From Micromonospora luteifusca (GTDB lineage Bacteria; Actinomycetota; Actinomycetes; Mycobacteriales; Micromonosporaceae): a DNA stretch of 64,000 nucleotides. The stretch's first letter is position 1; each line of letters begins with the position of its first letter. The stretch covers positions 6,252,001-6,316,000 of the forward strand of contig NZ_JAFBBP010000001.1 of assembly GCF_016907275.1 (NCBI RefSeq), read 5' to 3'. The notes below the pieces were generated by a model that did not search any database, was not told the origin of the DNA, and was given only the letters and a program-made list of their open reading frames with translations. The position numbers were made by a program, and so were the translations under genes. Below are positions 1 to 64,000 of the stretch, in pieces.

Positions 1-1
1 G

Positions 2-394
2 CGGGCGCACAGCGCGGAGTTCGTGAACAACCTGGCGTTCAACGTGCGGTACGCCGGCGCAGCCCGCGCCAACCGGGCACTGGGTGCCATGGACAATTTG
101 CTGAAGGAGGCGGCGGAGTTCTACGCGAAAAACCCTGGTGCCGTCGAGGCGGCGCGAAAGCTCCGCCTGCCCACCAAGGGCCCGATTGTCTTCGTGCCGC
201 CCAAGGGGTGGAATCCCGCCAAGCCCCGCATCAAAAACGGCGGCTACGAGGATGCCTACGGTTATCAGTGGCGCTGGCACCCTGCCCAGCAGGAGTGGGA
301 CGTTCAGCTCAAACCCGGTAAGGGCAGCCTCGACCTGTTCGGCAAGGATGCGGGGCACGCGAACATCTCGCCGACCGGCCGGGTCACCCACTGA
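2..394 (+). CDS. Polymorphic toxin C-terminal domain (partial, 5' end outside window)
   Basis: The reading frame is open from base 2, so this is the 3' end of a longer gene and no internal start is needed. The last ~60 residues carry GYEDAYGYQWRW, EWDVQL, and a final GHANISPTGRVTH. This resembles the polymorphic toxin type 17 family (Ntox17-like), in which a WDVQL strand is followed by a GRITH-type C-terminus. Such domains are the toxic tips of large secreted contact-dependent or ESX/T7-type effectors; activity is predicted as nuclease but unproven. A perfect hairpin and then a likely immunity gene follow, the usual toxin-immunity order. The family call rests on motif memory; the toxin role is supported by position and C-terminal architecture. 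Confidence 0.6.
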   Translation, partial: RAHSAEFVNNLAFNVRYAGAARANRALGAMDNLLKEAAEFYAKNPGAVEAARKLRLPTKGPIVFVPPKGWNPAKPRIKNGGYEDAYGYQWRWHPAQQEWDVQLKPGKGSLDLFGKDAGHANISPTGRVTH

Positions 395-403
395 CGGTTC
401 TCG

Positions 404-437
404 GATAATGGGGCCTGGTTCGCCAGGCCCCATTATC
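404..437 (+). terminator. Perfect 15-bp hairpin between toxin and immunity genes
   Basis: Bases 404-418 are exactly complementary to 423-437 around a TTCG tetraloop. No T-tract follows; the immunity-gene ribosome-binding site AAGGAG starts 3 bases later at 441. It may be a partial terminator, an RNA processing site or a stability element setting the toxin:immunity ratio. Confidence 0.6.
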
Positions 438-451
438 GGTAAGGAGCACTT

Positions 452-1228
452 GTGTCGAAAAAGAGCAAGCCGCCGTTCGCGATGAAGGCGATGCTCAGGC
501 TGGACCGAGGCCCCGCGAACGCCGCCGAAACTTTGCGCCAGTACGCTCCGCTCGCCGACGAGATCGGCGCCGACGGGATGGACGTCGACGTCGAACGCGC
601 GGACCTGCTGCTCTCGGGCGCCCTCGTCGCCCTGAACGAGGAACGCGCCATGCACGCCATGGCCTACCGGCTGCTGGACCGCTTTGGCTGGCGCGAGCAG
701 GACTTCCTCTACTCACCGAACGTCCGCTACGCCGAGACCCTCGTACCCCCGTCCGGCCCGCCGGCCATCCGCCTGGTGATCAACCGGGCCGACCAGGACT
801 TGGGCTGGGAGGGCGCGACCCACGGCACCGGCCTCACCCCCGACCGCACGTTGGAGATCGGGCCGGCCGAGGCCGATGTGGTCGCCCGGCTCTTCGTCAG
901 CGTCCCGGCGACCACGATCGCCGGGACCGTGGAGGCGCTGGAGCCGTGGCTGGCCCGCGTCGAGCCCGCTGCGGTCGGCGTCGACCCGGGCCGCGCCGCC
1001 CTGTCGTTTCTCGCCCGCGCCGACCTGCGGACCGAGGCGGAGAGGCTCGGCCTCGGCCCGATCGAAACCGGCCGCATCGAGGCGGACGCCGACCACGTCA
1101 TCGAGACCGCGACGGCCGCCGACGGCACGACCCTCTGGCTGCGCCGCGGCACCGACCCGGTCTCTCGGCGCTGGCCCGGCATCGACGAGATCCGGGAGAT
1201 GGTGATCGACCCCTCCTACCCGGACTAG
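452..1228 (+). CDS. Putative immunity protein for the upstream toxin
   Basis: 258-residue soluble protein with GTG start, preceded by AAGGAG at 441-446. No signal peptide or membrane segment is visible. The sequence is acidic, with a lysine-rich N-terminus (MSKKSKPP) and no catalytic motif I recognise. Immunity is inferred from its position directly after a polymorphic-toxin tip, its acidic cytosolic character and lack of similarity to housekeeping families. The family is unknown to me. Alternatively it is an unrelated hypothetical protein downstream of the toxin. Confidence 0.55.
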   Translation: MSKKSKPPFAMKAMLRLDRGPANAAETLRQYAPLADEIGADGMDVDVERADLLLSGALVALNEERAMHAMAYRLLDRFGWREQDFLYSPNVRYAETLVPPSGPPAIRLVINRADQDLGWEGATHGTGLTPDRTLEIGPAEADVVARLFVSVPATTIAGTVEALEPWLARVEPAAVGVDPGRAALSFLARADLRTEAERLGLGPIETGRIEADADHVIETATAADGTTLWLRRGTDPVSRRWPGIDEIREMVIDPSYPD

Positions 1229-1234
1229 CCAGAT

Positions 1235-1253
1235 CGACATCGACCCCGCGCTG
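1235..1253 (+). repeat. 19-bp direct repeat, copy 1
   Basis: CGACATCGACCCCGCGCTG occurs here, 7 bases after the stop of the putative immunity gene, and exactly again at 1701-1719 inside the serine-hydrolase remnant, where it encodes DIDPAL. The upstream copy looks like a broken 3' end of the same or a paralogous gene, a mark of past recombination. Confidence 0.8.
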
Positions 1254-1272
1254 CAGGCCGTCGATCACTCGG

Positions 1273-1785
1273 CACAGCGGTGAGGTCGGGTACGAGTCGC
1301 AGTACACCGGCACAACCGTGCTGGACAACTCCGGCACCATCGTGGACTCCCCGTACGGCACGTTCAACATGCGCCTGCACGACGCCAACGGCGGGTGGAT
1401 CGCCTCGGCCGTGGACCTGGTGCGCTGGGCGTCGGCCTTCGACACCGGCAGTCCGATCTTGAACAGCACCTCGCTGGGTCGGGCCTGGGCGGTGCCGAAC
1501 CCGACCGGTGTGAACTCCAATGGCTGGTATTACGGCCTGGGTTGGCAGGTGCGCCCGGTGACGACCGGCGGCACCGGGCGTAACACCTGGCACACCGGCA
1601 GCCTGCCGGGCACGTACAGCATCGTGGTCCGCACCTGTCACGGCCTGAGCTGGGCGGCCGTGTTCAACCGCCGCGACGACGAGTCCGGGCTGACCTACGG
1701 CGACATCGACCCCGCGCTGTGGGGTGCCTTTCGCGCGGTGACCAGTTGGCCCACCCACAACCTCTGGTCGACGTACTTCGGGTGA
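1273..1785 (+). pseudogene. C-terminal fragment of a serine hydrolase (beta-lactamase/DD-peptidase fold)
   Basis: About 170 residues in one frame without an initiation site of their own. They contain SPYGTFNMRLHDANGGW, a segment typical of class C beta-lactamase-like serine hydrolases (AmpC/EstB type), and WHTGSLPGTYS, matching the third conserved H/K-T-G motif. The N-terminal two thirds, including the SxxK nucleophile motif and the YxN motif, are absent; the frame upstream runs out of phase through the preceding gene. It is therefore a truncated remnant. The 19-bp repeat at its 3' end is also found just before it, consistent with deletion by recombination. A strong hairpin follows at 1788. 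Confidence 0.75.
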
Positions 1786-1787
1786 CG

Positions 1788-1819
1788 CCCGCCGTGCGGC
1801 GGGCCTGCCGCACGGCGGG
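1788..1819. terminator. Hairpin terminator after the serine-hydrolase remnant
   Basis: 13-bp perfect stem (1788-1800 with 1807-1819) and 6-base loop GGGCCT. It lies between the forward remnant and the end of the reverse LacI gene, so could act in both directions. No T-tract, as usual in high-GC actinobacteria. Confidence 0.6.
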
Positions 1820-1856
1820 GCGGCGTCGTGGACCGGCAGTTGCCCCGGTGCGGGCG

Positions 1857-2837
1857 TTACTGAAGTGGGCGGCAGGAGGAACGGATCACCAGCTCGGTGG
1901 GGAGCCGGATGTGGGTGTCCCGTTCGACACCGGCGATCAGGTCGACCAGCAGGCGCAACGCCTCGGCGCCCATCCGCTGCAGCGGTTGCATGATGGTCGT
2001 CAGCGGCGGGTTCACCAGCGCCGACTCCGGGACGTTGTCGAAGCCGATCACCGACAGGTCGTCGGGCACCGAGAGGCCCATGCCGCGCGCCACGTCCATC
2101 GTGGATATCGCGGAGAGGTCGTTACCCGCGAAGATCGCGCTCGGCCGGTCGGGGAGGGCGAGAAGTTCCGCGGCCGTGCCGGCGGCGCTCTCGATCCGGA
2201 ACCCGCCGACGCGGACGAGCCTCTCGTCCACCGGTACGCCCGCGTCGGCCATCGCCCTGCGGAAGCCGGCCTCGCGCAGCCGCGCCGACTTCAGGTCGGC
2301 GCGTCCACTGATGTGCCCGATCCGTCGGTGGCCGAGGGACAGTAGGTAGTTGGTCGCCAGCACGGCGCCGGCGAAGTTGTCCGAATCGACGGTGGGCAGG
2401 TCGGACGGCCCGGTGTGCGGGTCGACGGCCACGACGTGGAAGCCATGCTTGGTCTCGACCACGGTCGGCGTGACGATCACGGCCCCGTCGATGAGAGTGC
2501 CGGAGAGACGGGCGAGCGAACGCCGCTCCCACCCCACGGCGGCGCCCTCGCCGTCACCGCTGGAGTAGGCCAGCAGCTGGTATCCGCTGCCCGCGACCTC
2601 CTGGGACGCCCCCTTGAGCAACTCGGTCGAGAACGGCTCGAACTCGGCGACCAGGATGCCGAGCACGTTGGTGCGGTGGCTGCGCAGGCTTTGCGCCCCC
2701 AGGCTCGCCTCGTAGCCGAGCTCGTGGATGACCTGCTGGACGCGCAGCACGGTGGCTTGGGCCACGCCGTATCGGCCGTTTACGACCTTCGATACGGTCG
2801 CGACCGAGACGCCGGCTGTGCGTGCGACATCCGACAT
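1857..2837 (-). CDS. LacI-family transcriptional repressor of the adjacent glycoside locus
   Basis: 326 residues, the usual LacI length. Residues 1-50 are the helix-turn-helix and hinge (MSDVARTAGVSVATVSKVVN); the rest is a periplasmic-binding-protein-like effector domain with the characteristic NDLSAI and VIGFDNVPES segments. ATG at 2837 is chosen because AGGAG lies 10 bases upstream; an open frame extends further but would add an atypical leader before the HTH. It is divergent from the binding-protein gene at 3002, with an operator-like palindrome and promoter between, so it most likely represses the 3002-8531 operon and perhaps itself, relieved by a sugar from the GH3 substrate. Confidence 0.9.
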   Translation of the reverse strand: MSDVARTAGVSVATVSKVVNGRYGVAQATVLRVQQVIHELGYEASLGAQSLRSHRTNVLGILVAEFEPFSTELLKGASQEVAGSGYQLLAYSSGDGEGAAVGWERRSLARLSGTLIDGAVIVTPTVVETKHGFHVVAVDPHTGPSDLPTVDSDNFAGAVLATNYLLSLGHRRIGHISGRADLKSARLREAGFRRAMADAGVPVDERLVRVGGFRIESAAGTAAELLALPDRPSAIFAGNDLSAISTMDVARGMGLSVPDDLSVIGFDNVPESALVNPPLTTIMQPLQRMGAEALRLLVDLIAGVERDTHIRLPTELVIRSSCRPLQ

Positions 2838-2904
2838 CTTGACGCGCTCCTGAAAGACCACGCCGATGATGATAGGCCGCCCGCTGGGCCGCGTCACGAG
2901 CGAC

Positions 2905-2920
2905 TCGAAAACGTTATCGA
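2905..2920. promoter_or_regulatory. LacI-type operator candidate
   Basis: TCGAAAACGTTATCGA is a near-perfect 16-bp palindrome with a central CG (one symmetric mismatch pair). It fits the general LacI operator pattern nGnAAnCGnTTnCn in all but one position. It sits just upstream of the TTGACA box, between the divergent repressor and binding-protein genes. Confidence 0.6.
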
Positions 2921-2926
2921 TACCGA

Positions 2927-2954
2927 TTGACATCAAGTTACATGACTGTAAAAC
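2927..2954 (+). promoter_or_regulatory. Promoter for the sugar-importer operon
   Basis: Perfect -35 TTGACA (2927-2932) with a -10-like TAAAAC at 2949-2954, spacing 16. The operator candidate lies immediately upstream, giving a leader of about 40 bases before ATG 3002. Confidence 0.5.
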
Positions 2955-3001
2955 TTCGCCGGAAAGCCGAGTACCGCGACTGAGTAGTCGAGGAGACATC
3001 G

Positions 3002-4309
3002 ATGGCAACGAAGCGACGTGCGGGTGCCGTTCTGGCACTGCTAATGACAAGTGTTCTCGTTGTCACCGGGTGTAGTGGCGGTGGCGACGAGGCAGCCCCT
3101 CAGAGCGAGCTGTACAAGAACCCGGTGACCCTGACCTGGTGGCACAACGCCTCACAGGACGGGCCTGGCAAAACCTACTGGGAGAAGGTCGCCAAGGACT
3201 TCTCCGCACTCCACTCCACGGTCAAGATCGAGATCGAGGCGATCGAGACGAACCAGCTCCAGCGCACCCGGATCCCCGCCGCGCTGCTGAGCAGCGACCC
3301 GCCGGACCTCTTCATGACCTGGGGCGGTGGCGAGATGAGCGAGCAGGTGGAGGCCGACTACCTCAAGGAGATCACCGACCAGACCAAGACCGAGGTCGCC
3401 AGCATCGGAAGTCCTGCGGAAATCTGGCAGGTGAACGGCAAGCAGTACGGTCTGCCGTTCCGGATGGGCATCGAGGGCATCTGGTACAACAAGGAGATGT
3501 TCGCCAGTGCGGGCATCGCGGCACCGCCGACCACCTTCGAAGAGCTCAACGCCGCGGTCACCAAGCTCAAGGCGATCAACGTCGTCCCGATCGCCGTGGG
3601 CGCCGGTGACAAGTGGCCGGCCGCGCACTGGTGGTACAACATGGCGCTACGCGCCTGCTCTGTCGACACCCTGAAGAAGGCGGCGAAGGACAAGACCTTC
3701 GACGACCCGTGCTTCCTGAAGGCCGGCCAGGACCTGAAGACCTTCATCGACACCAAGCCGTTCCAGCCCAACTTCATCGCCACGCCCGGCCAGAACGACC
3801 CGACCAGCGCCAACGGCATGCTCGCCAACGGCAAGGCCGCGATGGAGCTCATGGGTGACTGGAACCGCGGCACGCTGGACACCGTCGCCACGGACCCGGC
3901 GAAGGTCGCGAAGTTCCTCGGCTGGTTCCCGGTGCCGGCGATCGCCGGATCCCCGGGTGACCCGAAGGCGGCCCTCGGCGGTGGCGACGGGTTCGCCTGT
4001 TCCAAGAACGCCCCGGCCGAGTGCGTCGAGTTCCTCAAGTACATCGTGAGCCCCGAGGTGCAGAAGGGCTATGCCGAGACGGGCACGGGCCTGCCTGTCG
4101 TCAAGGGCGCCGAGGTCGGCGTGAAGGACCCCGCGCTGAAGTCCATCTCGGACGCCACCGCCGCAGCGAGCTACGTCCAGCTCTGGCTGGACACGGCGTA
4201 CGGCAGCACCATCGGCACCGCGATGAACGACGCGGTCGTCGCTATCTTCGCCGGCAACGGGACGCCTGAGAAGGTCGTCTCAGGGATGAAGGCGGCCGCA
4301 AGCAAGTGA
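3002..4309 (+). CDS. Extracellular sugar-binding lipoprotein of an ABC importer (family 1)
   Basis: 435 residues with a lipoprotein signal peptide: charged MATKRR, hydrophobic core, and lipobox VTGC with the lipid-accepting Cys near residue 28. The mature part matches MalE/UgpB-type family 1 solute-binding proteins (VTLTWWHNAS near the start, GKAAMELMGDWNRG and EVQKGYAETGTGLPV later). RBS GAGGAG precedes ATG 3002. It captures an oligosaccharide and delivers it to the two permeases encoded next, whose first gene overlaps its stop. No ATPase gene is present; such operons usually share a general MsiK-type ATPase. The GH3 gene downstream suggests a beta-linked oligosaccharide, by inference. Confidence 0.92.
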   Translation: MATKRRAGAVLALLMTSVLVVTGCSGGGDEAAPQSELYKNPVTLTWWHNASQDGPGKTYWEKVAKDFSALHSTVKIEIEAIETNQLQRTRIPAALLSSDPPDLFMTWGGGEMSEQVEADYLKEITDQTKTEVASIGSPAEIWQVNGKQYGLPFRMGIEGIWYNKEMFASAGIAAPPTTFEELNAAVTKLKAINVVPIAVGAGDKWPAAHWWYNMALRACSVDTLKKAAKDKTFDDPCFLKAGQDLKTFIDTKPFQPNFIATPGQNDPTSANGMLANGKAAMELMGDWNRGTLDTVATDPAKVAKFLGWFPVPAIAGSPGDPKAALGGGDGFACSKNAPAECVEFLKYIVSPEVQKGYAETGTGLPVVKGAEVGVKDPALKSISDATAAASYVQLWLDTAYGSTIGTAMNDAVVAIFAGNGTPEKVVSGMKAAASK

Positions 4310-5304
4310 CCTCCGCCAACCAGATCCGTATGCCCGCCGGCGGCGCTTCCGCGTCGCCGGCGGGCCCCGACGGGGCCGGGCGCGCGTCCGCCCGCCGAGC
4401 CGAGACCCGCCGCAAGTGGTACGAGATCATCGGGCTCACCACGCCGGCCGTCGTCATCTACGTGATGTTCGTGCTGGTGCCGATGGGCTTCGCGGTCTAC
4501 TACAGCCTGTTTCGGTGGCGCGGGGTCGGCCCTCCCACCGAGTTCGTCGGCCTGAGGAACTACACCCTCGCCTTCCAGGATCCGATCTTCCTCGACGCGT
4601 TGCGCAACAACGCCATCATCGTGTTCGGGTCGCTGCTGATTCAGGGTCCGATCGCCCTGGGCATCGCCCTGCTGCTCAACCGTCGCTTCCGTGGGCGCGC
4701 CGTGTTCCGCCTGCTGGTGTTCGTGCCGTACGTGCTCGCCGAGGTCACCGTCGGCATCATGTGGAAGCTGCTCCTGACCGGCGACGGCACGGTCGACGCG
4801 CTGCTGCGGTCACTGGGCATGGGCGGTCTGGTGCACGCCTGGCTCGCCGACCTGGACCTGGTCATCTGGACCCTGCTGGCCGTGCTCACCTGGAAGTACG
4901 TCGGCTTCGCCATCATCCTGCTCCTCGCCGGGCTGTCCAACGTGCCCGACGAGCTGACCGAGGCGGCGGCCATCGACGGCGCGAGCTGGTGGCAGATCCA
5001 ACGGCACGTCACGATCCCGCTGCTCGGCCCGACGATCCGGATCTGGATGTTCCTGTCCATGATCGGCTCACTGCAGATCTTCGACATGATCTGGGTGACC
5101 TCGGTGCCCGCGGTGCGGTCGCTCGGCGCATCCGCCACCATGGCCACGTACATGGTCGACAACGGGTTCTTCGCCCGGCTGTGGGGCTACGGCAACGCCG
5201 TGGCGGTAATCCTGTTCGTCATCTCCTTCGTGGCGGCGCTGCTGTTCCAGCGGTTCCTGCTTCGCCGCGACATCCAGGGCGCCATCACCGGAAGGGCGAA
5301 GTGA
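4306..5304 (+). CDS. ABC sugar transporter permease, MalF/UgpA type
   Basis: 332 residues with about six transmembrane helices after a ~40-residue charged cytoplasmic N-terminus. The EAA loop that docks the ATPase reads EAAAIDGASWWQIQRHVTIP. GTG at 4306 overlaps the stop of the binding-protein gene (GTGA), so translation is coupled. It forms a heterodimeric channel with the product of the next gene. Confidence 0.92.
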   Translation: MTSANQIRMPAGGASASPAGPDGAGRASARRAETRRKWYEIIGLTTPAVVIYVMFVLVPMGFAVYYSLFRWRGVGPPTEFVGLRNYTLAFQDPIFLDALRNNAIIVFGSLLIQGPIALGIALLLNRRFRGRAVFRLLVFVPYVLAEVTVGIMWKLLLTGDGTVDALLRSLGMGGLVHAWLADLDLVIWTLLAVLTWKYVGFAIILLLAGLSNVPDELTEAAAIDGASWWQIQRHVTIPLLGPTIRIWMFLSMIGSLQIFDMIWVTSVPAVRSLGASATMATYMVDNGFFARLWGYGNAVAVILFVISFVAALLFQRFLLRRDIQGAITGRAK

Positions 5305-5306
5305 CG

Positions 5307-6167
5307 ATGGCTGTGAACTCCGTTCGCTCCCCGTCCCCCGGGCGCCGTCAGGTGTCCTGGGGCACGCCGCTGACCTACGCGCTCGCGCTCGCGGTCGCGG
5401 CGGTGTCGATCGGCCCTGTCATCTACGTGGTCATCGGCGGTTTCCGCACCACTCCGCAGATCGTCGCGAACCCGGCCGGCCTGCCCGACCCGTTCGTCTT
5501 CGACAACTACATAAGGGTGCTGACCCAGAGCAACTTCTGGCAGCAGGCGTTCAACAGCGCGGTCATCTCCCTCGGCACCACGCTCGCCGTCGTCGTGCTC
5601 GGGCTGGCCGCGGCGTTCGTGCTCGCCCGCTACTCCTTCCGCGGGCGGGAGGGGCTCTACACCTTCTTCACGCTCGGCCTGCTGTTCCCGGCCGGGGCGG
5701 CGATCCTGCCGCTCTACCTCATGCTGCGTGACCTGAACCTGATCAACTCCTACTACGCGGTGATCCTCCCGCAGGTCGCCTTCTCGCTGCCACTGACGAT
5801 CGTGATCCTGCGACCGTTCCTGTCGGCGATCCCGAGAGAGTTGGAGGACGCGGCCGCCATCGACGGTGCGAGTCGGCTCGGTTTCCTCTGGCGGGTCGCG
5901 ATGCCGCTGTCGCGGCCCGCGCTCGTCACTGTTGGCGTCCTGGCGTTCGTGGCGAGTTGGAACTCGTTCCTGCTGCCGCTGCTCGTCCTCAGCGACGTCA
6001 ACCTGCACACCCTGCCGCTGGGGGTGCAGAACTTCTCCAGCCAGTACTCCACCGACACAGCAGGCGTCCTCGCCTTCACCTCGCTGGCGATGCTGCCGGC
6101 ACTGCTCTTCTTCACGCTCGCGGAGAAGCAGATCGTCGGTGGCCTGCAGGGTGCGGTCAAGGGCTGA
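5307..6167 (+). CDS. ABC sugar transporter permease, MalG/UgpE type
   Basis: 286 residues with six transmembrane helices and EAA loop EDAAAIDGASRLGFLWRVAMP. ATG 5307 is placed about 10 bases after GAAGGG; an in-frame GTG at 5301 overlapping the preceding stop is an alternative. The C-terminus ends in EKQIVGGLQGAVKG, the usual MalG-type terminus. Partner of the upstream permease; a separately encoded ATPase is required. Confidence 0.92.
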   Translation: MAVNSVRSPSPGRRQVSWGTPLTYALALAVAAVSIGPVIYVVIGGFRTTPQIVANPAGLPDPFVFDNYIRVLTQSNFWQQAFNSAVISLGTTLAVVVLGLAAAFVLARYSFRGREGLYTFFTLGLLFPAGAAILPLYLMLRDLNLINSYYAVILPQVAFSLPLTIVILRPFLSAIPRELEDAAAIDGASRLGFLWRVAMPLSRPALVTVGVLAFVASWNSFLLPLLVLSDVNLHTLPLGVQNFSSQYSTDTAGVLAFTSLAMLPALLFFTLAEKQIVGGLQGAVKG

Positions 6168-6206
6168 GCGGCAGCGGTACGGGGCACGACCAGAGAAAGG
6201 CACAGC

Positions 6207-8531
6207 ATGACTGAGGTCCACACGCTGGTGGACGGGCCGGCGCCGGCCCAGACAGGTCGGGACCACGGCCGACCGGACGGGCACGGCGGCGAAGCACGCC
6301 TGCGCGATCTGCTTGGCCGGATGACGATCGAGGAGAAGATCGCCCAGCTCGTCGGCTTCTGGGAGAAGGAGGACGGCGAGGCGGTCGCACCGCTGCAGGG
6401 AGAGTTCGGCGACGTCTTCAAGCTCGAAGACTTCTCCCGGCACGGGCTCGGTCACCTCACCCGCGCCTACGGCACCCGCCCCGTGGACGCGGCGGCACGC
6501 GCGTCCTGGCTGTGGAAGTTCCAGCGGGACCTCGTCACGGGGACCCGGCTGGGCATCCCGGCGATCGTTCACGAGGAGTGCCTCACCGGGCTGTCGGCGT
6601 GGAAGGCGGCAACCTTCCCCACCCCGCTGGCCTGGGGGGCCGCGTTCGACCCCGAACTGGTCACCGAGATGGCCACGGCGATCGGCGCCTCGATGCGGGC
6701 CCTGGGCATCCACCAGGGGCTCTCACCGGTGCTCGACGTGATCCGTGACCCCCGCTGGGGCCGGGTGGACGAGTGCATCTCCGAAGACCCGTACCTGGTC
6801 GGCACCATCGGCACGTCGTACGTGCGCGGCCTGCAGTCGCAGGGGGTGCACGCCACCCTCAAGCACTTCGCCGGCTACTCCGCCTCGCGCGCCGGGCGCA
6901 ACTTCGCCCCGGTGCACGTCGGCCGCCGGGAACTGGCCGACGTACTGCTCCTGCCGTTCGAGATGGCGATCATCGACGGCGACGCCCGCAGTGTCATGCA
7001 CTCGTACACGGAGATCGACGGGGTGCCCGTCGCCGCCGACCCGACGATGCTGACCGGTGTCCTGCGGGACCGGTGGGGCTTCGACGGCACGGTGGTGGCC
7101 GACTACTACGGGGTCGCGTTCCTGAACCTGCTGCACCACGTGGCGAGCGACCACGCGGAGGCGGCCGGCCAGGCGCTGAGCGCCGGCGTCGACGTCGAAC
7201 TGCCGACCGGCGACGCCTATCTGACCCTGCGGGAGTCGGTGCGGGCGGGCAAGGTCGACGAGGCGCTCATCGACCGCGCGGTGCTGCGGGTGCTGCGCCA
7301 GAAGCAGGACCTGGGTCTGCTCGACGCGACCTTCGCCGACGAGCCGCCCCAGGCGATCGACCTCGACTCGCCCGAACACCGGTCGATCGCCCGCCGGCTC
7401 GCCGAGGAATCGATCGTGCTGGTCGCCAACCAGGGCGCGTTGCCGTTGCCGGCGGGGCGACGGGTGGCCCTCATCGGCCCGAACGCCGACCGGCAGGGTG
7501 CGCTCTTCGGGTGCTACTCGTTCCTCAACCACGTCCTCGTCCAGCATCCCGGCGTGGAGACCGGTATCGAGGTGCCGACCGTGCTCGACGCCATGCGGGT
7601 CGAGTTCGGCGGCGACCTCGTCGCCTGGGCGCGCGGCTGCGACGTGGACACCGACGACCGATCCGGGTTCGACGAGGCTGTCGCCACGGCCGCCGCGGCG
7701 GATGTCGCCGTCCTGGTCGTTGGTGACCACGCCGGCCTCTTCGGACGCGGCACGGTCGGTGAAGGCTGCGACCGGGACGACCTGGAGCTGCCCGGCGTCC
7801 AGCGCGAACTGGTCGAGGCGGTGCTGGCAACCGGCACACCCGTTGTCCTCGTGCTGGTCACCGGCCGGCCGTACACGGTCGGTTGGGCGCTTTCGCGCTG
7901 CGCGGCGGTGGTGCAGGCGTTCTTCCCGGGCGAGGAGGGCGGCGGTGCGATCGCGGGGGTGCTCTCCGGGCGGGTCAACCCGTCGGGCCGGCTGCCGGTC
8001 ACCCTGCCGGGGTCGGCCGGCGCGCAGCCGTACTCGTACCTGCACCCCACCCTCGGTGCGGGCAACGAGGTGACCAACCTGCCGGCGACGCCTGTGGCGC
8101 CATTCGGCCACGGCCTGTCCTACACGACATTCGCGTACACCGATTTCACCGTGCCCACCACGGTGCCCACCGATGGGGCGGTAGGCGTGACGGTGCGGGT
8201 GACGAACACCGGCACGGTCGCTGGCGACGACGTGGTCCAGCTCTACGGTCGCGACCTGGTGGCCTCGGTGACCCGGCCGGTGGCGCAGCTGCTCGGCTAC
8301 CGGCGCGTCCACCTGGAGCCGGGCCAGTCCGTCACGGTCGAGCTGACGGTGCCCACCACCCGCCTGGCCTTCTCCGACCGCACGTTCACCCGGGTCGTGG
8401 AGCCCGGCGACGTCGAACTCTGGGTCGGTACCAGCGCGCAGCGGGACACACAGGCGATGACCACGCTGGTCGGTGACACCGTCCCGGTTTCCAACGCGTC
8501 CCCGCGCTGGACCACCGCGGATATTCGCTGA
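6207..8531 (+). CDS. Glycoside hydrolase family 3 (beta-glucosidase/beta-xylosidase type)
   Basis: 774 residues without a signal peptide, so probably cytoplasmic, acting on imported oligosaccharides. Order: GH3 N-terminal TIM barrel (residues ~30-370) with RVDECISEDPYLVG and the substrate-binding KHFAGYSASRAGRN; GH3 C-terminal alpha/beta sandwich (~400-620); fibronectin-III-like domain (~660-760). The nucleophile is Asp299 in TVVADYYGV, where many family members have SDW; the Y-Y variant occurs in xylosidase/arabinosidase-like GH3. It is the last gene of the LacI-controlled operon, followed by a strong hairpin. Substrate cannot be fixed from sequence; beta-xyloside or beta-glucoside is likely. 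Confidence 0.9.
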   Translation: MTEVHTLVDGPAPAQTGRDHGRPDGHGGEARLRDLLGRMTIEEKIAQLVGFWEKEDGEAVAPLQGEFGDVFKLEDFSRHGLGHLTRAYGTRPVDAAARASWLWKFQRDLVTGTRLGIPAIVHEECLTGLSAWKAATFPTPLAWGAAFDPELVTEMATAIGASMRALGIHQGLSPVLDVIRDPRWGRVDECISEDPYLVGTIGTSYVRGLQSQGVHATLKHFAGYSASRAGRNFAPVHVGRRELADVLLLPFEMAIIDGDARSVMHSYTEIDGVPVAADPTMLTGVLRDRWGFDGTVVADYYGVAFLNLLHHVASDHAEAAGQALSAGVDVELPTGDAYLTLRESVRAGKVDEALIDRAVLRVLRQKQDLGLLDATFADEPPQAIDLDSPEHRSIARRLAEESIVLVANQGALPLPAGRRVALIGPNADRQGALFGCYSFLNHVLVQHPGVETGIEVPTVLDAMRVEFGGDLVAWARGCDVDTDDRSGFDEAVATAAAADVAVLVVGDHAGLFGRGTVGEGCDRDDLELPGVQRELVEAVLATGTPVVLVLVTGRPYTVGWALSRCAAVVQAFFPGEEGGGAIAGVLSGRVNPSGRLPVTLPGSAGAQPYSYLHPTLGAGNEVTNLPATPVAPFGHGLSYTTFAYTDFTVPTTVPTDGAVGVTVRVTNTGTVAGDDVVQLYGRDLVASVTRPVAQLLGYRRVHLEPGQSVTVELTVPTTRLAFSDRTFTRVVEPGDVELWVGTSAQRDTQAMTTLVGDTVPVSNASPRWTTADIR

Positions 8532-8535
8532 ACCC

Positions 8536-8570
8536 GGTCCGCCGGCGTCCGCTGGGGACGCCGGCGGGCC
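8536..8570 (+). terminator. Terminator after the GH3 gene
   Basis: 15-bp stem with one G-U pair (8536-8550 with 8556-8570) and loop GCTGG, starting 5 bases after the GH3 stop. It separates the operon from the convergent permease gene. Confidence 0.75.
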
Positions 8571-8643
8571 GGCATCGTCCGCGTGCCGGTTCCCCTGGTG
8601 CTGCTGTACGCGAGGTTGATCCACCGGGTACGTGCGGTCGAGA

Positions 8644-9423
8644 CTACGACGAGATCGCCCGCGCCCACGGGGCGACGAGCCGTTCGAGGCCGGCCATCAG
8701 GTAGAAGAGCAGCGCGCCCATGATTGCGAGCAGGGTCAGCGCCGCGAACGCGAGTGGAGTGTCGGCGGACTGGCCGGAGCTGGCGATCACCGCACCGAGC
8801 CCGGCCTCGGGGTTGATCACCTCGCCGATGGTCGCGCCGATGATGGCCAGTGAGGTCGCGACCTTCAGTCCGACGAAGACCTGCGGCAGGGCCCACGGGA
8901 GTCGAACCTTCACGAAGGTCTGCCACCACGAGGCGGAGAGGGACCGGGCGAGTTCGCCGAGTTCGTTCGGGGTCGAGGTCAGCCCGGCCATGGTCGAGAC
9001 CAGGATCGGAAAGAAGCAGAGCAGCACGACCATCACGACTTTGGTTTCGTAGCCGAACCCGATCCAGACCAGGAGCAGCGGCGCGAGGGCCACCTTCGGC
9101 ACCGCGTTGACTCCGGCGATCATGGGGAGGGCCATCCGCTCGACTGTCCGGGACGCCGCGAGCAGGACGGCGAGCAGGAGCCCACCCACGCTCGCGATCC
9201 CGAACCCGATGACCGTCTCCAAGAAGGTGACCAGGGTCTGCTCGGCGAGGTAGCCGGGGAGCCGGACGAACGCGTCGACCACGTCCGGAGGTGCGGGCAG
9301 GAAGAACGGCTCGATGTCGAAGGCCCAGGTGCCCAGCCACCAGAGCGCGATCGTCAGCACCGCACCGAGGGTGGGTAGCCCGACGTGCGGCCAGCGTTGT
9401 GACGGCGGGGAACTGTCAGTCAC
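8644..9423 (-). CDS. ABC transporter permease, SsuC/TauC/ThiX-like
   Basis: 259 residues with six predicted transmembrane helices and a BPD_transp_1 loop around RSLSASWWQTFVKVRLPWAL, typical of permeases for sulfonates, nitrate or pyrimidine precursors. GTG start at 9423. It lies 79 bases downstream of its binding-protein gene on the same strand, so the two form an operon. No ATP-binding gene follows; the next gene is the convergent GH3 gene, so the ATPase must be encoded elsewhere. Divergence from the DUF6282 operon suggests import of the compound that operon degrades. Confidence 0.9.
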   Translation of the reverse strand: MTDSSPPSQRWPHVGLPTLGAVLTIALWWLGTWAFDIEPFFLPAPPDVVDAFVRLPGYLAEQTLVTFLETVIGFGIASVGGLLLAVLLAASRTVERMALPMIAGVNAVPKVALAPLLLVWIGFGYETKVVMVVLLCFFPILVSTMAGLTSTPNELGELARSLSASWWQTFVKVRLPWALPQVFVGLKVATSLAIIGATIGEVINPEAGLGAVIASSGQSADTPLAFAALTLLAIMGALLFYLMAGLERLVAPWARAISS

Positions 9424-9502
9424 GATGATCTTCCTGAGGTTCGAGAGTGGGCCGCACGGGCCACGGCCGACGTGCGGTGGCTCCGTGGGGTGATGCCTTC
9501 CG

Positions 9503-10519
9503 TCAGGACTTCTTCACGAACCTCAGGTCCACGACCTTCTCCGGAGTCAAGCCGGGCGGAATCAGGTTGGCGCCCTGCAGAATGGTGATGGTCTGAGCCA
9601 CCTGCTTCTCATCCATGAAGCCGATCGGGGCGCCACTCGCGGGGCGAACGTGGGGGGACATCGCATCGATCTCGCCCTTGCCCGCTGCCACGGAATAGGT
9701 GGGCTTCACCTTGTTGAGGATCGCCGCGGCCTCGTCCGGGTGCTCGATGCTGTACTGCAGCCCCTTGAGCACCGCGTCGGTGAATCGTTGCACCAGGTCG
9801 GGGTCCTTCTCGATGAGTGAGGGAGTGGTGATGATCGCGTTGCCGAAGAGGTCCCGCAGATAGTCGCTGTAGGGCAGCACCACAACCTCCTTCTTGGAGG
9901 CGACCTGCAGTGCGCCGCGGCTGAGCAAAAACGTGCCCAGCGCGTCGACCTTCCGGCTTGCCATGAGTCCGTTGAGCGCCGTGGCCTGGACGCCCTCGAT
10001 CTTCACCGTCTTCGGGTCGAAGCCGGCCAGCCGGGCGTACGCCGGGAAGAGCAGCTCGGTCACCGATCCGGCGCCGGTCGCCATCGTCTTGCCCTGCAGG
10101 TCCTTGGGGGTGGTGATGTTGGTGTCCGTGGTGGTCATCACCGAGATCAGCGTCTGCTGGTGCACGGCGGCGATGGCCCGCCAGTCAGTGAACTCACCCT
10201 TACCTGCTTGAATCACGGCACCGGTGAAGTCGAGCGCGGCGAACTGGACCTGACCGGACTTGAGGGCCGTCAGGTTCTGCTGGTTGCCAGCGCCCTCCTT
10301 GATGTCGACCTCGATGCCGACCTCGGCGAAGTAACCCTTTTCCTTCGCCACCCAGGCGAACGCATCCCGACCCACCGCGCCGAAGGCGGTTATGTAGGCG
10401 ACATTGTCGGTGGGTTTGCCGGTCGGGTCGCCGCCCTTGTCATCGGTACCGCTGCAACCGGTCACGGCGAGGGCCGCGGCGAGCAGCGTCATCACCAGCA
10501 TGCGAGAGCGCTTGACCAT
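9503..10519 (-). CDS. Substrate-binding lipoprotein, NMT1/THI5/SsuA-like
   Basis: 338 residues; signal peptide MVKRSRMLVMTLLAAALAVTG followed by Cys (lipobox VTGC). The mature part is an NMT1/SsuA type-II binding protein, with AYITAFGAVGRDAFAWVAKE near the start and KTMATGAGSVTELL in the ligand cleft. ATG 10519 has GGAGG about 8 bases upstream; the longer frame upstream is not used. These proteins bind small organic molecules (sulfonates, pyrimidine precursors, aromatic acids). Operon with the permease at 8644. The ligand is unknown; the divergent catabolic operon implies an organic acid. Confidence 0.9.
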   Translation of the reverse strand: MVKRSRMLVMTLLAAALAVTGCSGTDDKGGDPTGKPTDNVAYITAFGAVGRDAFAWVAKEKGYFAEVGIEVDIKEGAGNQQNLTALKSGQVQFAALDFTGAVIQAGKGEFTDWRAIAAVHQQTLISVMTTTDTNITTPKDLQGKTMATGAGSVTELLFPAYARLAGFDPKTVKIEGVQATALNGLMASRKVDALGTFLLSRGALQVASKKEVVVLPYSDYLRDLFGNAIITTPSLIEKDPDLVQRFTDAVLKGLQYSIEHPDEAAAILNKVKPTYSVAAGKGEIDAMSPHVRPASGAPIGFMDEKQVAQTITILQGANLIPPGLTPEKVVDLRFVKKS

Positions 10520-10607
10520 GTGATGCCTCCAGCTTGAAAGTCTCGGGGAAGGCGTGCGCCATGCCGACACGGTTCGCATGAGGCAGTTCCGTCCACATTG
10601 CTCTCGT

Positions 10608-10620
10608 CGATCAATGATCG
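10608..10620. promoter_or_regulatory. 13-bp palindrome between divergent importer and catabolic operons
   Basis: CGATCAATGATCG is a perfect odd palindrome in the 245-bp intergenic region between genes starting at 10519 and 10765. It is a candidate regulator site; no regulator gene lies beside it. A TTGACA box at 10713-10718 precedes the forward operon, without a clear -10. Confidence 0.4.
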
Positions 10621-10764
10621 TAGATGAAAGTTGCCATGGCTGTCACCGGAACGATTTGCAGACACCTGTCCATGAACCCTGCGAGGGAGACGTTCCCGCA
10701 GCTGGCGATTGGTTGACAATGGACGGTCAGACCGCAAAGGCGCAGATCCCCACGAAGGAGCACG

Positions 10765-11700
10765 ATGTCTGATCACCCTGTCCCGTCCGCCCGGGCCCGC
10801 GCCCTGGTCCGCGGCGCCTACGACACGCACGTACACGTGGCCCCCGACGTGATGGCGCGGCGCATCGACGATGTCGATCTGGCGTACCGGTGCGTCGACG
10901 TCGGGCTCGCCGGCTTCGTCCTCAAGTCCCATTACGTGGCCACCGCCGAACGGGCGGCGGTCGTCCGCAAGGTGGTCCCCGGCGTCGAGGCGCTCGGCGC
11001 GATCACTCTCAACGGCGCCATGGGTGGCATCAACCCGGTCGCCGTCGAAGTCGCCGCACGGCAGGGCGCGCGGATCGTCTGGATGCCCACGGTGGATTCC
11101 GGAAACCAGCGGCGCAGCACCGCCACCGATCTGCCCGGTGCCACACCCGCGATGTGGGGGGCGTTCCAAGCCGACCTGCACAGCCAGGGCATCGTGCCGG
11201 AGCCCGTCGACGTCGTCGATGACGAGGGACGTGTCCTCGACCGGGTACGCCAGGTGCTGCGGGTGATCGCCCGACACGACATCGCGCTCGCCACCGGCCA
11301 CCTCAGCGGCGCCGAGATCGTCAGCGTGGTCCAAGCCGCCCACGAAGAAGGGGTACGCCGAATCGTGGTCACCCATCCCGAGTTCACCTCCCAGCGGCTG
11401 CCGGCCGAGCAGCAGCGGGAGTTGGCCGAGGCGGGCGCCCTGTTGGAACGCTGCTTCACCACCCCGCACTCGGGCAAGGTCGCCTGGGTGGAGCTCTTCG
11501 CCACCATTCGTGCGGTCGGGGTGGCCCACTCCGTCCTCTCCAGTGACCTCGGGCAACCCTTCAACCCGCCGGTCGAGGACGGTCTGGCGCTCTTCGCCGA
11601 CCGCTTGCTCGACGCCGGCTTCACCGATGAGGAGATCCACGTCATGGCGGTGGTCAACTCGCGTCGCCTGGCGACGCCCACGGCGACGGTGCCAGCATGA
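10765..11700 (+). CDS. DUF6282 family amidohydrolase-like protein
   Basis: 311 residues, start ATG 10765 with AAGGAG about 8 bases before. The sequence fits a metal-dependent TIM-barrel hydrolase: HxH in YDTHVHVAPD (strand 1), a Lys in FVLKSHY, His in LATGHLSG, His in VVTHPEF, and Asp in VLSSDLGQ near the end, i.e. a full candidate metal-ligand set. It is translationally coupled to the PIG-L gene (ATGA overlap), which is coupled to the RraA-like gene. With GalB-like and aldolase-like partners, a lactone or amide hydrolysis upstream of a 4-oxalomesaconate-like intermediate is plausible (by analogy with LigI), but no DUF6282 activity is known to me. Confidence 0.75.
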   Translation: MSDHPVPSARARALVRGAYDTHVHVAPDVMARRIDDVDLAYRCVDVGLAGFVLKSHYVATAERAAVVRKVVPGVEALGAITLNGAMGGINPVAVEVAARQGARIVWMPTVDSGNQRRSTATDLPGATPAMWGAFQADLHSQGIVPEPVDVVDDEGRVLDRVRQVLRVIARHDIALATGHLSGAEIVSVVQAAHEEGVRRIVVTHPEFTSQRLPAEQQRELAEAGALLERCFTTPHSGKVAWVELFATIRAVGVAHSVLSSDLGQPFNPPVEDGLALFADRLLDAGFTDEEIHVMAVVNSRRLATPTATVPA

Positions 11701-12413
11701 GCGCGCGGCGAATGCTCGTGGTGGGTGCCCACTCGGCCGACTTCGTCTGGCGTGCCGCAGGGGCGATCGCCAAGCACACCGCGGCGGGTGGTGAGGCCGT
11801 CGTGCTCGCCCTCTCCTACGGTGAGCGGGGCGAGTCCGGCGAGCTGTGGAAGGACCCGAACCAGACGGTCGAGAACGTCAAGCGACTGCGGCACGCGGAG
11901 GCGGAGCGCGCGGCCGCCGCGGTCGGCGCCCGCTTGGAGACGTTCGATCGGGGCGACTACCCCCTGCGGATCAGAGACGAGGACATCGACCGGCTGGCCG
12001 CACTGATGCGGGAGTACGCCCCGCACGTGGTGCTCACCCACCCGGACCGTGACCCGTTCAACCCGGATCACCCGGTGGCGCACAGCGCGGTGGCGACCGC
12101 CCGGCAGCTCACCGCGGGAGCCGGGGTGTCCAGCGGCTTCCGGACCGCCCCGCCCTCGGAGTTCCTGGTCTTCGAACCGCACCAGCCCGAGCTGTGCGGG
12201 TTCGTTCCCACCGTCTTCGTCGACATCACCGATGTGATGCCGGCCAAGCAGGAGGCGATGGCGTCGATGGGTGCCCAGGGCTACCTACGTGAGTACTACA
12301 CGCAGCGGGCCGATCAGCGTGGCAACCACGCCCGCCGGGTGACCGGTGACGCCACCATTCGGCAGGCCGAGGCGTTCCAGCGATTGATCCCGACGGTGGT
12401 GGGTGCACTGTGA
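11697..12413 (+). CDS. PIG-L superfamily protein, 4-oxalomesaconate hydratase (GalB)-like
   Basis: 238 residues. The N-terminal metal motif is AHSADFVWRAAGAIA rather than the canonical AHPDD of PIG-L deacetylases. This HxADFVWR form is, as I recall, the signature of GalB-type 4-oxalomesaconate hydratases of the gallate/protocatechuate 4,5-cleavage pathway. The second motif, HPDRDPFNPDHPVAH, supplies further metal ligands. Its ATG overlaps the DUF6282 stop, and its stop overlaps the start of an RraA/CHA-aldolase-like gene, exactly the enzyme that would act after GalB. A hydratase on a tricarboxylic intermediate is the favoured role; deacetylase is the alternative. Confidence 0.75.
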   Translation: MSARRMLVVGAHSADFVWRAAGAIAKHTAAGGEAVVLALSYGERGESGELWKDPNQTVENVKRLRHAEAERAAAAVGARLETFDRGDYPLRIRDEDIDRLAALMREYAPHVVLTHPDRDPFNPDHPVAHSAVATARQLTAGAGVSSGFRTAPPSEFLVFEPHQPELCGFVPTVFVDITDVMPAKQEAMASMGAQGYLREYYTQRADQRGNHARRVTGDATIRQAEAFQRLIPTVVGAL

Positions 12414-13066
12414 GCGAGAATCGTGACGCGGCGGTCGTCGGGCCGGGCGTGATCGAGACGTTGACTGCCGGCGGGGTGGCGACCGTCTTCGAGGCCGCTG
12501 GCCGGTGTGGCCTCATCGACGTCGATCTTGTCCAGATCGTGCCGGGCACCCGGGTCGCCGGCGTGGCCCGGACCGTCCGCTGCGGTCAGGACGACAACCG
12601 CGCCGTGCACGAGGCGATGACGGTGGTACGCCCCGGGGAGGTCCTCGTGCTGACCATGCCCGAGCCCACCCCGGTCGCCCTGATCGGCGAGTTGCTGGCC
12701 ACCCAGGCCAAGGTCGCCGGCGCGGCGGGCCTACTCGTGGACGCCGCGGTGCGCGACGTGGACGAGCTCCGAGAACTCGGGCTGCCGATCTGGGCCCGGT
12801 GGCAACGGGTACGAGGCGCGACCAAGCGCGAGCGGGGCTCGCTCGACGTCGCGGTCCGGGTGGGTGGGGCGACCGTCAACCCGGGGGACGTGGTGGTCCT
12901 CGACGCAGACGGTGCCGTGGTCGTGGCGCGGGGGAGTGCGGTCGAGGTGGCCGCCGCGACGCGGAGTCGGATCGAGAAGGAGACCCGGTTGCGGGCCCGG
13001 CTGGAGGCCGGTGAGTTCAGCTACGACCTGCACGGCTTGCGGGCGCAGGACGAGGCCGCCGGCTGA
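12410..13066 (+). CDS. RraA-family protein, 4-carboxy-4-hydroxy-2-oxoadipate aldolase-like
   Basis: 218 residues with GTG start overlapping the preceding stop (GTGA). The RraA/HMG-aldolase signature is present: GLLVDAAVRDVDELRELGLP, with the Arg-Asp pair that binds substrate carboxylate and Mg. The length and context (after a GalB-like hydratase) favour a class II aldolase cleaving 4-carboxy-4-hydroxy-2-oxoadipate or a related oxo acid to pyruvate and oxaloacetate, rather than the RNase E inhibitor RraA. It is the last gene of a three-gene coupled operon. Confidence 0.75.
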   Translation: MSENRDAAVVGPGVIETLTAGGVATVFEAAGRCGLIDVDLVQIVPGTRVAGVARTVRCGQDDNRAVHEAMTVVRPGEVLVLTMPEPTPVALIGELLATQAKVAGAAGLLVDAAVRDVDELRELGLPIWARWQRVRGATKRERGSLDVAVRVGGATVNPGDVVVLDADGAVVVARGSAVEVAAATRSRIEKETRLRARLEAGEFSYDLHGLRAQDEAAG

Positions 13067-13070
13067 GCGG

Positions 13071-13290
13071 GAGCCGCCGACCGTCGAGGCCGCCGACCAG
13101 CAGCATGTGGTGGATCCACCACAGGTCGCCGGTCGGGTCGCGGAAGCGGCTGACGTAGAGACGCGGGAAGGCGGGCGTGGTCGTCGGCAGCCCACTCAGC
13201 CGGCTGATCGGTTAACGATTTCTCACCCAGGTCGGGCGGGCGCACCGCCAGTACGCCGAGGAAGGTGCGGTCGGGCGTCGGCGACCGGTG
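13071..13290 (-). pseudogene. Possible decayed protein-coding remnant
   Basis: On the reverse strand, two adjacent frames read like protein: GVLAVRPPDLGEKSLTDQ in one, then RLYVSRFRDPTGDLWWIHH in another, as if separated by a frameshift near 13160. No start or complete domain is visible and I do not recognise the family. It could also be chance reading in GC-rich intergenic DNA. Confidence 0.25.
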
Positions 13291-13318
13291 AGAAAAACGT
13301 GAGCCTCGGCCTTGATTC

Positions 13319-13332
13319 GGAAATCGATTGCT
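13319..13332. promoter_or_regulatory. LacI-type operator, site 1 (kinase-isomerase operon)
   Basis: GGAAATCGATTGCT ends 15 bases before ATG 13348. It fits nGnAAnCGnTTnCn at all fixed positions and is nearly identical to the sites at 18247 and 18379 before the GH172 gene. Binding by the LacI protein encoded at 16724-17722 is inferred. Confidence 0.65.
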
Positions 13333-13347
13333 GAAACAGTGGGCGCC

Positions 13348-14886
13348 ATGAAAGTCGCGGCTGTCCTCGGCGTGGACATCGGCACATCGAGCAGCAAGGG
13401 CGTGCTCGTCAACGTCGACGGCCGCGTCCTGCGGTCGTCCACCCGGACGCACGAGGTGAGCCGACCACGACCTGGCTGGGTCGAGATGGACGCCGACGTC
13501 TGGTGGCAGGAGTTCGTCTCCCTCACCAGCGACCTGCTGGCACCCGGCGACGCCGAGGTCGTCGCAGTCGGGGTGAGCGGCATGGGACCGTGCGTCCTGC
13601 TCACCGACGCCGCCAACGTCCCACTCCGCCCGGCCATCCTCTACGGCGTCGACACCCGCTCGACCGATCAGATCGACCGGCTCAACGAGCGGTTCGGCGC
13701 GGACGAGATCCTGCGTCGGTGCGGCTCGGCCCTGTCCAGCCAGGCGGCGGGCGCGAAGGTGGCCTGGGTCGTCGAGAACGAGCCAGACCTCTACCGCCGG
13801 GCCCGTCGGCTCTTCATGCCCAGTTCGTGGCTCGCCGCCAAGCTCACCGACGAGTACGTGCTGGACCACCACTCGGCGAGCCAGTGCACGCCGCTGTACG
13901 ACACCGACGGCCACGACTGGTACCGCCCATGGGCCGCCGAGATCGCCCCCGGGTTGGCCCTGCCTCCGCTGCGTTGGCCCGGCGACGTGGCAGGCCGGGT
14001 GACGGCGGAGGCGGCGGCGCTCACCGGGCTGCCGGCGGGCGTCCCCGTGATCACCGGAACCATCGACGCCTGGTCGGAGGCGATCAGCGTCGGCGCTCAG
14101 GGCGTCGGCGACCTCATGCTGATGTACGGCACGACGATGTTCCTGGTCCACACGGTCGCGGCCCGGGTCACCGACCCGTCGCTGTGGGGGACCGTCGGCG
14201 CCCTGCCCGGGACGCGCAATCTCGCAGGTGGCCTGGCGACGTCCGGCGCGATCACGGCGTGGCTGCGCGAGCTGTTCGGCTCGCCGGACTACCCCGATCT
14301 GCTCCGCCTCGCCGAGGCCTCGGGTCCGGGCGCCCGAGGGCTGCTCATGCTGCCCTACTTCGCCGGCGAACGGACGCCGATCCTGGATCCGCAGGCCCGC
14401 GGCATCCTCGCCGGCCTCACCATCTCGCACGACCGCGGTGACCTCTACCGCGCCGCGCTCGAAGCGACTGGCCTCGGCGTACGCCACAACATCGAGACCA
14501 TCGAGGCGAGCGGCGGTGACATCCGGCGCGTCGTCGCGGTCGGCGGGGGCACCCGGGGCGGGCTCTGGACACAGATCGTCTCCGACGTCACCGGGCGCGC
14601 CCAGGTGATCCCCGCGCAGACCATCGGCGCCAGTTACGGCGCGGCGTTCCTGGCCGCGCAGACGGGGTGGACCGTCTCGATCGAGGCGTGGAACCCCGCC
14701 ACGGAGGTCTGCGAGCCACAGGCCGAGTTCGCCGCCGACTACGACGAGCTGTACGGCCTGTATCGCGAGCTGTACACGAGTTCCAAGCGGGTCGCTCACG
14801 CGCTCGCCGCACGTCAGGTCCGTTTCCTGGGCGCTGCCCGGACGGACGCCAGCAAAGAGCAACGCAACGAAGGAGTCGCCCCATGA
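13348..14886 (+). CDS. FGGY-family carbohydrate kinase
   Basis: 512 residues, typical for FGGY kinases (xylulokinase, ribulokinase, fuculokinase). The N-terminal FGGY domain begins VLGVDIGTSSSKGVLV, the ATP-binding DIGT motif; the C-terminal domain has RRVVAVGGGTRGGLWTQIVSDV, the phosphate-2/adenosine signature. An in-frame GTG at 13339 is an alternative start; no strong RBS is seen. Its stop overlaps the start of the isomerase gene (ATGA), so the two act as a unit: isomerase makes a ketose, kinase phosphorylates it. With a D-arabinose/L-fucose-type isomerase the expected substrate is D-ribulose or L-fuculose. A LacI-type operator sits just upstream. Confidence 0.88.
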   Translation: MKVAAVLGVDIGTSSSKGVLVNVDGRVLRSSTRTHEVSRPRPGWVEMDADVWWQEFVSLTSDLLAPGDAEVVAVGVSGMGPCVLLTDAANVPLRPAILYGVDTRSTDQIDRLNERFGADEILRRCGSALSSQAAGAKVAWVVENEPDLYRRARRLFMPSSWLAAKLTDEYVLDHHSASQCTPLYDTDGHDWYRPWAAEIAPGLALPPLRWPGDVAGRVTAEAAALTGLPAGVPVITGTIDAWSEAISVGAQGVGDLMLMYGTTMFLVHTVAARVTDPSLWGTVGALPGTRNLAGGLATSGAITAWLRELFGSPDYPDLLRLAEASGPGARGLLMLPYFAGERTPILDPQARGILAGLTISHDRGDLYRAALEATGLGVRHNIETIEASGGDIRRVVAVGGGTRGGLWTQIVSDVTGRAQVIPAQTIGASYGAAFLAAQTGWTVSIEAWNPATEVCEPQAEFAADYDELYGLYRELYTSSKRVAHALAARQVRFLGAARTDASKEQRNEGVAP

Positions 14887-16517
14887 CCAGTTACACGCTG
14901 CCCGTGCCTGTCGATCCGCCGGCGATGGCACCCGGTACCGTCTACACGGTTGCCAGCGGCGATCTCCGCCTCAGCGCGAACGTCACCTGCTGGCCCACCC
15001 AGCAGCAACTGGAGGCCGACCTCAGCGCGGCGGTCAACGCGCTCGGCTGGAAGGTCGAGCGCGGGCACGGCGTCGACCCGGTCAAGGGGCACGGCTTCAT
15101 CGACAGTCAGCGCGCGGGCATCGAGGTCTTCAAGCAGATCCCCGTCGACGCGCCGCTGATCGTGGTCGAGGCCGTCTGGCAGTACAGCCACCACGTCCTG
15201 GCCGGGCTGCGCAGCCACCGGGGGCCGATCCTCATCGTGGCGAACTGGAGCGGTGAGTTCCCCGGTCTGGTCGGCCTGCTCAACCTCACCGCGAGCCTTA
15301 CCAAGGCCGGCATTCCGCACTCCGCGCTGTGGAGCCGGGACTTCACCGACGAGTGGGCCATCAACGGGCTGCGGACCTGGCTCGAAACCGGCCAGCTGCG
15401 CCACGACACCAGCCACGTACGTGACCTGCCCGCCCTGCCCGACGACCCGGAGGTCGCGCTGGGCCGGTCGCTGGCCAGCCAGCTCGTGACGGAGAAGGCC
15501 ATCATCGGCGTCTTCGACGAGGGATGCATGGGGATGTACAACGCGATCTTCGACGACGAGTTGATCAATCCGCTTGGCATCTACAAGGAGCGGCTGTCGC
15601 AGAGCGCCCTGGTCGCTGAGATGGCGCGCGTCTCCGACGAGGAGGCCCGAGCGGTCCGCCGGTGGTTGGACGACGCCGGGATGACCTTCCACGTGGGCAC
15701 CGACGAGGCCAGCGAGCTGACCGAGGCGCAGTTGCTCAGCCAGTTCAAGATGTACGTCGCCGCCCTGCGCATCTCCGACGACTACGGCTTGGACGCGGTG
15801 GGCATCCAGTACCAGCAGGGCCTGAAGGACACCGTTCCGGCCAGCGACCTCGCCGAGGGTCTGCTGAACAACGTCCAGCGGCCGCCGGTGCTCAGCCGCG
15901 ACGGGAGCCGCGAGCTGTACCCGGGGGCGCCGCTGCCGCACTTCAACGAGGTCGACGAGGGGGTGGCGGTCGACTCGCTCGTCACCAACCGGATCTGGAC
16001 GGCCATGGGCCTCGACCCGGCGACGACCCTGCACGACATCCGGTGGGGCGAGCAGTACGGCGACGACTTCGTCTGGGTGTTCGAGATCTCCGGCTCGGTG
16101 CCGGCGTCACACAACGGTGGTTACGACAAGTCGTACAGCATGCGCCAGCCCCCGATGTTCTTCCCGCTGGGTGGCGGCACCCTGAGCGGGGTGTCGAAGC
16201 CAGGGGAGATCGTCTGGTCCCGGGTGTTCATCATGGACGGTGTGCTGCACGTGGACCTGGGTCGCGGCACCGTCGTCGAGCTGCCGGCCGAGGAGACCCA
16301 GCGCCGGTTGGACGCCACCAACCCGCAGTGGCCGATCATGCACGCCGTCCTGCACGGGGTCGGCCGGGACCAGTTGATGGCGCGGCACAAGGCCAACCAC
16401 GCCAACGTCGTCTACGCGCCGGACGCGGAGACCGCCGACAAGGCGCTGCGGGCCAAGGCGGCCCTGTTCGCCGAACTCGGCGTCCAGGTGCACCTGTGCG
16501 GTGAGGTCAACCTCTGA
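14883..16517 (+). CDS. L-fucose/D-arabinose isomerase-like protein
   Basis: 544 residues starting at ATG 14883, coupled to the kinase. It matches the L-fucose isomerase fold: an N-terminal Rossmann-like region (residues ~20-180), a second alpha/beta domain with EKAIIGVFDEGCMGMYNAI, and a C-terminal region with IQYQQGLKDTVPASDLAEG. The Glu of FDEGCMGM and a downstream Asp are candidate metal ligands. It is slightly shorter than E. coli FucI (~590), so it belongs to a divergent branch. FucI enzymes also convert D-arabinose to D-ribulose. Together with the FGGY kinase this would feed D-arabinose into the pentose phosphate pathway; L-fucose is the alternative. Confidence 0.8.
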   Translation: MTSYTLPVPVDPPAMAPGTVYTVASGDLRLSANVTCWPTQQQLEADLSAAVNALGWKVERGHGVDPVKGHGFIDSQRAGIEVFKQIPVDAPLIVVEAVWQYSHHVLAGLRSHRGPILIVANWSGEFPGLVGLLNLTASLTKAGIPHSALWSRDFTDEWAINGLRTWLETGQLRHDTSHVRDLPALPDDPEVALGRSLASQLVTEKAIIGVFDEGCMGMYNAIFDDELINPLGIYKERLSQSALVAEMARVSDEEARAVRRWLDDAGMTFHVGTDEASELTEAQLLSQFKMYVAALRISDDYGLDAVGIQYQQGLKDTVPASDLAEGLLNNVQRPPVLSRDGSRELYPGAPLPHFNEVDEGVAVDSLVTNRIWTAMGLDPATTLHDIRWGEQYGDDFVWVFEISGSVPASHNGGYDKSYSMRQPPMFFPLGGGTLSGVSKPGEIVWSRVFIMDGVLHVDLGRGTVVELPAEETQRRLDATNPQWPIMHAVLHGVGRDQLMARHKANHANVVYAPDAETADKALRAKAALFAELGVQVHLCGEVNL

Positions 16518-16723
16518 CGGCTCGGGCCGGTCGAGCCCGCACGGTTGCGGGTGATCCACCGGAGTGACGGCGAGACCGCTGGCGCCGCGGAGCGGAGCCG
16601 GCGGAACACGGACGGGGAGCCTGACGGTGTACCGGGGGCAGGTTCCCCGTCCTCCAATCCAATCGCGGGCGGCTCGGCCACCGGCTCCGACAGCGGTGGC
16701 CGTGGGCTCGCCGGCTGCGGGGT

Positions 16724-17722
16724 TCAGCTTGGGCGGCTGGAGCTCTCGCGTACCTGCAGGCCCGTGCTGAGGGTGACGGTCGACGGCGGTCGCGCCGGGT
16801 TCGCGATCCGTTCGCTGAGCAGGACCGCGGCCGCCCGCCCCAGGTCGTACGTCGGCTGGGAGACGGTGCTCAGCGATGGCCTGACGAGGTGGGCCCAGGG
16901 TATGTCGTCGAATCCGACCACCCCGAACTCGGCCGGCACCTTGACCCCGCGGTCGACGAGGCACTCGACGGCGCCGACGGTCATCAGGTTGTTCGTCGCG
17001 AAGACGCTGTCCGGCGGGTTGTCGCTGTCGAGCAGCGAGGCCATGGCCCGGTAGCCACCCTCCTCGCGGAAGTCGGCGTACCGCACCAGATTGTCGGTTG
17101 CCTCGCGGGCGTGCGACCGCAACGCGCGCTGGTAGCCGCGGAGTCGTTGGGCGGCGGTGGAGATCCGGCGCGGACCGGTGATGCAGGCGACCCGCTGGTA
17201 GCCGTTGCCGAGCAGGTGGGTGGTGGCCAGCTCGGCCCCCTGCACGTTGTCGACGAGTACGGTGTCGATGTTGACGCCGCGCAGTTGGCGGTCGATCGCC
17301 ACGACTGGGATGCGTGCCTCGACGAGCCGGTTGATGACGGTCGGTCGGCCCGACGTGGAGATGATGACGCCCGCCATCCGTTCGGCCAGGGCCGCTGCGA
17401 TGTACCGGGACTCCTTTTCCGGGTCCTCGTCGCTGTTGCACAGGACCACCGAGTAGCCGGCGCCTTGCGCGACGTCTTCCACCCCTCGGACCATCGAGGT
17501 GAAGAAGGGGTTTCCGATGTCGGAGATGATGACCGCCCAGAGGCTGGTCTGACTCAGGCGCAGGTTGCGGGCGACGGCGTTGGGGCGGTAATCGAGTTCC
17601 CGCATCGCCTGCTGCACCCGCGCAGCCATGACTGGATCGACTGTGGTCCGTCCGTTCAGTACCCGCGACACTGTCGCCGGTGAAACCTGAGCCTGCCGCG
17701 CCACGTCATAGATCGTCGCCAT
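16724..17722 (-). CDS. LacI-family repressor of the GH172/importer/kinase locus
   Basis: 332 residues with the canonical LacI HTH at the N-terminus (MATIYDVARQAQVSPATVSR) and the hinge helix region. The effector domain shows WAVIISDIGNPFFTSMVRG and GVVGFDDIPWAHLVRPSLS, typical of pentose/ribose-responsive LacI members. It is transcribed convergently to the isomerase operon and divergently from the GH172 gene. Three near-identical LacI-type operators (13319, 18247, 18379) lie before the two neighbouring operons, making it the obvious regulator. A sugar or sugar-phosphate inducer is expected. Confidence 0.9.
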   Translation of the reverse strand: MATIYDVARQAQVSPATVSRVLNGRTTVDPVMAARVQQAMRELDYRPNAVARNLRLSQTSLWAVIISDIGNPFFTSMVRGVEDVAQGAGYSVVLCNSDEDPEKESRYIAAALAERMAGVIISTSGRPTVINRLVEARIPVVAIDRQLRGVNIDTVLVDNVQGAELATTHLLGNGYQRVACITGPRRISTAAQRLRGYQRALRSHAREATDNLVRYADFREEGGYRAMASLLDSDNPPDSVFATNNLMTVGAVECLVDRGVKVPAEFGVVGFDDIPWAHLVRPSLSTVSQPTYDLGRAAAVLLSERIANPARPPSTVTLSTGLQVRESSSRPS

Positions 17723-18109
17723 TCGCCTCCGTTCGCTCGACGCTTCTGATGGTGTGCTTCGGCGCGGCTGCCCAGCGCGCTCCGGTGCCGGAACCCGGCA
17801 TCCTACGGGTGGGTAGTAACGAAATCGTGACCGGTGTTTCGAGCCGGTGTCCGGCGCGGACGGGGTCGCCGACCGGGCCTGTCACGCTCCACCCCTGACG
17901 GTGAGCCGCAGGGCAGCATGCCGACCGACCGCCACCATTGCGGCGTTCGTCGTCACGAGGATACGCCCGTCCCGGCACGTTCAGTCACGGGCCGGCAGCA
18001 GGCGGTTGCGCTGCGTGCCGTGCGTGGGGTCGCTGCTCATCGCCGGCGCCGCGCCGGCGATCCGGAGCCGGCCATGCCGGATCTCGATCGCGCCCGCGCG
18101 GTTTCGGTG

Positions 18110-18196
18110 TCACGGCGGGTGCCGGTCAGCAGGGGGAGCGGTGGTGGTGGTCTTGCCCGCGCCGAGAGATCCGGTGAGGGCGACGAGTAAGGGCAC
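18110..18196 (-). pseudogene. Truncated P-loop GTPase (CobW-like) N-terminus
   Basis: A GTG-started frame at 18196 encodes VPLLVALTGSLGAGKTTTT and then stops about ten residues later. The LTGxLGAGKTT segment is the Walker A of CobW/HypB-type metal-chaperone GTPases. No Walker B or further domain follows in any frame, so only the first ~20 residues of a gene seem to survive. Confidence 0.4.
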
Positions 18197-18246
18197 GGAG
18201 GGGCCTCCCAGTCGCAGCAGTGGCCGCGACGCGCTTTCTGGAGCGG

Positions 18247-18260
18247 AGAAATCGGTTGCT
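18247..18260. promoter_or_regulatory. LacI-type operator, site 2
   Basis: AGAAATCGGTTGCT fits nGnAAnCGnTTnCn and resembles sites 1 and 3. It lies 132 bp upstream of site 3, about 12.6 helical turns, and overlaps a weak -35 (TTGCTC 18256-18261, then CATAAA 18278-18283). Confidence 0.5.
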
Positions 18261-18333
18261 CGGCTCTGATCGAGGACCATAAAAGCGCGCCGGGTCGCTG
18301 TCAACAGCGTCACCGGTCGGTGGCGATCAAGGA

Positions 18334-18363
18334 TTGACCGCCGCGCGGCGGCGTGCATACCCT
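18334..18363 (+). promoter_or_regulatory. Promoter of the GH172 operon
   Basis: TTGACC (18334-18339), 18-bp spacer, TACCCT (18358-18363), predicted start near 18370. The site-3 operator lies at about +10 to +23, a position where a bound repressor blocks initiation or escape. Confidence 0.45.
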
Positions 18364-18378
18364 GTCGCTGACGCAGCG

Positions 18379-18392
18379 GGAAATCGATTCCT
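18379..18392. promoter_or_regulatory. LacI-type operator, site 3
   Basis: GGAAATCGATTCCT, 45 bases before ATG 18438. It shares the first eleven bases (GGAAATCGATT) with site 1 before the kinase-isomerase operon and fits the LacI consensus nGnAAnCGnTTnCn. Confidence 0.65.
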
Positions 18393-18437
18393 CGACTGGC
18401 TCGCAACCCGCCCCACCCACCGACGTGGAAGGCGCTC

Positions 18438-21400
18438 ATGACATCCACCACCCACGCACCACGTACCTCCGCTCGCCGGCTGGTACGCGCCGCGTTCACC
18501 GCGGCCCTGCTCGCCGGAACCGCCCTGGTCGGCCCGGCCGGGCCAGCGTTGGCCGCGCCCCCCACCCCCCCCGACAACGGCCCCACCGGATGGGACGTCT
18601 ACCGCAGGCTCGACCGGCTCGCCGAGCTTCCCGACGGACCCCGGGCCTACCAGTTCTCCAGCTTCGACCGCGCCGGCGGCAACGACGACGGCTTCTCCGG
18701 CCAGTACTCGTGCCTGCGTACCGGCGCCGATGGCTGCGTCCTCGCCGAAGCCGCCGGTGCCGGTGAGATCGACTCGATCTGGTTCACCCGCGACGAGGGC
18801 GACGTCTCCGCCACGGGAACCATCAAGGTCGTCCTCGACGGCGTGACCGTGCTCGACGCCAAGCTCCAGGACGTCGTGGACGGCAAGCTCGGGGCACCCT
18901 TCGTCTACCCGGTGGTCGCCAACGGGGCGCAGAGCTCCGGGGGTGTCTACATCAAGGCGCCCATGACCTACCGCAGCTCGATGCGGGTGACGACCGAGAA
19001 GAACCCGATCTTCTACCACGTCACCTACCGCAAGTTCACCACCGCCGACGGGGTGCGCACCTTCGACCCGTCGGACCGCGCGTTGGACGTCATCGACCAG
19101 CTCAAGGCCGCCGGGACGAGCGACCCCAAGCGCCCGGAGGCCGGCGCGACGACCGCCAACCGGCAGTTCAGCGTCCCCGCCAAGGGCGCGGTCACCCTCG
19201 CCAGCGGCGTCGGCCCTGGCGCGATCAGTGCCCTGCAACTGCGGATCCCGCAACTCGTCGGGCCGCCGACGCCGGTCACCGATGACGGGCGTGCCTACGG
19301 CTCCGGCGGCGGCAGCGAATTCCAGGTGGCCGTCGACCCGGCAAATGCCGGGGTACGCCTCACCCGCCGACTGGACCCGCACATCGGGCACCAGCGGGCG
19401 CAGGTCCTGGTGGACGGCGTGCCGGTCGCCGAGTGGCCGGCCAACGAGATGGTGCCCTTCGGCACCTGGCTCGACCAGAGCGTCGATCTTCCGGCGAGTG
19501 CCACGGCCGGCAAGTCCACGATCACCATCCGGAACCAGTTCGCGTCCTCCGACCTGGACATCAACGAGTTCACCTACTGGGTCGACAGCCTCGTCGGCGG
19601 CACCGCCAAGCGGACCGACACCCTCGACCTGGGCCCGTCCCACACCGACGCCGAGGCTGCCCACAGCTACCGGATCACCAAGCAGAGCTGGCAGGGCAGC
19701 AACACCATGAGCTACCCGGCCGACGCCGACCGCAAGGCGGCCGTCGCGGCCTCCGACGCGGTGCTGCGGGACAGCCGGCTACGCATCACCTTCGACGGTG
19801 AGACCACCGTGGACGCTCCACTCGGCGAGTTCTTCGGCACCGGCCTCGGGCTGCACCCGGTGCGGTCGCTGATGTTCGGCGTCGACCCCGAGACCGCGAC
19901 GCTGTCGGCCTGGTGGCCGATGCCCTACCGGTCACGGTTCAGTATCGAGTTGCGCAACGGTTCGGGCGTGCCGATCACGACGTCGACGGCCTCGGTGACC
20001 ACCGCACGCTCCACCCGCTGGGCGTCGGCACTGCGTTCAACCGGCACGGCGGGTTACTTCCGGGCCACCGCGACGAGCGCCGACACCACCCCCGGCGCCG
20101 ACCACCCGTTCATCGACGTGGCCGGCCGTGGAAAGTTCGTTGGTGTCACGCACACCATGGAGGGGCACATCCCCGCGGGCAACCAGCGCAACTACCTTGA
20201 GGGCGACGAGCGGGTCTACGTGGACGGCGCGCAGAGCCCGAGCATCCACGGCACCGGGACCGAGGACTTCTACGAGAGCGGCTGGTACTTCAACCACGGC
20301 ACGTTCTCGGCGCCCACCAACGGCAACCCGGCCCACGAGGTCAGCGACTACGGCTGCCAGTACGACTGCACCGGCGCGTACCGGCTGATGCTCGCCGAGT
20401 CGGTGTCATTCGCCACCGACCTGCGCTTCGGCATCGAGCACGGCCCGGGCGACCAGGATCCGGCCCGGTACGGCTCGACCGCCTACTGGTACGGGCAGGA
20501 CACCGTCGGCCAGCGCTGGACCGACACCGTCGACGTCGGCGACGCCGGCAGCGAGTCGGCGCACGCGTACTCCTCCGACGGCAAGCGCGAGGTACTCACC
20601 GCGACCTTCGAGGGCGACGACGGCGCACCCCGACCGGTCACCGACGACACCCGGGCGTCCACGACGCCGATCCGGTTCAAGGTGGCCCTGGACCCGCACA
20701 ACACGGGCGCGGTGCTGCGCCGGGTGGGCGACCAGTCCGCCGGGTACCAGTCGGTGGCCGTGCAGGTCGACGGGCGGGACGCCGGCACCTGGTCGCAGCC
20801 ACTGGCCAACGGTTCGCACCGCTGGTTGGAGGACGAGTTCCGGCTGCCGCCCGCGCTCACCCACGACAAGTCGACGGTGACCGTCACGTTGCGGCCGACC
20901 GCCGGGGCTCCGGCCTGGTCCGCGGCCCGGTACGCGGTGCTGAGCGAGGTCACCCCCTTCGTCGACCAGACCAGGCCCACCCAGGTCACCGGGCTCACCG
21001 CCACCAGCGGCACCACCAACGCGGTGGCGCTGACCTGGCGGCCGGCCACCGACGACGTGTACGCGCCGACCTACGAGGTGTTCGCCTCCCGGAAGGCCGG
21101 GTTCACGCCCGGGCCGGAGAACCGGGTGGGCGTCACGACCCGGCCGAGCTTCGAGCACAGTGGGCTGAGCCTGCGGGAGACCTGGCACTACCGGGTGCGC
21201 GCGGTGGACGCCGCGGGCAACCTCGGCCCGTACTCGGCGCCGGCATCGGCCACCACGGGCGACACGCTGCGGATCGAAGCGGAATCGCTGCTGCCCGCGG
21301 TCTCCACCGACGCACCGGCGGAGGTCCAGGGCGACTGCTGCGGCATCCACTGGTCGCGGAGCGCACAGCTGTGGTTCCGGCCGGACGCGCCGAACCGGAG

Positions 21401-21692
21401 TGTGACGGTGGCGTTCGAGGTGCCCACGACCGGCACCTACCAGCTGCATCTGGTGCAGACGCTGGCGGGGGACTACGGCACCAACACGGTGGCGATCGAC
21501 GGTAGCCAGATCGGCGAGGCGTTCGACGCGTACCACTCGCCGGGGGTGATCGTCAGCGACGCGCTGGACTACGGCCAGCGGGAGCTGTCGGCGGGCCGGC
21601 ACACGCTCACCCTCACGGTGACCGGCAAGGCCGCCGCGGCGAGCGGGTACCTGGCCGGTCTCGACTACGTCGAGGCGCGCCTCACCTCGTGA
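18438..21692 (+). CDS. Secreted GH172 (DUF2961) furanosidase with FnIII and CBM-like domains
   Basis: 1084 residues with a signal peptide ending near AGPALAAPPT (residues ~30-38). The DUF2961/GH172 core spans ~40-700 and carries the hallmark GTGTEDFYESGWYFNHG near residue 605, whose acidic residues form the family's active site. Two similar beta-sandwich segments (FQVAVDPANAGVRL near 295 and FKVALDPHNTGAVL near 747) show an internal duplication. A fibronectin-III domain (~845-940) and a CBM6/35-like domain (~942-1084) follow, as in enzymes that bind insoluble polymers. Characterised GH172 members act on alpha-D-fructofuranosides or D-arabinofuranosides. First gene of the regulated export-import set; ends before a perfect hairpin. 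Confidence 0.88.
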   Translation: MTSTTHAPRTSARRLVRAAFTAALLAGTALVGPAGPALAAPPTPPDNGPTGWDVYRRLDRLAELPDGPRAYQFSSFDRAGGNDDGFSGQYSCLRTGADGCVLAEAAGAGEIDSIWFTRDEGDVSATGTIKVVLDGVTVLDAKLQDVVDGKLGAPFVYPVVANGAQSSGGVYIKAPMTYRSSMRVTTEKNPIFYHVTYRKFTTADGVRTFDPSDRALDVIDQLKAAGTSDPKRPEAGATTANRQFSVPAKGAVTLASGVGPGAISALQLRIPQLVGPPTPVTDDGRAYGSGGGSEFQVAVDPANAGVRLTRRLDPHIGHQRAQVLVDGVPVAEWPANEMVPFGTWLDQSVDLPASATAGKSTITIRNQFASSDLDINEFTYWVDSLVGGTAKRTDTLDLGPSHTDAEAAHSYRITKQSWQGSNTMSYPADADRKAAVAASDAVLRDSRLRITFDGETTVDAPLGEFFGTGLGLHPVRSLMFGVDPETATLSAWWPMPYRSRFSIELRNGSGVPITTSTASVTTARSTRWASALRSTGTAGYFRATATSADTTPGADHPFIDVAGRGKFVGVTHTMEGHIPAGNQRNYLEGDERVYVDGAQSPSIHGTGTEDFYESGWYFNHGTFSAPTNGNPAHEVSDYGCQYDCTGAYRLMLAESVSFATDLRFGIEHGPGDQDPARYGSTAYWYGQDTVGQRWTDTVDVGDAGSESAHAYSSDGKREVLTATFEGDDGAPRPVTDDTRASTTPIRFKVALDPHNTGAVLRRVGDQSAGYQSVAVQVDGRDAGTWSQPLANGSHRWLEDEFRLPPALTHDKSTVTVTLRPTAGAPAWSAARYAVLSEVTPFVDQTRPTQVTGLTATSGTTNAVALTWRPATDDVYAPTYEVFASRKAGFTPGPENRVGVTTRPSFEHSGLSLRETWHYRVRAVDAAGNLGPYSAPASATTGDTLRIEAESLLPAVSTDAPAEVQGDCCGIHWSRSAQLWFRPDAPNRSVTVAFEVPTTGTYQLHLVQTLAGDYGTNTVAIDGSQIGEAFDAYHSPGVIVSDALDYGQRELSAGRHTLTLTVTGKAAAASGYLAGLDYVEARLTS

Positions 21693-21698
21693 CGGCCC

Positions 21699-21734
21699 GG
21701 GGTCGGAGGCCCGCCCACTCGGGCCTCCGACCCC
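21699..21734 (+). terminator. Strong hairpin after the GH172 gene
   Basis: 15-bp perfect stem (21699-21713 with 21720-21734), loop CCCACT, 42 bases before the importer operon. It may terminate most GH172 transcripts or stabilise the upstream mRNA while partial read-through feeds the importer. Confidence 0.75.
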
Positions 21735-21776
21735 GCCCTCACCCGCAGATCCCGCAGACAAGCTACGAGGTGCCGT

Positions 21777-23315
21777 ATGACAGATCGGCCGCTGGTCCGG
21801 ATGACCGGCATCGGCAAGCGGTTCGGCGGCGTGCACGCCTGCCGCGACATCGACCTCACCGTGACCGCCGGTGAGGTGCACGCGCTGCTCGGCGAGAACG
21901 GGGCCGGCAAGTCCACGCTGATCAACGTGCTCTCCGGGGTGATCAGCGAGCACGACGGCACGATCGAGGTGGACGGGGAACCGGTCAGCTTCACCAGCCC
22001 GGCCGATGCCCAACGCGCTGGCATCGCGACCATCCACCAGGAGCTGGACCTGGTGGCCGGGCTGTCCATCGCGGAGAACATGTTCCTCGGGCGCGAGCCG
22101 CGCACCCGCCTGGGCACCGTCGACCTGCGGAAGATGCGCCGGCAGGCCGAGGCGCACCTGCGGACGCTCGGCGCAGACCTGGACCCGCGCCGGCTCGTGG
22201 GGTCGCTGCGCGTCGGCGAGCAACAGCTGGTCGAGATCGGCCGAGCCCTGTCGCTGCGCGCACGGGTCCTGATCATGGACGAACCGACAGCGGCACTGGC
22301 CGACGCCGAGGTCGAACGGCTCTTCGCGACGATCGCCGAGCTACGCCGGGCCGGCGTCGGCATCGTCTACATCTCGCACCGGATGGCGGAGATCGAGCTC
22401 ATCGCCGACCGGGTGACCGTGCTGCGCAACGGCACTGTCGCCGGCACCGTCGACCCGCGGGTCGCCTCCCGCGACGACATCATCCAGCTCATGGTCGGCC
22501 GGTCGGTCGACGCGCTCTTCGGCGAGGGCCGCAACGAGCCCGGGGACGTGCTACTCGACGTACGCGGGCTCGCCGTGACGCCCCGCCGGCCGGTGCCCGG
22601 CCGTACCGAGCCAGCCGGCGTGGATCTCGCCGTGCGCTCCGGCGAGATCGTCGGCCTCGCCGGGTTGATGGGCGCCGGGCGTACCGAACTGCTGGAGACG
22701 TTGTTCGGCGCGGGCGGCTCCGGCCGGCGCGCCGGCCAGGTGACGATCGGCGACCGGCCGTACCGCCCGAGCGGCCCCCGGGCAGCCCTGGCGCGCGGGG
22801 TGGCCTTCGTCCCCGAGGACCGGCGCGGCGCGGGGCTGATGCTGGAGCACTCCGTGGCGGACAACGTGGTGCTCTCCGCGCTGTCGTCGCTGACCACGCT
22901 CGGGCTGGTACGCCGCCCGCTGCTGCGCCGGACCGTGGCCGAACAACTCACCGCCCTGGCGGTGAAGGCGGCATCACCGTCGATCCCCGTGGCGACGCTC
23001 TCCGGTGGCAACCAGCAGAAGATCGTGTTCGCCAAGCAGCTGCTGATGCGACCGCAACTACTCCTGCTCGACGAGCCGACCCGGGGCGTGGACATCGGCG
23101 CCAAGGCCGAGATCTACCACCTGCTGCACCGGCTCGCCGACTCCGGCATGGCGATCCTGCTCGCCTCGTCGGAGCTGCCGGAGCTGCTGAGCCTCTGTGA
23201 CCGGGTGGTCGTCCTGCACCGTGGTCGCACCGTGGCCGTGCTGCCCCGTGCCTCCGCCACCCAACAAGCCATCCTCGCCGCGGCCAACGGGGACGACGTC
23301 AAGGAGTCTGGATGA
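21777..23315 (+). CDS. Sugar ABC importer ATPase, RbsA/MglA type
   Basis: 512 residues with two fused ATPase domains. Domain 1 has Walker A GENGAGKST and Walker B LIMDEPTAAL, and the signature is SLRVGEQQLVEI. Domain 2 has a degenerate Walker A (GLMGAGRTELLE), signature LSGGNQQKIVFAKQL, and Walker B LLLDEPTRGVDIGAKAEIY, the usual RbsA asymmetry. It energises the permease encoded next, whose ATG overlaps the stop (ATGA). Unlike the importer at 3002-6167, this one carries its own ATPase. Confidence 0.93.
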   Translation: MTDRPLVRMTGIGKRFGGVHACRDIDLTVTAGEVHALLGENGAGKSTLINVLSGVISEHDGTIEVDGEPVSFTSPADAQRAGIATIHQELDLVAGLSIAENMFLGREPRTRLGTVDLRKMRRQAEAHLRTLGADLDPRRLVGSLRVGEQQLVEIGRALSLRARVLIMDEPTAALADAEVERLFATIAELRRAGVGIVYISHRMAEIELIADRVTVLRNGTVAGTVDPRVASRDDIIQLMVGRSVDALFGEGRNEPGDVLLDVRGLAVTPRRPVPGRTEPAGVDLAVRSGEIVGLAGLMGAGRTELLETLFGAGGSGRRAGQVTIGDRPYRPSGPRAALARGVAFVPEDRRGAGLMLEHSVADNVVLSALSSLTTLGLVRRPLLRRTVAEQLTALAVKAASPSIPVATLSGGNQQKIVFAKQLLMRPQLLLLDEPTRGVDIGAKAEIYHLLHRLADSGMAILLASSELPELLSLCDRVVVLHRGRTVAVLPRASATQQAILAAANGDDVKESG

Positions 23316-24376
23316 ATTCGCCCAATCCCACCACCGTCGCCGCTTCGCCGCCGGAGACACCGCCCCGCCGCGGGGCGATCCGACTGCCGAAGGACCGGCA
23401 CGCGATCGTCGACAACTTCTTCCGGTTCCAGAGCCTGTTCGGGCTCGTCGCCGTCTTTGTGATCGCGATCGCCGTCTCGCCGTCACGCAACGGCGAGAAC
23501 GTGTTCCTCAGCTCCGGAAACCTCGCCAACATCGTCCGGGCGGTCTCGGAGATCGGCATCATCGCGGTCGGGATGACGTTCGTGATCCTGATCGGCGGCA
23601 TCGACCTCTCCGTCGGGGCGGTGCTCGGGCTCGCCGCGGTCGGATCGGCCACGTTGATGGTCGACAGTGGCCTGGGCATCGTGCCGACGGTCCTGATCGT
23701 GCTCTTCATCGGCACCGCGTTCGGGGCCACCCAGGGCGCGATCGTCGCCCGGCTCGGGATCCAGTCCTTCATCGTCACCCTGGCCGGCCTGCAAGCGGCG
23801 CGGGGCATCGCCCGGATGTGGTCCGGAGGGCTGGGCATTCCAATCGCCTACGGCGACGGACCGCAGGAGGCTCCCGAGGCGTTCTCGCTGCTGAGCGGTT
23901 CCATCAACGGAGTGCTGCCGGTACCGGCCCTGATCTTCCTCGCCATCGGCGTCGGCGCGCTCCTGGTGCTGCGCAGCACCGCCTTCGCACGGCACGTCTA
24001 CGCGATCGGCGGCAACGAGAAGGCCGCCCGACTCTCCGGCGTGCCCGTACGGCGCGTCCGGGTCACCGTCTTCGCGATCTCCGGCCTGCTCGCCGCGCTG
24101 GCCGGGATCATCCACGCCGGTCAGCTCAACCAGGGCAGCCCGAACGACGGTGCCGGCTACGAACTGGACGCGATCGCGGCCGTGGTCATCGGCGGGACGA
24201 GTCTCGCCGGTGGCAGTGGATCCATGGGCGGCACGATCGCCGGCGCCCTGCTGCTCGGGATCCTGAACAACATCCTCGCCCTCAACAACATCGACGCGAA
24301 CGTGCAGCTGGTCGTCAAGGGACTGGTCATCGTCGCTGCCGCCGCGTTGCAGAGGCTCCGTCCCCGCATCGCCTGA
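23312..24376 (+). CDS. Sugar ABC importer permease, RbsC type
   Basis: 354 residues; a ~35-residue cytoplasmic lead precedes 8-10 transmembrane helices. Family segments include GMTFVILIGGIDLSVGAVLG and GTSLAGGSGSMGGTIAGALL, characteristic of the BPD_transp_2 ribose/xylose/galactofuranose permeases. Start ATG 23312 overlaps the ATPase stop. It works as a homodimer with the RbsA-like ATPase and the downstream binding lipoprotein. Confidence 0.93.
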   Translation: MNSPNPTTVAASPPETPPRRGAIRLPKDRHAIVDNFFRFQSLFGLVAVFVIAIAVSPSRNGENVFLSSGNLANIVRAVSEIGIIAVGMTFVILIGGIDLSVGAVLGLAAVGSATLMVDSGLGIVPTVLIVLFIGTAFGATQGAIVARLGIQSFIVTLAGLQAARGIARMWSGGLGIPIAYGDGPQEAPEAFSLLSGSINGVLPVPALIFLAIGVGALLVLRSTAFARHVYAIGGNEKAARLSGVPVRRVRVTVFAISGLLAALAGIIHAGQLNQGSPNDGAGYELDAIAAVVIGGTSLAGGSGSMGGTIAGALLLGILNNILALNNIDANVQLVVKGLVIVAAAALQRLRPRIA

Positions 24377-24399
24377 CCCACCACCACCCTGGAGGAAAC

Positions 24400-25401
24400 A
24401 TGCGTTACACCCGAAGAGCCATCACGATCCTCACACTGACCACGCTCGCGCTCACCGGATGCAGCGTCGAGAAGGACGGCGGCGACGGCGGCACCGACGC
24501 CTCGGCCCAGTGCGGCAGCGGCAAGGAGTTCCTGATCGGCATGTCGCAGGCCAACAACGCCGAGCCGTACCGGCAGGTCATGAATGACGACGTGAGCACC
24601 GCCGCGAAGGCCGTGTCCGGGTTCAAGGTCGTCGTCTCGGACGCGGCCCAGGACAACAGCAAGCAGGTCGCCGACGTGGAGAACTTCCTCTCCCAGGGGA
24701 TCAACCTGCTGATCATCTCTCCGAACGAGGCGAAGCCGCTCACCGCCGTGGTGAAGAAGGCATACGACAAGGGCATCCCGGTCATCGTGCTCGACCGCAA
24801 GGTCGAGGGTGACGCGTACACCGCCTTCATCGGCGGCGACAACGTGGCGATCGGCAAGGCGGCGGGGGAGTACTACGCCAAGACGCTGCTGCCGCAGGGC
24901 GGCAAGGTCGTCGAGATCTCCGGCCTGCCCGGCTCCACCCCGGCCGCCGAGCGCGCCCAGGGCTTCCGCGAGGGCATCGCGAGCAACCCGAAGATCGAGA
25001 TCGTGGCCACCCAGACCGCTGAGTGGCTGCGGGAGAAGGGGCAGAGCGTGATGGACGCGATGCTCAAGGCCCAGCCGGACATCGACGCCGTGTACGCGCA
25101 CAACGACCCGATGGCGGAGGGCGCCTACCTGGCGGCGAAGGCCGCGGGTAAGGAGTCGGCGATCAAGTTCACCGGGATCGACGCGCTGCCCGTCCCCTCC
25201 GGCGGCATCAAGGCGGTCGAGCAGGGTCGCCTGCAGGCGACGTTCCAGTACGCGACCGGCGGACGCGAGGCGATCGACCTGGCCAAGAAGATCCTGGTCG
25301 ACTGCTCGAAGGACGTGCCGAAGTCGACCACCCTCGGCACGACGCAGATCACCAAGGACAACGCTGCCCAGGTCTACACCGAGCTCGGCGGGAAGCAGTA
25401 A
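24400..25401 (+). CDS. Sugar-binding lipoprotein, RbsB type
   Basis: 333 residues from ATG 24400, preceded by GGAGG 5 bases away. The signal [20 protein letters not shown] ends at lipobox LTGC. The mature part is a type-I periplasmic-binding protein (Peripla_BP_4): [31 protein letters not shown], and [18 protein letters not shown]. Related proteins bind monosaccharides such as ribose, xylose, arabinofuranose or galactofuranose, so it fits uptake of the monosaccharide released by the secreted GH172. Third gene of the RbsABC unit; followed by a strong hairpin. Confidence 0.92.
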
Positions 25402-25407
25402 CAGCTT

Positions 25408-25452
25408 CGGTGCTGCGGGTCCGCCGCTGAGGCTGGCGGGCCCGCAGCACCG
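25408..25452 (+). terminator. Terminator after the RbsB-type gene
   Basis: 18-bp stem with one G-U pair (25408-25425 with 25435-25452) and a 9-base loop. It separates the importer from the GH43-like gene, which may be expressed by read-through or its own promoter. Confidence 0.75.
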
Positions 25453-25519
25453 ATCGGCCGGCGAATCAGCCACCGGGAAGCCACCACCGCAAACCCGCAT
25501 CGAGCCCTGGAGGAAAGCG

Positions 25520-27211
25520 ATGTCCCGCCTACCGTCCCGTGTTGGTTGGCTGTCCGCGCTGGTCGCGGTCGCCCTGAGCCTGATCGTGACACCGGTCGCG
25601 GCTCGGGCGGCCGACCCGCCCGCGATCGACAACCAGCCGTACGAGAACCGGTCGACCGTGGTCGGCGCCGGTGACTTCGTGCCCGTCTACGACCCGAGCG
25701 TCGGCGAGAACGAGCGCTGGTACTACAACGACCACACGATGGTGCGTGACCGCCGTACCGGCGAGTGGCACATCTTCGCGATCACCCACGCCGAACCCGC
25801 CAACCCGCTCGACGAGCGGTTCTTCGGTCACGCCACGGCGCCGTCGCCCCGCGGACCCTGGACGAAGCAGCCGTTCGCGTTGGAGGCCGACCCCGCCGCC
25901 GGCGAAAGCCACATCTGGGCGCCGTACGTCCTGTTCCACGGTGGCACCTACTACATGTACTACGCGGGCGGCACCGCGGACCACACGGCCTACCGGATGC
26001 AGTTGGCCACGTCGAAGGATCTCAAGACCTGGACCCGGCACAAGGCGAACCCCCTGTTCACCGACGGCTTCGACGGCCGGGACCCGATGGTCACCCGCGT
26101 CGGCGACCAGTGGGTCATGTACTACACCGCCAACAGCACACCGGCGGGGGGTAACCACATCGTCGCCTACCGCACCAGTAGGGACCTGGTGCACTGGGGC
26201 GCCCGGCAGACGGCCTTCGAACACCCGGCCACCGGCACCTTCGGCGGGCCGACCGAATCGCCGTTCGTGGTGCATCACGACGGATCGTGGTACCTCTTCG
26301 TCTGTTGCGAGAGCGGATACCAGGACACCCGCGTGTACCGCAGCGCCGACCCCTTCCATTTCAGCGTCGACCAGTTGGCGGGGCAGATCAACGCGCATGC
26401 CGCCGAGGTGGTCAAGGACGACTCCGGCACCGGCGACTGGTACGTCACAGGTGCCGGGTGGGGCCAGGGTGGACTTTCGCTGGCACCACTGCACTGGCGC
26501 ACGCCGCTGGTGACGAAGGGCCGCATCGTCACCACTCCCTACTACCGTGCCGTCGTGCAGACCGCACCCCAGGCCCGGCTGGTCTCCTACGACGCCGATC
26601 CCGCTGGACGTGGCGAGTACCGACCCGTCACGGACTCGTCGTCCCGCTCCACGACGCCCTACCTCGCGGTCGGAGCGTTCGGACCAACAGACGTGGCGGG
26701 CGCCGCGAGGGACGTGACCGTCTCCGCCGACGGCACCGACCTGAGCCTCAACGGCATCCCCCTCGGTGACGAGCCGGTGACCACCGACTGGCGGTTCCGG
26801 TTCGATACGGCCACCACGGACCTCAGCTTCGTCTGGCACGTGGCCGGCCCGACCACCGCTCCGGTCTGGGAAGCCGCCTGGAGTCTGGACTCGTCCCTGC
26901 CGCGGCTCGGTGACCCCGACCAGCAGGACAGGGACGGCGACGCCGCGGGCTTCAGCAGTTGGACACTTGCCACCGACGACACGACCACGTTGGTGGCCGC
27001 CTACCGCGCCGGCTCAGCCTGGAATGAGGACAACCGGTGGTTCAACCGCCCCAGCGGATCGGTCGCATGGCAACCGCTGTGGCAGCCCGGCGGACGGTCG
27101 TTGCCCCTCGGTGACCTCCCTGGCGGCACCTGGCGGCTCGGAGTGAGCGGGACCGCCGCGGACACGTCATTTGCCGAGGCACTGGCGGCAGGTCTCAACG
27201 GATCGAGGTAG
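25520..27211 (+). CDS. Secreted GH43-like five-bladed beta-propeller glycosidase
   Basis: 563 residues with a signal peptide ([20 protein letters not shown], cleavage near AARAADPP); ATG 25520 follows GGAGG. The propeller (~45-330) has blade motifs [38 protein letters not shown] and [18 protein letters not shown]; the Glu of TESPF is the likely general acid, as in GH43/GH32-type enzymes. The C-terminal ~200 residues form a beta-sandwich-like domain, as in clan GH-J/GH43 proteins. It probably works with GH172 outside the cell, trimming side chains or chain ends (arabinan or fructan). Family 43 versus 32 cannot be settled by eye. Confidence 0.78.
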
Positions 27212-27259
27212 CGACCCGCTTCTCCCGCCGGTGTCGACGGGGGACCAGCGGACCAGGCA

Positions 27260-27289
27260 GGGGCGCGAGGACGAACATCCTCGCGCCCC
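27260..27289 (+). terminator. Terminator after the GH43-like gene
   Basis: 12-bp perfect stem (27260-27271 with 27278-27289), loop CGAACA, followed by TTCCCTT. Marks the end of the sugar locus. Confidence 0.75.
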
Positions 27290-27482
27290 TTCCCTTCGGC
27301 TTGGCGGTGGACGTCGCGGAACAGGTCGCCGTCCGCGTATTCCGCTGATGCTTGCCCATCCCCTTTGCGCGGCGAGAAGGGAAGCGCCGGCCGCCGTTTT
27401 ACGACAAACCCACCCGGGCCGGCCACCTGTGCGGGCAGGATGAGATGGATTCGCCCAGCGATACGGTGAGCGGGGGTCGGCC

Positions 27483-27869
27483 ATGAACGACGGATTGGTG
27501 ACCAGGCGGAGTGCCCACGATGTCGGAGAGACAGTCTCTGCGCTGCGGGCTGAGGCGGAACGCGTGGGTGCCGCGGTGGCGGCGGTGGTCGACCATGCGG
27601 CGGCCGCTCGCAAGGCCGGGCTGAGTATGCCCGACACCCAGGTCATCATCTTTGGCAATCCACAGGCGGGCACGCCACTCATGCAGGCCCATCCCGAGAT
27701 TGCCATCGACCTGCCAATGCGACTCATGGTGCGGGACGACGGCCAGCCCGGCTCGCTGGTCACCTGGCAGGACCCCGCCTACCTCGCCCAGCGGTACGGA
27801 CTGGGCGAGGACCAGCTGGCACCCCTGAACGCCCCGGCCAAGATCGCCTCCGCCCTCGACGGCCGTTGA
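27483..27869 (+). CDS. DUF302 domain protein
   Basis: 128 residues. The segment VIIFGNPQAGTPLMQAHPEI followed by DLPMRLMVRDD is the DUF302 hallmark, and the single domain covers residues ~20-125. No signal peptide. DUF302 is a small alpha/beta fold of unknown biochemical role, often linked to redox or stress. ATG 27483 is the family-consistent start, with GGGGG nearby as a weak RBS. It appears to be monocistronic. Confidence 0.85.
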   Translation: MNDGLVTRRSAHDVGETVSALRAEAERVGAAVAAVVDHAAAARKAGLSMPDTQVIIFGNPQAGTPLMQAHPEIAIDLPMRLMVRDDGQPGSLVTWQDPAYLAQRYGLGEDQLAPLNAPAKIASALDGR

Positions 27870-27888
27870 GCACGACCCGAATCGGGCG

Positions 27889-27918
27889 TTGGCATAAGGA
27901 CGATCGCCACTCTATGGT
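27889..27918 (+). promoter_or_regulatory. Promoter upstream of the TraR/DksA-like gene
   Basis: TTGGCA (27889-27894), 18-bp spacer, TATGGT (27913-27918). The predicted start (~27925) coincides with an ATG, the geometry of a leaderless mRNA, but the ORF there looks non-coding in its latter half; the transcript may instead be a long leader or small RNA. Confidence 0.5.
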
Positions 27919-28131
27919 GGGGGCATGCCGCCGGTGACTTTCCGTTCGCCTGCCGTCACCGAGGTGGCGGCACCCGGCGCTGTCCGGGTGGCGACGGAGG
28001 CACGCCTGAGGTCCGGGATGCGGGTGCCGGTTGTCCGCGTGCCGCGGACCGCGCCCACGCACAGGCTGTCGAGCCCGGCGCGGACCGGCCGAGGCCCTCC
28101 GGCGGAATCGTTGCAATTCAGAACGACCGCT

Positions 28132-28170
28132 AGGGCGAAGCTATTCGAGCTTCGGCCCTTTTTCTTTTTC
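28132..28170 (+). terminator. Intrinsic terminator/attenuator before the TraR/DksA-like gene
   Basis: Stem 28132-28142 with 28148-28159 (one bulged base), loop ATTCG, followed by TTTTCTTTTTC. A real T-tract is rare in DNA this GC-rich. It ends 24 bases before ATG 28194. The segment 28087-28094 (GGCCGAGG) could pair with 28150-28157 as an alternative anti-terminator. Confidence 0.75.
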
Positions 28171-28193
28171 ACACCCCTTTTGAGAGGTAGGCC

Positions 28194-28523
28194 ATGAGCC
28201 TCGATCATCACGTTGTCGACCAGGGTTGGTTGGCTGATCTGCGAGCGTCCCTGGCGGACGATTTCGCCACACAGACGGCTCGGTTGCGGGAACTGACCGA
28301 GCTCAACGCGGACACCGGCGACCCCGGCGAGGCCCACAACCAGGCCGCGCTGCTGGTGGTCACCCGCCGCAACATCGAGCAGATCACCGGTGCGCTGAGC
28401 CGGATCAGCGACGGCACCTACGGTGCCTGCGAGAAGTGCCGCAAGAGCATCCCGGCGGAGCGGCTCGAGGTTCTCCCACATGCTCGCTTCTGCGTGCCCT
28501 GCCAGGAGAAGCACAACAGGTGA
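28194..28523 (+). CDS. TraR/DksA-type C4 zinc-finger protein
   Basis: 109 residues. An N-terminal helical coiled-coil (residues ~8-72) leads to a four-cysteine zinc finger, Cys79-x2-Cys82 and Cys100-x2-Cys103 (YGACEKCRKSIP ... RFCVPCQEKH). This is the TraR/DksA architecture that inserts into the RNA-polymerase secondary channel; many actinobacterial members are uncharacterised, and it lacks the clear DxxDxA tip of DksA. ATG 28194 follows GAGAGG. The leader carries an attenuator-like terminator, implying regulated expression, and a hairpin follows the stop. Confidence 0.85.
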   Translation: MSLDHHVVDQGWLADLRASLADDFATQTARLRELTELNADTGDPGEAHNQAALLVVTRRNIEQITGALSRISDGTYGACEKCRKSIPAERLEVLPHARFCVPCQEKHNR

Positions 28524-28529
28524 CGTCCC

Positions 28530-28564
28530 GGGTGGCTGCCGTGTCAGCGGCTCGGCAGCCACCC
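28530..28564 (+). terminator. Terminator after the TraR/DksA-like gene
   Basis: 12-bp perfect stem (28530-28541 with 28553-28564) around an 11-base loop, starting 7 bases after the stop codon. Confidence 0.75.
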
Positions 28565-28656
28565 GCCGTCTCGTCACGTCCAGGATGTCCAGCGCGCCCG
28601 GTGAGGGCCACGCCCTTCGGATGGGGCCGAGGTCGGTGGAGACGACCCCGCGGTTT

Positions 28657-29370
28657 TCACTCGGTGAAAGCTCCAGTCCCCTGCGTGGACCTCGCCCGGG
28701 CTGTCACGGTGACCCTCAGGGACGGACGCCGCAGGTACCACTCGGCCACGGCAAGGTTGATCAACCAGCCGGCGAGGACCAGCCCGGCCCGGACGTTGCC
28801 GTCGGGCTGTTCGCCGGTCGCGAGGAGGTACGGCGCGTGCGTGAACGCCTGAGTGCCGGCACCCAGGCCGATCGCGTAGCCGCGCACCATCCACCTGCGG
28901 TGCTGGTCAAAGTGCCGGCGCAGCGCGTTGGCGAAACCGAGCAGGATCGCGCCGGCCATGGCCGAGCCGAAGACGAGCCGCATGACGGCGAGCGCGTCGT
29001 TGTCGTGGGCCGGAAGGTCGTACGCGAAGGCCATCCACACGCCGGTGAGCGCGACCGTCAGTCCGCAGGGGACAAGCACCCGACCGGCGAGGCGGTGCCA
29101 GCGGTGGCGGCGCAGGCCGGGCACGAACTGGAAGGCGCCGAGAACCGTGTAGACCACCGCGCCGACGATGTGCAGTACCACCGGCAGCGGGTCGGCGACG
29201 AAGCGAGCGTTCGCTGAGGTGACCTCCGGTCCGGTGCCCAGCTCGGTAAGGCGTGCCGCACCAGCGACCATCGGTATCAGGCCCAGCAGGATCAACGCGG
29301 CCGGTAGCCGCCACTCGCGCATCGTCATGCCATCGATGGTGGACGCCGCGCCGCCCCTGCTCATCGGCAC
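28657..29370 (-). CDS. DUF2306 family membrane protein
   Basis: Up to 237 residues with seven or so hydrophobic segments. VVLHIVGAVVYTVLGAFQF, LRRHRWHRLAGRVL and HFDQHRRWMVRGYAIGLGAG are typical of DUF2306, a predicted polytopic membrane family whose conserved histidines (HIVG, HRLAGR, HRRWM) suggest metal or haem binding. The start is uncertain: 29370 gives the longest frame, and ATG at 29328 (MTMREWRLPAA) is an equally good family start; neither has a strong RBS. Role unknown. Confidence 0.8.
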   Translation of the reverse strand: MPMSRGGAASTIDGMTMREWRLPAALILLGLIPMVAGAARLTELGTGPEVTSANARFVADPLPVVLHIVGAVVYTVLGAFQFVPGLRRHRWHRLAGRVLVPCGLTVALTGVWMAFAYDLPAHDNDALAVMRLVFGSAMAGAILLGFANALRRHFDQHRRWMVRGYAIGLGAGTQAFTHAPYLLATGEQPDGNVRAGLVLAGWLINLAVAEWYLRRPSLRVTVTARARSTQGTGAFTE

Positions 29371-29451
29371 ATGGGCCGCAATCGGGCCGGCCCATGGTCC
29401 TACCCCGTCGTCGTACTTACGTCGATGGTCGGCCGGTCGACATCGGCTCCG

Positions 29452-30114
29452 TCACCAGCGCGCCCGTCCGCGGTTGGTCTCGTACGCCCACATCGCCACC
29501 TCGACCCGGTTACGCACCCCGAGCTTCATCATCAGGCTGGTGACGTGCGACTTGACCGTGCTCAACGTGATGTAGAGCTCGTCGGCGATCTCCTTGTTGG
29601 TGCGGCCCCGCGCGACGGCGACCAGGACCTGCTCCTCCCGGTCGGTGAGCGCCTCGACGGGCTGCTTCCGCGGCGCGGCGGGACCCGCGTCAGCGAACGC
29701 CTTCAGCAGCCGCGTGGTGACGCTCGGCGCGATCAGAGCATCCCCGTTGGCGGCCGCGTGCACGGCCTGGCTGAGCAGGGCCGGACCAGCCTCCTTGAGC
29801 AGGAAGCCACGGGCGCCGGCACGCAGCGCCGCGTACACGTACTCGTCGAGGTCGAAGGTCGTGATGACGACAACCGCGAGCGGCTCCGCGACCGATGGCC
29901 CAGCGAGCGCCCGGGTGGCCTCGATGCCGTCCATGCCCGGCATCCGAATGTCGAAGAGACACACGTCGGGGCGGAGCCGCCGGGCGAGCTCGACCGCCTG
30001 ACGGCCGTCGCCAGCCCCACCGACGACCTCGATGCCGGGCTGCGTGTTCAAGATGATGGTGAGGCCGGTGCGGACGATCTCCTGGTCGTCGGCCACGAGC
30101 ACGCGTACCGTCAC
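29452..30114 (-). CDS. NarL/FixJ-type response regulator
   Basis: 220 residues from GTG 30114, which overlaps the kinase stop. Receiver domain residues ~3-120 with acidic Asp9/Asp10, phospho-acceptor Asp55 in CLFDIRMPG, and Lys in FLLKEAG. The C-terminal LuxR helix-turn-helix (LTDREEQVLVAVARGRTNKE) binds DNA. It pairs with the histidine kinase immediately upstream in a classic actinobacterial two-gene system. The regulon is unknown. Confidence 0.93.
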   Translation of the reverse strand: MTVRVLVADDQEIVRTGLTIILNTQPGIEVVGGAGDGRQAVELARRLRPDVCLFDIRMPGMDGIEATRALAGPSVAEPLAVVVITTFDLDEYVYAALRAGARGFLLKEAGPALLSQAVHAAANGDALIAPSVTTRLLKAFADAGPAAPRKQPVEALTDREEQVLVAVARGRTNKEIADELYITLSTVKSHVTSLMMKLGVRNRVEVAMWAYETNRGRARW

Positions 30115-31250
30115 GCGCCGACCCCCTCGCGTGGGAGCACCGCCGTGACGGTCCACCCACGGTCGGGATTCGGGCCGGCCTCGCAGGTGCCGCCGAGCAG
30201 GTCGGCGCGCTCCATCATGCCCACCAGGCCGAAACCGGGGGAGCCGGTTTGGCGGCTGGCGCCGGCCTCGCCATCGTCGCTGACCCGCAGGCGCACGGAG
30301 GTGTCGTCGGCCGCGACGCTGACCTCGATGCGGGTGGCGTGGCGGGCGTGGCGACGGGCATTGGTGACCGACTCCTGGGCCAGCCGGTAGAGCGCGGAGC
30401 CCACCGTGGGCGGGATGTCGCCGAGGTCACCGCGGAGATCCACGTCGACGGCCGGCCCAGTGCGGAAGCGGCCGGCGAGCCGCTCGATGTCGGCGACCTG
30501 CGGGCTGGGCCCCAGGTCGGCGGGCTGGTCGCGGCGCAGGACGCGGACCATCGCGCGCATCTCGGCGAGGGCACGGGACGCCTCGGCCTCGATGGCGTGC
30601 AGCGCCTCGACGGCGGAGCCCGGCTGGCTCGCCGACGCCGCGATGCCGGCCTGCGCGCGGATCGCCATCGCCGACACGTGGTGGGCCACCGTGTCGTGCA
30701 GGTCACGGGCGAGACGCTCGCGCTCCAGCAGCTTCACCTGATCGAGTTCGCGCAGGCGGGCGGCGGCGCGGAAGCGGATCGCGGCACCCAGTGTGGCGGC
30801 GGCGAACATCACCGCGAAGCCGGCGACCAGTTCGCCACCGTCGATCGAGCCGACCAGGCCGGCGGCGGTCACCTTGGCCACCACGAAGAACGAACCGATC
30901 ACGGCATCCCGGCCGGAGCCCCAGCGGAACAGCGCGTAGACCAGGAGCACCAGGAAGCTCGCCGTGAACATCTGGCAGGGGTCGCCGGGCAGCACGAACG
31001 GGGCGACCGTTGTGCAGCCGAACGCGATGGCCACCGTCGCGAGTGGGTGGGTACGCCGCCACAGGAACGTGGGCAGCAGCGCGAGCGCGACGACGACGCA
31101 GCCCACCCGCCACGGCAGATCGGGCCGCATGATCCCTTCCACCACGACCGCTGGCGCGACGACCGCGACCACCGCCCAGTCGCGCCACACGCGGGATGGT
31201 GCAGGCGAGACGCGCGGCTCGGCCAACACAGCGTGCAGGCGAGGGTGCAT
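30111..31250 (-). CDS. Sensor histidine kinase (HisKA_3 family)
   Basis: 379 residues. Four to six transmembrane helices occupy residues ~22-160 with little extracytoplasmic domain, so it may sense the membrane or an intramembrane signal. The dimerisation/phosphoacceptor helix has His185 in ERLARDLHDTVAHH, and the HATPase domain follows (residues ~280-375) with RLRVSDDGEAG and GFGLVGMMERADLLGG as the N- and G-boxes. The stop overlaps the start of the response-regulator gene. Confidence 0.92.
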   Translation of the reverse strand: MHPRLHAVLAEPRVSPAPSRVWRDWAVVAVVAPAVVVEGIMRPDLPWRVGCVVVALALLPTFLWRRTHPLATVAIAFGCTTVAPFVLPGDPCQMFTASFLVLLVYALFRWGSGRDAVIGSFFVVAKVTAAGLVGSIDGGELVAGFAVMFAAATLGAAIRFRAAARLRELDQVKLLERERLARDLHDTVAHHVSAMAIRAQAGIAASASQPGSAVEALHAIEAEASRALAEMRAMVRVLRRDQPADLGPSPQVADIERLAGRFRTGPAVDVDLRGDLGDIPPTVGSALYRLAQESVTNARRHARHATRIEVSVAADDTSVRLRVSDDGEAGASRQTGSPGFGLVGMMERADLLGGTCEAGPNPDRGWTVTAVLPREGVGA

Positions 31251-31334
31251 AGGACCATCGTACGAACGGCGGTGCTGCCGCAGATCGTCCCAAAGTACGA
31301 CCGCCGGCTACCCGGCAGCCGACTTGAGGTTTCC

Positions 31335-32108
31335 CTAGCGCAACTCCACCAGACTGCGATGAAGCTGCAGCGCCGACTGTTGCAGGGACTCGGCCGTCGA
31401 TTCGAGTGAACGCCACGCGGCGTGCGGCGCCAGCGCCCGAATGGAGAGTATCTTCGCGTCGACCTCGCCCGGACCGGACGCCCAGTGCTGAATGTAGGGA
31501 GCCACCCCGTCCAGACTGACCAGGAGCGCGATCGCGATCACGCCGGTCAGGGCGACATCCGTCCGCGCGGCCGAGCACGCATCGGGGACGGTCGACGCGG
31601 CGGCGTTGGCCACGGCGGTGCCCGCCGACTCGGCGCACACTCTGCTCGCCGCCTTCCGCGCCGCCGTCGCGGCCGCTTCGTCGAAGATGTTGCCCCGGTA
31701 CTCGGCGATCGTCTTCTCAGCCTGGGCGGGAGTGCTTGCCAGCACTCCGACGAAGTTGCCCGCGGCCTCAGCCGTGGCGAGGTCGGTGATCGCCGGCAAC
31801 CCTTCGAGTCTGGCCGCCAGTTCCTCGCCGACGCCGGGGACGAACCTCGTCCATCGCGGAGTCCAGGTGCGGACCAGCCAATCGAGCGCCAGATACGCGC
31901 GCCGACTCTCGTAGTCCGCCGAGGAATCGACCGGGCCGCCGAGGGCCGCCGAGATGCCCGCACGGCGACCGTCCGGCAGCACGCTCTCCAGTCCGGCCGA
32001 CAAAACGTTGAGGAGCGCCGATGCCGACTCGGGGTGCCGGGGTGCCGGCGGTGCAGCGACCTGGTGGGTTGTCGCCGGTTGAGCGCTTCGCTTCTTGAAG
32101 AACGACAC
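31335..32108 (-). CDS. Hypothetical protein, actinobacterial
   Basis: 257 residues from GTG 32108, which has GGAGGT 5 bases upstream; the longer frame to 32249 is not supported. A basic N-terminus (VSFFKKRSAQPA) and an Ala/Pro linker lead to a mainly helical, Ala-rich body. One weakly hydrophobic segment, DVALTGVIAIALLVSLDGVA, lies near residue 200 and may be buried or membrane-associated. No motif is recognised. It stands alone next to the two-component system. Confidence 0.6.
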   Translation of the reverse strand: MSFFKKRSAQPATTHQVAAPPAPRHPESASALLNVLSAGLESVLPDGRRAGISAALGGPVDSSADYESRRAYLALDWLVRTWTPRWTRFVPGVGEELAARLEGLPAITDLATAEAAGNFVGVLASTPAQAEKTIAEYRGNIFDEAAATAARKAASRVCAESAGTAVANAAASTVPDACSAARTDVALTGVIAIALLVSLDGVAPYIQHWASGPGEVDAKILSIRALAPHAAWRSLESTAESLQQSALQLHRSLVELR

Positions 32109-32350
32109 GTCTACCTCCCATATCCAGCGCGGGCGATCGTACGCAGGCGATCCTCGGCGGGACTGTCGGGCAGCTGACGTGCGGCTCGCTCTTGGCCGGG
32201 ACGTCAACCAGTCGCCCGCACCGGCCATGGAGAGCGCACGTGGCGGCACGTCGAGAGCAGCCGTTGGGGGATAGCCAGCGCCCGACCGATGGCGTATAGA
32301 CGGGCGTCGCCACCGGTCGGACCCGCCGTGCCGAACCGGCCCGCGCGCCG

Positions 32351-32638
32351 CTACCGACCTGTCGCGCGTCGTGCGTCGGCAGCGACCCGGACGTCACGGA
32401 AGTCGATGACTGCCTCGCGAGCCACCACGATCAGGGCGGCGAGGTCACCTTCCGCCAGCAGCAGGACATCGTCCAGCACGGCCGGCGGAACCTCCAACTC
32501 TCGTGGGCCGTAGCAGTCGTGCCAGGCCATATCCATCAGGTGCAGTAGGTCGAGCGCGGCTTCGACCTGCCGCCCGGCGAACAGCCCCTCGATGCGCGGC
32601 TTGCGTTCTGCACGGCGTTGCTCGCTGCCAAGTGCCAC
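32351..32638 (-). CDS. Small hypothetical protein
   Basis: About 95 residues if started at GTG 32638; the frame is open to 32689. Predicted helical and acidic in its second half, with a distinctive LLHLMDMAWHDCYGPRELEV. No family recognised, and no signal or membrane segment. The motif-like Trp-His-Asp-Cys cluster suggests a folded domain rather than a chance frame. It diverges from the glutaredoxin-like gene at 32815. Confidence 0.5.
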   Translation of the reverse strand: MALGSEQRRAERKPRIEGLFAGRQVEAALDLLHLMDMAWHDCYGPRELEVPPAVLDDVLLLAEGDLAALIVVAREAVIDFRDVRVAADARRATGR

Positions 32639-32777
32639 GGATACCCCGTTCGGACCACGTCTGCTGCCCGCTCCAGGCAACCGAATCATTGCCGTCGAGG
32701 TGGCGCGGTCGAGGAAACAAGGCCCGACATGGGTACGCCGCCGTTTGCGAGATTACACACGACAGTGTGCGGGCGTG

Positions 32778-32807
32778 TTCGAGCAAGCCCGTACCTGGCG
32801 GTAGAGT
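32778..32807 (+). promoter_or_regulatory. Leaderless promoter for the glutaredoxin-like gene
   Basis: TTCGAG (32778-32783), 18-bp spacer, TAGAGT (32802-32807). The predicted start coincides with GTG 32815, which has no ribosome-binding site. Confidence 0.4.
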
Positions 32808-32814
32808 CGCCGGC

Positions 32815-33249
32815 GTGCTGCGGCGATGGACTTTTGCGATCCTGATGGCGGTGTGCGGCGTGCTGGTGGCGGTTTCGCAACTGGCCGACGGTCTACCTGT
32901 CGTCGGCGGCGTCGAGTTGCTGATCTTCTTGGCGCTGGCACTGCTGCTGTCGCCGTGGGCCTTCCCCCGCTCGGTGGAGGCTGCCGAAGCGCAGCGGGCC
33001 AGCGCGGCGGACGGCCGGCCGATCGTGTACTGGCGTCCTGGTTGTCGCTACTGCCTCCAGCTCCGGTTCTCCCTGGGTCGGCTCGCCCGGCGGGCGCACT
33101 GGGTAGACATCTGGCACGATCCGGCGGGTGCTGCCGCCGTCCGGGCGGTAGCCGACGGCAACGAGACGGTGCCCACCATCGTGCTCGCCGGTCAGGCCGT
33201 CGTGAACCCCGATCGGGCCTGGTTCCGCGAGCAGCTCCGCTCGTCCTGA
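32815..33249 (+). CDS. Membrane-anchored glutaredoxin-like protein
   Basis: 144 residues from GTG 32815. Two N-terminal transmembrane segments (residues ~4-24 and ~32-52) anchor a glutaredoxin/thioredoxin fold. The redox motif is CRYC in YWRPGCRYCLQLRFSL, and the cis-proline loop is ETVPTIVLAGQAVVNP. This matches the actinobacterial mycoredoxin-like group with a membrane anchor. It probably reduces mixed disulfides with mycothiol or low-potential thiols at the membrane. No obvious operon partner. Confidence 0.85.
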   Translation: MLRRWTFAILMAVCGVLVAVSQLADGLPVVGGVELLIFLALALLLSPWAFPRSVEAAEAQRASAADGRPIVYWRPGCRYCLQLRFSLGRLARRAHWVDIWHDPAGAAAVRAVADGNETVPTIVLAGQAVVNPDRAWFREQLRSS

Positions 33250-33380
33250 GCACCGCCGCTGAACGCATCAGGTGGAAAGCGCGCCGGTCAGCCGCTCCCT
33301 CGTGCACGCGGATGTCATCCGCGCCCTGCCACATCGGTACCAGTACGTCGAGGTCCCGGTTCCACATGTCGACAATCTTC

Positions 33381-33869
33381 TCAGCGGACGGGCCCCGGAG
33401 CACCTTCACCACGAGCAGCGGTGCGGTCAGCTATGGGTGCGGGGGATGACGTCGCGTGGTGGTTGCGGCGGTGGCGGGCGCGTAGGAGGTGGTGCAGCAC
33501 CATCAGGGGGACCACGCCGACCGGGTACCAGGCCAAGTCGACGGGGTCGAACTGCACACCCAGCGCCAGTCTCGCGGCCAGGCTCCGCGCCGACAACTCG
33601 GCCGGCACCCCGGTCAGCTGCGCGAGCTCCACTGTCCAGCAGAAGGCGGTGGCGACGGCCCCGGCCGACAGCGGCGCCATGCGCGGCCACAGGAACAGCA
33701 CCGCGGTCCAGACCATCGACGCGTACAGCGCGGTGCCGGAGTACTGCCGCAGCGCACCGTCGTCGACGGCGCGGATCAGCAGCGCGAGGCCGAGGACCAG
33801 CAGCGCGGCCACCGGCATGAGCAGCCGCACCGTACGGGCCGTGAGCGGCACTCTCGCGATGGTGGTCAC
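33381..33869 (-). CDS. DUF2809 family membrane protein
   Basis: 162 residues from GTG 33869, with four to five transmembrane helices. Conserved points: RQYSGTALYASMVWTAVLF, AFCWTVELAQLTGVPAELSA and FDPVDLAWYPVGV, the typical DUF2809 layout (VanZ-related fold with a Glu in a transmembrane helix). Lies 25 bases downstream of the amidohydrolase gene on the same strand, so probably co-transcribed. Function unknown. Confidence 0.75.
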   Translation of the reverse strand: MTTIARVPLTARTVRLLMPVAALLVLGLALLIRAVDDGALRQYSGTALYASMVWTAVLFLWPRMAPLSAGAVATAFCWTVELAQLTGVPAELSARSLAARLALGVQFDPVDLAWYPVGVVPLMVLHHLLRARHRRNHHATSSPAPIADRTAARGEGAPGPVR

Positions 33870-33894
33870 CGCAACAAGGTACGCGGGGAGGGGC

Positions 33895-35079
33895 TCAGGA
33901 GGGTTCGCCGGCGCGGTACACGGCGAGCGGCCGGCGCAGTACCGTGATGTCTCTCGTCGGGTCGCCGGCCACGACCAGCAGGTCGGCCTCGAATCCGGGA
34001 CGGACACGGCCCTTGCGCTGCCCCAGGCCGCACACCTGCGCGCCGACCGAGGTGGCTGCGGTGAGAGCGGCGGTGGCGGGGATGCCGCACGCGACGTACT
34101 CGATGAGCGTCTCCGGCAGGATGCCGTGCGGCTTCGCGGGGCCGAGCCCCGCGTCCGAACCGGCCACCAGGCGGACCCCGGCCCGATGCAGGGTGGCGGC
34201 GCCGTCGCCTAGCGCAGCCTCGCTGAGCCCGGCCCGCGCCGCCATCGCCACCACCTCCGGCGGCGCGACCACGGCCGGGTCGGTGCCGAGGGTGGCACAG
34301 ACCGCCACCCCGGCTGCGGCCAGGCGGTCCGCGAGCTCGTCGGGTACGTGGGCGCCGGCCGCCGTCACGCACGTGCAGTGCTCGATGCCGTCGACGCCGA
34401 CGCGCAGTGCCTGCTCGACCGCGCTGAGCGCGTGGGCGTGCGCGGTCACCGGCAGGTCGAGATTGTGCGCCTGGGTCAGCGCGGCGATCAGCTCCTGGTC
34501 GGTGAACTGTGGCCGGGTGGTGTCGGTGCCGGGGGTGAACACGCCGCCGCTGGCCATGACCTTCACCAGGTCGGTGCCGGCCGCCGCCCGTCGGCGCACG
34601 GCCTCGCGGATCCCGTCGACACCGCTCGCCTCGCCACCCAACGACCAGCAGTGTCCGCCGACACTGGTGACCGGCGCGCCCGACCCCACCACCGTTGGTA
34701 GGCCGTCGGGCACCTCCCGGCCCCGCCAGCGGAGCACGGCGTCGCGGCGGTCGCCCAGGTCCCGGACGGTCGTGACGCCGGCCGCCAGGTGCGCGCGCAG
34801 TGACGCTTCGATGACCGTGTCGAGGTCCGTCTCGGGACGCTCAGCGAGCCGGCCGAGCGCGTCCGGCCCGGCATCGGCGCACAGGTGTACGTGCGCGTCG
34901 ACCAAGCCGGGCAGCAGGGTGCCGTCCGGCTCTTCGCGTACCGGCCAGCCTTCCGGTGCCTCGGCCCGACCCTGGTGCACGTCGGCGATCCATCCGTCGT
35001 CCAGCAGGACCAGCACCCCGCCGTCCACGAGCCGCTCACCGTCGAACATCCGCGCCGCCCGGACAGCATGTTTCGTCAT
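33895..35079 (-). CDS. Amidohydrolase family protein (imidazolonepropionase/prolidase-like)
   Basis: 394 residues. Composite beta domain plus TIM barrel: metal ligands HxH in GLVDAHVHLCAD, Lys in DLVKVMASGG (probably carbamylated), His in LPVTAHAHAL, His in GIEHCTC, and Asp in LVAGSDAGLG. The C-terminal GFEADLLVVAGDPTRDI closes the beta domain. This set matches the Xaa-Pro dipeptidase/imidazolonepropionase-like amidohydrolases. Cytoplasmic, no signal peptide. The substrate is not predictable; N-acyl or cyclic dipeptide amides are common for the group. Confidence 0.9.
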   Translation of the reverse strand: MTKHAVRAARMFDGERLVDGGVLVLLDDGWIADVHQGRAEAPEGWPVREEPDGTLLPGLVDAHVHLCADAGPDALGRLAERPETDLDTVIEASLRAHLAAGVTTVRDLGDRRDAVLRWRGREVPDGLPTVVGSGAPVTSVGGHCWSLGGEASGVDGIREAVRRRAAAGTDLVKVMASGGVFTPGTDTTRPQFTDQELIAALTQAHNLDLPVTAHAHALSAVEQALRVGVDGIEHCTCVTAAGAHVPDELADRLAAAGVAVCATLGTDPAVVAPPEVVAMAARAGLSEAALGDGAATLHRAGVRLVAGSDAGLGPAKPHGILPETLIEYVACGIPATAALTAATSVGAQVCGLGQRKGRVRPGFEADLLVVAGDPTRDITVLRRPLAVYRAGEPS

Positions 35080-35260
35080 CGGCCCTCCCCGTCGAGTTGA
35101 ACGGTATCGGCCGTACGCTCAGCGGCCAGGGGTTGCCGGGGCAACCGAAATGAATCTATGGTCGACGATGCTGGGTGAGAGGCGCTGCGACGGACCGGGT
35201 CCGCCACGCTCGCCCGGAGCATCCGACCCAAGGGCGCCTTCCTGCGATCAGGGAGGCCTG

Positions 35261-36067
35261 GTGCGTACATTCGCAACCACCTGGGGTGTCGGCGACTACC
35301 CCGCGATGGCCCGGCTGTTGATGCCGGCCGCCGAAGCCGTGGTGGCGGCGGCCGGGGTTCGGCCGGATGACCGGGTGCTCGATGTGGCCACCGGCACGGG
35401 CAACGCCGCGGTGCTGGCCGCCCGGTGCGGAGCGCGTACGACCGGGGTGGACCTTGAGCCCGCTTTGCTGGCGCTTGCCGGGCGCCGCGCCACGGATGCC
35501 GGCCTGACGGTCGATTGGCGACTCGGTGACGCGATCCGGTTGCCCCTGCCGGACGACTCGGCCGATGTGGTGTTGTCGGTGTTCGGCGTCATGTACGCGA
35601 GCGACCATGACGTGGCCGCGCGGGAGTTGAGCCGGGTGTGCGCTCCCGCCGGCCGGGTGGCGTTGGCCGCCTGGACGCCGGGCGACCTTCTGCCGGCCAT
35701 GGGACAGGTTTTCGGCGGTTTTCTGCCACCTCCACCGCCCGGAAGCGTCCCGCCGAGCCGATGGGGCGACCGGAAGTCGGCCGGCCGGCTCCTGGAGGCG
35801 GCCGGACTGCACGTCGTTTCGACGGATGCCCACCGGTTGCACCTGACGTTTCCCGACGGCGACGCGGCGACCAGCCTGCTCATCGAGACCGCCGGGCACG
35901 TCGTCGCGGAACGGGACCGGCTCGTGGCGCAGGGCCGATGGGAGGTCATGTGCGCAGCCCTGCGCTCGTTCGTCGGCGAACGTGGGGTGACCGACGGCGA
36001 CCTCTTCCGGCTGGAACTCGAGTATCTGGTCATGACAGCCAGGCCGGCGCTGGCGACGACGGCCTGA
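35261..36067 (+). CDS. Class I SAM-dependent methyltransferase
   Basis: 268 residues from GTG 35261, with GGGAGG 4 bases upstream; a longer open frame upstream is not coding. Motif I is VLDVATGTGNAAVLAA, the acidic residue of motif II lies in TTGVDLEPALL, and post-I is DAIRLPLPDDSADVVLSVFG, a UbiE/Methyltransf_11 fold. A proline-rich stretch (PPPPPGSVPP) separates the core from the C-terminal cap. Divergent from the amidohydrolase gene. The acceptor is unknown. Confidence 0.87.
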   Translation: MRTFATTWGVGDYPAMARLLMPAAEAVVAAAGVRPDDRVLDVATGTGNAAVLAARCGARTTGVDLEPALLALAGRRATDAGLTVDWRLGDAIRLPLPDDSADVVLSVFGVMYASDHDVAARELSRVCAPAGRVALAAWTPGDLLPAMGQVFGGFLPPPPPGSVPPSRWGDRKSAGRLLEAAGLHVVSTDAHRLHLTFPDGDAATSLLIETAGHVVAERDRLVAQGRWEVMCAALRSFVGERGVTDGDLFRLELEYLVMTARPALATTA

Positions 36068-36088
36068 CCGCCTTGTCGAGGTTCCTGA

Positions 36089-37174
36089 TCAGTACGGGTA
36101 TCCGGGAATGTTGAGTCGCACGCTGTACAGGCCGGAGTCGTTCCTCGGGCCCGAGGTGATGTAGAGGGTCTGCCGGTCGGGGCCGCCGAACGCCACGTTG
36201 GTCGTACCGGAGGTGCCGGCCCGGATGGTGCCGAGCTGGGTGCCCGCGGGGGAGTAGACGTGGACCAGGGCGTCTGAGCCCGACGCCCAGTACACGTTGC
36301 CGGCGCAGTCGATCGTGACGCCGTCTGGACCGCCGAGGTAGCTCACGAAGACGCTGCGGGCGCCGGTGCTGCCGTCGGGCTGGACGGCGTACTTGTAAAT
36401 CCTGTTCTCGGAGTATGCGCCCACGTACAGCGCCGTTCCGTCCGGTGAGAGCGCGATGCCGTTGGGCTGGCGCAGCCGGTCGTCTACCAGCGACACCTGG
36501 CCGTTGGAAACGCGGAAGACACTGGTACGCCCGTTCATCTGGTCCGAGCGGTTGCCTCGCTGGAAGTTGGGGTCGGTGAAATAGGTAACGCCATCCGAGC
36601 GGACCGCGACGTCGTTGGGCGAGTTGAACGCCCGGCCCTGATAGTTCGCCGCGACGGTGCTGCGGGTCCGGTCGCTCAGCCGGTATGCGGAGAGGTTCCG
36701 CTGGTCGTGGGTGGCCGCGATGAGCTGCTGGGCGTCGGCGCTGAGCGCCAGACCGTTGCTGCCGGCGTTGGCGATGAACGTGTCGAAGGTCGCCGGTGGG
36801 GTGAACCGGCGGATCGTCGACGGTTGGACGTTGTACGGCCCGGAACCGGCGGCCATGTCTGACATCAGCAGATAGCCGCCGTCGGCGACCCAGACCGGCC
36901 CCTCCAGGAATGAGAATCCACTGTGGATCTTTGGGGCCACGACGGAACTGCTCGGCAGCGGTGGGCCGTATCCGGCCCCTGCCGGGCAGACGCCGGGCGG
37001 CGTGCCGGGCGGACCGGCGAGCGTCCCACCGGCCGTGGTCACTGCGGCGTGAGCGCTAACATGGACAGCGCGTGGGGTTTCTGGGGGCGTGGCGGCGGCA
37101 CCGGTGGGGAATGTTGCGGTGCTGAACGCGAGGCACAGACCGGCCAGCGCGGCAGTTGTCGGACGCCAGGTCAT
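36089..37174 (-). CDS. Secreted SMP-30/gluconolactonase-like beta-propeller
   Basis: 361 residues from ATG 37174 with GGAG 8 bases upstream. A signal peptide (residues 1-~33, MTWRPTTAALAGLCLAF then TGAAA) precedes a six-bladed propeller. SMP-30 segments: FLEGPVWVADGGYLLMSDM, SPNDVAVRSDGVTYFTDPNF, QPNGIALSPDGTALYV and GPDGVTIDCAGNVYWAS; the Glu, Asn and Asp in these loops bind Ca or Zn. Probably an extracellular sugar lactonase or a related hydrolase. It stands alone. Confidence 0.87.
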   Translation of the reverse strand: MTWRPTTAALAGLCLAFSTATFPTGAAATPPETPRAVHVSAHAAVTTAGGTLAGPPGTPPGVCPAGAGYGPPLPSSSVVAPKIHSGFSFLEGPVWVADGGYLLMSDMAAGSGPYNVQPSTIRRFTPPATFDTFIANAGSNGLALSADAQQLIAATHDQRNLSAYRLSDRTRSTVAANYQGRAFNSPNDVAVRSDGVTYFTDPNFQRGNRSDQMNGRTSVFRVSNGQVSLVDDRLRQPNGIALSPDGTALYVGAYSENRIYKYAVQPDGSTGARSVFVSYLGGPDGVTIDCAGNVYWASGSDALVHVYSPAGTQLGTIRAGTSGTTNVAFGGPDRQTLYITSGPRNDSGLYSVRLNIPGYPY

Positions 37175-37369
37175 CGGATGCTCCAATCGGCGTCGGCGGT
37201 GGTGAAGACCGGCGGTCGACGCGTTGTGCGTGATCGCGACGGCCGGCACGACGTGGGTGTGGGCCGCCGATGCGGTTATGCGGCAGCATAATGTCGAAAA
37301 CTAGCGGGCCGCACCGGTTTCACCCCGATTATTTCGTCCAAGGATCGGGTCAGCATACAAAGACGCTGG

Positions 37370-38404
37370 TCAATGTGTTGGCGTCCGGAAAAATTGATTG
37401 AGGTTGGGGGGAAGCGCCTTGAGCCCGCCAGCCACCTGAAGGACGAGCTTGCCGGTGGTCGTACCGGACTCGATGCGGCGGTGGGCGTCGGCGGCCCGGT
37501 CGAGGGGGAGCGTCTCGACTCGTACTCGTAGGTCGCCCTTCGCCGCGGCGGCGACCGCGCGGCGCAGCGCCCGTCCCGCCTCGTGGGGGTACGCGGCGGC
37601 GAAGGCGGCGAGATTGAAACCGGAGACGGTCTTGTTGGTGAACCACAGTTCGTTCGCGGGGATCCCGACGTCGTCGCTGCCGGAGGCGTTGCCCATGACG
37701 ACCAGGCGTCCCATCGGCGCCAGTAGGTCCAGGCTGGCCCGGCGGGTCACGCCGCCGACCATGTCGACCACGATGTCGAACTCACCGACATCGGCGAGCT
37801 GGTCGCGGGGGACCACCTCGTCGTAGCCGAAGCCCATCGCGGTTTCGATCTTGGCGGTGCTACCGACGGTGCCCACCACCCGGCCGGCGCCCAGCAGCCG
37901 CGCGACCTGGCCGAGTTGGCTGCCGACGCCCCCGGCGGCGGCGTGCACCAGCACCCGTTCGCCGGGCGCGATGCGGGCGACGCGGTCGAGCACCAGGAAC
38001 GCGGTGGTGCTGTTGGACGGCAGGGCCGCCGCGAGGTCAAGCCCGAGATCCAGGCCGTCCAGTGGGGCGACCAGGTCGGCGGCGGTCACGGCCACCTCGG
38101 CGTAGCCGCCGCTGTTGACAATGGTGAGCGCCGCCACCGGCTGGCCCACCGCCACGCTGTCCACGCCCGCGCCGACGGCCCGAATCCGACCGGCGACCTC
38201 GATGCCGGGCACGAACGGCAGTCGTACGTCGACGACGCCGCGCCGGTAGAGGACCTCGGCGAAGTTGGCGCCCGCGTACGCCACGTCGATGCTCACCTCG
38301 CCCGGCCCAGGCTCGGGAACTGTCATCTCGTCGCGGCGAAGCACGTCGGCCGCACCGAAGCCGGGGATCGTCACTGCCGTCATCCGCATGGTGTCGCTGT
38401 TCAT
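37370..38404 (-). CDS. Zinc-free NADPH:quinone oxidoreductase (MDR family)
   Basis: 344 residues if started at ATG 38404 (MNSDTMRM). GroES-like N-terminal domain with PFVPGIEVAGRI; Rossmann domain with VLVHAAAGGVGSQLGQVARLLGA, the quinone oxidoreductase signature with AAGGVG in place of zinc ligands. Cys ligands of zinc alcohol dehydrogenases are absent. It reduces quinones or enones using NADPH. It is preceded on the same strand by an MmyB-type regulator and an LLM oxidoreductase, which may form one unit. Confidence 0.88.
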   Translation of the reverse strand: MNSDTMRMTAVTIPGFGAADVLRRDEMTVPEPGPGEVSIDVAYAGANFAEVLYRRGVVDVRLPFVPGIEVAGRIRAVGAGVDSVAVGQPVAALTIVNSGGYAEVAVTAADLVAPLDGLDLGLDLAAALPSNSTTAFLVLDRVARIAPGERVLVHAAAGGVGSQLGQVARLLGAGRVVGTVGSTAKIETAMGFGYDEVVPRDQLADVGEFDIVVDMVGGVTRRASLDLLAPMGRLVVMGNASGSDDVGIPANELWFTNKTVSGFNLAAFAAAYPHEAGRALRRAVAAAAKGDLRVRVETLPLDRAADAHRRIESGTTTGKLVLQVAGGLKALPPNLNQFFRTPTH

Positions 38405-38448
38405 GACGACCATCCTGGGTTGCCGGTGCGGCACCAGACAGTGTCGGC

Positions 38449-39309
38449 TTATCCGGGGTGTGCCACCACCAGGCTGCGCTCGCGCATGAGCCGTTCCAAC
38501 CGCTCCTCCGTGCCGCTGCCTGGACGCGGATTGTGCAGGATCAGGTGACTTCCGGGGTGGTCAGGCAACGGCAGCAGTGTGGCGTCGAACAGGAGCATGC
38601 CTGCCTCGGGGTGGTCGACCGCCTTGACCGCACTGGTGTGCTCGGCGACGTCGTGGCGCGCCCACAACTCGGCGAACTCCGGACTGACCGTGGCCAGGTC
38701 GGCGGCGATGCGCGCGAACTCCGGATCGTCCGGGTAACGCGCGGCGTCGGCGCGGAAGCCGGCGGCCACCTCGGGTGCCGTCTGCGTCCAGTGCCGGTGC
38801 ACCACTCGGTAGCGGTTGTTGGTGAAGAAGGAGACCAGGCAGTTGTGGTCGGTCTCGCCGTAGCCGAACACCGCCCGGGCCGCGTCGTTCACCGCCGTGA
38901 AGTTCCAGTGTCGGTCGCGGACGTAGGCCGGGCGAGGCGACCAGGCGCAGAGCAGCCGTCGCAGCTCGGGCGACGCGGGCACCGCCGGCGTGGGCGGTGC
39001 CTCGGGCGGATTGAGTCCAGCCAGACGGTAGAGGTGCGCGCGCTCGATTGCCTCCAGCCGCAGCGTGCGCCCGATCGCGTCGAGGACGTCCTCGGACACG
39101 TTGATGTCACGGCCCTGTTCCAGCCAGGTGTACCAGGACACCCCGACGCCGGCCAGCACCGCGACCTCCTCCCGGCGCAACCCCGGCGTGCGCCGCCGGC
39201 CGCCACTGGGCATACCGACGTCGGCGGGCGAGACCCGCTCTCGGCGACTACGCAGGAAGTCGCGCAGTTCGGCCCGGCGGTGGTCGGCGGACGCGGAGGC
39301 ACTGGCCAT
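38449..39309 (-). CDS. XRE/MmyB-type helix-turn-helix regulator
   Basis: 286 residues. N-terminal HTH (residues ~10-85) with RRRTPGLRREEVAVLAGVGV and the WYTWLEQGRDINVS turn, then the MmyB-like PAS-related ligand domain with NAARAVFGY-type region and HRHWTQTAPEVAAGFRADAA. These actinobacterial proteins bind fatty-acid-like ligands and usually control a neighbouring dehydrogenase or reductase gene. Here the quinone oxidoreductase lies downstream and the LLM oxidoreductase upstream on the same strand. Confidence 0.88.
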   Translation of the reverse strand: MASASASADHRRAELRDFLRSRRERVSPADVGMPSGGRRRTPGLRREEVAVLAGVGVSWYTWLEQGRDINVSEDVLDAIGRTLRLEAIERAHLYRLAGLNPPEAPPTPAVPASPELRRLLCAWSPRPAYVRDRHWNFTAVNDAARAVFGYGETDHNCLVSFFTNNRYRVVHRHWTQTAPEVAAGFRADAARYPDDPEFARIAADLATVSPEFAELWARHDVAEHTSAVKAVDHPEAGMLLFDATLLPLPDHPGSHLILHNPRPGSGTEERLERLMRERSLVVAHPG

Positions 39310-39384
39310 GGCCGCAATCCTACGGACCGCTGGTTGCCTGGCCAGGAGTGGTGCGTGCCACGGCGGACGGCGCTTTCGAAGACG

Positions 39385-40248
39385 TCAGATCAGGGCGGCG
39401 GCGAGAGTGCGGAAGGCGTCGGCGGGGAATGTCGTGGCGTCGCCGCCGTTGAGTACCTGGATCGCCACCTCGTCCGCGCCGGCCTGGTAGTGCTGCTCCA
39501 GCCCGGCCGCGACCTGCTCGACCGTGCCCCAGGGGATCAGAGCGTCGACGAGGCGGTCGCTGCCGCCCGCGACCAAGTCCTCGTCGGTCCAACCGAACCG
39601 CCGCAGGTTGTTGGTGTAGTTCGGCAGTGCCAGGTATCCGCTCGCGTACTGCCGCGCGGTGGCGCGCGCGGTGGTGGCGTTCGCGTCGAGGACCACCGCG
39701 ACCTCGGTAGCGAGCAACCGGTCCGGCCCGATTGCCGCCCGGGCCTCGGCGGTGTGCTCGGCAGGGACGAAGTACGGGTGCGCTCCGGCTGAACGGTCGC
39801 GGGCGAGTTCGAGCATCCGCGGGCCGAGTGCGGCCAGGATCCGCCGCTCGGGAGGAAGGCCGGCCGCGTCGAGACCGTCCAGATACTCCACCATCTTCGA
39901 GTACGGCTTGCGGTAGTCGGTGCCGCTGCCTTCCAGCAGCACCGCGTGGCTGGCACCGAGGCCGAGCAGGAATCGGCCGGGATGAGCCCGCTCCGCGTCC
40001 TGTGCGAACGCGGCCACCTGAGGGGGCGACGAGTGCCAGATGCTCACGATCCCCGACGCGACCCCGATGTGCCTGGTCCCGTCCAGGATCTCCCGGAAGC
40101 GTGGGGCGACGTTGTCGCCGAAACCGCCCGAGAACCAGAGCCGGGAGTAGCCAAGTTCCTCCAACTCGGTCGCGGCATCGATGGCCGCGCCCTGACTCTC
40201 GCTACTGAGGAAGAACGGTTGCCATACGCTGACGAGTCGTTGTGCCAT
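39385..40248 (-). CDS. LLM-class F420-dependent oxidoreductase
   Basis: 287 residues, luciferase-like TIM barrel. It shows ELGYSRLWFSGGFGDN near the start, HIGVASGIVSIWHSSP, HPGRFLLGLGASHAVLLEG, and a C-terminal QHYQAGADEVAIQVL, the pattern of the TIGR03620-type F420 family. It uses reduced F420, the 5-deazaflavin cofactor of actinobacteria and archaea, to reduce or dehydrogenate an unknown organic substrate. First gene of a same-strand trio with the MmyB regulator and quinone oxidoreductase. Confidence 0.88.
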   Translation of the reverse strand: MAQRLVSVWQPFFLSSESQGAAIDAATELEELGYSRLWFSGGFGDNVAPRFREILDGTRHIGVASGIVSIWHSSPPQVAAFAQDAERAHPGRFLLGLGASHAVLLEGSGTDYRKPYSKMVEYLDGLDAAGLPPERRILAALGPRMLELARDRSAGAHPYFVPAEHTAEARAAIGPDRLLATEVAVVLDANATTARATARQYASGYLALPNYTNNLRRFGWTDEDLVAGGSDRLVDALIPWGTVEQVAAGLEQHYQAGADEVAIQVLNGGDATTFPADAFRTLAAALI

Positions 40249-40345
40249 ACCGGAACACTACGACCAACGGCTCCGGTACGAGCGCAACCCGGGTGACTAC
40301 CAGTGCCCCCGGTCGGACCGGTCCGCCATGTCCTCCGCGACTGCC

Positions 40346-40963
40346 TTAGAGCAGCCGTTTCAGGGCGAGAGACAGGCCAACGCCCCTGGCGTGGACGAGG
40401 AGTCTTCTGCCGGGCTCGCGATCACCCCACGTCTTCGTGCCGCGGCCGTGCGTGCCGTGCTCGGCGTACGTCTTCTCAAAGTCGAACGACCTCAACTGCG
40501 AGTCACCGACGTCAACGACGGAATGGGAGTGTTTGACGAAGGCACTCGTCACGCCCCGCTCAACGTGCATGACCTCCTCCTCCCAGAGGACGACATGCTT
40601 CAGGGCGCCGTCCGGCAGGAGGAGGAAGGTGTGTTGTTCGTAGGTGATCTCCTGGTGCGTGCCGCCGCGCAGCCGGGTGTTCCGTTCGATGTGGTAGTTA
40701 CGGCGGTCGAGTGCCCAGTGGCCGCCGACGACGCCGATCCGCCTCGTGACCGGCTGCTGCTGGGAGGTCAGCTCCCTACGCGTGAACAGCCCGAACGGGC
40801 CGGACTTGCGCACACGCTCCTTCTCGACGGTCTGATACTCCGTCGTCGTGTAGCTGATGGAGCCCTCCTGCGGCTTGCGTGTATCCCGCGCCACCCGCTT
40901 GGCATAGGCGCGCAGTCGGGGCCAGTCCGCCACGCTCGCCTCGTACGCCTGCCGATCCGGCAT
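40346..40963 (-). CDS. Hypothetical protein
   Basis: 205 residues from ATG 40963, preceded by GGGGGAGG. Soluble, basic, rich in Arg and aromatic residues. Internal features: EGSISYTTTEYQTVEKERVR, GGHWALDRRNYHIERN and an alternating beta-strand pattern suggesting a beta-rich fold. No family recognised. It is monocistronic as far as can be seen; its codon use is normal for the window. Confidence 0.65.
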   Translation of the reverse strand: MPDRQAYEASVADWPRLRAYAKRVARDTRKPQEGSISYTTTEYQTVEKERVRKSGPFGLFTRRELTSQQQPVTRRIGVVGGHWALDRRNYHIERNTRLRGGTHQEITYEQHTFLLLPDGALKHVVLWEEEVMHVERGVTSAFVKHSHSVVDVGDSQLRSFDFEKTYAEHGTHGRGTKTWGDREPGRRLLVHARGVGLSLALKRLL

Positions 40964-41299
40964 GATGCCTCCCCCAACGCTCCAGCCGCATCGAGAACGT
41001 GGTGCCACCGATCCCACCCATGTCTCAGAAGGTCAGGACGTTGCACCGGACCGCCTCACCGAGAGTGACCACGCTGTCGACGACGCGCTGAAGCAGCTAA
41101 TCAAGCGAGCCCGGCGAGCGGAGCCCTTCCATCAGCTCCAACTTCTGACCACAGCGACCGGGCAGAACGGCGTTATATTCACATCCGTCGACGATCGGTC
41201 AGCTCAGGGCAGCCAAAGTCATCCTCTCGGCTTGATCAACGACCTCGTCCAACCGCCCGCCCGTTGCGGGATCGCGCATGCCTCGACCTGGTCGCACGC
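40964..41299. other. 336-bp stretch without an assignable gene
   Basis: GC content and third-position bias are lower than in the flanks (for example GGCGTTATATTCACATCC near 41172). A forward frame covers most of it but lacks a credible start; on the reverse strand a short frame ends AERMTLAALS. Possibly a decayed small gene. Confidence 0.3.
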
Positions 41300-42199
41300 C
41301 TAGAGGTGACGTCCGTCCGGGGCAGGTCCAACGCCGACGCGGTCGTGTTCCGCTGTCGTCGGGATGGCCGGGTGGTTCACCAGGAGGCGCAGGGCCTGCT
41401 CAGAGCGGGATCCGCCTTCGGCGGTGTACAGCCCGAGGACTTGCTCTGAATCGGCGGCGTGGGCGAACGCCTCGTAGTTGAGAATCAACTCGCCGACGAC
41501 CGGGTGGTGGAAGCGTTGGGCACCGTAGGTGTGTCGATGCACGTCGTGGTCGGCCCACCAGCGGCGGAAATCCGGGTCACGTTCCGACAACTCGTGGACC
41601 AGTTCGGCGAGTTGGGCGTCGTCCGGATTGCGCCCCGCGTAGAGATGCAGGCTGGCGACGGCACTGCGGGCGACTTCCGGCCAGTCGAGGTAGAGCTGCC
41701 GCGCCGCGTCGTCCAGGAAGAGGAACCTGGCGAGATTGCGACGTCGGGGCGGTAGCGCGTCGAAATCGGTGAAGAGGGCACGGGCCAGCGCGTTGGTGGC
41801 CAATACGTCGCAGCGGCGCCCGATCACGAGCGCAGGCACCTCGAGTGCGTCGAGGGTGTGCCGCAGGCTGGGTCGCACGCGCTGCGCCGGCATCAGTTGG
41901 TGCCCGGATGGCGACCGTCGAAATCTCGCCAGCGCGAGGAGGTGGCTGCGTTCGGTCTCGTCCAGTTGTAGAGCGCGGGCCACGGCCTTGAGCACCGACT
42001 CGGAGACGTTCAGGTTATGACCGCGCTCCAGCTGGATGTAGTAATCGGTGCTCACCCCGGCAAGGCGGGCCACCTCCTCACGGCGTAGCCCTGGCACTCG
42101 GCGGGTGCCCGGCCGCGCGGACAGTCCCGCCTGCTCGGGCGCGAGCCGTGCCCGCCGTGCCCACAGAAACGCCCGAAGGTCCGCATTGCCACCGCTCAT
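41300..42199 (-). CDS. XRE/MmyB-type helix-turn-helix regulator
   Basis: 299 residues from ATG 42199, with GGAGG 4 bases upstream. HTH region RRVPGLRREEVARLAGVSTD followed by YYIQLERGHNLNVSESVLKA; the MmyB ligand domain continues with ALVIGRRCDVLATNALARAL and the DPDFRRWWADHDVHRHTYG segment. Divergent from the aldo/keto reductase gene with a palindrome between, the usual arrangement in which such regulators control the adjacent reductase. Confidence 0.9.
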   Translation of the reverse strand: MSGGNADLRAFLWARRARLAPEQAGLSARPGTRRVPGLRREEVARLAGVSTDYYIQLERGHNLNVSESVLKAVARALQLDETERSHLLALARFRRSPSGHQLMPAQRVRPSLRHTLDALEVPALVIGRRCDVLATNALARALFTDFDALPPRRRNLARFLFLDDAARQLYLDWPEVARSAVASLHLYAGRNPDDAQLAELVHELSERDPDFRRWWADHDVHRHTYGAQRFHHPVVGELILNYEAFAHAADSEQVLGLYTAEGGSRSEQALRLLVNHPAIPTTAEHDRVGVGPAPDGRHL

Positions 42200-42259
42200 G
42201 ACCTCCAGACTATTCCGCCTGGGCCTTTGCAACCCGTCGTGAGGGGGTCCACTGGTACC

Positions 42260-42274
42260 TCCCGCATTGCGGGA
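42260..42274. promoter_or_regulatory. Palindromic operator candidate between MmyB regulator and reductase
   Basis: TCCCGCATTGCGGGA is a perfect 15-base palindrome in the 134-bp divergent intergenic region. It is a natural binding site for the adjacent MmyB-type regulator. Confidence 0.5.
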
Positions 42275-42333
42275 AATGAGCCCGCTGCGGTGCTTGACTG
42301 GGCTGAGGCCTTCAAAGCAGTGGAGAGCACACC

Positions 42334-43353
42334 ATGAAACGCAGAATCCTCGGTGGCACGGGCATGTCGGTGAGCGGATTCGCGCTCGGCGCCATGATGC
42401 TCGGCGCGATGGGTAACACCGATCACGACGAATCAGTGGGTTTGATTCATACCGCGCTGGACGCGGGCATCAACTTCATCGACACCGCGGACGTCTATTC
42501 CGCGGGCGAGAGCGAGGAGATCGTCGGCAAGGCGCTGAAGGGGCGGCGTGACGAGGTCGTCCTCGCTACCAAATTCGCGCTGCCGATGGGATCGGACACC
42601 AACCACCGAGGTGGCTCCCGCCGGTGGATCATGCAGGCGGTGGAAGGGAGTCTGCGCCGCCTCGGTACCGACTACATCGATCTCTACCAGATGCACCGGT
42701 GGGATCCGGACACCGACCCCGACGAGACGCTTTCGGCGCTGTCGGACCTGATCCGGGCCGGCAAGGTGCGCACGATCGGCTCGTCACTGTTCCACCCGGA
42801 GCAGATCGTCGAGGCGCAGTGGGTCGCCGAGCGGCGTAACCACCAGCGCTTCCGGTCCGAGCAGCCGCCGTACAACATCCTGTTGCGCGGCATCGAGGCC
42901 ACGACACTGCCCACCGCCCAGCGGTACGGGATGGGTGTGCTGACCTTCGGCCCGCTCGGCTCCGGCTGGCTCTCCGGCCGGGCCGACCCGACAGCGGGTC
43001 ACCGTAACGCGGGAGCCGCGACGCGGCTGTTCGACCAGACCGAACCGGGAAACCAGGCGAAGGCGGAGGCCGTCGGGAAGCTCACCGAGTTGGCGGCCGA
43101 AGCGGGCCTGAAGATGTCCCATCTGGCCGTCGCCTTTGTGCTGACCCACCCGGCGATCACCTCGGTCCTCATCGGTCCTCGCACCCCGGCGCAGCTCACC
43201 GATCTGCTCGCCGGCGCCGACATCGAACTCAGCGACGACGTGCTGGACCGGATCGACGAGATCGTTCCGCCCGGGGTGAACCTCAACCAGCAGGACATCC
43301 TCTTCCTGCCCACCACTCTCGGGGACAAGCACGCCCGCCGTCGTCCTCGCTGA
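42334..43353 (+). CDS. Aldo/keto reductase
   Basis: 339 residues, (alpha/beta)8 barrel. Catalytic tetrad candidates: Asp in FIDTADVYSAG with Tyr four residues on, Lys in VVLATKFALP, and His in DLYQMHRWDPD. NADPH-binding C-terminal end: LTHPAITSVLIGPRTPAQL. It reduces aldehydes or ketones; the substrate is unknown. Induction through the divergent MmyB regulator is likely. A perfect 17-bp hairpin follows. Confidence 0.92.
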   Translation: MKRRILGGTGMSVSGFALGAMMLGAMGNTDHDESVGLIHTALDAGINFIDTADVYSAGESEEIVGKALKGRRDEVVLATKFALPMGSDTNHRGGSRRWIMQAVEGSLRRLGTDYIDLYQMHRWDPDTDPDETLSALSDLIRAGKVRTIGSSLFHPEQIVEAQWVAERRNHQRFRSEQPPYNILLRGIEATTLPTAQRYGMGVLTFGPLGSGWLSGRADPTAGHRNAGAATRLFDQTEPGNQAKAEAVGKLTELAAEAGLKMSHLAVAFVLTHPAITSVLIGPRTPAQLTDLLAGADIELSDDVLDRIDEIVPPGVNLNQQDILFLPTTLGDKHARRRPR

Positions 43354-43396
43354 CGCCACCGACCTAGCGTCAGGCTCTGCGAGAGAGCCGTCGTGA

Positions 43397-43447
43397 GGTC
43401 CGCCGGTACAGGTCCTGCAGGAGAACCAGAACCTGTACCGGCGGACC
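43397..43447. terminator. 17-bp perfect inverted repeat, bidirectional terminator
   Basis: Bases 43397-43413 pair exactly with 43431-43447 around a 17-base loop that itself contains CCTGCAGG. It lies between the convergent aldo/keto reductase and carboxypeptidase genes and has no T-tract. Confidence 0.7.
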
Positions 43448-43506
43448 GATCTGAGCCAATCGGGTCACATGACTGACCCGCGATTCCGCCCGGACCAGGT
43501 GGGCGC

Positions 43507-45987
43507 CTACTTCGTGCGGATCGTGATCGTCGCCTTGCGGTAGTTGTTGCGCCTGTCGTTCTTCGTCGGGTCGTAGTTCTGCTCGATGTTGCCCGCCGCG
43601 TCGACCGAGAACCAGTGGAACGTCGTCGTCTCGGTCAGGTGGAACACCTCGCCCGGCTCCCGGAACTCGGTCGCTTCGTAACGCGGCGACTGGAGGGTCG
43701 GCCGGCTGCCGTCCGTCGTGTAGTAGATGGTGGCCGGCTCGTTCGTCTCGAAGCGCACGTCGACGGGCTTGGAGTATTTCCCGCCGCCGGGAACGAGCTT
43801 GGACGTCGGGTCCTTCTTGTCCTTGCCCCAGTCCGCCGCGACCCGGAACATCTCCATGATTCCGTTGGCGTACTCCATCGTCTCGGCGTGGCCGCTGACG
43901 AGGTTCGGATCGCCCTCCCACACCGGCTGGAACGATCCGCCCTGCCAGTTGCCGGTGGCCGGGTTGTAGACCGAGCCGCCGACCTCCCAACCGAAGGCGT
44001 AGACCCCATAGGTGTGGTACAGGTCCTCGCGCACGTTACCCGCGGAGGAGTAGAGGACATCCGATGAGCCGCCGACGTTCTCCGGCGTGACGACGGTTTC
44101 CCGGTGCGCCTTGACCTGCGACAGGATCCTGCCGGCCGACTGCCAGTAGAACGCCTCGTCTCCCAGCGGCGGGCGCGGCGTGGTGATCCGCCCGTCCGCG
44201 ATGTAGGCACCGGGCTGCCAGAACAGTTGGCCGCCGTTGGAGTGCACCGACATCATGAACTTGATGTTCGAGTACTTCTCGACCAGCCAGATGATGTTCT
44301 TCGACTCGGGCTCGGACAGCTCTTCCGGGCCCTGGTAGGTGTCGCTGACACAGCTGGTCGACGCACCCGAGTAGCCGTCGTGACCCGACCCGACCCGGTA
44401 GTTCCGGTTCAGGTCGACGCCCCAGGAGTTACGCCGGGCCGGATCGGCGTTCGCATCCGGGCAGTGGTTCGTCATGTTCCGGCGCTGCGAGGCGAAGTTG
44501 TAGAAGCTGTAGTTCGCCCCATCGGGGTTGTTGGACAGGATGAAGAAGACGTCGGTGCTCTCGACGATCTTCTTGGTTTCCTTGTCCGTCTTGTAGTTGT
44601 GCACCAGACGCTCGGCCGACTCCAGTGAGGTCGTCGCGGGCACCCACTCGCGGGCGTGGTCCTGTGCCTGGATCAGTACGCCGGGGTTCCTGCCGTCGCG
44701 GTACTTACCGATCCGCAGGACGGGGATCGTGACCGGCCCACGCGGCACCTCACCCTCCGGTGCGCCGACGCGCTTCTGGTCGAGGAAGTCGGTCAGCGCG
44801 ACCGGGCCGGACGTCGGCGCGACGATGCCGGTGCCCGCGTTGGTCCGGTACGGGTGCGCCCGGTCGATGAGGCCCTGGGACTGGGCCTCCAACGCCGCCG
44901 CCACCTCGGTAGCCGTACTCGCGACACCTGCGGAGGCGTCCTTCGCGAGGAGGACGCGGATCGCCTTGCCCGCCACCTCGACGCTGAGCGGGAGGTTCGC
45001 CTCTGGCCGCTCCACGAACTCGACGGTGATGTCGTTGCCACCCTCATGGCCCCACGCCGCCGAGCTGACGACAACCGCGGACGGCCCGGTGCCACCGATC
45101 GTGGCCTGTGCCTTGCGCTGGTAGCCGTTCGTCTGGTTCGGCAGGTAGACGATCTCAGCGATGTCCGGGTACTGCTGGGCGATCTCCTTGGCGCGGCTGT
45201 AGAGCTGCTGCGGGTTGCGGTAACCGTCGACGAAGTCGGACTGGTAACCCAGATTCTCCGTCAGCGGCGGCGGAGCATCCTCCAGCCAGTCGGAGACGTC
45301 GCCGGTGGTGACGCCGCCGGTCGAGCTCGTGACCCGGATCTGGTTCGGGCGCGCGTCGAGCTTGAACAGGTTCCGGTGGAACATGTACTGCCCGGAGTCG
45401 ACGAACCGGCTCATCGTCCGGGCGAAGCCGAACGAGGTGCGCGGGCCCGAGTTGTTCTCGAGCTGCATCGTGACGATCGGGTCCGCCTGCTGCCCTTCGG
45501 TGGTGCGCGCCTCGACGTAGAGGAAACCCTGACCCTTCGTGGTGAACCAGTCGGCGCGGACGATCCGTACCGTCGCCTCGTGGCCGTGCGGCTGGTCAGC
45601 CTGCGTACGGAGGGCCTGGATGCCGCCGTCGGCCTCTGCACTCCAGGCGAAGCCCTCGTTGTCGCCGAGGATGTCGACGCCCATCGCCTCAAGTTCGGCG
45701 GTCTGCGCGGCGGTCACCACCGCCTCGCCCTCGATGCCGTTGGGCACGCGCCGGAGGCCGTGCTCGAGGTCGAAGCCGGCGGCGACGACCTTGTCCAGCA
45801 TGTCGGCACCGGTCAGTTGGATGCGTACGAGACGTACCGATTCCTGGACCTCGAGTGGAGATCGCCCCGAATCCGCCATGGCTGTGGACGCCGCGGGATC
45901 CGCGCCTACGGGCGCGGGCACGGTGAGGACGCTCGCTACCAGGGCGGGCAGCGTGAGAAGCGCGATGCGCAGTCGTGTGCGTTGCAT
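43507..45987 (-). CDS. Secreted M14 zinc carboxypeptidase
   Basis: 826 residues from ATG 45987; signal peptide residues 1-~29 (LTLPALVASVLTVPAPVGA). A ~230-residue propeptide-like region precedes the M14 domain (~250-690). Zinc ligands are His444 and Glu447 (QDHAREW) and His582 (MSVHSNGGQLF); the substrate-binding segment is DLNRNY; catalytic Glu668 lies in AFGWEVGGS. The C-terminal ~120 residues contain a chitobiase/beta-hexosaminidase C-terminal-like Ig fold (EPATIYYTTDGSRPT). It probably degrades extracellular peptides for nutrition. RBS GGAGG precedes the start; a long 261-bp leader separates it from helR. Confidence 0.92.
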   Translation of the reverse strand: MQRTRLRIALLTLPALVASVLTVPAPVGADPAASTAMADSGRSPLEVQESVRLVRIQLTGADMLDKVVAAGFDLEHGLRRVPNGIEGEAVVTAAQTAELEAMGVDILGDNEGFAWSAEADGGIQALRTQADQPHGHEATVRIVRADWFTTKGQGFLYVEARTTEGQQADPIVTMQLENNSGPRTSFGFARTMSRFVDSGQYMFHRNLFKLDARPNQIRVTSSTGGVTTGDVSDWLEDAPPPLTENLGYQSDFVDGYRNPQQLYSRAKEIAQQYPDIAEIVYLPNQTNGYQRKAQATIGGTGPSAVVVSSAAWGHEGGNDITVEFVERPEANLPLSVEVAGKAIRVLLAKDASAGVASTATEVAAALEAQSQGLIDRAHPYRTNAGTGIVAPTSGPVALTDFLDQKRVGAPEGEVPRGPVTIPVLRIGKYRDGRNPGVLIQAQDHAREWVPATTSLESAERLVHNYKTDKETKKIVESTDVFFILSNNPDGANYSFYNFASQRRNMTNHCPDANADPARRNSWGVDLNRNYRVGSGHDGYSGASTSCVSDTYQGPEELSEPESKNIIWLVEKYSNIKFMMSVHSNGGQLFWQPGAYIADGRITTPRPPLGDEAFYWQSAGRILSQVKAHRETVVTPENVGGSSDVLYSSAGNVREDLYHTYGVYAFGWEVGGSVYNPATGNWQGGSFQPVWEGDPNLVSGHAETMEYANGIMEMFRVAADWGKDKKDPTSKLVPGGGKYSKPVDVRFETNEPATIYYTTDGSRPTLQSPRYEATEFREPGEVFHLTETTTFHWFSVDAAGNIEQNYDPTKNDRRNNYRKATITIRTK

Positions 45988-46249
45988 GCTTCCCTCCTTC
46001 TGTTTGCGGCCTGTGGTTGATGCCGTGGCCGGCCCACGAGCGGACCGGACCGATCCATTCGGACGGACATGCTGAGGTCGCCCACGGTGAGCCTGGTAAC
46101 GACGGCGGTCGTCGTCGTAGGAGGCGCGTGCGGGCTGCGGGCGAGCTCGGAGCGGTGAGTGTATGTGAATTCGTCGCTCCGACGGGACCGGGTGAGCCCG
46201 ATCTTGAGCATTCCTTGAGGTAGTCGCTTGAGAGCGTTCCTGGGCGGGG

Positions 46250-48424
46250 TCAGTGCGTGAGGACCAGCTGTCCGAGTTCCTGGGTGCATCGGGTGAGCGC
46301 GACGTAGAGGCCGTTCCAGCCGCGCGGTTCGGCCGCGATGCCCTGCGGGTCGATGAGGAGCGTGGCGTCCCACTCCAGTCCCTTGGACTGGGTCGCGGTG
46401 AGCACCGGCACGTCACTCAGCACGGGTAGGACTCCGGCGATGCGCTCGGCGGGGGCGATGACGCCGACCATGCCACCATGCCACCGTTGCTGCAGCAGTC
46501 GCAGAGCTCGGGCGGCGGCGTCGGCAAGCTCGGCGGGCGTGACCGTGAGCTCCCAGGGAGCGATGCCGGCGGAACGTACCGCCCGTGGCGGTGCGTTGTG
46601 GCTGCCAGCCTTCTTCAGCACCGGTTCGGTGAGGTCCATGACCTCACGCGGGGTCCGGTAGCAGATGGTCAGTTCCGCGGCGGTCCAGCGATCTCCGAAA
46701 ACGGCCCGCACCGCCTGTGCCCAGCTGGTGTGCCGGTGCGCCGCCTCCGCCTGGTCGATGTCGCCCACGGCCGTGATGGAGCGGCTGGGACAGCGCCGTA
46801 GGACCATCTGCCACTGCATCTCGGACAGCTCCTGCGCCTCATCGATGACGACGTGGCCGTACACCCAGCTGCGTTGCCGGCGAGCGTGGTCGGCGACGAA
46901 CCCGCCCTGTGGTTGCGGGGCTTCGCCGTCGCCCAGCAGGTCGGCGAGAGCGTCGAGCAGGGGGATGTCGCTCGATGCCCACGGGGCAGGCTCGGCCGAG
47001 ACGGCGGTGATCTCCTCCGGGGAGAGCCGCGGGGCGAACTGGGCCAGCAGGGTGCGGTCGGTCAGGAAACCAGACAGCAGGGCTTCGGCGTCGAGGGTGG
47101 GCCACCATGCCTCGATGAACCGGGCGATGGTGGCGTTCTCGGCGATGCGAGAACGAAGATCCGCGATCTCGTCCTCGGAGAGCAGCCCGTCGACATCACT
47201 GCCGGAGGATGCGCTGCCGACGTGGTGGTCGTGTTGCATGCCCTTGTCGACGCGGGCGAGGATGTCCTCGAAGCCCTCCTCCATCTCGTCCATCAGCGCT
47301 TTGCGCTGCTCGACGACGGCTTCGGCGAGGAGGTGGTGCAGTTGTTCGGCGAACGCCGTACGGGCGCGATGGTACGGGCGTCCCTGCACCGCCGAGGTGA
47401 GTGCCTGGGCCACTGTTGCCGCCGGAATGACGTGGAATTCGCCCTCCCAGCGCAGCTTCAGCTCGCGGGGCCGGGGCAGCAGCGACGTGACGTAGTTTTC
47501 GAGCGCGTGTTGCCAGAGGGCGCGGCCCTTGATCTCGGCGACGAACCGGCTCTCGTCGCGGCCCACCCGAACATTGGTCAGCAGGGTGTCGCAGGTCGCC
47601 GAGACGACGGCGGTCTCACCGAGCGCGGGCAGCACCTGGGCGATGTACTGCAGGAACCGCGGCGACGGGCCGAGGACCAGGACCGCCTGGTCGGCCATCT
47701 TCCGGTGGGTGAACAGCAGGTAGGCGACGCGGTGCAGAGCGACCACGGTCTTGCCGGTGCCGGGACCGCCCTGAACGATCAGCGGGCCGGTCGCCTCGGC
47801 CCGGATGATGTCGTCCTGTTCGCGTTGCAGGGTGGAGATCGCCGTCGACATGTGGCCGGTGCGCCGCTGGTCGAGGGCGGCCAGCAGAGCGCCCTCACCG
47901 ACGAGTTCCGCCGTCATGGTTCCGTCCAGTGGCTCGTCGTCCACGCCGACGACGGCCGCTCCCGTCGTGCGGATGTGGCGGCGCCGTGCCTGGCCCTGTG
48001 GGTCGACAGCCGTCGCGGTGTAGAACGGCCGAGCCGCGGGAGCGCGCCAGTCCAACAGCAGTGGTTCACTGTCCTCGCTGTCGTCGCGGAGACCGACCCG
48101 GCCCACGTGTCGCACGGTGCCGTCGAGGCCGTCGAGGCGGCCGAAGACCAGCCCTTCCCGTGCTCGCCGCAGTTCCTCGTACTGCTGGCGGAGCATGCGC
48201 TGCCGGGCCTGTTCCACCGCGTCCAGGGCCTCTGTGGAAAGCTCGGCCTGTAGATGGTCGACCAGCCTGTCGCGTCGGGCCGTGGCGGCGTCGAGAAACT
48301 CCTGTTCCTCGGCGACCGCGGATCGCCGCGCGACGCCCTCCACGGTGGAGGTCGTCGGCCCGCCGTGTGTCGCTACGTCGCCGACGTGCGCGGTGCCGTT
48401 GTCCAGAGCAGAATTCCGGCGCAT
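46250..48424 (-). CDS. helR: HelR/HelD-like UvrD-family helicase (RNA-polymerase recycling)
   Basis: 724 residues from ATG 48424, with AAGGA 8 bases upstream. An N-terminal coiled-coil (~35-95) that in HelD enters the RNA-polymerase secondary channel precedes a superfamily-1 motor. Walker A is GGPGTGKT (219-226), motif II VVIDEAQELSEMQW, motif III AVGDIDQAEAA, motif VI YVALTRCTQELGQLV. HelD frees stalled RNA polymerase; the HelR subgroup displaces rifamycins and gives resistance. The length and actinobacterial type fit HelR, but HelD cannot be excluded. Reverse-strand GGCTTGC at 48485-48491 resembles one half of the rifamycin-associated element; the other half is not clear. Confidence 0.8.
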   Translation of the reverse strand: MRRNSALDNGTAHVGDVATHGGPTTSTVEGVARRSAVAEEQEFLDAATARRDRLVDHLQAELSTEALDAVEQARQRMLRQQYEELRRAREGLVFGRLDGLDGTVRHVGRVGLRDDSEDSEPLLLDWRAPAARPFYTATAVDPQGQARRRHIRTTGAAVVGVDDEPLDGTMTAELVGEGALLAALDQRRTGHMSTAISTLQREQDDIIRAEATGPLIVQGGPGTGKTVVALHRVAYLLFTHRKMADQAVLVLGPSPRFLQYIAQVLPALGETAVVSATCDTLLTNVRVGRDESRFVAEIKGRALWQHALENYVTSLLPRPRELKLRWEGEFHVIPAATVAQALTSAVQGRPYHRARTAFAEQLHHLLAEAVVEQRKALMDEMEEGFEDILARVDKGMQHDHHVGSASSGSDVDGLLSEDEIADLRSRIAENATIARFIEAWWPTLDAEALLSGFLTDRTLLAQFAPRLSPEEITAVSAEPAPWASSDIPLLDALADLLGDGEAPQPQGGFVADHARRQRSWVYGHVVIDEAQELSEMQWQMVLRRCPSRSITAVGDIDQAEAAHRHTSWAQAVRAVFGDRWTAAELTICYRTPREVMDLTEPVLKKAGSHNAPPRAVRSAGIAPWELTVTPAELADAAARALRLLQQRWHGGMVGVIAPAERIAGVLPVLSDVPVLTATQSKGLEWDATLLIDPQGIAAEPRGWNGLYVALTRCTQELGQLVLTH

Positions 48425-48662
48425 TCGCAAATCCTTGTATTCGTGCTTTCCCTTGGCCCGGACGAGCCGCAGTGCAATCCGGCGGCAAGCCTAGAGTTGG
48501 TTCTCCTCGGCGGCCAGGAAATCTGTCGGCAGAGATGCGACTCTCAATGCCTTGCGGCTTTGGGCGGTGTGTGGCCTCACCCAATCGTGATTCCCGTGTC
48601 GACTCGGTGTTCAAGCCGCGCGATTGTCCGTCGACGATCGATCGGGTGCGGCGCCTGGCGGT

Positions 48663-50003
48663 TCAGCGAGGTAGCGGAGGCAGCGCCGGGTTGTCGAGCC
48701 AGGCGGCGAACAGGTCGTCCAGGGGCTCGCGGGCGAAGCGCTGGGCGTGCGACCGGAACTGCTCGGTCGTCACGGTCGCGTGCCGGTGCTCGGCAACCCA
48801 GGCCCGCAGGAGCGCGAAGAACGCCTCGTCGCCGATCCTCTTCCGCACGGCGTGCACCGTGAGGGCACCACGCTTGTAGACCAGCGGGTCGAACATCCGG
48901 TCGACACCGGGATTCGCGACGATGACGTCCCTGGGGCGAGCCGCGATCCACGAGTACCAGTGCGCGGCCAGAGCATCTGCCGGCAGATCGCCGCAGATGC
49001 CGGACCACAGCCATTCGGCGTACGTGCCGAAGCCCTCGTTGAGCCAGATGTGCCGCCAGTCCGCCACGGTGAGGCTGTTGCCGAACCACTGGTGGGCCAG
49101 TTCGTGCACGACAAGCCGCTCGTGCGTGCGCCGCCCGTCGACGTGGTTCCTGCCGAAGACGGCCATGCCCTGCGCCTCGACCGGATCGTCAAGGTCGTCG
49201 TCGGCGACCACGACGACGTACTCCCGGAACGGGTACGGCCCGAAGAGCCGCTGCAGCGCCGACATGATCTCACCGTGCCGACCGAAGTCGTGGGCGACGT
49301 CCCCGCGCAGTGCGGGCGGGAGCGCGATGCGCTGCACCACCGGGCCGACGGCCAGGTCCACCAACTCGTAGCGTCCGACCTGGACGCTCATCAGGTACGG
49401 CGAGGTGGGCTCGCGCCGCTCGTACACCCAGGTCGTGCTGCCCGCGCCCCGCCGCCGGAGAACGGGGTCACCGGTCACCAGGACGGTGTACGGGGAGGAG
49501 GTCGTGACCGCCACCCGGAAGGTGGCCTTGGCGCTGGGCTGGTCGTCGCAGGGGAACCACGACGGTGACCCGTTCGGCTGGCTGGCCACGAGCACCCCGT
49601 CGGTGAGCTCCTCCCACCCGAGGTTGCCCCAACGGCCGGAGATGGGGACCGGCTTGCCCGCGTACCGGATGGCCACCCGAAAGGTGTCCCCGACGCCGAT
49701 CGGTCGCTCGGGTTTGATCTGCAGCTTGTCCGGCCGGTGGCTGTATTTTGCCGGGCGCCCGTCCACCCGGACGTCCTGTACGCGGAACTGACCGAGGTCG
49801 AGGGTGAACCGCGACAACGGCTGTCCGGCCACCGCGGTGATGTCCGCCCGGCCGGCCAGCCGGTTCGACACGACCCGGTAGTCGAGGTCGAGGTCGTAGT
49901 GCAGCACCCGGTAGCCGCCGTTGCCGTGCTCCGGCAGGTACGAGTCGCCCGAGCGGTCGGCACCGGGTGTGGCATCGCGCGACACCGATTCCTTCGGAGT
50001 CAC
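48663..50003 (-). CDS. M1 family zinc aminopeptidase
   Basis: 446 residues, no signal peptide. Beta-saddle N-terminal domain (~30-210) followed by the catalytic domain: HELAHQWFG provides two His ligands and the general base, and NEGFGTYAEW carries the third ligand Glu. The substrate-recognition strand reads DDPVEAQGMAVFG in place of the GAMEN box, as in short actinobacterial M1 enzymes. The C-terminal helical domain of larger M1 proteins is missing. It lies 64 bases after the Pls-like synthetase on the same strand. In epsilon-polylysine producers an M1-type enzyme degrades the polymer, so a role in product turnover or self-protection is a fair inference. Confidence 0.88.
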   Translation of the reverse strand: MTPKESVSRDATPGADRSGDSYLPEHGNGGYRVLHYDLDLDYRVVSNRLAGRADITAVAGQPLSRFTLDLGQFRVQDVRVDGRPAKYSHRPDKLQIKPERPIGVGDTFRVAIRYAGKPVPISGRWGNLGWEELTDGVLVASQPNGSPSWFPCDDQPSAKATFRVAVTTSSPYTVLVTGDPVLRRRGAGSTTWVYERREPTSPYLMSVQVGRYELVDLAVGPVVQRIALPPALRGDVAHDFGRHGEIMSALQRLFGPYPFREYVVVVADDDLDDPVEAQGMAVFGRNHVDGRRTHERLVVHELAHQWFGNSLTVADWRHIWLNEGFGTYAEWLWSGICGDLPADALAAHWYSWIAARPRDVIVANPGVDRMFDPLVYKRGALTVHAVRKRIGDEAFFALLRAWVAEHRHATVTTEQFRSHAQRFAREPLDDLFAAWLDNPALPPLPR

Positions 50004-50067
50004 GCCGGGACGCCCTCGCCTGCGACGCCGCGAGAACGTTCCGGCGTGTGCCGGCCGGTGTGGCCGG

Positions 50068-53000
50068 TCATGCTGGCCGCGCGGCCGGCGCCGGCCAGGT
50101 CGCGATCGGGTTGCCCCGCCACCGGCTGTCGGACGGGACGGCGTCGCCCCGGGTCACCAGCGAACCGGGCCCGACGGTGGTCCGCGCACCGATGCTCGCG
50201 CCGGGCAGAACGATGCCGTGCGGGCCCAGCGCGGCTCCCGCGCCGAGCGTCACCTCATCCATGCTCATGACACGATCATGGAACAGGTGGGTCTGCACCA
50301 CACAACCGCGGTTCACCGTGGCACCGTCGCCGAGCCGCACCAGGTCGTACTCCGGCAGCCAGTACGTCTCCAGCCAGACGCCCCGGCCGATCTTCGCGCC
50401 GAGCGTGCGCAGCCATGCCGTGAGCAGCGGGGTGCCGGTCGCGAAGCGGACCAACCACGGCGCGGCGAGCACCTCGACGAACGTGTCGGCGAGCTCGTTG
50501 CGCCACACGAAGGAGGTCCACAGCGCGCGTTCGGTGACCCGGAACCGCCCCACCAGCAGCCACTTGGCAGCCGTCGCGATGGCGGCCGCGACGAGCGCCG
50601 CACCCAGCAGCACCGGCCCGGAGGCGAGCACGGCCGCGCCCCACCCGGCGGTCCGCCACAGGGCCGCGAGTACAGCCAGGACGCCGACCGCCAAGGCGGC
50701 GGCGAACATCACCGGGACGATCCGGCACAGCTCAATCGCCGCCCGGGCCAGCTTCAGCCGGACCGGCGGGTCGAAGGTTCGGCTGGTGTCCGCGGCTTCC
50801 ACGGTACGGCGCAGGGGCATCGGCGGTGCGCCGAGCCACGACGAGTCCTTCTTCGCCTTACGCGGCGCCGACGACAGCACGCCGACAAGCCCACGCTTGG
50901 GCACCGACCTGCCGGGTGCCGCCATCCCGGAGTTGCCGAGGAACGCCTGTTTGCCGATGCGGGCCGGAGCGACGCGCAACCACCCGTGGCTCAGCTCGTA
51001 CGTGGCGACCAGGGTGTCGTCGGCGAGGAAGGCCCCGTCGTCGACCGTGGTCATCGTGGGCAGCGCGAGCACCGTCGACGCCTCCACCCCGCGCCCCACC
51101 CTGGCACCCAGCAGCCGCAACCACACCGGTGTGAAGAGGCTGGCGTAGAGCGGGAACAACCCGACCCGGGCCATCCCCATCAGCCGCTCGGTCGTCCAGA
51201 CCTGCCACGCCACCCGCCCCTGCACCGGGTGGTACCCGGCGCGCAGACCGATGCTGAGCGCCCGGACCGCCCCGAGCACCAGCAGCGCGTAACCCACGAC
51301 ATAGGCGACGGTCGCCACCGCGACAGCGGCCAGCACCGCGCCGACCGTCGGTCGGACGACGAGCGTCCAGCCCAGCAGGGCCAGCGCCGGCAGTGCCGCG
51401 ACGACCGGCACCAGCCCCAGCAACTGGGCGGTCATCCCATAGGCGACGGGCCAGAGGCGTGCCCGCATCCGCGATCGCGGCGGACGCTGCCCGGGCCAGC
51501 CGGCCGAATCCTTGGCCGCGGCGGGTGCGGCCGGCGACCCGGCCCAACGTTGGCTCGCCGGTACGGCGCCGGCCACCGTCGAGCCAGCGGCGATGCGCGC
51601 GCCCTTGCCGATCCGGGCGCCCGGCATCAGGGTGCTGCGGGATCCGACCCGGGCGCCGGCGCCGACGCGTACCTTGCCGATGCGGACGACATCGCCGTCG
51701 ACCCAGTGGCCGGACAGATCGACCTCCGGCTCGATCGCCGCGCCACGGCCGATCTTGAGCAGGCCGGTGACCGGCGGCGCGGAGTGCAGGTCGACGTCGT
51801 CGCCGATCTGCGCGCCCAGCGCCCTGGCGTAGGTGATCATCCAGGATGCTCCGGCGACACTGGTGGCGCCGGTCAGCTCGGCGAGCCGTTCGGCGGCCCA
51901 CAGCCGCAGGTGCACGCTGCCCCCACGCGGGTAGCTGCCGGGGCGTACCCCGCGGAGCAGCAGTCGCGCTCCACCGGCGGCCAGGGCGATCCGGCCGAGC
52001 GGGCTGAACAGCAGAAGCCAGCCCAGCGCCACCCACCACCAGGACACGGCCGGCGCCCAGGGTGCCGGAGCGACCAGGGCGAGGAGGTTGCCGAGGGCCG
52101 CCAGGACGGTCAACCAGCGGAGCCCGACCAGCGCGAGCATCGGCACCATCAACAGGGCCTGGATGAGCCCGGCACGTCGCGGCGTCGGCCGGACCTCCCG
52201 GCGAACCTCCGCCGTGCTGTCCAGCGCGTCGAGCACGACCGCGAGCTGCCACAGTCTCGGGTGCAGGTAGATGTCGGCCACCGAGACCCGCGGGTGCCGG
52301 CGTCGGATCCACGCCACCAGTTGCGCCGCGTTCAGGCTGCCGCCGCCATTGTTGAAGAAGTCCGCGTCCGCCTCGGTGGGACGTACCCCCAGCACATCGG
52401 CCCAGCCGCCGGCGAGCCAATCCTCGGTCGCGGTCAGCTCACCCGTCGCGTCCTCGTCGGTGGCCAGCGGCCAGGGCAGCGCGGCCCGGTCCACCTTGCC
52501 GGACGTCCGGGTGGGCAGCGCGTCCACCACGGCCAGCATCGGTACGAGCGCCGCCGGCAGTTGCGCACGGATCCGCAGCGCCGCCGCAGCGGTGTCGAAC
52601 GCGACGCCGTCGTGCGGGACCACGTACCCCACGAGCAGCTGGTTACCCGCAGCGGTCCGTTGCACCGCGGCGGCAGCACCGGCGACTCCCGGCAGAGCCT
52701 GCAGCGCGGCGTCGATCTCACCCAGCTCGATCCGGCGTCCACCGAGCTTGACCTGTTCGTCGCCGCGACCGACGAACACGAGCCCCTCGGGCTCCGCCCG
52801 GACGATGTCCCCGCTGCGGTAGGCCCGCTGCCAGCCGAGCGCCGGCAGCGTGGCGAACTTTTCGGCGTCCTTGTCCGGGTCCAGGTAGCGGGCGAGTCCC
52901 ACCCCACCGATCACCAGCTCGCCGGTCTCGCCCATCCCGACCGGAACGCCGGAGCCGTCGACCACCGCGAGCTCCCAGCCGGCCAGCGGCAACCCGATGC

Positions 53001-53985
53001 GTACCGGCCCAACGCCGGTCATCCGCGCCGCGCAGGCGACCACGGTCGCCTCCGTCGGCCCGTAGGTGTTCCACACCTCGCGACCCTCGACGGCCAGGCG
53101 CTGCGCGAGCTCCGGCGGGCAGGCCTCCCCGCCGAAGATCAGCAGCCGGACCTCCTCCAGTGCCTCGACCGGCCACAGCGCGGCGAGCGTCGGCACGGTC
53201 GACACCACGGAGATGCGCTGCTCGGCCAACCACGGACCGAGGTCGACGCCGCTGCGGACGAGCGACCGCGCGGCCGGCACCAGACAGGCGCCGTGCCGCC
53301 ATGCCAACCACATCTCCTCGCACGACGCGTCGAACGCCACCGACAGCCCGGCCAGGACCCGGTCCTGCGGGCCGATCGCCTCACTGGCCTCGCTGGCGAG
53401 GAACAACCGCGCCTCGGCGTCCACGAACGCCGCCGCCGCGCCGTGGCTGACCGCGACGCCCTTCGGGGTGCCCGTCGAGCCGGAGGTGAAGATGATCCAG
53501 GCGTCGTCGTCCGGGCCGGGCCGGCCGGTCCGGGCCGCAGGGGTACCCCGGAGCGACACCGTCAGCCCGTCACCGAGCACCGCGGCGACGCCCGCCTCGG
53601 CGAAGACGAGTTCGGCGCGTTCCTCAGGATCGTCCGCGTCGACCGGCACGTAGGCCGCGCCCGCCGCCAGTACACCGAGGATCGCCAGGTACAGCTCGGC
53701 CGTACCCGAGGAAATCCGTACGCCCACCCGGTCGCCGCGGCCGATCCCGTGCCGGGCGAGCGACAGCCGTACGGCCTCGACCTCGTCGGCCAGTTCGCGG
53801 TACGTCAGGGCCGTGGCACCGTCGTCGAGAGCATCGGCCGCAGGGTGTGCGCGCACGGTCTCGTCGAGAATGTCGACAAGTGTGCGGCGGACCGGGGCCG
53901 AGGAGGAACGGTAGACGGCGGCGGACGCCAGTGCGGTGACGAGCGGCGGAAGCGCGCGGGGCTGAGGAACACTCGTCACGGTCAC
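50068..53985 (-). CDS. Pls/PosA-family single-module nonribosomal synthetase with membrane C-terminal domains
   Basis: 1305 residues, GTG start 53985. Adenylation domain (~35-505): A3 TSGSTGTPKG, A5 NTYGPTEAT, A8 GRGDEQVKLGGRRIE, A10 Lys497 (PTRTSGKVDR). Carrier domain with Ser550 (FFNNGGGSLNAAQL). Three C-terminal segments follow, each with membrane helices (~603-672, ~848-912, ~1088-1138) and hexapeptide-like repeats (~740-805, ~1195-1275), the TIGR02353 layout shared with epsilon-polylysine synthetase. By alignment to GrsA, the specificity residues are Asp219, Ala220, Glu223, Ser262, Ile283, Gly285, Thr307, Val315, Val316, Lys497, i.e. DAESIGTVVK, close to the L-lysine code as I recall it (DAESIGSVAK). 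No condensation domain, which is normal for this family. Confidence 0.88.
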   Translation of the reverse strand: MTVTSVPQPRALPPLVTALASAAVYRSSSAPVRRTLVDILDETVRAHPAADALDDGATALTYRELADEVEAVRLSLARHGIGRGDRVGVRISSGTAELYLAILGVLAAGAAYVPVDADDPEERAELVFAEAGVAAVLGDGLTVSLRGTPAARTGRPGPDDDAWIIFTSGSTGTPKGVAVSHGAAAAFVDAEARLFLASEASEAIGPQDRVLAGLSVAFDASCEEMWLAWRHGACLVPAARSLVRSGVDLGPWLAEQRISVVSTVPTLAALWPVEALEEVRLLIFGGEACPPELAQRLAVEGREVWNTYGPTEATVVACAARMTGVGPVRIGLPLAGWELAVVDGSGVPVGMGETGELVIGGVGLARYLDPDKDAEKFATLPALGWQRAYRSGDIVRAEPEGLVFVGRGDEQVKLGGRRIELGEIDAALQALPGVAGAAAAVQRTAAGNQLLVGYVVPHDGVAFDTAAAALRIRAQLPAALVPMLAVVDALPTRTSGKVDRAALPWPLATDEDATGELTATEDWLAGGWADVLGVRPTEADADFFNNGGGSLNAAQLVAWIRRRHPRVSVADIYLHPRLWQLAVVLDALDSTAEVRREVRPTPRRAGLIQALLMVPMLALVGLRWLTVLAALGNLLALVAPAPWAPAVSWWWVALGWLLLFSPLGRIALAAGGARLLLRGVRPGSYPRGGSVHLRLWAAERLAELTGATSVAGASWMITYARALGAQIGDDVDLHSAPPVTGLLKIGRGAAIEPEVDLSGHWVDGDVVRIGKVRVGAGARVGSRSTLMPGARIGKGARIAAGSTVAGAVPASQRWAGSPAAPAAAKDSAGWPGQRPPRSRMRARLWPVAYGMTAQLLGLVPVVAALPALALLGWTLVVRPTVGAVLAAVAVATVAYVVGYALLVLGAVRALSIGLRAGYHPVQGRVAWQVWTTERLMGMARVGLFPLYASLFTPVWLRLLGARVGRGVEASTVLALPTMTTVDDGAFLADDTLVATYELSHGWLRVAPARIGKQAFLGNSGMAAPGRSVPKRGLVGVLSSAPRKAKKDSSWLGAPPMPLRRTVEAADTSRTFDPPVRLKLARAAIELCRIVPVMFAAALAVGVLAVLAALWRTAGWGAAVLASGPVLLGAALVAAAIATAAKWLLVGRFRVTERALWTSFVWRNELADTFVEVLAAPWLVRFATGTPLLTAWLRTLGAKIGRGVWLETYWLPEYDLVRLGDGATVNRGCVVQTHLFHDRVMSMDEVTLGAGAALGPHGIVLPGASIGARTTVGPGSLVTRGDAVPSDSRWRGNPIATWPAPAARPA

Positions 53986-54220
53986 CGGGCGTGCACCATC
54001 TTCACCTCACGGGTCAGCGTCAACCAGGCGTGCGGCATGCGGACCCGCCCTGGGCAGCCCTCAACGCTACGTCGCACCATCGACAAAAAGACGGCACAGC
54101 AGCGGATTCGTGGCCACCACCACAACGAATCGCTGGGGAATACCGGTCGGCTGTGGCCTAACGCCGACTGGCCGACACCGACGCCGCCGCCCGTCCACCC
54201 GAACGTCCAGGCTCATCTCC

Positions 54221-56959
54221 TCAGTGAGCCGAGGCCCCGACACCGAGGGCGGCGAGGTCTCGTCGGCCCTCGGCGGCACGATCGGGTAACAGCAGGAGCG
54301 TGCAGGCTCGCTCGAAGCGGGCGCCGATGCGTTCCCAACCCGCCACGGAGGCGGTGAGGGCGGCGGCGTCGCCGTACAGGCGGCCTCGGGCGCGGGCAGT
54401 GCAGGCGGCGGCCCACGCGCTCTCGTGCCGCTCGGCGGCCGACAGCAGGTCCGCTGCGTCGGGGAGTTCGGCGACGACGGCCAGTTCGGCGCCCACCGCC
54501 CGCGAGTAGGGCGGAGACCAACTGCGGATGCCGTTGAACGTCAGGCGGACAAGCGCCGCGGCGTCCTCGACCCGCCCGGTGTGCACGGCGAGCCGCGCGT
54601 CGACCATCGACACGAACGTGGAGTGCGGGGGTAGCTCCCCGATGACCTCGATCGCCCGGGAACGCCACAGCGCGTACCCCTCGTCGTCGCCGCGCAGCCC
54701 AAGGACGAGGGCGACCGCGGCCATCGGCGGCGACATCGTGCCGGTACGCGGCCGGCCGGCCCGCCGCCAACCCTCCCACGCGGTACCCGCCATCCGCAGC
54801 GCCTCGTCGAAGCGTCCGCTGAGCACCAGCGGCGTGATCAGGAGGGCGGCCGAGTAGTAGGAGCTGCCGGCGAGATCGTCGTCCATGGTCCGCCGGCCGA
54901 TCGACAGGGCGGCCGGCAGGTCACCGACGCCGAGGGCAGCCAGGTGGGCCATCAGGTACGTGTCGACGATCTCCGGGGCGGCGTTCGGGTCGTGCCGGGA
55001 CATCGCGGGCAGCAGGGCCAACCGTTCGTCCATGATCCGGCGAAGGTCCGCGCCCCGCCCGGCCACGATGTCGGCCGTGGCCACCGTGTCCAGAGCCGCG
55101 CTGATCAGCACCGGATCACCCGTGGCCCGGGCGGCTGCCACGGCCGCCGCGGCGAGCGCCGGGTCGGCCTCGTACCTGTCGGAGGTCGCGGCCCAGGCCA
55201 CCGCCTCGGCGAGGCGGGCCGCCACCACGGCGTCACTCGACCCGTCCGCTGCCGACACCGCCTCGTCGAGGAGGTCACGCAGGCGTTCGTGCGGAACCTC
55301 GGCGGCGAACCCGGCCGGGTGCCGCCGCGCGGTGGTGACCGCCTGTGCCAGCGCGATGGCCGTGACTCCACGATTCCCGGCCACCCGCGCCGATTGCGCG
55401 GCGGAGAGCAGCAGGTCGAAGGGCCGCTGACCGTCGTCGCCGATCGCATGGGAAACGGCGGAGGCCGCGCGCAGGTCCGCCGCGGCCTCGCCCGGAGCGG
55501 GAGCCCGAACGGCCGCGGTCCGGTAGTGACCGAGCGATTCCATCAGGAACCGCCGTGTGTAGGCGAGGTGTGCCAGTGCCCGGGCCAGCCGGTGCGGCAG
55601 CTCACCCGGGCCGTCGGGCGTGACCGCGAGGGCGGCTCGCAGATCGTCGGCGACGCCGTCGAACTCGTCGTACCACTCGTCGCCGTCCAGCCTCGTCTCC
55701 AGCTCCGAGGCGACCTCCGCCGCCCAGCGCAGGTGCCGGTCCTGGATCTCCGGCCGCTCGCCCGACACGTCGAGCTGTTCGATGGCGAACGCGCGCACCG
55801 TCTGCAGCAGCCGCCACCGGGCCGCTCCGCCCCAACGGTGCACGCTGACCAGGCTCTTGTCCGCCAGTCTGCCGAGCACGTCCGCAACCGCACCGCGGGT
55901 GCTCCCGGCAGGGTTCACCCCGGCGACGGCGGTGAGGTCGAACGCCCCGGCGAAGACGGCGAGCCGCCGGAACAGTGCCTTCTCCTCGTCATCGAGCAGG
56001 TCGTGGCTCCAGCCGATGACCGCGCGCAGCGAGCGGTGCCGCTCGTCCACACCCCGACCGCCGGCCACCAGCCTTAGCTGGTCGTCGAGCGCGGCTATCA
56101 ACCCGTCCTCGCCCAGGGTGGCACTGCGGGCGGCGGCCAACTCGATCGCCAGCGGCATACCGTCCAGTCGCGCGCACAGCTCGGCGACCACCACGGGGTC
56201 CGCCCCGAAACCGGGGTTCGCGGCGGTAGCGCGATCGATGAAGAGTCGCTCGGCGTCGGACTCCAGCGGCAGCGGGCCCAGCGGTACGGCACGCTCACCG
56301 CGTACGCCGAGGCGTTCCCTGCTGGTGGCGAGGATGTGGGTGCCCGGGCAGGCGGCCAGCACCCGCTCCGCGAACGGTGCCACCACGTCGATCACATGCT
56401 CGCAGTTGTCCAGCACCAGCAGCGATCGACTCTCGCCGAGCCGCTCCACCACTGCGTCCTCCAGCGACTGCTGGGGGCGCTCGCTGACGCCGAGCGCGCT
56501 GGCCACGGCCTGTGCGACGTACCCGCCACGCGCCGGGACGAGGTCGACGAACGCCCCGCCGGCGGGGAAGGAGGGCCCCGCCGCCCCGGCGATCTGGCCC
56601 GCCAGCCGAGTCTTCCCCATCCCGCCTGGTCCCACCACGGTCACGAGTCGGGCGGAGCGCAGCGTCTCCATCAGGTGCTCGCGCTCGGCGCTCCTGCCGA
56701 CGAACGTGGTGAGCGCCGATGGAAGGCCGGCCAGCCGTCCAGGTAGCGGCGCCCCCGCCTGCACCTGTACGGCGAGCTCGCCGAGCGCCCTCCGGTCGGC
56801 GACGCCGTACTTGCGCAGCAGCGAGGAGACGTGGTTCTCCACGGTCCGCACGGAGATGTGCAGCCTGCCGGCGATGTCGGCGTTGGACAGGCGCGCGCCG
56901 AGCATGACGAGCACCTCGATCTCCCGCTTCGACGCTCCGGCGGGATGGGGGACGTCCAT
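54221..56959 (-). CDS. Large transcriptional regulator: N-terminal LuxR HTH, STAND ATPase and TPR-like repeats
   Basis: 912 residues from ATG 56959. LuxR HTH at residues 10-65 (GASKREIEVLVMLGARLSN), then an AP-ATPase/NB-ARC module with Walker A GPGGMGKT (110-117), Walker B SLLVLDNCEHV, and the GMPLAIELAAAR motif. The rest is a long alpha-solenoid of TPR-like repeats. In most MalT/LAL regulators the HTH is C-terminal; here it is N-terminal. Ligand and target genes are unknown. It is divergent from the DHFR-like gene. It may act as an antibiotic or stress-response activator. Confidence 0.85.
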   Translation of the reverse strand: MDVPHPAGASKREIEVLVMLGARLSNADIAGRLHISVRTVENHVSSLLRKYGVADRRALGELAVQVQAGAPLPGRLAGLPSALTTFVGRSAEREHLMETLRSARLVTVVGPGGMGKTRLAGQIAGAAGPSFPAGGAFVDLVPARGGYVAQAVASALGVSERPQQSLEDAVVERLGESRSLLVLDNCEHVIDVVAPFAERVLAACPGTHILATSRERLGVRGERAVPLGPLPLESDAERLFIDRATAANPGFGADPVVVAELCARLDGMPLAIELAAARSATLGEDGLIAALDDQLRLVAGGRGVDERHRSLRAVIGWSHDLLDDEEKALFRRLAVFAGAFDLTAVAGVNPAGSTRGAVADVLGRLADKSLVSVHRWGGAARWRLLQTVRAFAIEQLDVSGERPEIQDRHLRWAAEVASELETRLDGDEWYDEFDGVADDLRAALAVTPDGPGELPHRLARALAHLAYTRRFLMESLGHYRTAAVRAPAPGEAAADLRAASAVSHAIGDDGQRPFDLLLSAAQSARVAGNRGVTAIALAQAVTTARRHPAGFAAEVPHERLRDLLDEAVSAADGSSDAVVAARLAEAVAWAATSDRYEADPALAAAAVAAARATGDPVLISAALDTVATADIVAGRGADLRRIMDERLALLPAMSRHDPNAAPEIVDTYLMAHLAALGVGDLPAALSIGRRTMDDDLAGSSYYSAALLITPLVLSGRFDEALRMAGTAWEGWRRAGRPRTGTMSPPMAAVALVLGLRGDDEGYALWRSRAIEVIGELPPHSTFVSMVDARLAVHTGRVEDAAALVRLTFNGIRSWSPPYSRAVGAELAVVAELPDAADLLSAAERHESAWAAACTARARGRLYGDAAALTASVAGWERIGARFERACTLLLLPDRAAEGRRDLAALGVGASAH

Positions 56960-57093
56960 CGCGCCATCATGCCTGACAGTCGATCATTGGTGGGTAGTCC
57001 AATGAGTGGTGGACTGCGTGGTCGTCACCGATGCCCCTCGTACCCCTCGTGCCGCAGGATCCATCTGAGCCACCGAGACCATTGGGAGACACC

Positions 57094-57690
57094 ATGGGGC
57101 GCGTCGTTCTGTCCATCTTCACCAGTGCTGACGGGGTCGTCGGCGACCCACAGCGGTTCACTTTCCAGTTCGTCAGCGAGGACTCCATGCGGACCGGGCT
57201 GGCGCAACTGCGGGCCGCCGACGCGCTGCTGCTGGGCCGGGTCACCTATGAGGGGTTCGCCGCGTCCTGGCCGACCATGACCGACGAGGCCGGCTTCGCC
57301 GACAAGATGAACACCATGCCCAAGTACGTCGTCTCGACGACGCTGGACCGGGGCGAGTGGAACAACACCACAGTCATCAGCGAGAACGTCGCCGAGGCGA
57401 TCACCAAGCTGAAGGCCGAGGTGGACGGTGACATCCTGGTCTACGGCAGCGTCGCTCTGGTCAGGTGGCTGCTACGCAACGAACTCGTCGACGAGCTGCG
57501 TCTGGTCACCTATCCCGTCGTGATGGGCGGTGGCGTGCGCCTCTTCGCGGAGTCGAACGAGCCGGCGGTCCTCCGATTGGTCGACGCGCAGGCGTTCGAC
57601 TCGGGCGTGGTCGTGCTGACCTACGCCCCCACCAGGGACAAGCTCGTCGGTTGGGGGCAGGAGTCCGGGGCCCCGGGCGATGAAGGGTAA
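57094..57690 (+). CDS. Dihydrofolate reductase-like (RibD C-terminal) protein
   Basis: 198 residues from ATG 57094 after GGGAG. RibD C-terminal/DHFR fold with VVLSIFTSADGVVGDP at the N-terminus, LLGRVTYEGFAASWP and DGDILVYGSVALVRWLL, the usual small DHFR-like reductase of actinobacteria. It binds NADPH; the substrate is not known and it is unlikely to be the housekeeping DHFR. Next gene 81 bases downstream on the same strand. Confidence 0.87.
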   Translation: MGRVVLSIFTSADGVVGDPQRFTFQFVSEDSMRTGLAQLRAADALLLGRVTYEGFAASWPTMTDEAGFADKMNTMPKYVVSTTLDRGEWNNTTVISENVAEAITKLKAEVDGDILVYGSVALVRWLLRNELVDELRLVTYPVVMGGGVRLFAESNEPAVLRLVDAQAFDSGVVVLTYAPTRDKLVGWGQESGAPGDEG

Positions 57691-57771
57691 GGGCGGGCCC
57701 CCACTCGACCTCGCGTACGACACGATCTACAGGCCCGTGCTCTTCAGCGAACAGCAATGAAGGAGAAGACC

Positions 57772-58116
57772 GTGAACGACGATGTCACCCAGTACATCAA
57801 CAAGACGCAGCCGTGGCAGATCGACGTCTGCGAAAAGCTACGGGCGATGATCGGCCAAACCATCCCGGATGTCGAGGAACAGCTTCAGTACGGCAAGCCG
57901 CACTACGTCAAGAACGGTCACTACGCCGCGGTCATCGCGGTAGCCAAGTCCAAGATCTCGTTCATGGTCTTCAACGCAACGGACGTCCCTGCGGTCAAGG
58001 GATTCCTGCGGGCAATGGGCAACGGCGAACGCAAGACCGTCGACATCACAGAGGGGCAGGACGTCGACTACGACGCACTCGCCAGCATCCTGGCGAAGAC
58101 CTCTGCCGCGCTGTAG
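57772..58116 (+). CDS. DUF1801 domain protein
   Basis: 114 residues from GTG 57772, which has AAGGAG at 57760-57765; an ATG at 57757 would put that site inside the gene. The DUF1801 core covers PWQIDVCEKLRAMIGQTIPD, VEEQLQYGKPHYVKNGHYAA and ISFMVFNATD, an alpha/beta fold of unknown activity found with iron-sulfur or stress proteins. Likely co-transcribed with the DHFR-like gene. Confidence 0.85.
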   Translation: MNDDVTQYINKTQPWQIDVCEKLRAMIGQTIPDVEEQLQYGKPHYVKNGHYAAVIAVAKSKISFMVFNATDVPAVKGFLRAMGNGERKTVDITEGQDVDYDALASILAKTSAAL

Positions 58117-58497
58117 CCGCCAGCAGGTCTGTCGTGGCAGGGCCTGCTCGATCTGGCCCGCCGCGAGCCGGGGTCGGTGAGCACGAAGCCTGACCCGTCT
58201 GCGCTCGTGGTAGCCGCTCCACAGAACGACGTTCAGTTTGTGGGCGTCAGCCGGCCGGTCTCGTCGCCCTGGGCGTCAAGGAGCACCAGAACCTCACCGT
58301 CGAGGCCGGCCCGTCTGGCCGTCGCGAGCCAGCGGCCGTTCGTGGGAACGCGATTCCGTCACCTACCCAACGCGGCGGGAAGGCTGCACGGGCTCACGCA
58401 CTCTTCCCGCCGTGCCGGACGAACCGAAGCCGATGCGCTTCCGCTGGGCGATTAGGTATTCGAGCCGCTGCCCTCGGTGGGAGCCAGCCGTTCACGC
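58117..58497. other. 381-bp stretch without an assignable gene
   Basis: Between the convergent DUF1801 gene and GyrI-like remnant. No credible start, domain or strong hairpin seen; forward frames have poor codon bias. Possibly eroded coding DNA. Confidence 0.35.
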
Positions 58498-58860
58498 TCA
58501 GGTCTCGCTGGTGATCGGCTGCCGGAGGATGGTGCGCCGCTTGTCGGGTGCGACCTTCCGAAAGTCGCTGAGATAGATCTCGTGGTGGGTGCCGGCCAGG
58601 CGAAGGCGGTGTCCGGGAATGAACTCCTGGTGCAGTCTCGCGAGCACGTCGGCCTCGTCGTCGAAGGAGCCGACGTGCAACGTCTGCACGCACCGCCCCT
58701 CGGTCAGCGTCTGGAGGCGGACGTCGTCCAGGCGCGCTGGTCGGTGCTTCGCCCCGGTCTGCTCGACGGCTGCGGCGAACATGGTCTGGTCGATCCAGAC
58801 CGGAACCATGAGCATCAGCGTCCAGTCCCTCCTGAAGTCAATCTTCTCGTCGCCGGTCAC
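58498..58860 (-). CDS. GyrI-like small-molecule-binding domain, N-terminally truncated
   Basis: 120 residues that match only the second half of the ~205-residue stand-alone GyrI-like proteins: DWTLMLMVPVWIDQTMFAAA, then VQTLHVGSFDDEADVLARLH and GTHHEIYLSDFRKVAPDK to a normal C-terminus. The first ~85 residues of the fold are missing. The frame starts with GTG overlapping the stop of the glycosyltransferase gene (GTGA), so it may still be translated by coupling. Half a GyrI fold is unlikely to bind ligand normally, so this is probably a remnant of a gene cut by rearrangement. Confidence 0.65.
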   Translation of the reverse strand: MTGDEKIDFRRDWTLMLMVPVWIDQTMFAAAVEQTGAKHRPARLDDVRLQTLTEGRCVQTLHVGSFDDEADVLARLHQEFIPGHRLRLAGTHHEIYLSDFRKVAPDKRRTILRQPITSET

Positions 58861-59924
58861 GAGGTCTCCGGCCGCCGGGCGCCGGGGGGACGCCGGGGTG
58901 GATCCTCCCGGGTTGGTACCCCCTGCTGGCCCCGCTCGGTCGACCGTGCCGCGGGCCGGGTCGGCATCCGTGGCGCCTCGCCGGTCTCCGTGACCAGGTG
59001 CTCAGTTTCCTGCACCAGATAGTGCGGTCGGCGCTTGGTCTCGTAGTAGATCCGGCCGATGTATTCCCCGATCACCCCCAGGATCGTCATCTGGATGCCG
59101 CCGAGCCCGATCACGCTGACGATGATGGTGGTGTAGCCGGGGACGTCGATGCCCTTCTCGACGGCGTCCGCGACCACCCAGGTCATGTAGGCCAGTGCGA
59201 TAAGGGTGAGGAACAGGCCGCCGTAGATCGCCAGGCGCAGCGGTCGGTTGTTGAACGACAGCAGGCCGTCGAACGCGTAGTTGAAGAGCTTGCTGAAACT
59301 CCACCGGCTCTGCCCCGTCTGCCGGGTCTCGTTGTGATGGGCCACCACCACCGTCCGGAAGCCGATCCAGGAGAACAGGCCCTTGGAGAACCGGTTGTAT
59401 TCCGGCATCGCCAGGATCGCGTCCACCGCGAGCCGGGACAGCAGCCGGAAGTCACCTGCCCCGTCCAGCAGGCGCACGTCGATCCACCAGTTGATCATGC
59501 GGTAGAAGGACCGCGAAGCGACCATTCGCACGAACCGGTCACCGCGCCGGTCCCGGCGGGCGATCACCTGGTCGAAGCCCTGCCGGTACAGCGCCACCAT
59601 CTCGGGCAGCAACCGCGGAGGGTGCTGCAGGTCGGCGTCCATGATGACGACCGCGTCGCCGGTGGCCCGCTGCAGACCGGCGAGCATCGCCGCCTCCTTG
59701 CCGAAATTGCGGCTCAGCGACGTGTAGCAGACAGCGGGGTCGGCGGCGGCGAGCCGGCGCAGCGCCGCGAGGGTGCCGTCCTCGCTGCCGTCGTCGACGT
59801 ACACCACCTCGACGTCCACGTCGGGCAGCTCGGCGAGCGCCATGCTCACGGTCTCGTGCAACCGCTCCACCGACGCTTCCTCGTTGAAGCACGGCACCAC
59901 GACGGACAATCGCACCCTCGTCAC
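58857..59924 (-). CDS. GT2 glycosyltransferase, polyprenyl-phosphate sugar synthase-like (DPM1/GtrB)
   Basis: 355 residues from GTG 59924; upstream ATGs at 59948 and beyond are possible. GT-A domain begins LSVVVPCFNEEASVERLH, with DDGSEDGT and the metal motif in VVIMDADLQHPP. The C-terminus has two transmembrane helices (IYGGLFLTLIALAYM and IIVSVIGLGGIQMTILGVIG) typical of GtrB/ArnC-type transferases that make undecaprenyl-phosphate sugar. An extra basic, Pro-rich tail of ~60 residues follows. It lies 54 bases after the polytopic membrane protein gene, suggesting a cell-surface glycosylation pair. Confidence 0.88.
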   Translation of the reverse strand: MTRVRLSVVVPCFNEEASVERLHETVSMALAELPDVDVEVVYVDDGSEDGTLAALRRLAAADPAVCYTSLSRNFGKEAAMLAGLQRATGDAVVIMDADLQHPPRLLPEMVALYRQGFDQVIARRDRRGDRFVRMVASRSFYRMINWWIDVRLLDGAGDFRLLSRLAVDAILAMPEYNRFSKGLFSWIGFRTVVVAHHNETRQTGQSRWSFSKLFNYAFDGLLSFNNRPLRLAIYGGLFLTLIALAYMTWVVADAVEKGIDVPGYTTIIVSVIGLGGIQMTILGVIGEYIGRIYYETKRRPHYLVQETEHLVTETGEAPRMPTRPAARSTERGQQGVPTREDPPRRPPGARRPETS

Positions 59925-59978
59925 CCCGCCCGGCCCGTGCCTGGGCATCTGCCGCCGGCACGCCCGGCGCACCCCTGG

Positions 59979-61763
59979 TCAGAGGTGGTAGAGCAGCGTG
60001 CCATCGAGATCCTCTCGGGTGATGCCCAGTCCGTCGATGGGCCGGGCCTCGATACCCTCCCACGGCGTCCCCGCGGCGCGGCTCGGCACAAACACCACCG
60101 ACCGCACGCCGATGCCACGCAGGTATGCCACGCTGCCCGGGTCGGGGAACGATGCCACTGCCGTCCGCGTCTGCGCCTGGCTGACCGGCTCGAAACCGGC
60201 CAGCCCGTTGGTCACCCGTGGGAACCCGTCGGTCGACCACAACATGTACGTCAGGTCGCCCACGCCACCGGCGGGCAGCACCAGCATCGGCTCCTGTGCC
60301 GCCCGCATCGCGGCCGGCTGCTGCGGCACGGTCGGGTGGGGCGTCCGGTTGACGCCCTCCAGAGTCACCATGGCCAGCGGCACCAGCAGGACCAGCGGCA
60401 TGACGAACCGCGTCCAGCGGCGGGCCGAGGACTGGCCCGACGACTCGGCCAGCGCCGTCACCGCTCCCGCGGCGAGCACCGCCAGCAGCAGGCTGGTCCA
60501 GTGCATCATCCGGCCCGGTGTGCGCAACGCGTCCCAGCCCGGCAGGTGCAGTGACAGAGTCAGATAGCCGGGATCCCCATCGCCGCCGAGGGTGGCGCCC
60601 AGGCCCAGCAGCACCGTGCCGAGCACGCCCAGCCCCAGCGCGACCTGGTGCCGGAGCCGGAACACCGAGAAGAACAGCCCTGCGGCAGCCAACCCGATCA
60701 GCGTCATCCCCGGCAGCAGCGCCATCTCCGGGGGCCAGGACAGCTGTTCGCGTGCGGCCGAGTGGGCCTCGCCCCACAACCACGAGTCCGCCGGTGCGGT
60801 GACGAACCCGATCAGCGGAGGCGAGAACATTTTCGTCCAGTCCAGCGTCCGCTCGGCCTGCGGGTTGAAATCGACAACGCGCAGGTAGACCAGGCCGAGC
60901 AGCAGCGTCACCGCGCCGAACACGGCCCCACCAGCCAGATCCGCGAGCAGCAGCCGCCGGCCGAACGGCGGGCGTTCCCGCTTCCGCCACCAGGACCAGC
61001 CGTAGCAGCCGGCCGCCACCAGCACCGAGGCCAGCAGGAAATACACCAGCGGCAGGCCGATGCCGAAGCCGAGGGTGATCTGCCAGGCGGCGACAAGCCA
61101 CCCGGCCAACGCCCAACCGGGCCGTCGTCGCTCCGGCCGGTACCCGTGGCGCAGCGACCAACCATGACCACGGGCCAGCATCGCCAGGGACAGCGCGATT
61201 CCGGCGCTGGACAGGATGTTCAGGTGACCGGAGTGCGCCAACCGCCAGGGCGCGAACGCCCACGCGATCCCGGCGACGGCCCCGCCCCACCGGTTCGCCC
61301 CGAGCTGCCGGGCCAGCGCGTACGCCCCGAAGGCCGCCAGCGCGTGCAGCAACACGTACAGCACGTTGTATCGGATCACGGCGGCCTCGACGCCGGAACC
61401 GAGCATCCCGATCGGGGCGTATCCGAGCAGGGTGTCGCTGTAGGCGTACGTGTACTTCTCGGGGTAGAACGTGTTCGAGTGCCAGAGGTCGAGCGGATTG
61501 CTGAGAAGAGCGTGCCCAGACCAGGCGACCTGCCACGCCTGCAATGTCGGATCGCCGAGGTCGCCGGGGATCGTGCTCGCCGGATGCCGAAGCGTCGGCC
61601 AGGTCAGCGCCACCGCCAACAGCAGACTCGCCAGTGCTGCCAAGGTCCATTCGTGGCGGGCCCAACGCCACCGGCCCCGCCCGCCCGGAGTCGGGTCGTC
61701 GGAGGTCTGGTCGGGGCTCGCGTTTTCGGCGTCCTGCCGGGCGACGGTGGAGCGGGTATTCAC
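59979..61763 (-). CDS. Polytopic membrane protein, GT39/GT83-like
   Basis: 594 residues from GTG 61763, preceded by GAGAGGA. About 10-12 transmembrane helices follow a charged ~45-residue lead. The first external loop has GDLGDPTLQAWQVAWSGHAL, resembling the acidic loop of polyprenol-phosphate-dependent GT-C transferases; the C-terminal ~130 residues are a soluble extracytoplasmic domain (GVRSVVFVPSRAAG). With the GT2 downstream, a transferase using lipid-linked sugar is likely. Not matched to a named family with certainty. Confidence 0.7.
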   Translation of the reverse strand: MNTRSTVARQDAENASPDQTSDDPTPGGRGRWRWARHEWTLAALASLLLAVALTWPTLRHPASTIPGDLGDPTLQAWQVAWSGHALLSNPLDLWHSNTFYPEKYTYAYSDTLLGYAPIGMLGSGVEAAVIRYNVLYVLLHALAAFGAYALARQLGANRWGGAVAGIAWAFAPWRLAHSGHLNILSSAGIALSLAMLARGHGWSLRHGYRPERRRPGWALAGWLVAAWQITLGFGIGLPLVYFLLASVLVAAGCYGWSWWRKRERPPFGRRLLLADLAGGAVFGAVTLLLGLVYLRVVDFNPQAERTLDWTKMFSPPLIGFVTAPADSWLWGEAHSAAREQLSWPPEMALLPGMTLIGLAAAGLFFSVFRLRHQVALGLGVLGTVLLGLGATLGGDGDPGYLTLSLHLPGWDALRTPGRMMHWTSLLLAVLAAGAVTALAESSGQSSARRWTRFVMPLVLLVPLAMVTLEGVNRTPHPTVPQQPAAMRAAQEPMLVLPAGGVGDLTYMLWSTDGFPRVTNGLAGFEPVSQAQTRTAVASFPDPGSVAYLRGIGVRSVVFVPSRAAGTPWEGIEARPIDGLGITREDLDGTLLYHL

Positions 61764-61956
61764 GGAATAGATCCTCTCCGATGACCTGCACCTTGTCCAC
61801 CAGTTGTCCGAACGGTGGATCCCCGCGCCGACCTTTTCGATGATGTCGAAGCGCCCTTTGCGGAACGCGGGAACTCCTGTTTCAGCAACGGCCGAGTGAC
61901 TGTCTGGGTGACGACGGGCCCGAGCAGTGGTGGACACCCACCGATGCTTGAGGCGG

Positions 61957-62412
61957 TCACTGCTGGAACACCAGGACCCAGTCGGCGACGCAGGCGGGTT
62001 TGCTCTCGCCCTCGATCTCCACCCGCATCTGCACGACCACTCGGCACCCGGCCGCCATTCGGCGGGCCTCCAGGAGGGTCGCGGCGCCGCGTACCCGCGA
62101 GCCGGCCGGAACCGGAGCGCGTAGGCGTACGTTGTTCAGCCCGGCGTTGATGACCAGGCCGACGCCGTCGACCTCGACCAGTTCGGACAGGAAGGTGGCG
62201 CAGAGCGAGAGCGTGAGCATGCCGTGCGCGATTGTCGTCTGGAAGGGACTTTCCGCCGCCGCCCGCTCCTCGTCGACGTGTATCCACTGGTGGTCGCCGG
62301 TCGCCTCGGCGAACGTGTTGATCCGGGCCTGGTCGACGAGGTGCCATCCGGTTGTGCCGAGTGGTTGGCCGGTCCGCTCGAGCAGAGCGTCGATGGTGTC
62401 GTATCGAGTCAC
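61957..62412 (-). CDS. MaoC-like (R)-specific enoyl-CoA hydratase/dehydratase
   Basis: 151 residues from GTG 62412, with GGAAAGG 8 bases upstream; the longer frame upstream exceeds the usual MaoC length. Hot-dog fold with the hydratase-2 motif: catalytic Asp and His in ATGDHQWIHVDEERA, then TTIAHGMLTLSL. It hydrates trans-2-enoyl thioesters or a related intermediate in fatty-acid or polyketide metabolism. It stands alone on the reverse strand. Confidence 0.88.
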   Translation of the reverse strand: MTRYDTIDALLERTGQPLGTTGWHLVDQARINTFAEATGDHQWIHVDEERAAAESPFQTTIAHGMLTLSLCATFLSELVEVDGVGLVINAGLNNVRLRAPVPAGSRVRGAATLLEARRMAAGCRVVVQMRVEIEGESKPACVADWVLVFQQ

Positions 62413-62548
62413 GCTGTTCACCTTTCCGGCAGAGACGGCCCGCCATAACCCCGCCGCGGTCATCGGCAGTGAAGTCGCGTCCATGGTGGTGCCCGGCGGA
62501 CGGAGTGCCCCGGCAGCGGTGTCGCGACGACGATCGGGGACGCCGCGG

Positions 62549-63247
62549 TCAGCTGACCGGCCCCGGTGCCTTGTCTTCCCGGGAGAGGCCGCCGCCCCTC
62601 CAGGTCACCGTGGTCAGCCGGGCACCGAGCAGTCGCCGTGCTCTGGCGACCTGGCGCGCGTTCGCGTTGACCAACACTGCCTGCTCGGCGGCGGCAAGCA
62701 CGGGTAGATCCGAAAGCGAGTCGCTGTAGGCCACCCGCCAGGGTGGCGTCACGCCCTGGGCGGCGAGCTGCACCATTTTGGTCGCCCCGTAGTTGTGCAC
62801 GAGCAGCTTCGGCCCGTGGATGTGCGAGGCCACGAGTTCGACCTCGGCGAGGCCGATCGCGTCGAGCACCGCGCGGGCCAGGGTGTGCTCGCAACCGGTG
62901 ACCACGACGACCCGATCGCCGGCGTCAAGGTGGGTGCGGATCATCTGCAGGCCGGGCGCGATGATCCGCTCGGGCTCCGCACCGAGGTCCGCTCCGAAAC
63001 GCCCCAGTTCCGCCCGTAACTGGTCCGCGCTGCGGCCCCGCAGGCCTATGCGGCTCATCCACCACGCTGCCCGGGGGCGGTAGGCGGGAATGGCGACCAT
63101 GGGTGCGAGGAGGACAGCCAGGATGACGGCGACCGGCAATCGGGCACCCGCGAAAGCAATGCGTCGCATGAAGAGCCCGAATGCATCCCCGCGCAGCAGC
63201 ACGCCGTCGAAATCGAAGATGACGGTGGCGGCGGAAGGTGCCCTCAT
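62549..63247 (-). CDS. HAD-IB-like phosphatase
   Basis: 232 residues from ATG 63247. HAD motif I FDFDGVLLRGD gives the nucleophile Asp; motif II Thr in VVVVTGCEHTLA; motif III Lys in GATKMVQLAA; motif IV SDSLSDLPVL with the metal-binding Asp pair. A hydrophobic cap region around VAVILAVLLAPMVAIPAY may contact membrane or a lipid phosphate, as in CicA/PgpC-like members. The substrate is a phosphomonoester, not determined. Confidence 0.85.
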   Translation of the reverse strand: MRAPSAATVIFDFDGVLLRGDAFGLFMRRIAFAGARLPVAVILAVLLAPMVAIPAYRPRAAWWMSRIGLRGRSADQLRAELGRFGADLGAEPERIIAPGLQMIRTHLDAGDRVVVVTGCEHTLARAVLDAIGLAEVELVASHIHGPKLLVHNYGATKMVQLAAQGVTPPWRVAYSDSLSDLPVLAAAEQAVLVNANARQVARARRLLGARLTTVTWRGGGLSREDKAPGPVS

Positions 63248-63397
63248 CGGTCTATCGGCTCCCGGGCCGCAGGTGATTCGGCATGCGCCGATTGTATGGG
63301 GCCGGTCCTGCACCGGTGCCCGGGCAAACAGGTGACCGAGAGTGTGTACGGCCCGGCGCGCTGGGCTCAGGCATCGCCGAGTGGGCACAATGTGCTG

Positions 63398-63589
63398 GTG
63401 TCAGATTCTCCTGAACCCCTCCGCTACCGGCTTATCACCGGACCCGATGATGCGGACTTCTGCGCCCGTATCAGCGGCCTTCTCGATCAGGGCTATCGGC
63501 TGTACGGCTCTCCGGCGCTGACCTTCAACGGAGAACGGGTCATCGCCGCTCAGGCGGTGGTGCTGCCGAACCCGGCCGACGAGCAGTGA
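63398..63589 (+). CDS. DUF1737 domain protein
   Basis: 63 residues from GTG 63398 (or GTG 63392). The entire DUF1737 domain is present: LRYRLITGPDDADFCARISG, LLDQGYRLYGSPALTFNGER and VIAAQAVVLP. Small single-domain protein of unknown function, common in actinobacteria and proteobacteria. CACAAT 6 bases before GTG 63398 may be a -10 box for a leaderless mRNA. Confidence 0.8.
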   Translation: MSDSPEPLRYRLITGPDDADFCARISGLLDQGYRLYGSPALTFNGERVIAAQAVVLPNPADEQ

Positions 63590-64000
63590 GCAGTTCTCAT
63601 CCCGGGTAGGCGGCGGTGTCGACGCGGTGCAGGACGAGGACGACCCACACGCTTGTGGTCATCTGGCGCGCAGCACCAGGCCGGCGAGGCTGTGGCTGCG
63701 GTACGGGCGGTTGTCCCCATGATCGCGCTCGAACATGGATGTGGTGGCCTCCCGAGAAGGCGAGGCCACTACGTCCTGGATCGAGCGTGACCTTGCCCGG
63801 CATCGGGACGGACGGGCGGACGGGTTGGTGCGGGGTGGGGGTTGATCTTGACGGGCTGGTCGCCGCGCAGCGCCGCCGGCAGTTGGCCGGTTGATCCCGC
63901 TGCACGGCACACCGCCTGCGCCGCGGCACCCGTGCGTAGGTCGGGACGGACGTCAGCCATACGCTGGCACCCAGCACAAGGACGTGGAGCTCCGCACTCA
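63590..64000. other. 411-bp end of window without an assignable gene
   Basis: Contains an 8-bp inverted repeat (GTGGCCTC with GAGGCCAC, about 63747-63772) that may be a terminator. A reverse frame ending DNRPYRSHSLAGLVLRAR near 63660 looks partly protein-like but is not placed in a family. Confidence 0.35.

Follow-up and report, generated by a model that had tools for sequence, protein, structure and literature searches.

The window considered here is the whole stretch of 64,000 nucleotides (G000:C1:6252001-6316000) taken from the 7.16-Mb single-contig genome of Micromonospora luteifusca. A sequence-only reading had named a GH172 enzyme, an RbsABC-type importer, a propeller, a FucI-like isomerase, an FGGY kinase and a LacI repressor, and every one of these parts was found at 13348-27211. 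Two transcription units flank the minus-strand LacI gene, kinase-isomerase at 13348-16517 and GH172-ATPase-permease-binding protein-propeller at 18438-27211. Gene content, families, aligned catalytic residues, operators and synteny are direct results of the computation. The features are the following.

13211-13222, minus strand: operator O1 GAAATCGTTAAC, 5' of the kinase gene and kept in sister loci
13320-13331, plus strand: operator O2 GAAATCGATTGC, with the kinase start 16 bp downstream
13348-14886, plus strand: FGGY sugar kinase (PF00370/PF02782), predicted D-ribulokinase, 63% identical to the kinase of the Microbacterium (M.) arabinogalactanolyticum locus
14883-16517, plus strand: FucI-like isomerase, predicted D-arabinose isomerase; E356, D385 and H506 align with FucI E337, D361 and H528
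16724-17722, minus strand: LacI-family repressor, divergent to GH172
18248-18259, plus strand: operator O3 GAAATCGGTTGC, near the promoter-like minus-strand site
18304-18276, minus strand: promoter-like site TTGACA-17-TATGGT from a sigma-70 scan
18380-18391, plus strand: operator O4 GAAATCGATTCC, 5' of GH172
18438-21692, plus strand: secreted GH172 with FnIII and MiXBM-like domain (PF11175, alignment), predicted exo-alpha-D-arabinofuranosidase
21777-23315, plus strand: CUT2 importer ATPase of RbsA/XylG type (domain matches)
23312-24376, plus strand: CUT2 importer permease (PF02653)
24400-25401, plus strand: CUT2 sugar-binding lipoprotein (lipobox by eye; nearest solved structure by sequence 2x7x)
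25520-27211, plus strand: secreted GH43/GH32-like five-bladed propeller, putative triad D58, D188 (RDP) and E246

The kinase stop codon and the isomerase ATG overlap by four bases (ATGA). Secretion signals and the lipobox were assigned by eye only. One sigma-70 promoter-like site was found versus 0.4 expected in shuffles, and one terminator-like site versus 3.7 expected.

The GH172 protein matches PF11175 at 217 bits and carries the DUF2961 domain together with the catalytic Glu pair of the family, E588 being the acid/base and E609 the nucleophile by alignment. The accessory domains proposed for it fared unevenly: a MiXBM-like binding domain is seen in the predicted fold at residues 942-1084, and the FnIII match stays just below cut-off. 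The fold and the two catalytic Glu are shared with Bifidobacterium dentium alphaFFase1 as described in excerpts of PMC8605356. The specificity position is Gly299 in this fructofuranosidase (PMC8605356) and Asn253 in the arabinofuranosidase ExoMA1 (excerpts of PMC10509167), whereas the window enzyme fills it with the bulky Tyr617. Gly, the fructofuranosidase residue, occupies this position in none of 81 GH172 motif matches, obtained with a filter that passed over some Streptomyces GH172s, and one cluster of small GH172s, 22 in number, has Asn there throughout. At the position of Trp267 in alphaFFase1 (PMC8605356) the window enzyme carries Asn, which we count against the D-arabinofuranoside reading. 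From the alignment we infer that Tyr617 may act as Asn253 does in ExoMA1, and we predict an exo-alpha-D-arabinofuranosidase. The same residue bears on a rival reading, a fructan or difructose-anhydride locus in which GH172 would act on alpha-D-fructofuranosides, the propeller on beta-D-fructofuranosides and the importer on fructose: Tyr617 stands where fructose requires a small residue.

The propeller leans towards that rival. It matches the GH43 and GH32 Pfam families alike (51 and 45 bits), and its fold is nearest to a GH32 levanase (27.8), followed by GH159, GH43 and further GH32 structures (about 26). D58, D188 and E246 are invariant in 59 sequences and are the likely catalytic triad. Proteins of Nakamurella, Kribbella, Luteimicrobium and Isoptericola carry the propeller fused to GH172, and we regard it as a candidate second furanosidase beside GH172. 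A missing GH32 was dropped as an argument against fructan, since a further GH32_N match exists in the genome, a protein of 317 aa (56 bits, with weak GH43 and GH68 matches) encoded some 1.2 Mb from the locus next to a separate LacI gene.

The importer has the double ATPase, BPD_transp_2 permease and Peripla_BP_4 binding protein of the CUT2 type. By sequence, the closest solved structure to the binding protein is 2x7x (E 2e-72), which we take to be the periplasmic portion of BT1754, a fructose sensor of Bacteroides; this too favours the fructan reading. D-Fructofuranose minus C1 is, however, D-arabinofuranose, and because the two sugars resemble each other the kinship with 2x7x fits either. BT1754 is described as fructose-binding in excerpts of PMC3404733, which make no mention of 2x7x.

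Kinase, isomerase and GH172 are all without an NCBIfam model above cut-off. The kinase contains both FGGY_N and FGGY_C, and its best NCBIfam model is XylB at 296 of the 380 bits required; its substrate is predicted. For the isomerase, the FucI Pfam domains give 28.8 bits for N1 (cut-off 28) and 26 for C (cut-off 29.3), and N2 is not reported. Since FucI proper is defined by all three domains above cut-off, the window isomerase represents a divergent branch, and phmmer returned no relative of solved structure for it. A profile built from 19 relatives nevertheless aligns with the FucI profile at 99.5% probability (hhalign, E 2.4e-22). E356, D385 and H506 are invariant across the 19 sequences and align with E. 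coli FucI E337, D361 and H528, presumably catalytic or metal residues, and profile and residues together place the protein in the FucI superfamily. We know of no role for a FucI-type isomerase and a pentulokinase-like kinase in fructose catabolism, which counts against the fructan reading.

At least 594 isomerase relatives were confirmed, and the closest 80 loci among these, from named genomes, were studied. One of these, L078 of M. arabinogalactanolyticum JCM9171, encodes a GH172 that matches PDB 8ic8 over 370/370 residues (E 1.6e-266) and a GH116 that matches 8ic6/8ic7 over residues 2-855 of 855, and is therefore the D-arabinan locus of Shimokawa 2023 (PMC10509167). Identity to the window proteins is 66% for its isomerase and 63% for its kinase. 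In this organism, D-arabinose and mycobacterial wall extract raise four GH183 genes and GH116 more than tenfold, the binding-protein gene of the importer significantly and GH172 3.5- to 6-fold (PMC10509167). The putative isomerase and kinase are proposed there to yield D-ribulose 5-phosphate, and the excerpts of the paper do not report their induction. The two loci thus share orthologous isomerase and kinase, LacI, GH172, the operator and a route from D-arabinose to D-ribulose 5-phosphate. M. arabinogalactanolyticum differs in its secreted GH183 endo-enzymes, in an SBP_bac_8-type importer proposed for oligosaccharides and in a GH172 and GH116 without signal sequence, according to excerpts of PMC10509167, whereas the window locus has a secreted multidomain GH172, a CUT2 importer and the propeller and lacks GH183 and GH116. 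Operator, isomerase and kinase held in common with a D-arabinose-induced locus are further points against a fructan locus, which we consider improbable.

The shared operator is GAAATCGATTNC; in L078 it has one strict match, between GH172 and LacI. The strict pattern GAAATCGDTWVC occurs four times in the window against 0.01 expected, with two sites 5' of each unit, a count that is partly circular because the pattern was derived from aligned promoters and then counted. In these aligned Micromonospora promoters the same box stands twice upstream of each unit (kinase promoter, ten rows from eight distinct loci; GH172 promoter, seven rows from six loci; two genomes entered twice). The looser pattern GAAATCGNTNNC has 23 sites in the whole genome versus 3 for the reversed pattern; the stricter one fits 6 of the 23, and 4 of these 6 lie at this locus. 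The window together with the retrieved loci, 2.19 Mb in all, yields 113 strict matches and 0 for the reversed pattern, in a set of overlapping and related loci in which overlaps are counted twice and L001, L082, L083, L132 and L133 are left out. This spread to other genera, with no reversed match, is a fairer test of the operator than the window count.

Among the closest 80 isomerase loci, 44 have at least one operator: 31 of the 44 loci with GH172, GH116 or GH183, and 13 of the 36 without any of these in the stretch examined, by profiles built from genes of those same loci. Most sites (55 of 75) lie within 400 bp upstream of a LacI, kinase, long-GH172 or isomerase start. In family f15 (L121-L131, Pseudonocardiaceae-like) only 2 of 11 loci have the operator, so it is not common to every GH172/CUT2 locus.

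The sequence-only reading had proposed a search for co-occurrence in other genomes, and the genus bears the association out. In a sample of 151 Micromonospora genomes (E at most 1e-60 for GH172 and 1e-40 for the isomerase), GH172 is present in 26, the isomerase in 38 and both in 25. The isomerase thus accompanies GH172 in 25 of 26 positive genomes and occurs in 13 of 125 negative ones (Fisher p 5e-18, uncorrected for relatedness). All but one of the 25 pairs lie at most 12 kb apart, the remaining pair being split over contigs. The one GH172-positive genome without the isomerase anywhere in its assembly is G346, where GH172 sits on a contig of 4,986 bases. Order-wide (298 genomes) the overlap is weaker, with GH172 in 34, the isomerase in 20 and both in 9 (p 8e-5), in part because the isomerase of another family is a different one.

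Gene order in sister loci points the same way. In the type-I loci (the window, L113, L115 and L134-L147), GH172, the three importer genes and the propeller are found side by side in all 17 inspected, a grouping beyond chance. LacI is present in all 15 with a complete LacI-GH172 interval; six of these 15 carry GH116 and a CobW-type GTPase in that interval, and the window carries neither there. In all 5 type-II loci inspected (L148-L152), GH172, propeller, importer and isomerase run in the same direction as a single string; the kinase is present in 2 of the 5. Among the 11 f15 loci, 8 have the kinase, 6 the importer ATPase and 5 a FucI by blastp against called genes. All three FucI Pfam domains are present in each of four scanned FucI genes, of which f15 supplied three and f12 one, and other-family GH172/CUT2 loci such as L121 combine this full FucI with a kinase of 54-57% identity. 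Two distinct FucI-type isomerases therefore accompany one gene set.

These data also bear on whether the two neighbouring units do separate jobs, with kinase-isomerase serving free L-fucose or D-arabinose and GH172-importer-propeller another furanoside. Isomerase relatives do occur away from GH172: 36 of the closest 80 loci (24 of 61 full-length ones) show no GH172, GH116 or GH183 within the stretch examined, and six loci have neighbours resembling an L-fucose oxidation set, with aldo-keto reductase and enolase-superfamily genes (gene clusters, representatives scanned), some also with SDR, FAA-hydrolase or RbsD/FucU-type genes. The isomerase is therefore of L-fucose/D-arabinose type rather than an arabinan marker, and the 13 GH172-negative Micromonospora genomes that keep it fit such a division as well. 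However, operators of one pattern stand in both promoters, all inspected type-II loci join the genes in a single string, and another family shows the same association built around a different FucI. The genome has no GH29 fucosidase, GH29 being the one fucosidase family searched; this makes L-fucose less likely as the main substrate and speaks against two separate jobs, which we hold to be very unlikely.

The sequence-only reading had seen a complete route from D-arabinan, and this proved too strong. GH183 and GH116 are both absent from the locus, and PF04685 (GH116) has no match anywhere in the genome. The sole DUF4185 match in the genome lies at G000:C1:6404658-6405626, 131 kb from the GH172 gene, and might supply an endo-enzyme. 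We rejected it as a regulon member: none of the operator-like sites lies within 80 kb of it, and order-wide (E at most 0.001) DUF4185 is equally frequent with and without the isomerase (10 of 20 versus 135 of 278 genomes; no association). As it lacks an endo-enzyme, the locus probably serves to scavenge D-arabinofuranosides and not to degrade arabinan completely.

The first proposal, that D-arabinose is the sugar set free, is favoured by orthology with L078, the shared operator, the GH172 specificity position, the FucI residues and the co-occurrence. On these sequence comparisons we consider it likely that the locus is an inducible D-arabinofuranoside-scavenging locus; we infer all substrates, the direction of transport, the effector and the position of phosphorylation. 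Secreted GH172 would clip alpha-D-arabinofuranose extracellularly from D-arabinan ends (arabinogalactan, lipoarabinomannan or fragments), and the GH43/GH32-like enzyme would aid it on a second, putative linkage. Free D-arabinose would enter through the CUT2 importer and be converted by the isomerase to D-ribulose, which the FGGY kinase would phosphorylate to D-ribulose 5-phosphate for the pentose phosphate pathway. LacI would repress both units via the four GAAATCG-core operators until released by D-arabinose or a derivative.

The same enzymes could serve to remodel or recycle the organism's own arabinose-containing polymers, a reading that overlaps with scavenging and differs in the source only. 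Micromonosporaceae and Pseudonocardiaceae have arabinose in whole-cell or wall sugars, and related loci occur in the Pseudonocardiaceae-like family. A housekeeping role is at odds with GH172 in only 26 of 151 Micromonospora genomes, and recycling with a complete catabolic set that includes importer and repressor. We regard this source as unlikely, and prefer scavenging of external D-arabinofuranosides.

D-Arabinan is a hallmark polymer of mycobacterial walls, and to our knowledge few enzymes are known to act on it. The locus offers a predicted secreted, extracellular GH172 and an uncharacterised propeller tied to it by operon and fusion. The conserved operator may help to locate the D-arabinose regulon in many actinobacteria, and who eats whose cell wall in soil becomes testable. 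The niche is less unusual than first suggested, as the same pathway was proposed in 2023 for other actinobacteria (PMC10509167). Dysgonomonas gadei PUL42 likewise has GH172s and a predicted fucose isomerase, abundant on growth on D-arabinan (Al-Jourani 2023, PMC10115798), but is a Gram-negative PUL with DUF4185 enzymes, and excerpts of that paper name neither a CUT2 importer nor LacI. While the pathway itself is already published, the layout differs, combining extracellular exo-cleavage with monosaccharide import where M. arabinogalactanolyticum is proposed to import oligosaccharides and cleave them with cytoplasmic exo-enzymes; a search of open-access papers turned up no description of it.

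For the propeller we put forward one tentative idea, which we think somewhat doubtful: it could be a new exo-beta-D-arabinofuranosidase on a fructan-hydrolase scaffold that, with GH172, strips beta-capped D-arabinan extracellularly and replaces GH116. If true, GH172 would cover alpha-D-Fruf/alpha-D-Araf and the GH32-like propeller its beta counterpart, beta-D-Fruf/beta-D-Araf.

The DUF6282, PIG-L and RraA-like genes upstream (10765-13066) have no operator and were rejected as members of the system. Among 23 loci compared, this trio is present only in the window and in the near sister L134, where the gap from RraA to the kinase is 1.8 kb.

GH172 and the GH43/GH32-like propeller are joined in a single polypeptide in the loci L118-L120 and in P0303, P0332, P0337 and P0356. 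In six type-I Micromonospora sister loci (L140-L143, L145 and L146), the interval between LacI and GH172 holds a GH116 gene and a gene for a CobW-type GTPase, which is perhaps a metal chaperone. Genes resembling those of L-fucose oxidation adjoin relatives of the isomerase in six loci (L019, L022, L025, L030, L032 and L049), the last four of which also carry the GAAATCG-core operator.

Two further genes of note lie elsewhere in the genome, in the stretches L132 and L154:

L132:9643-10767, (-), DUF4185 (GH183-like) gene, the sole one found in this genome
L154:5075-7126, (-), GH32_N/GH43/GH68-like protein of 317 aa with its own adjoining LacI gene

The former lies next to genes for a P450 and for a protein with FG-GAP repeats; the latter encodes what is the genome's second such protein, away from the studied locus.

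The window holds further gene groups:

1857-8531, LacI, CUT1 binding protein and permease, GH3 enzyme
8644-13066, NMT1/THI5-like ABC transporter genes (-) and an adjoining DUF6282, PIG-L, RraA-like operon (+)
50068-53985, (-), AMP-binding, carrier and hexapeptide-repeat acyltransferase domains combined in one protein of 1305 aa

The first is a separate glycoside-use cluster. The second, present also in the near sister locus L134, is possibly a separate catabolic cluster. The 1305-aa protein is NRPS-like and unusual in architecture.
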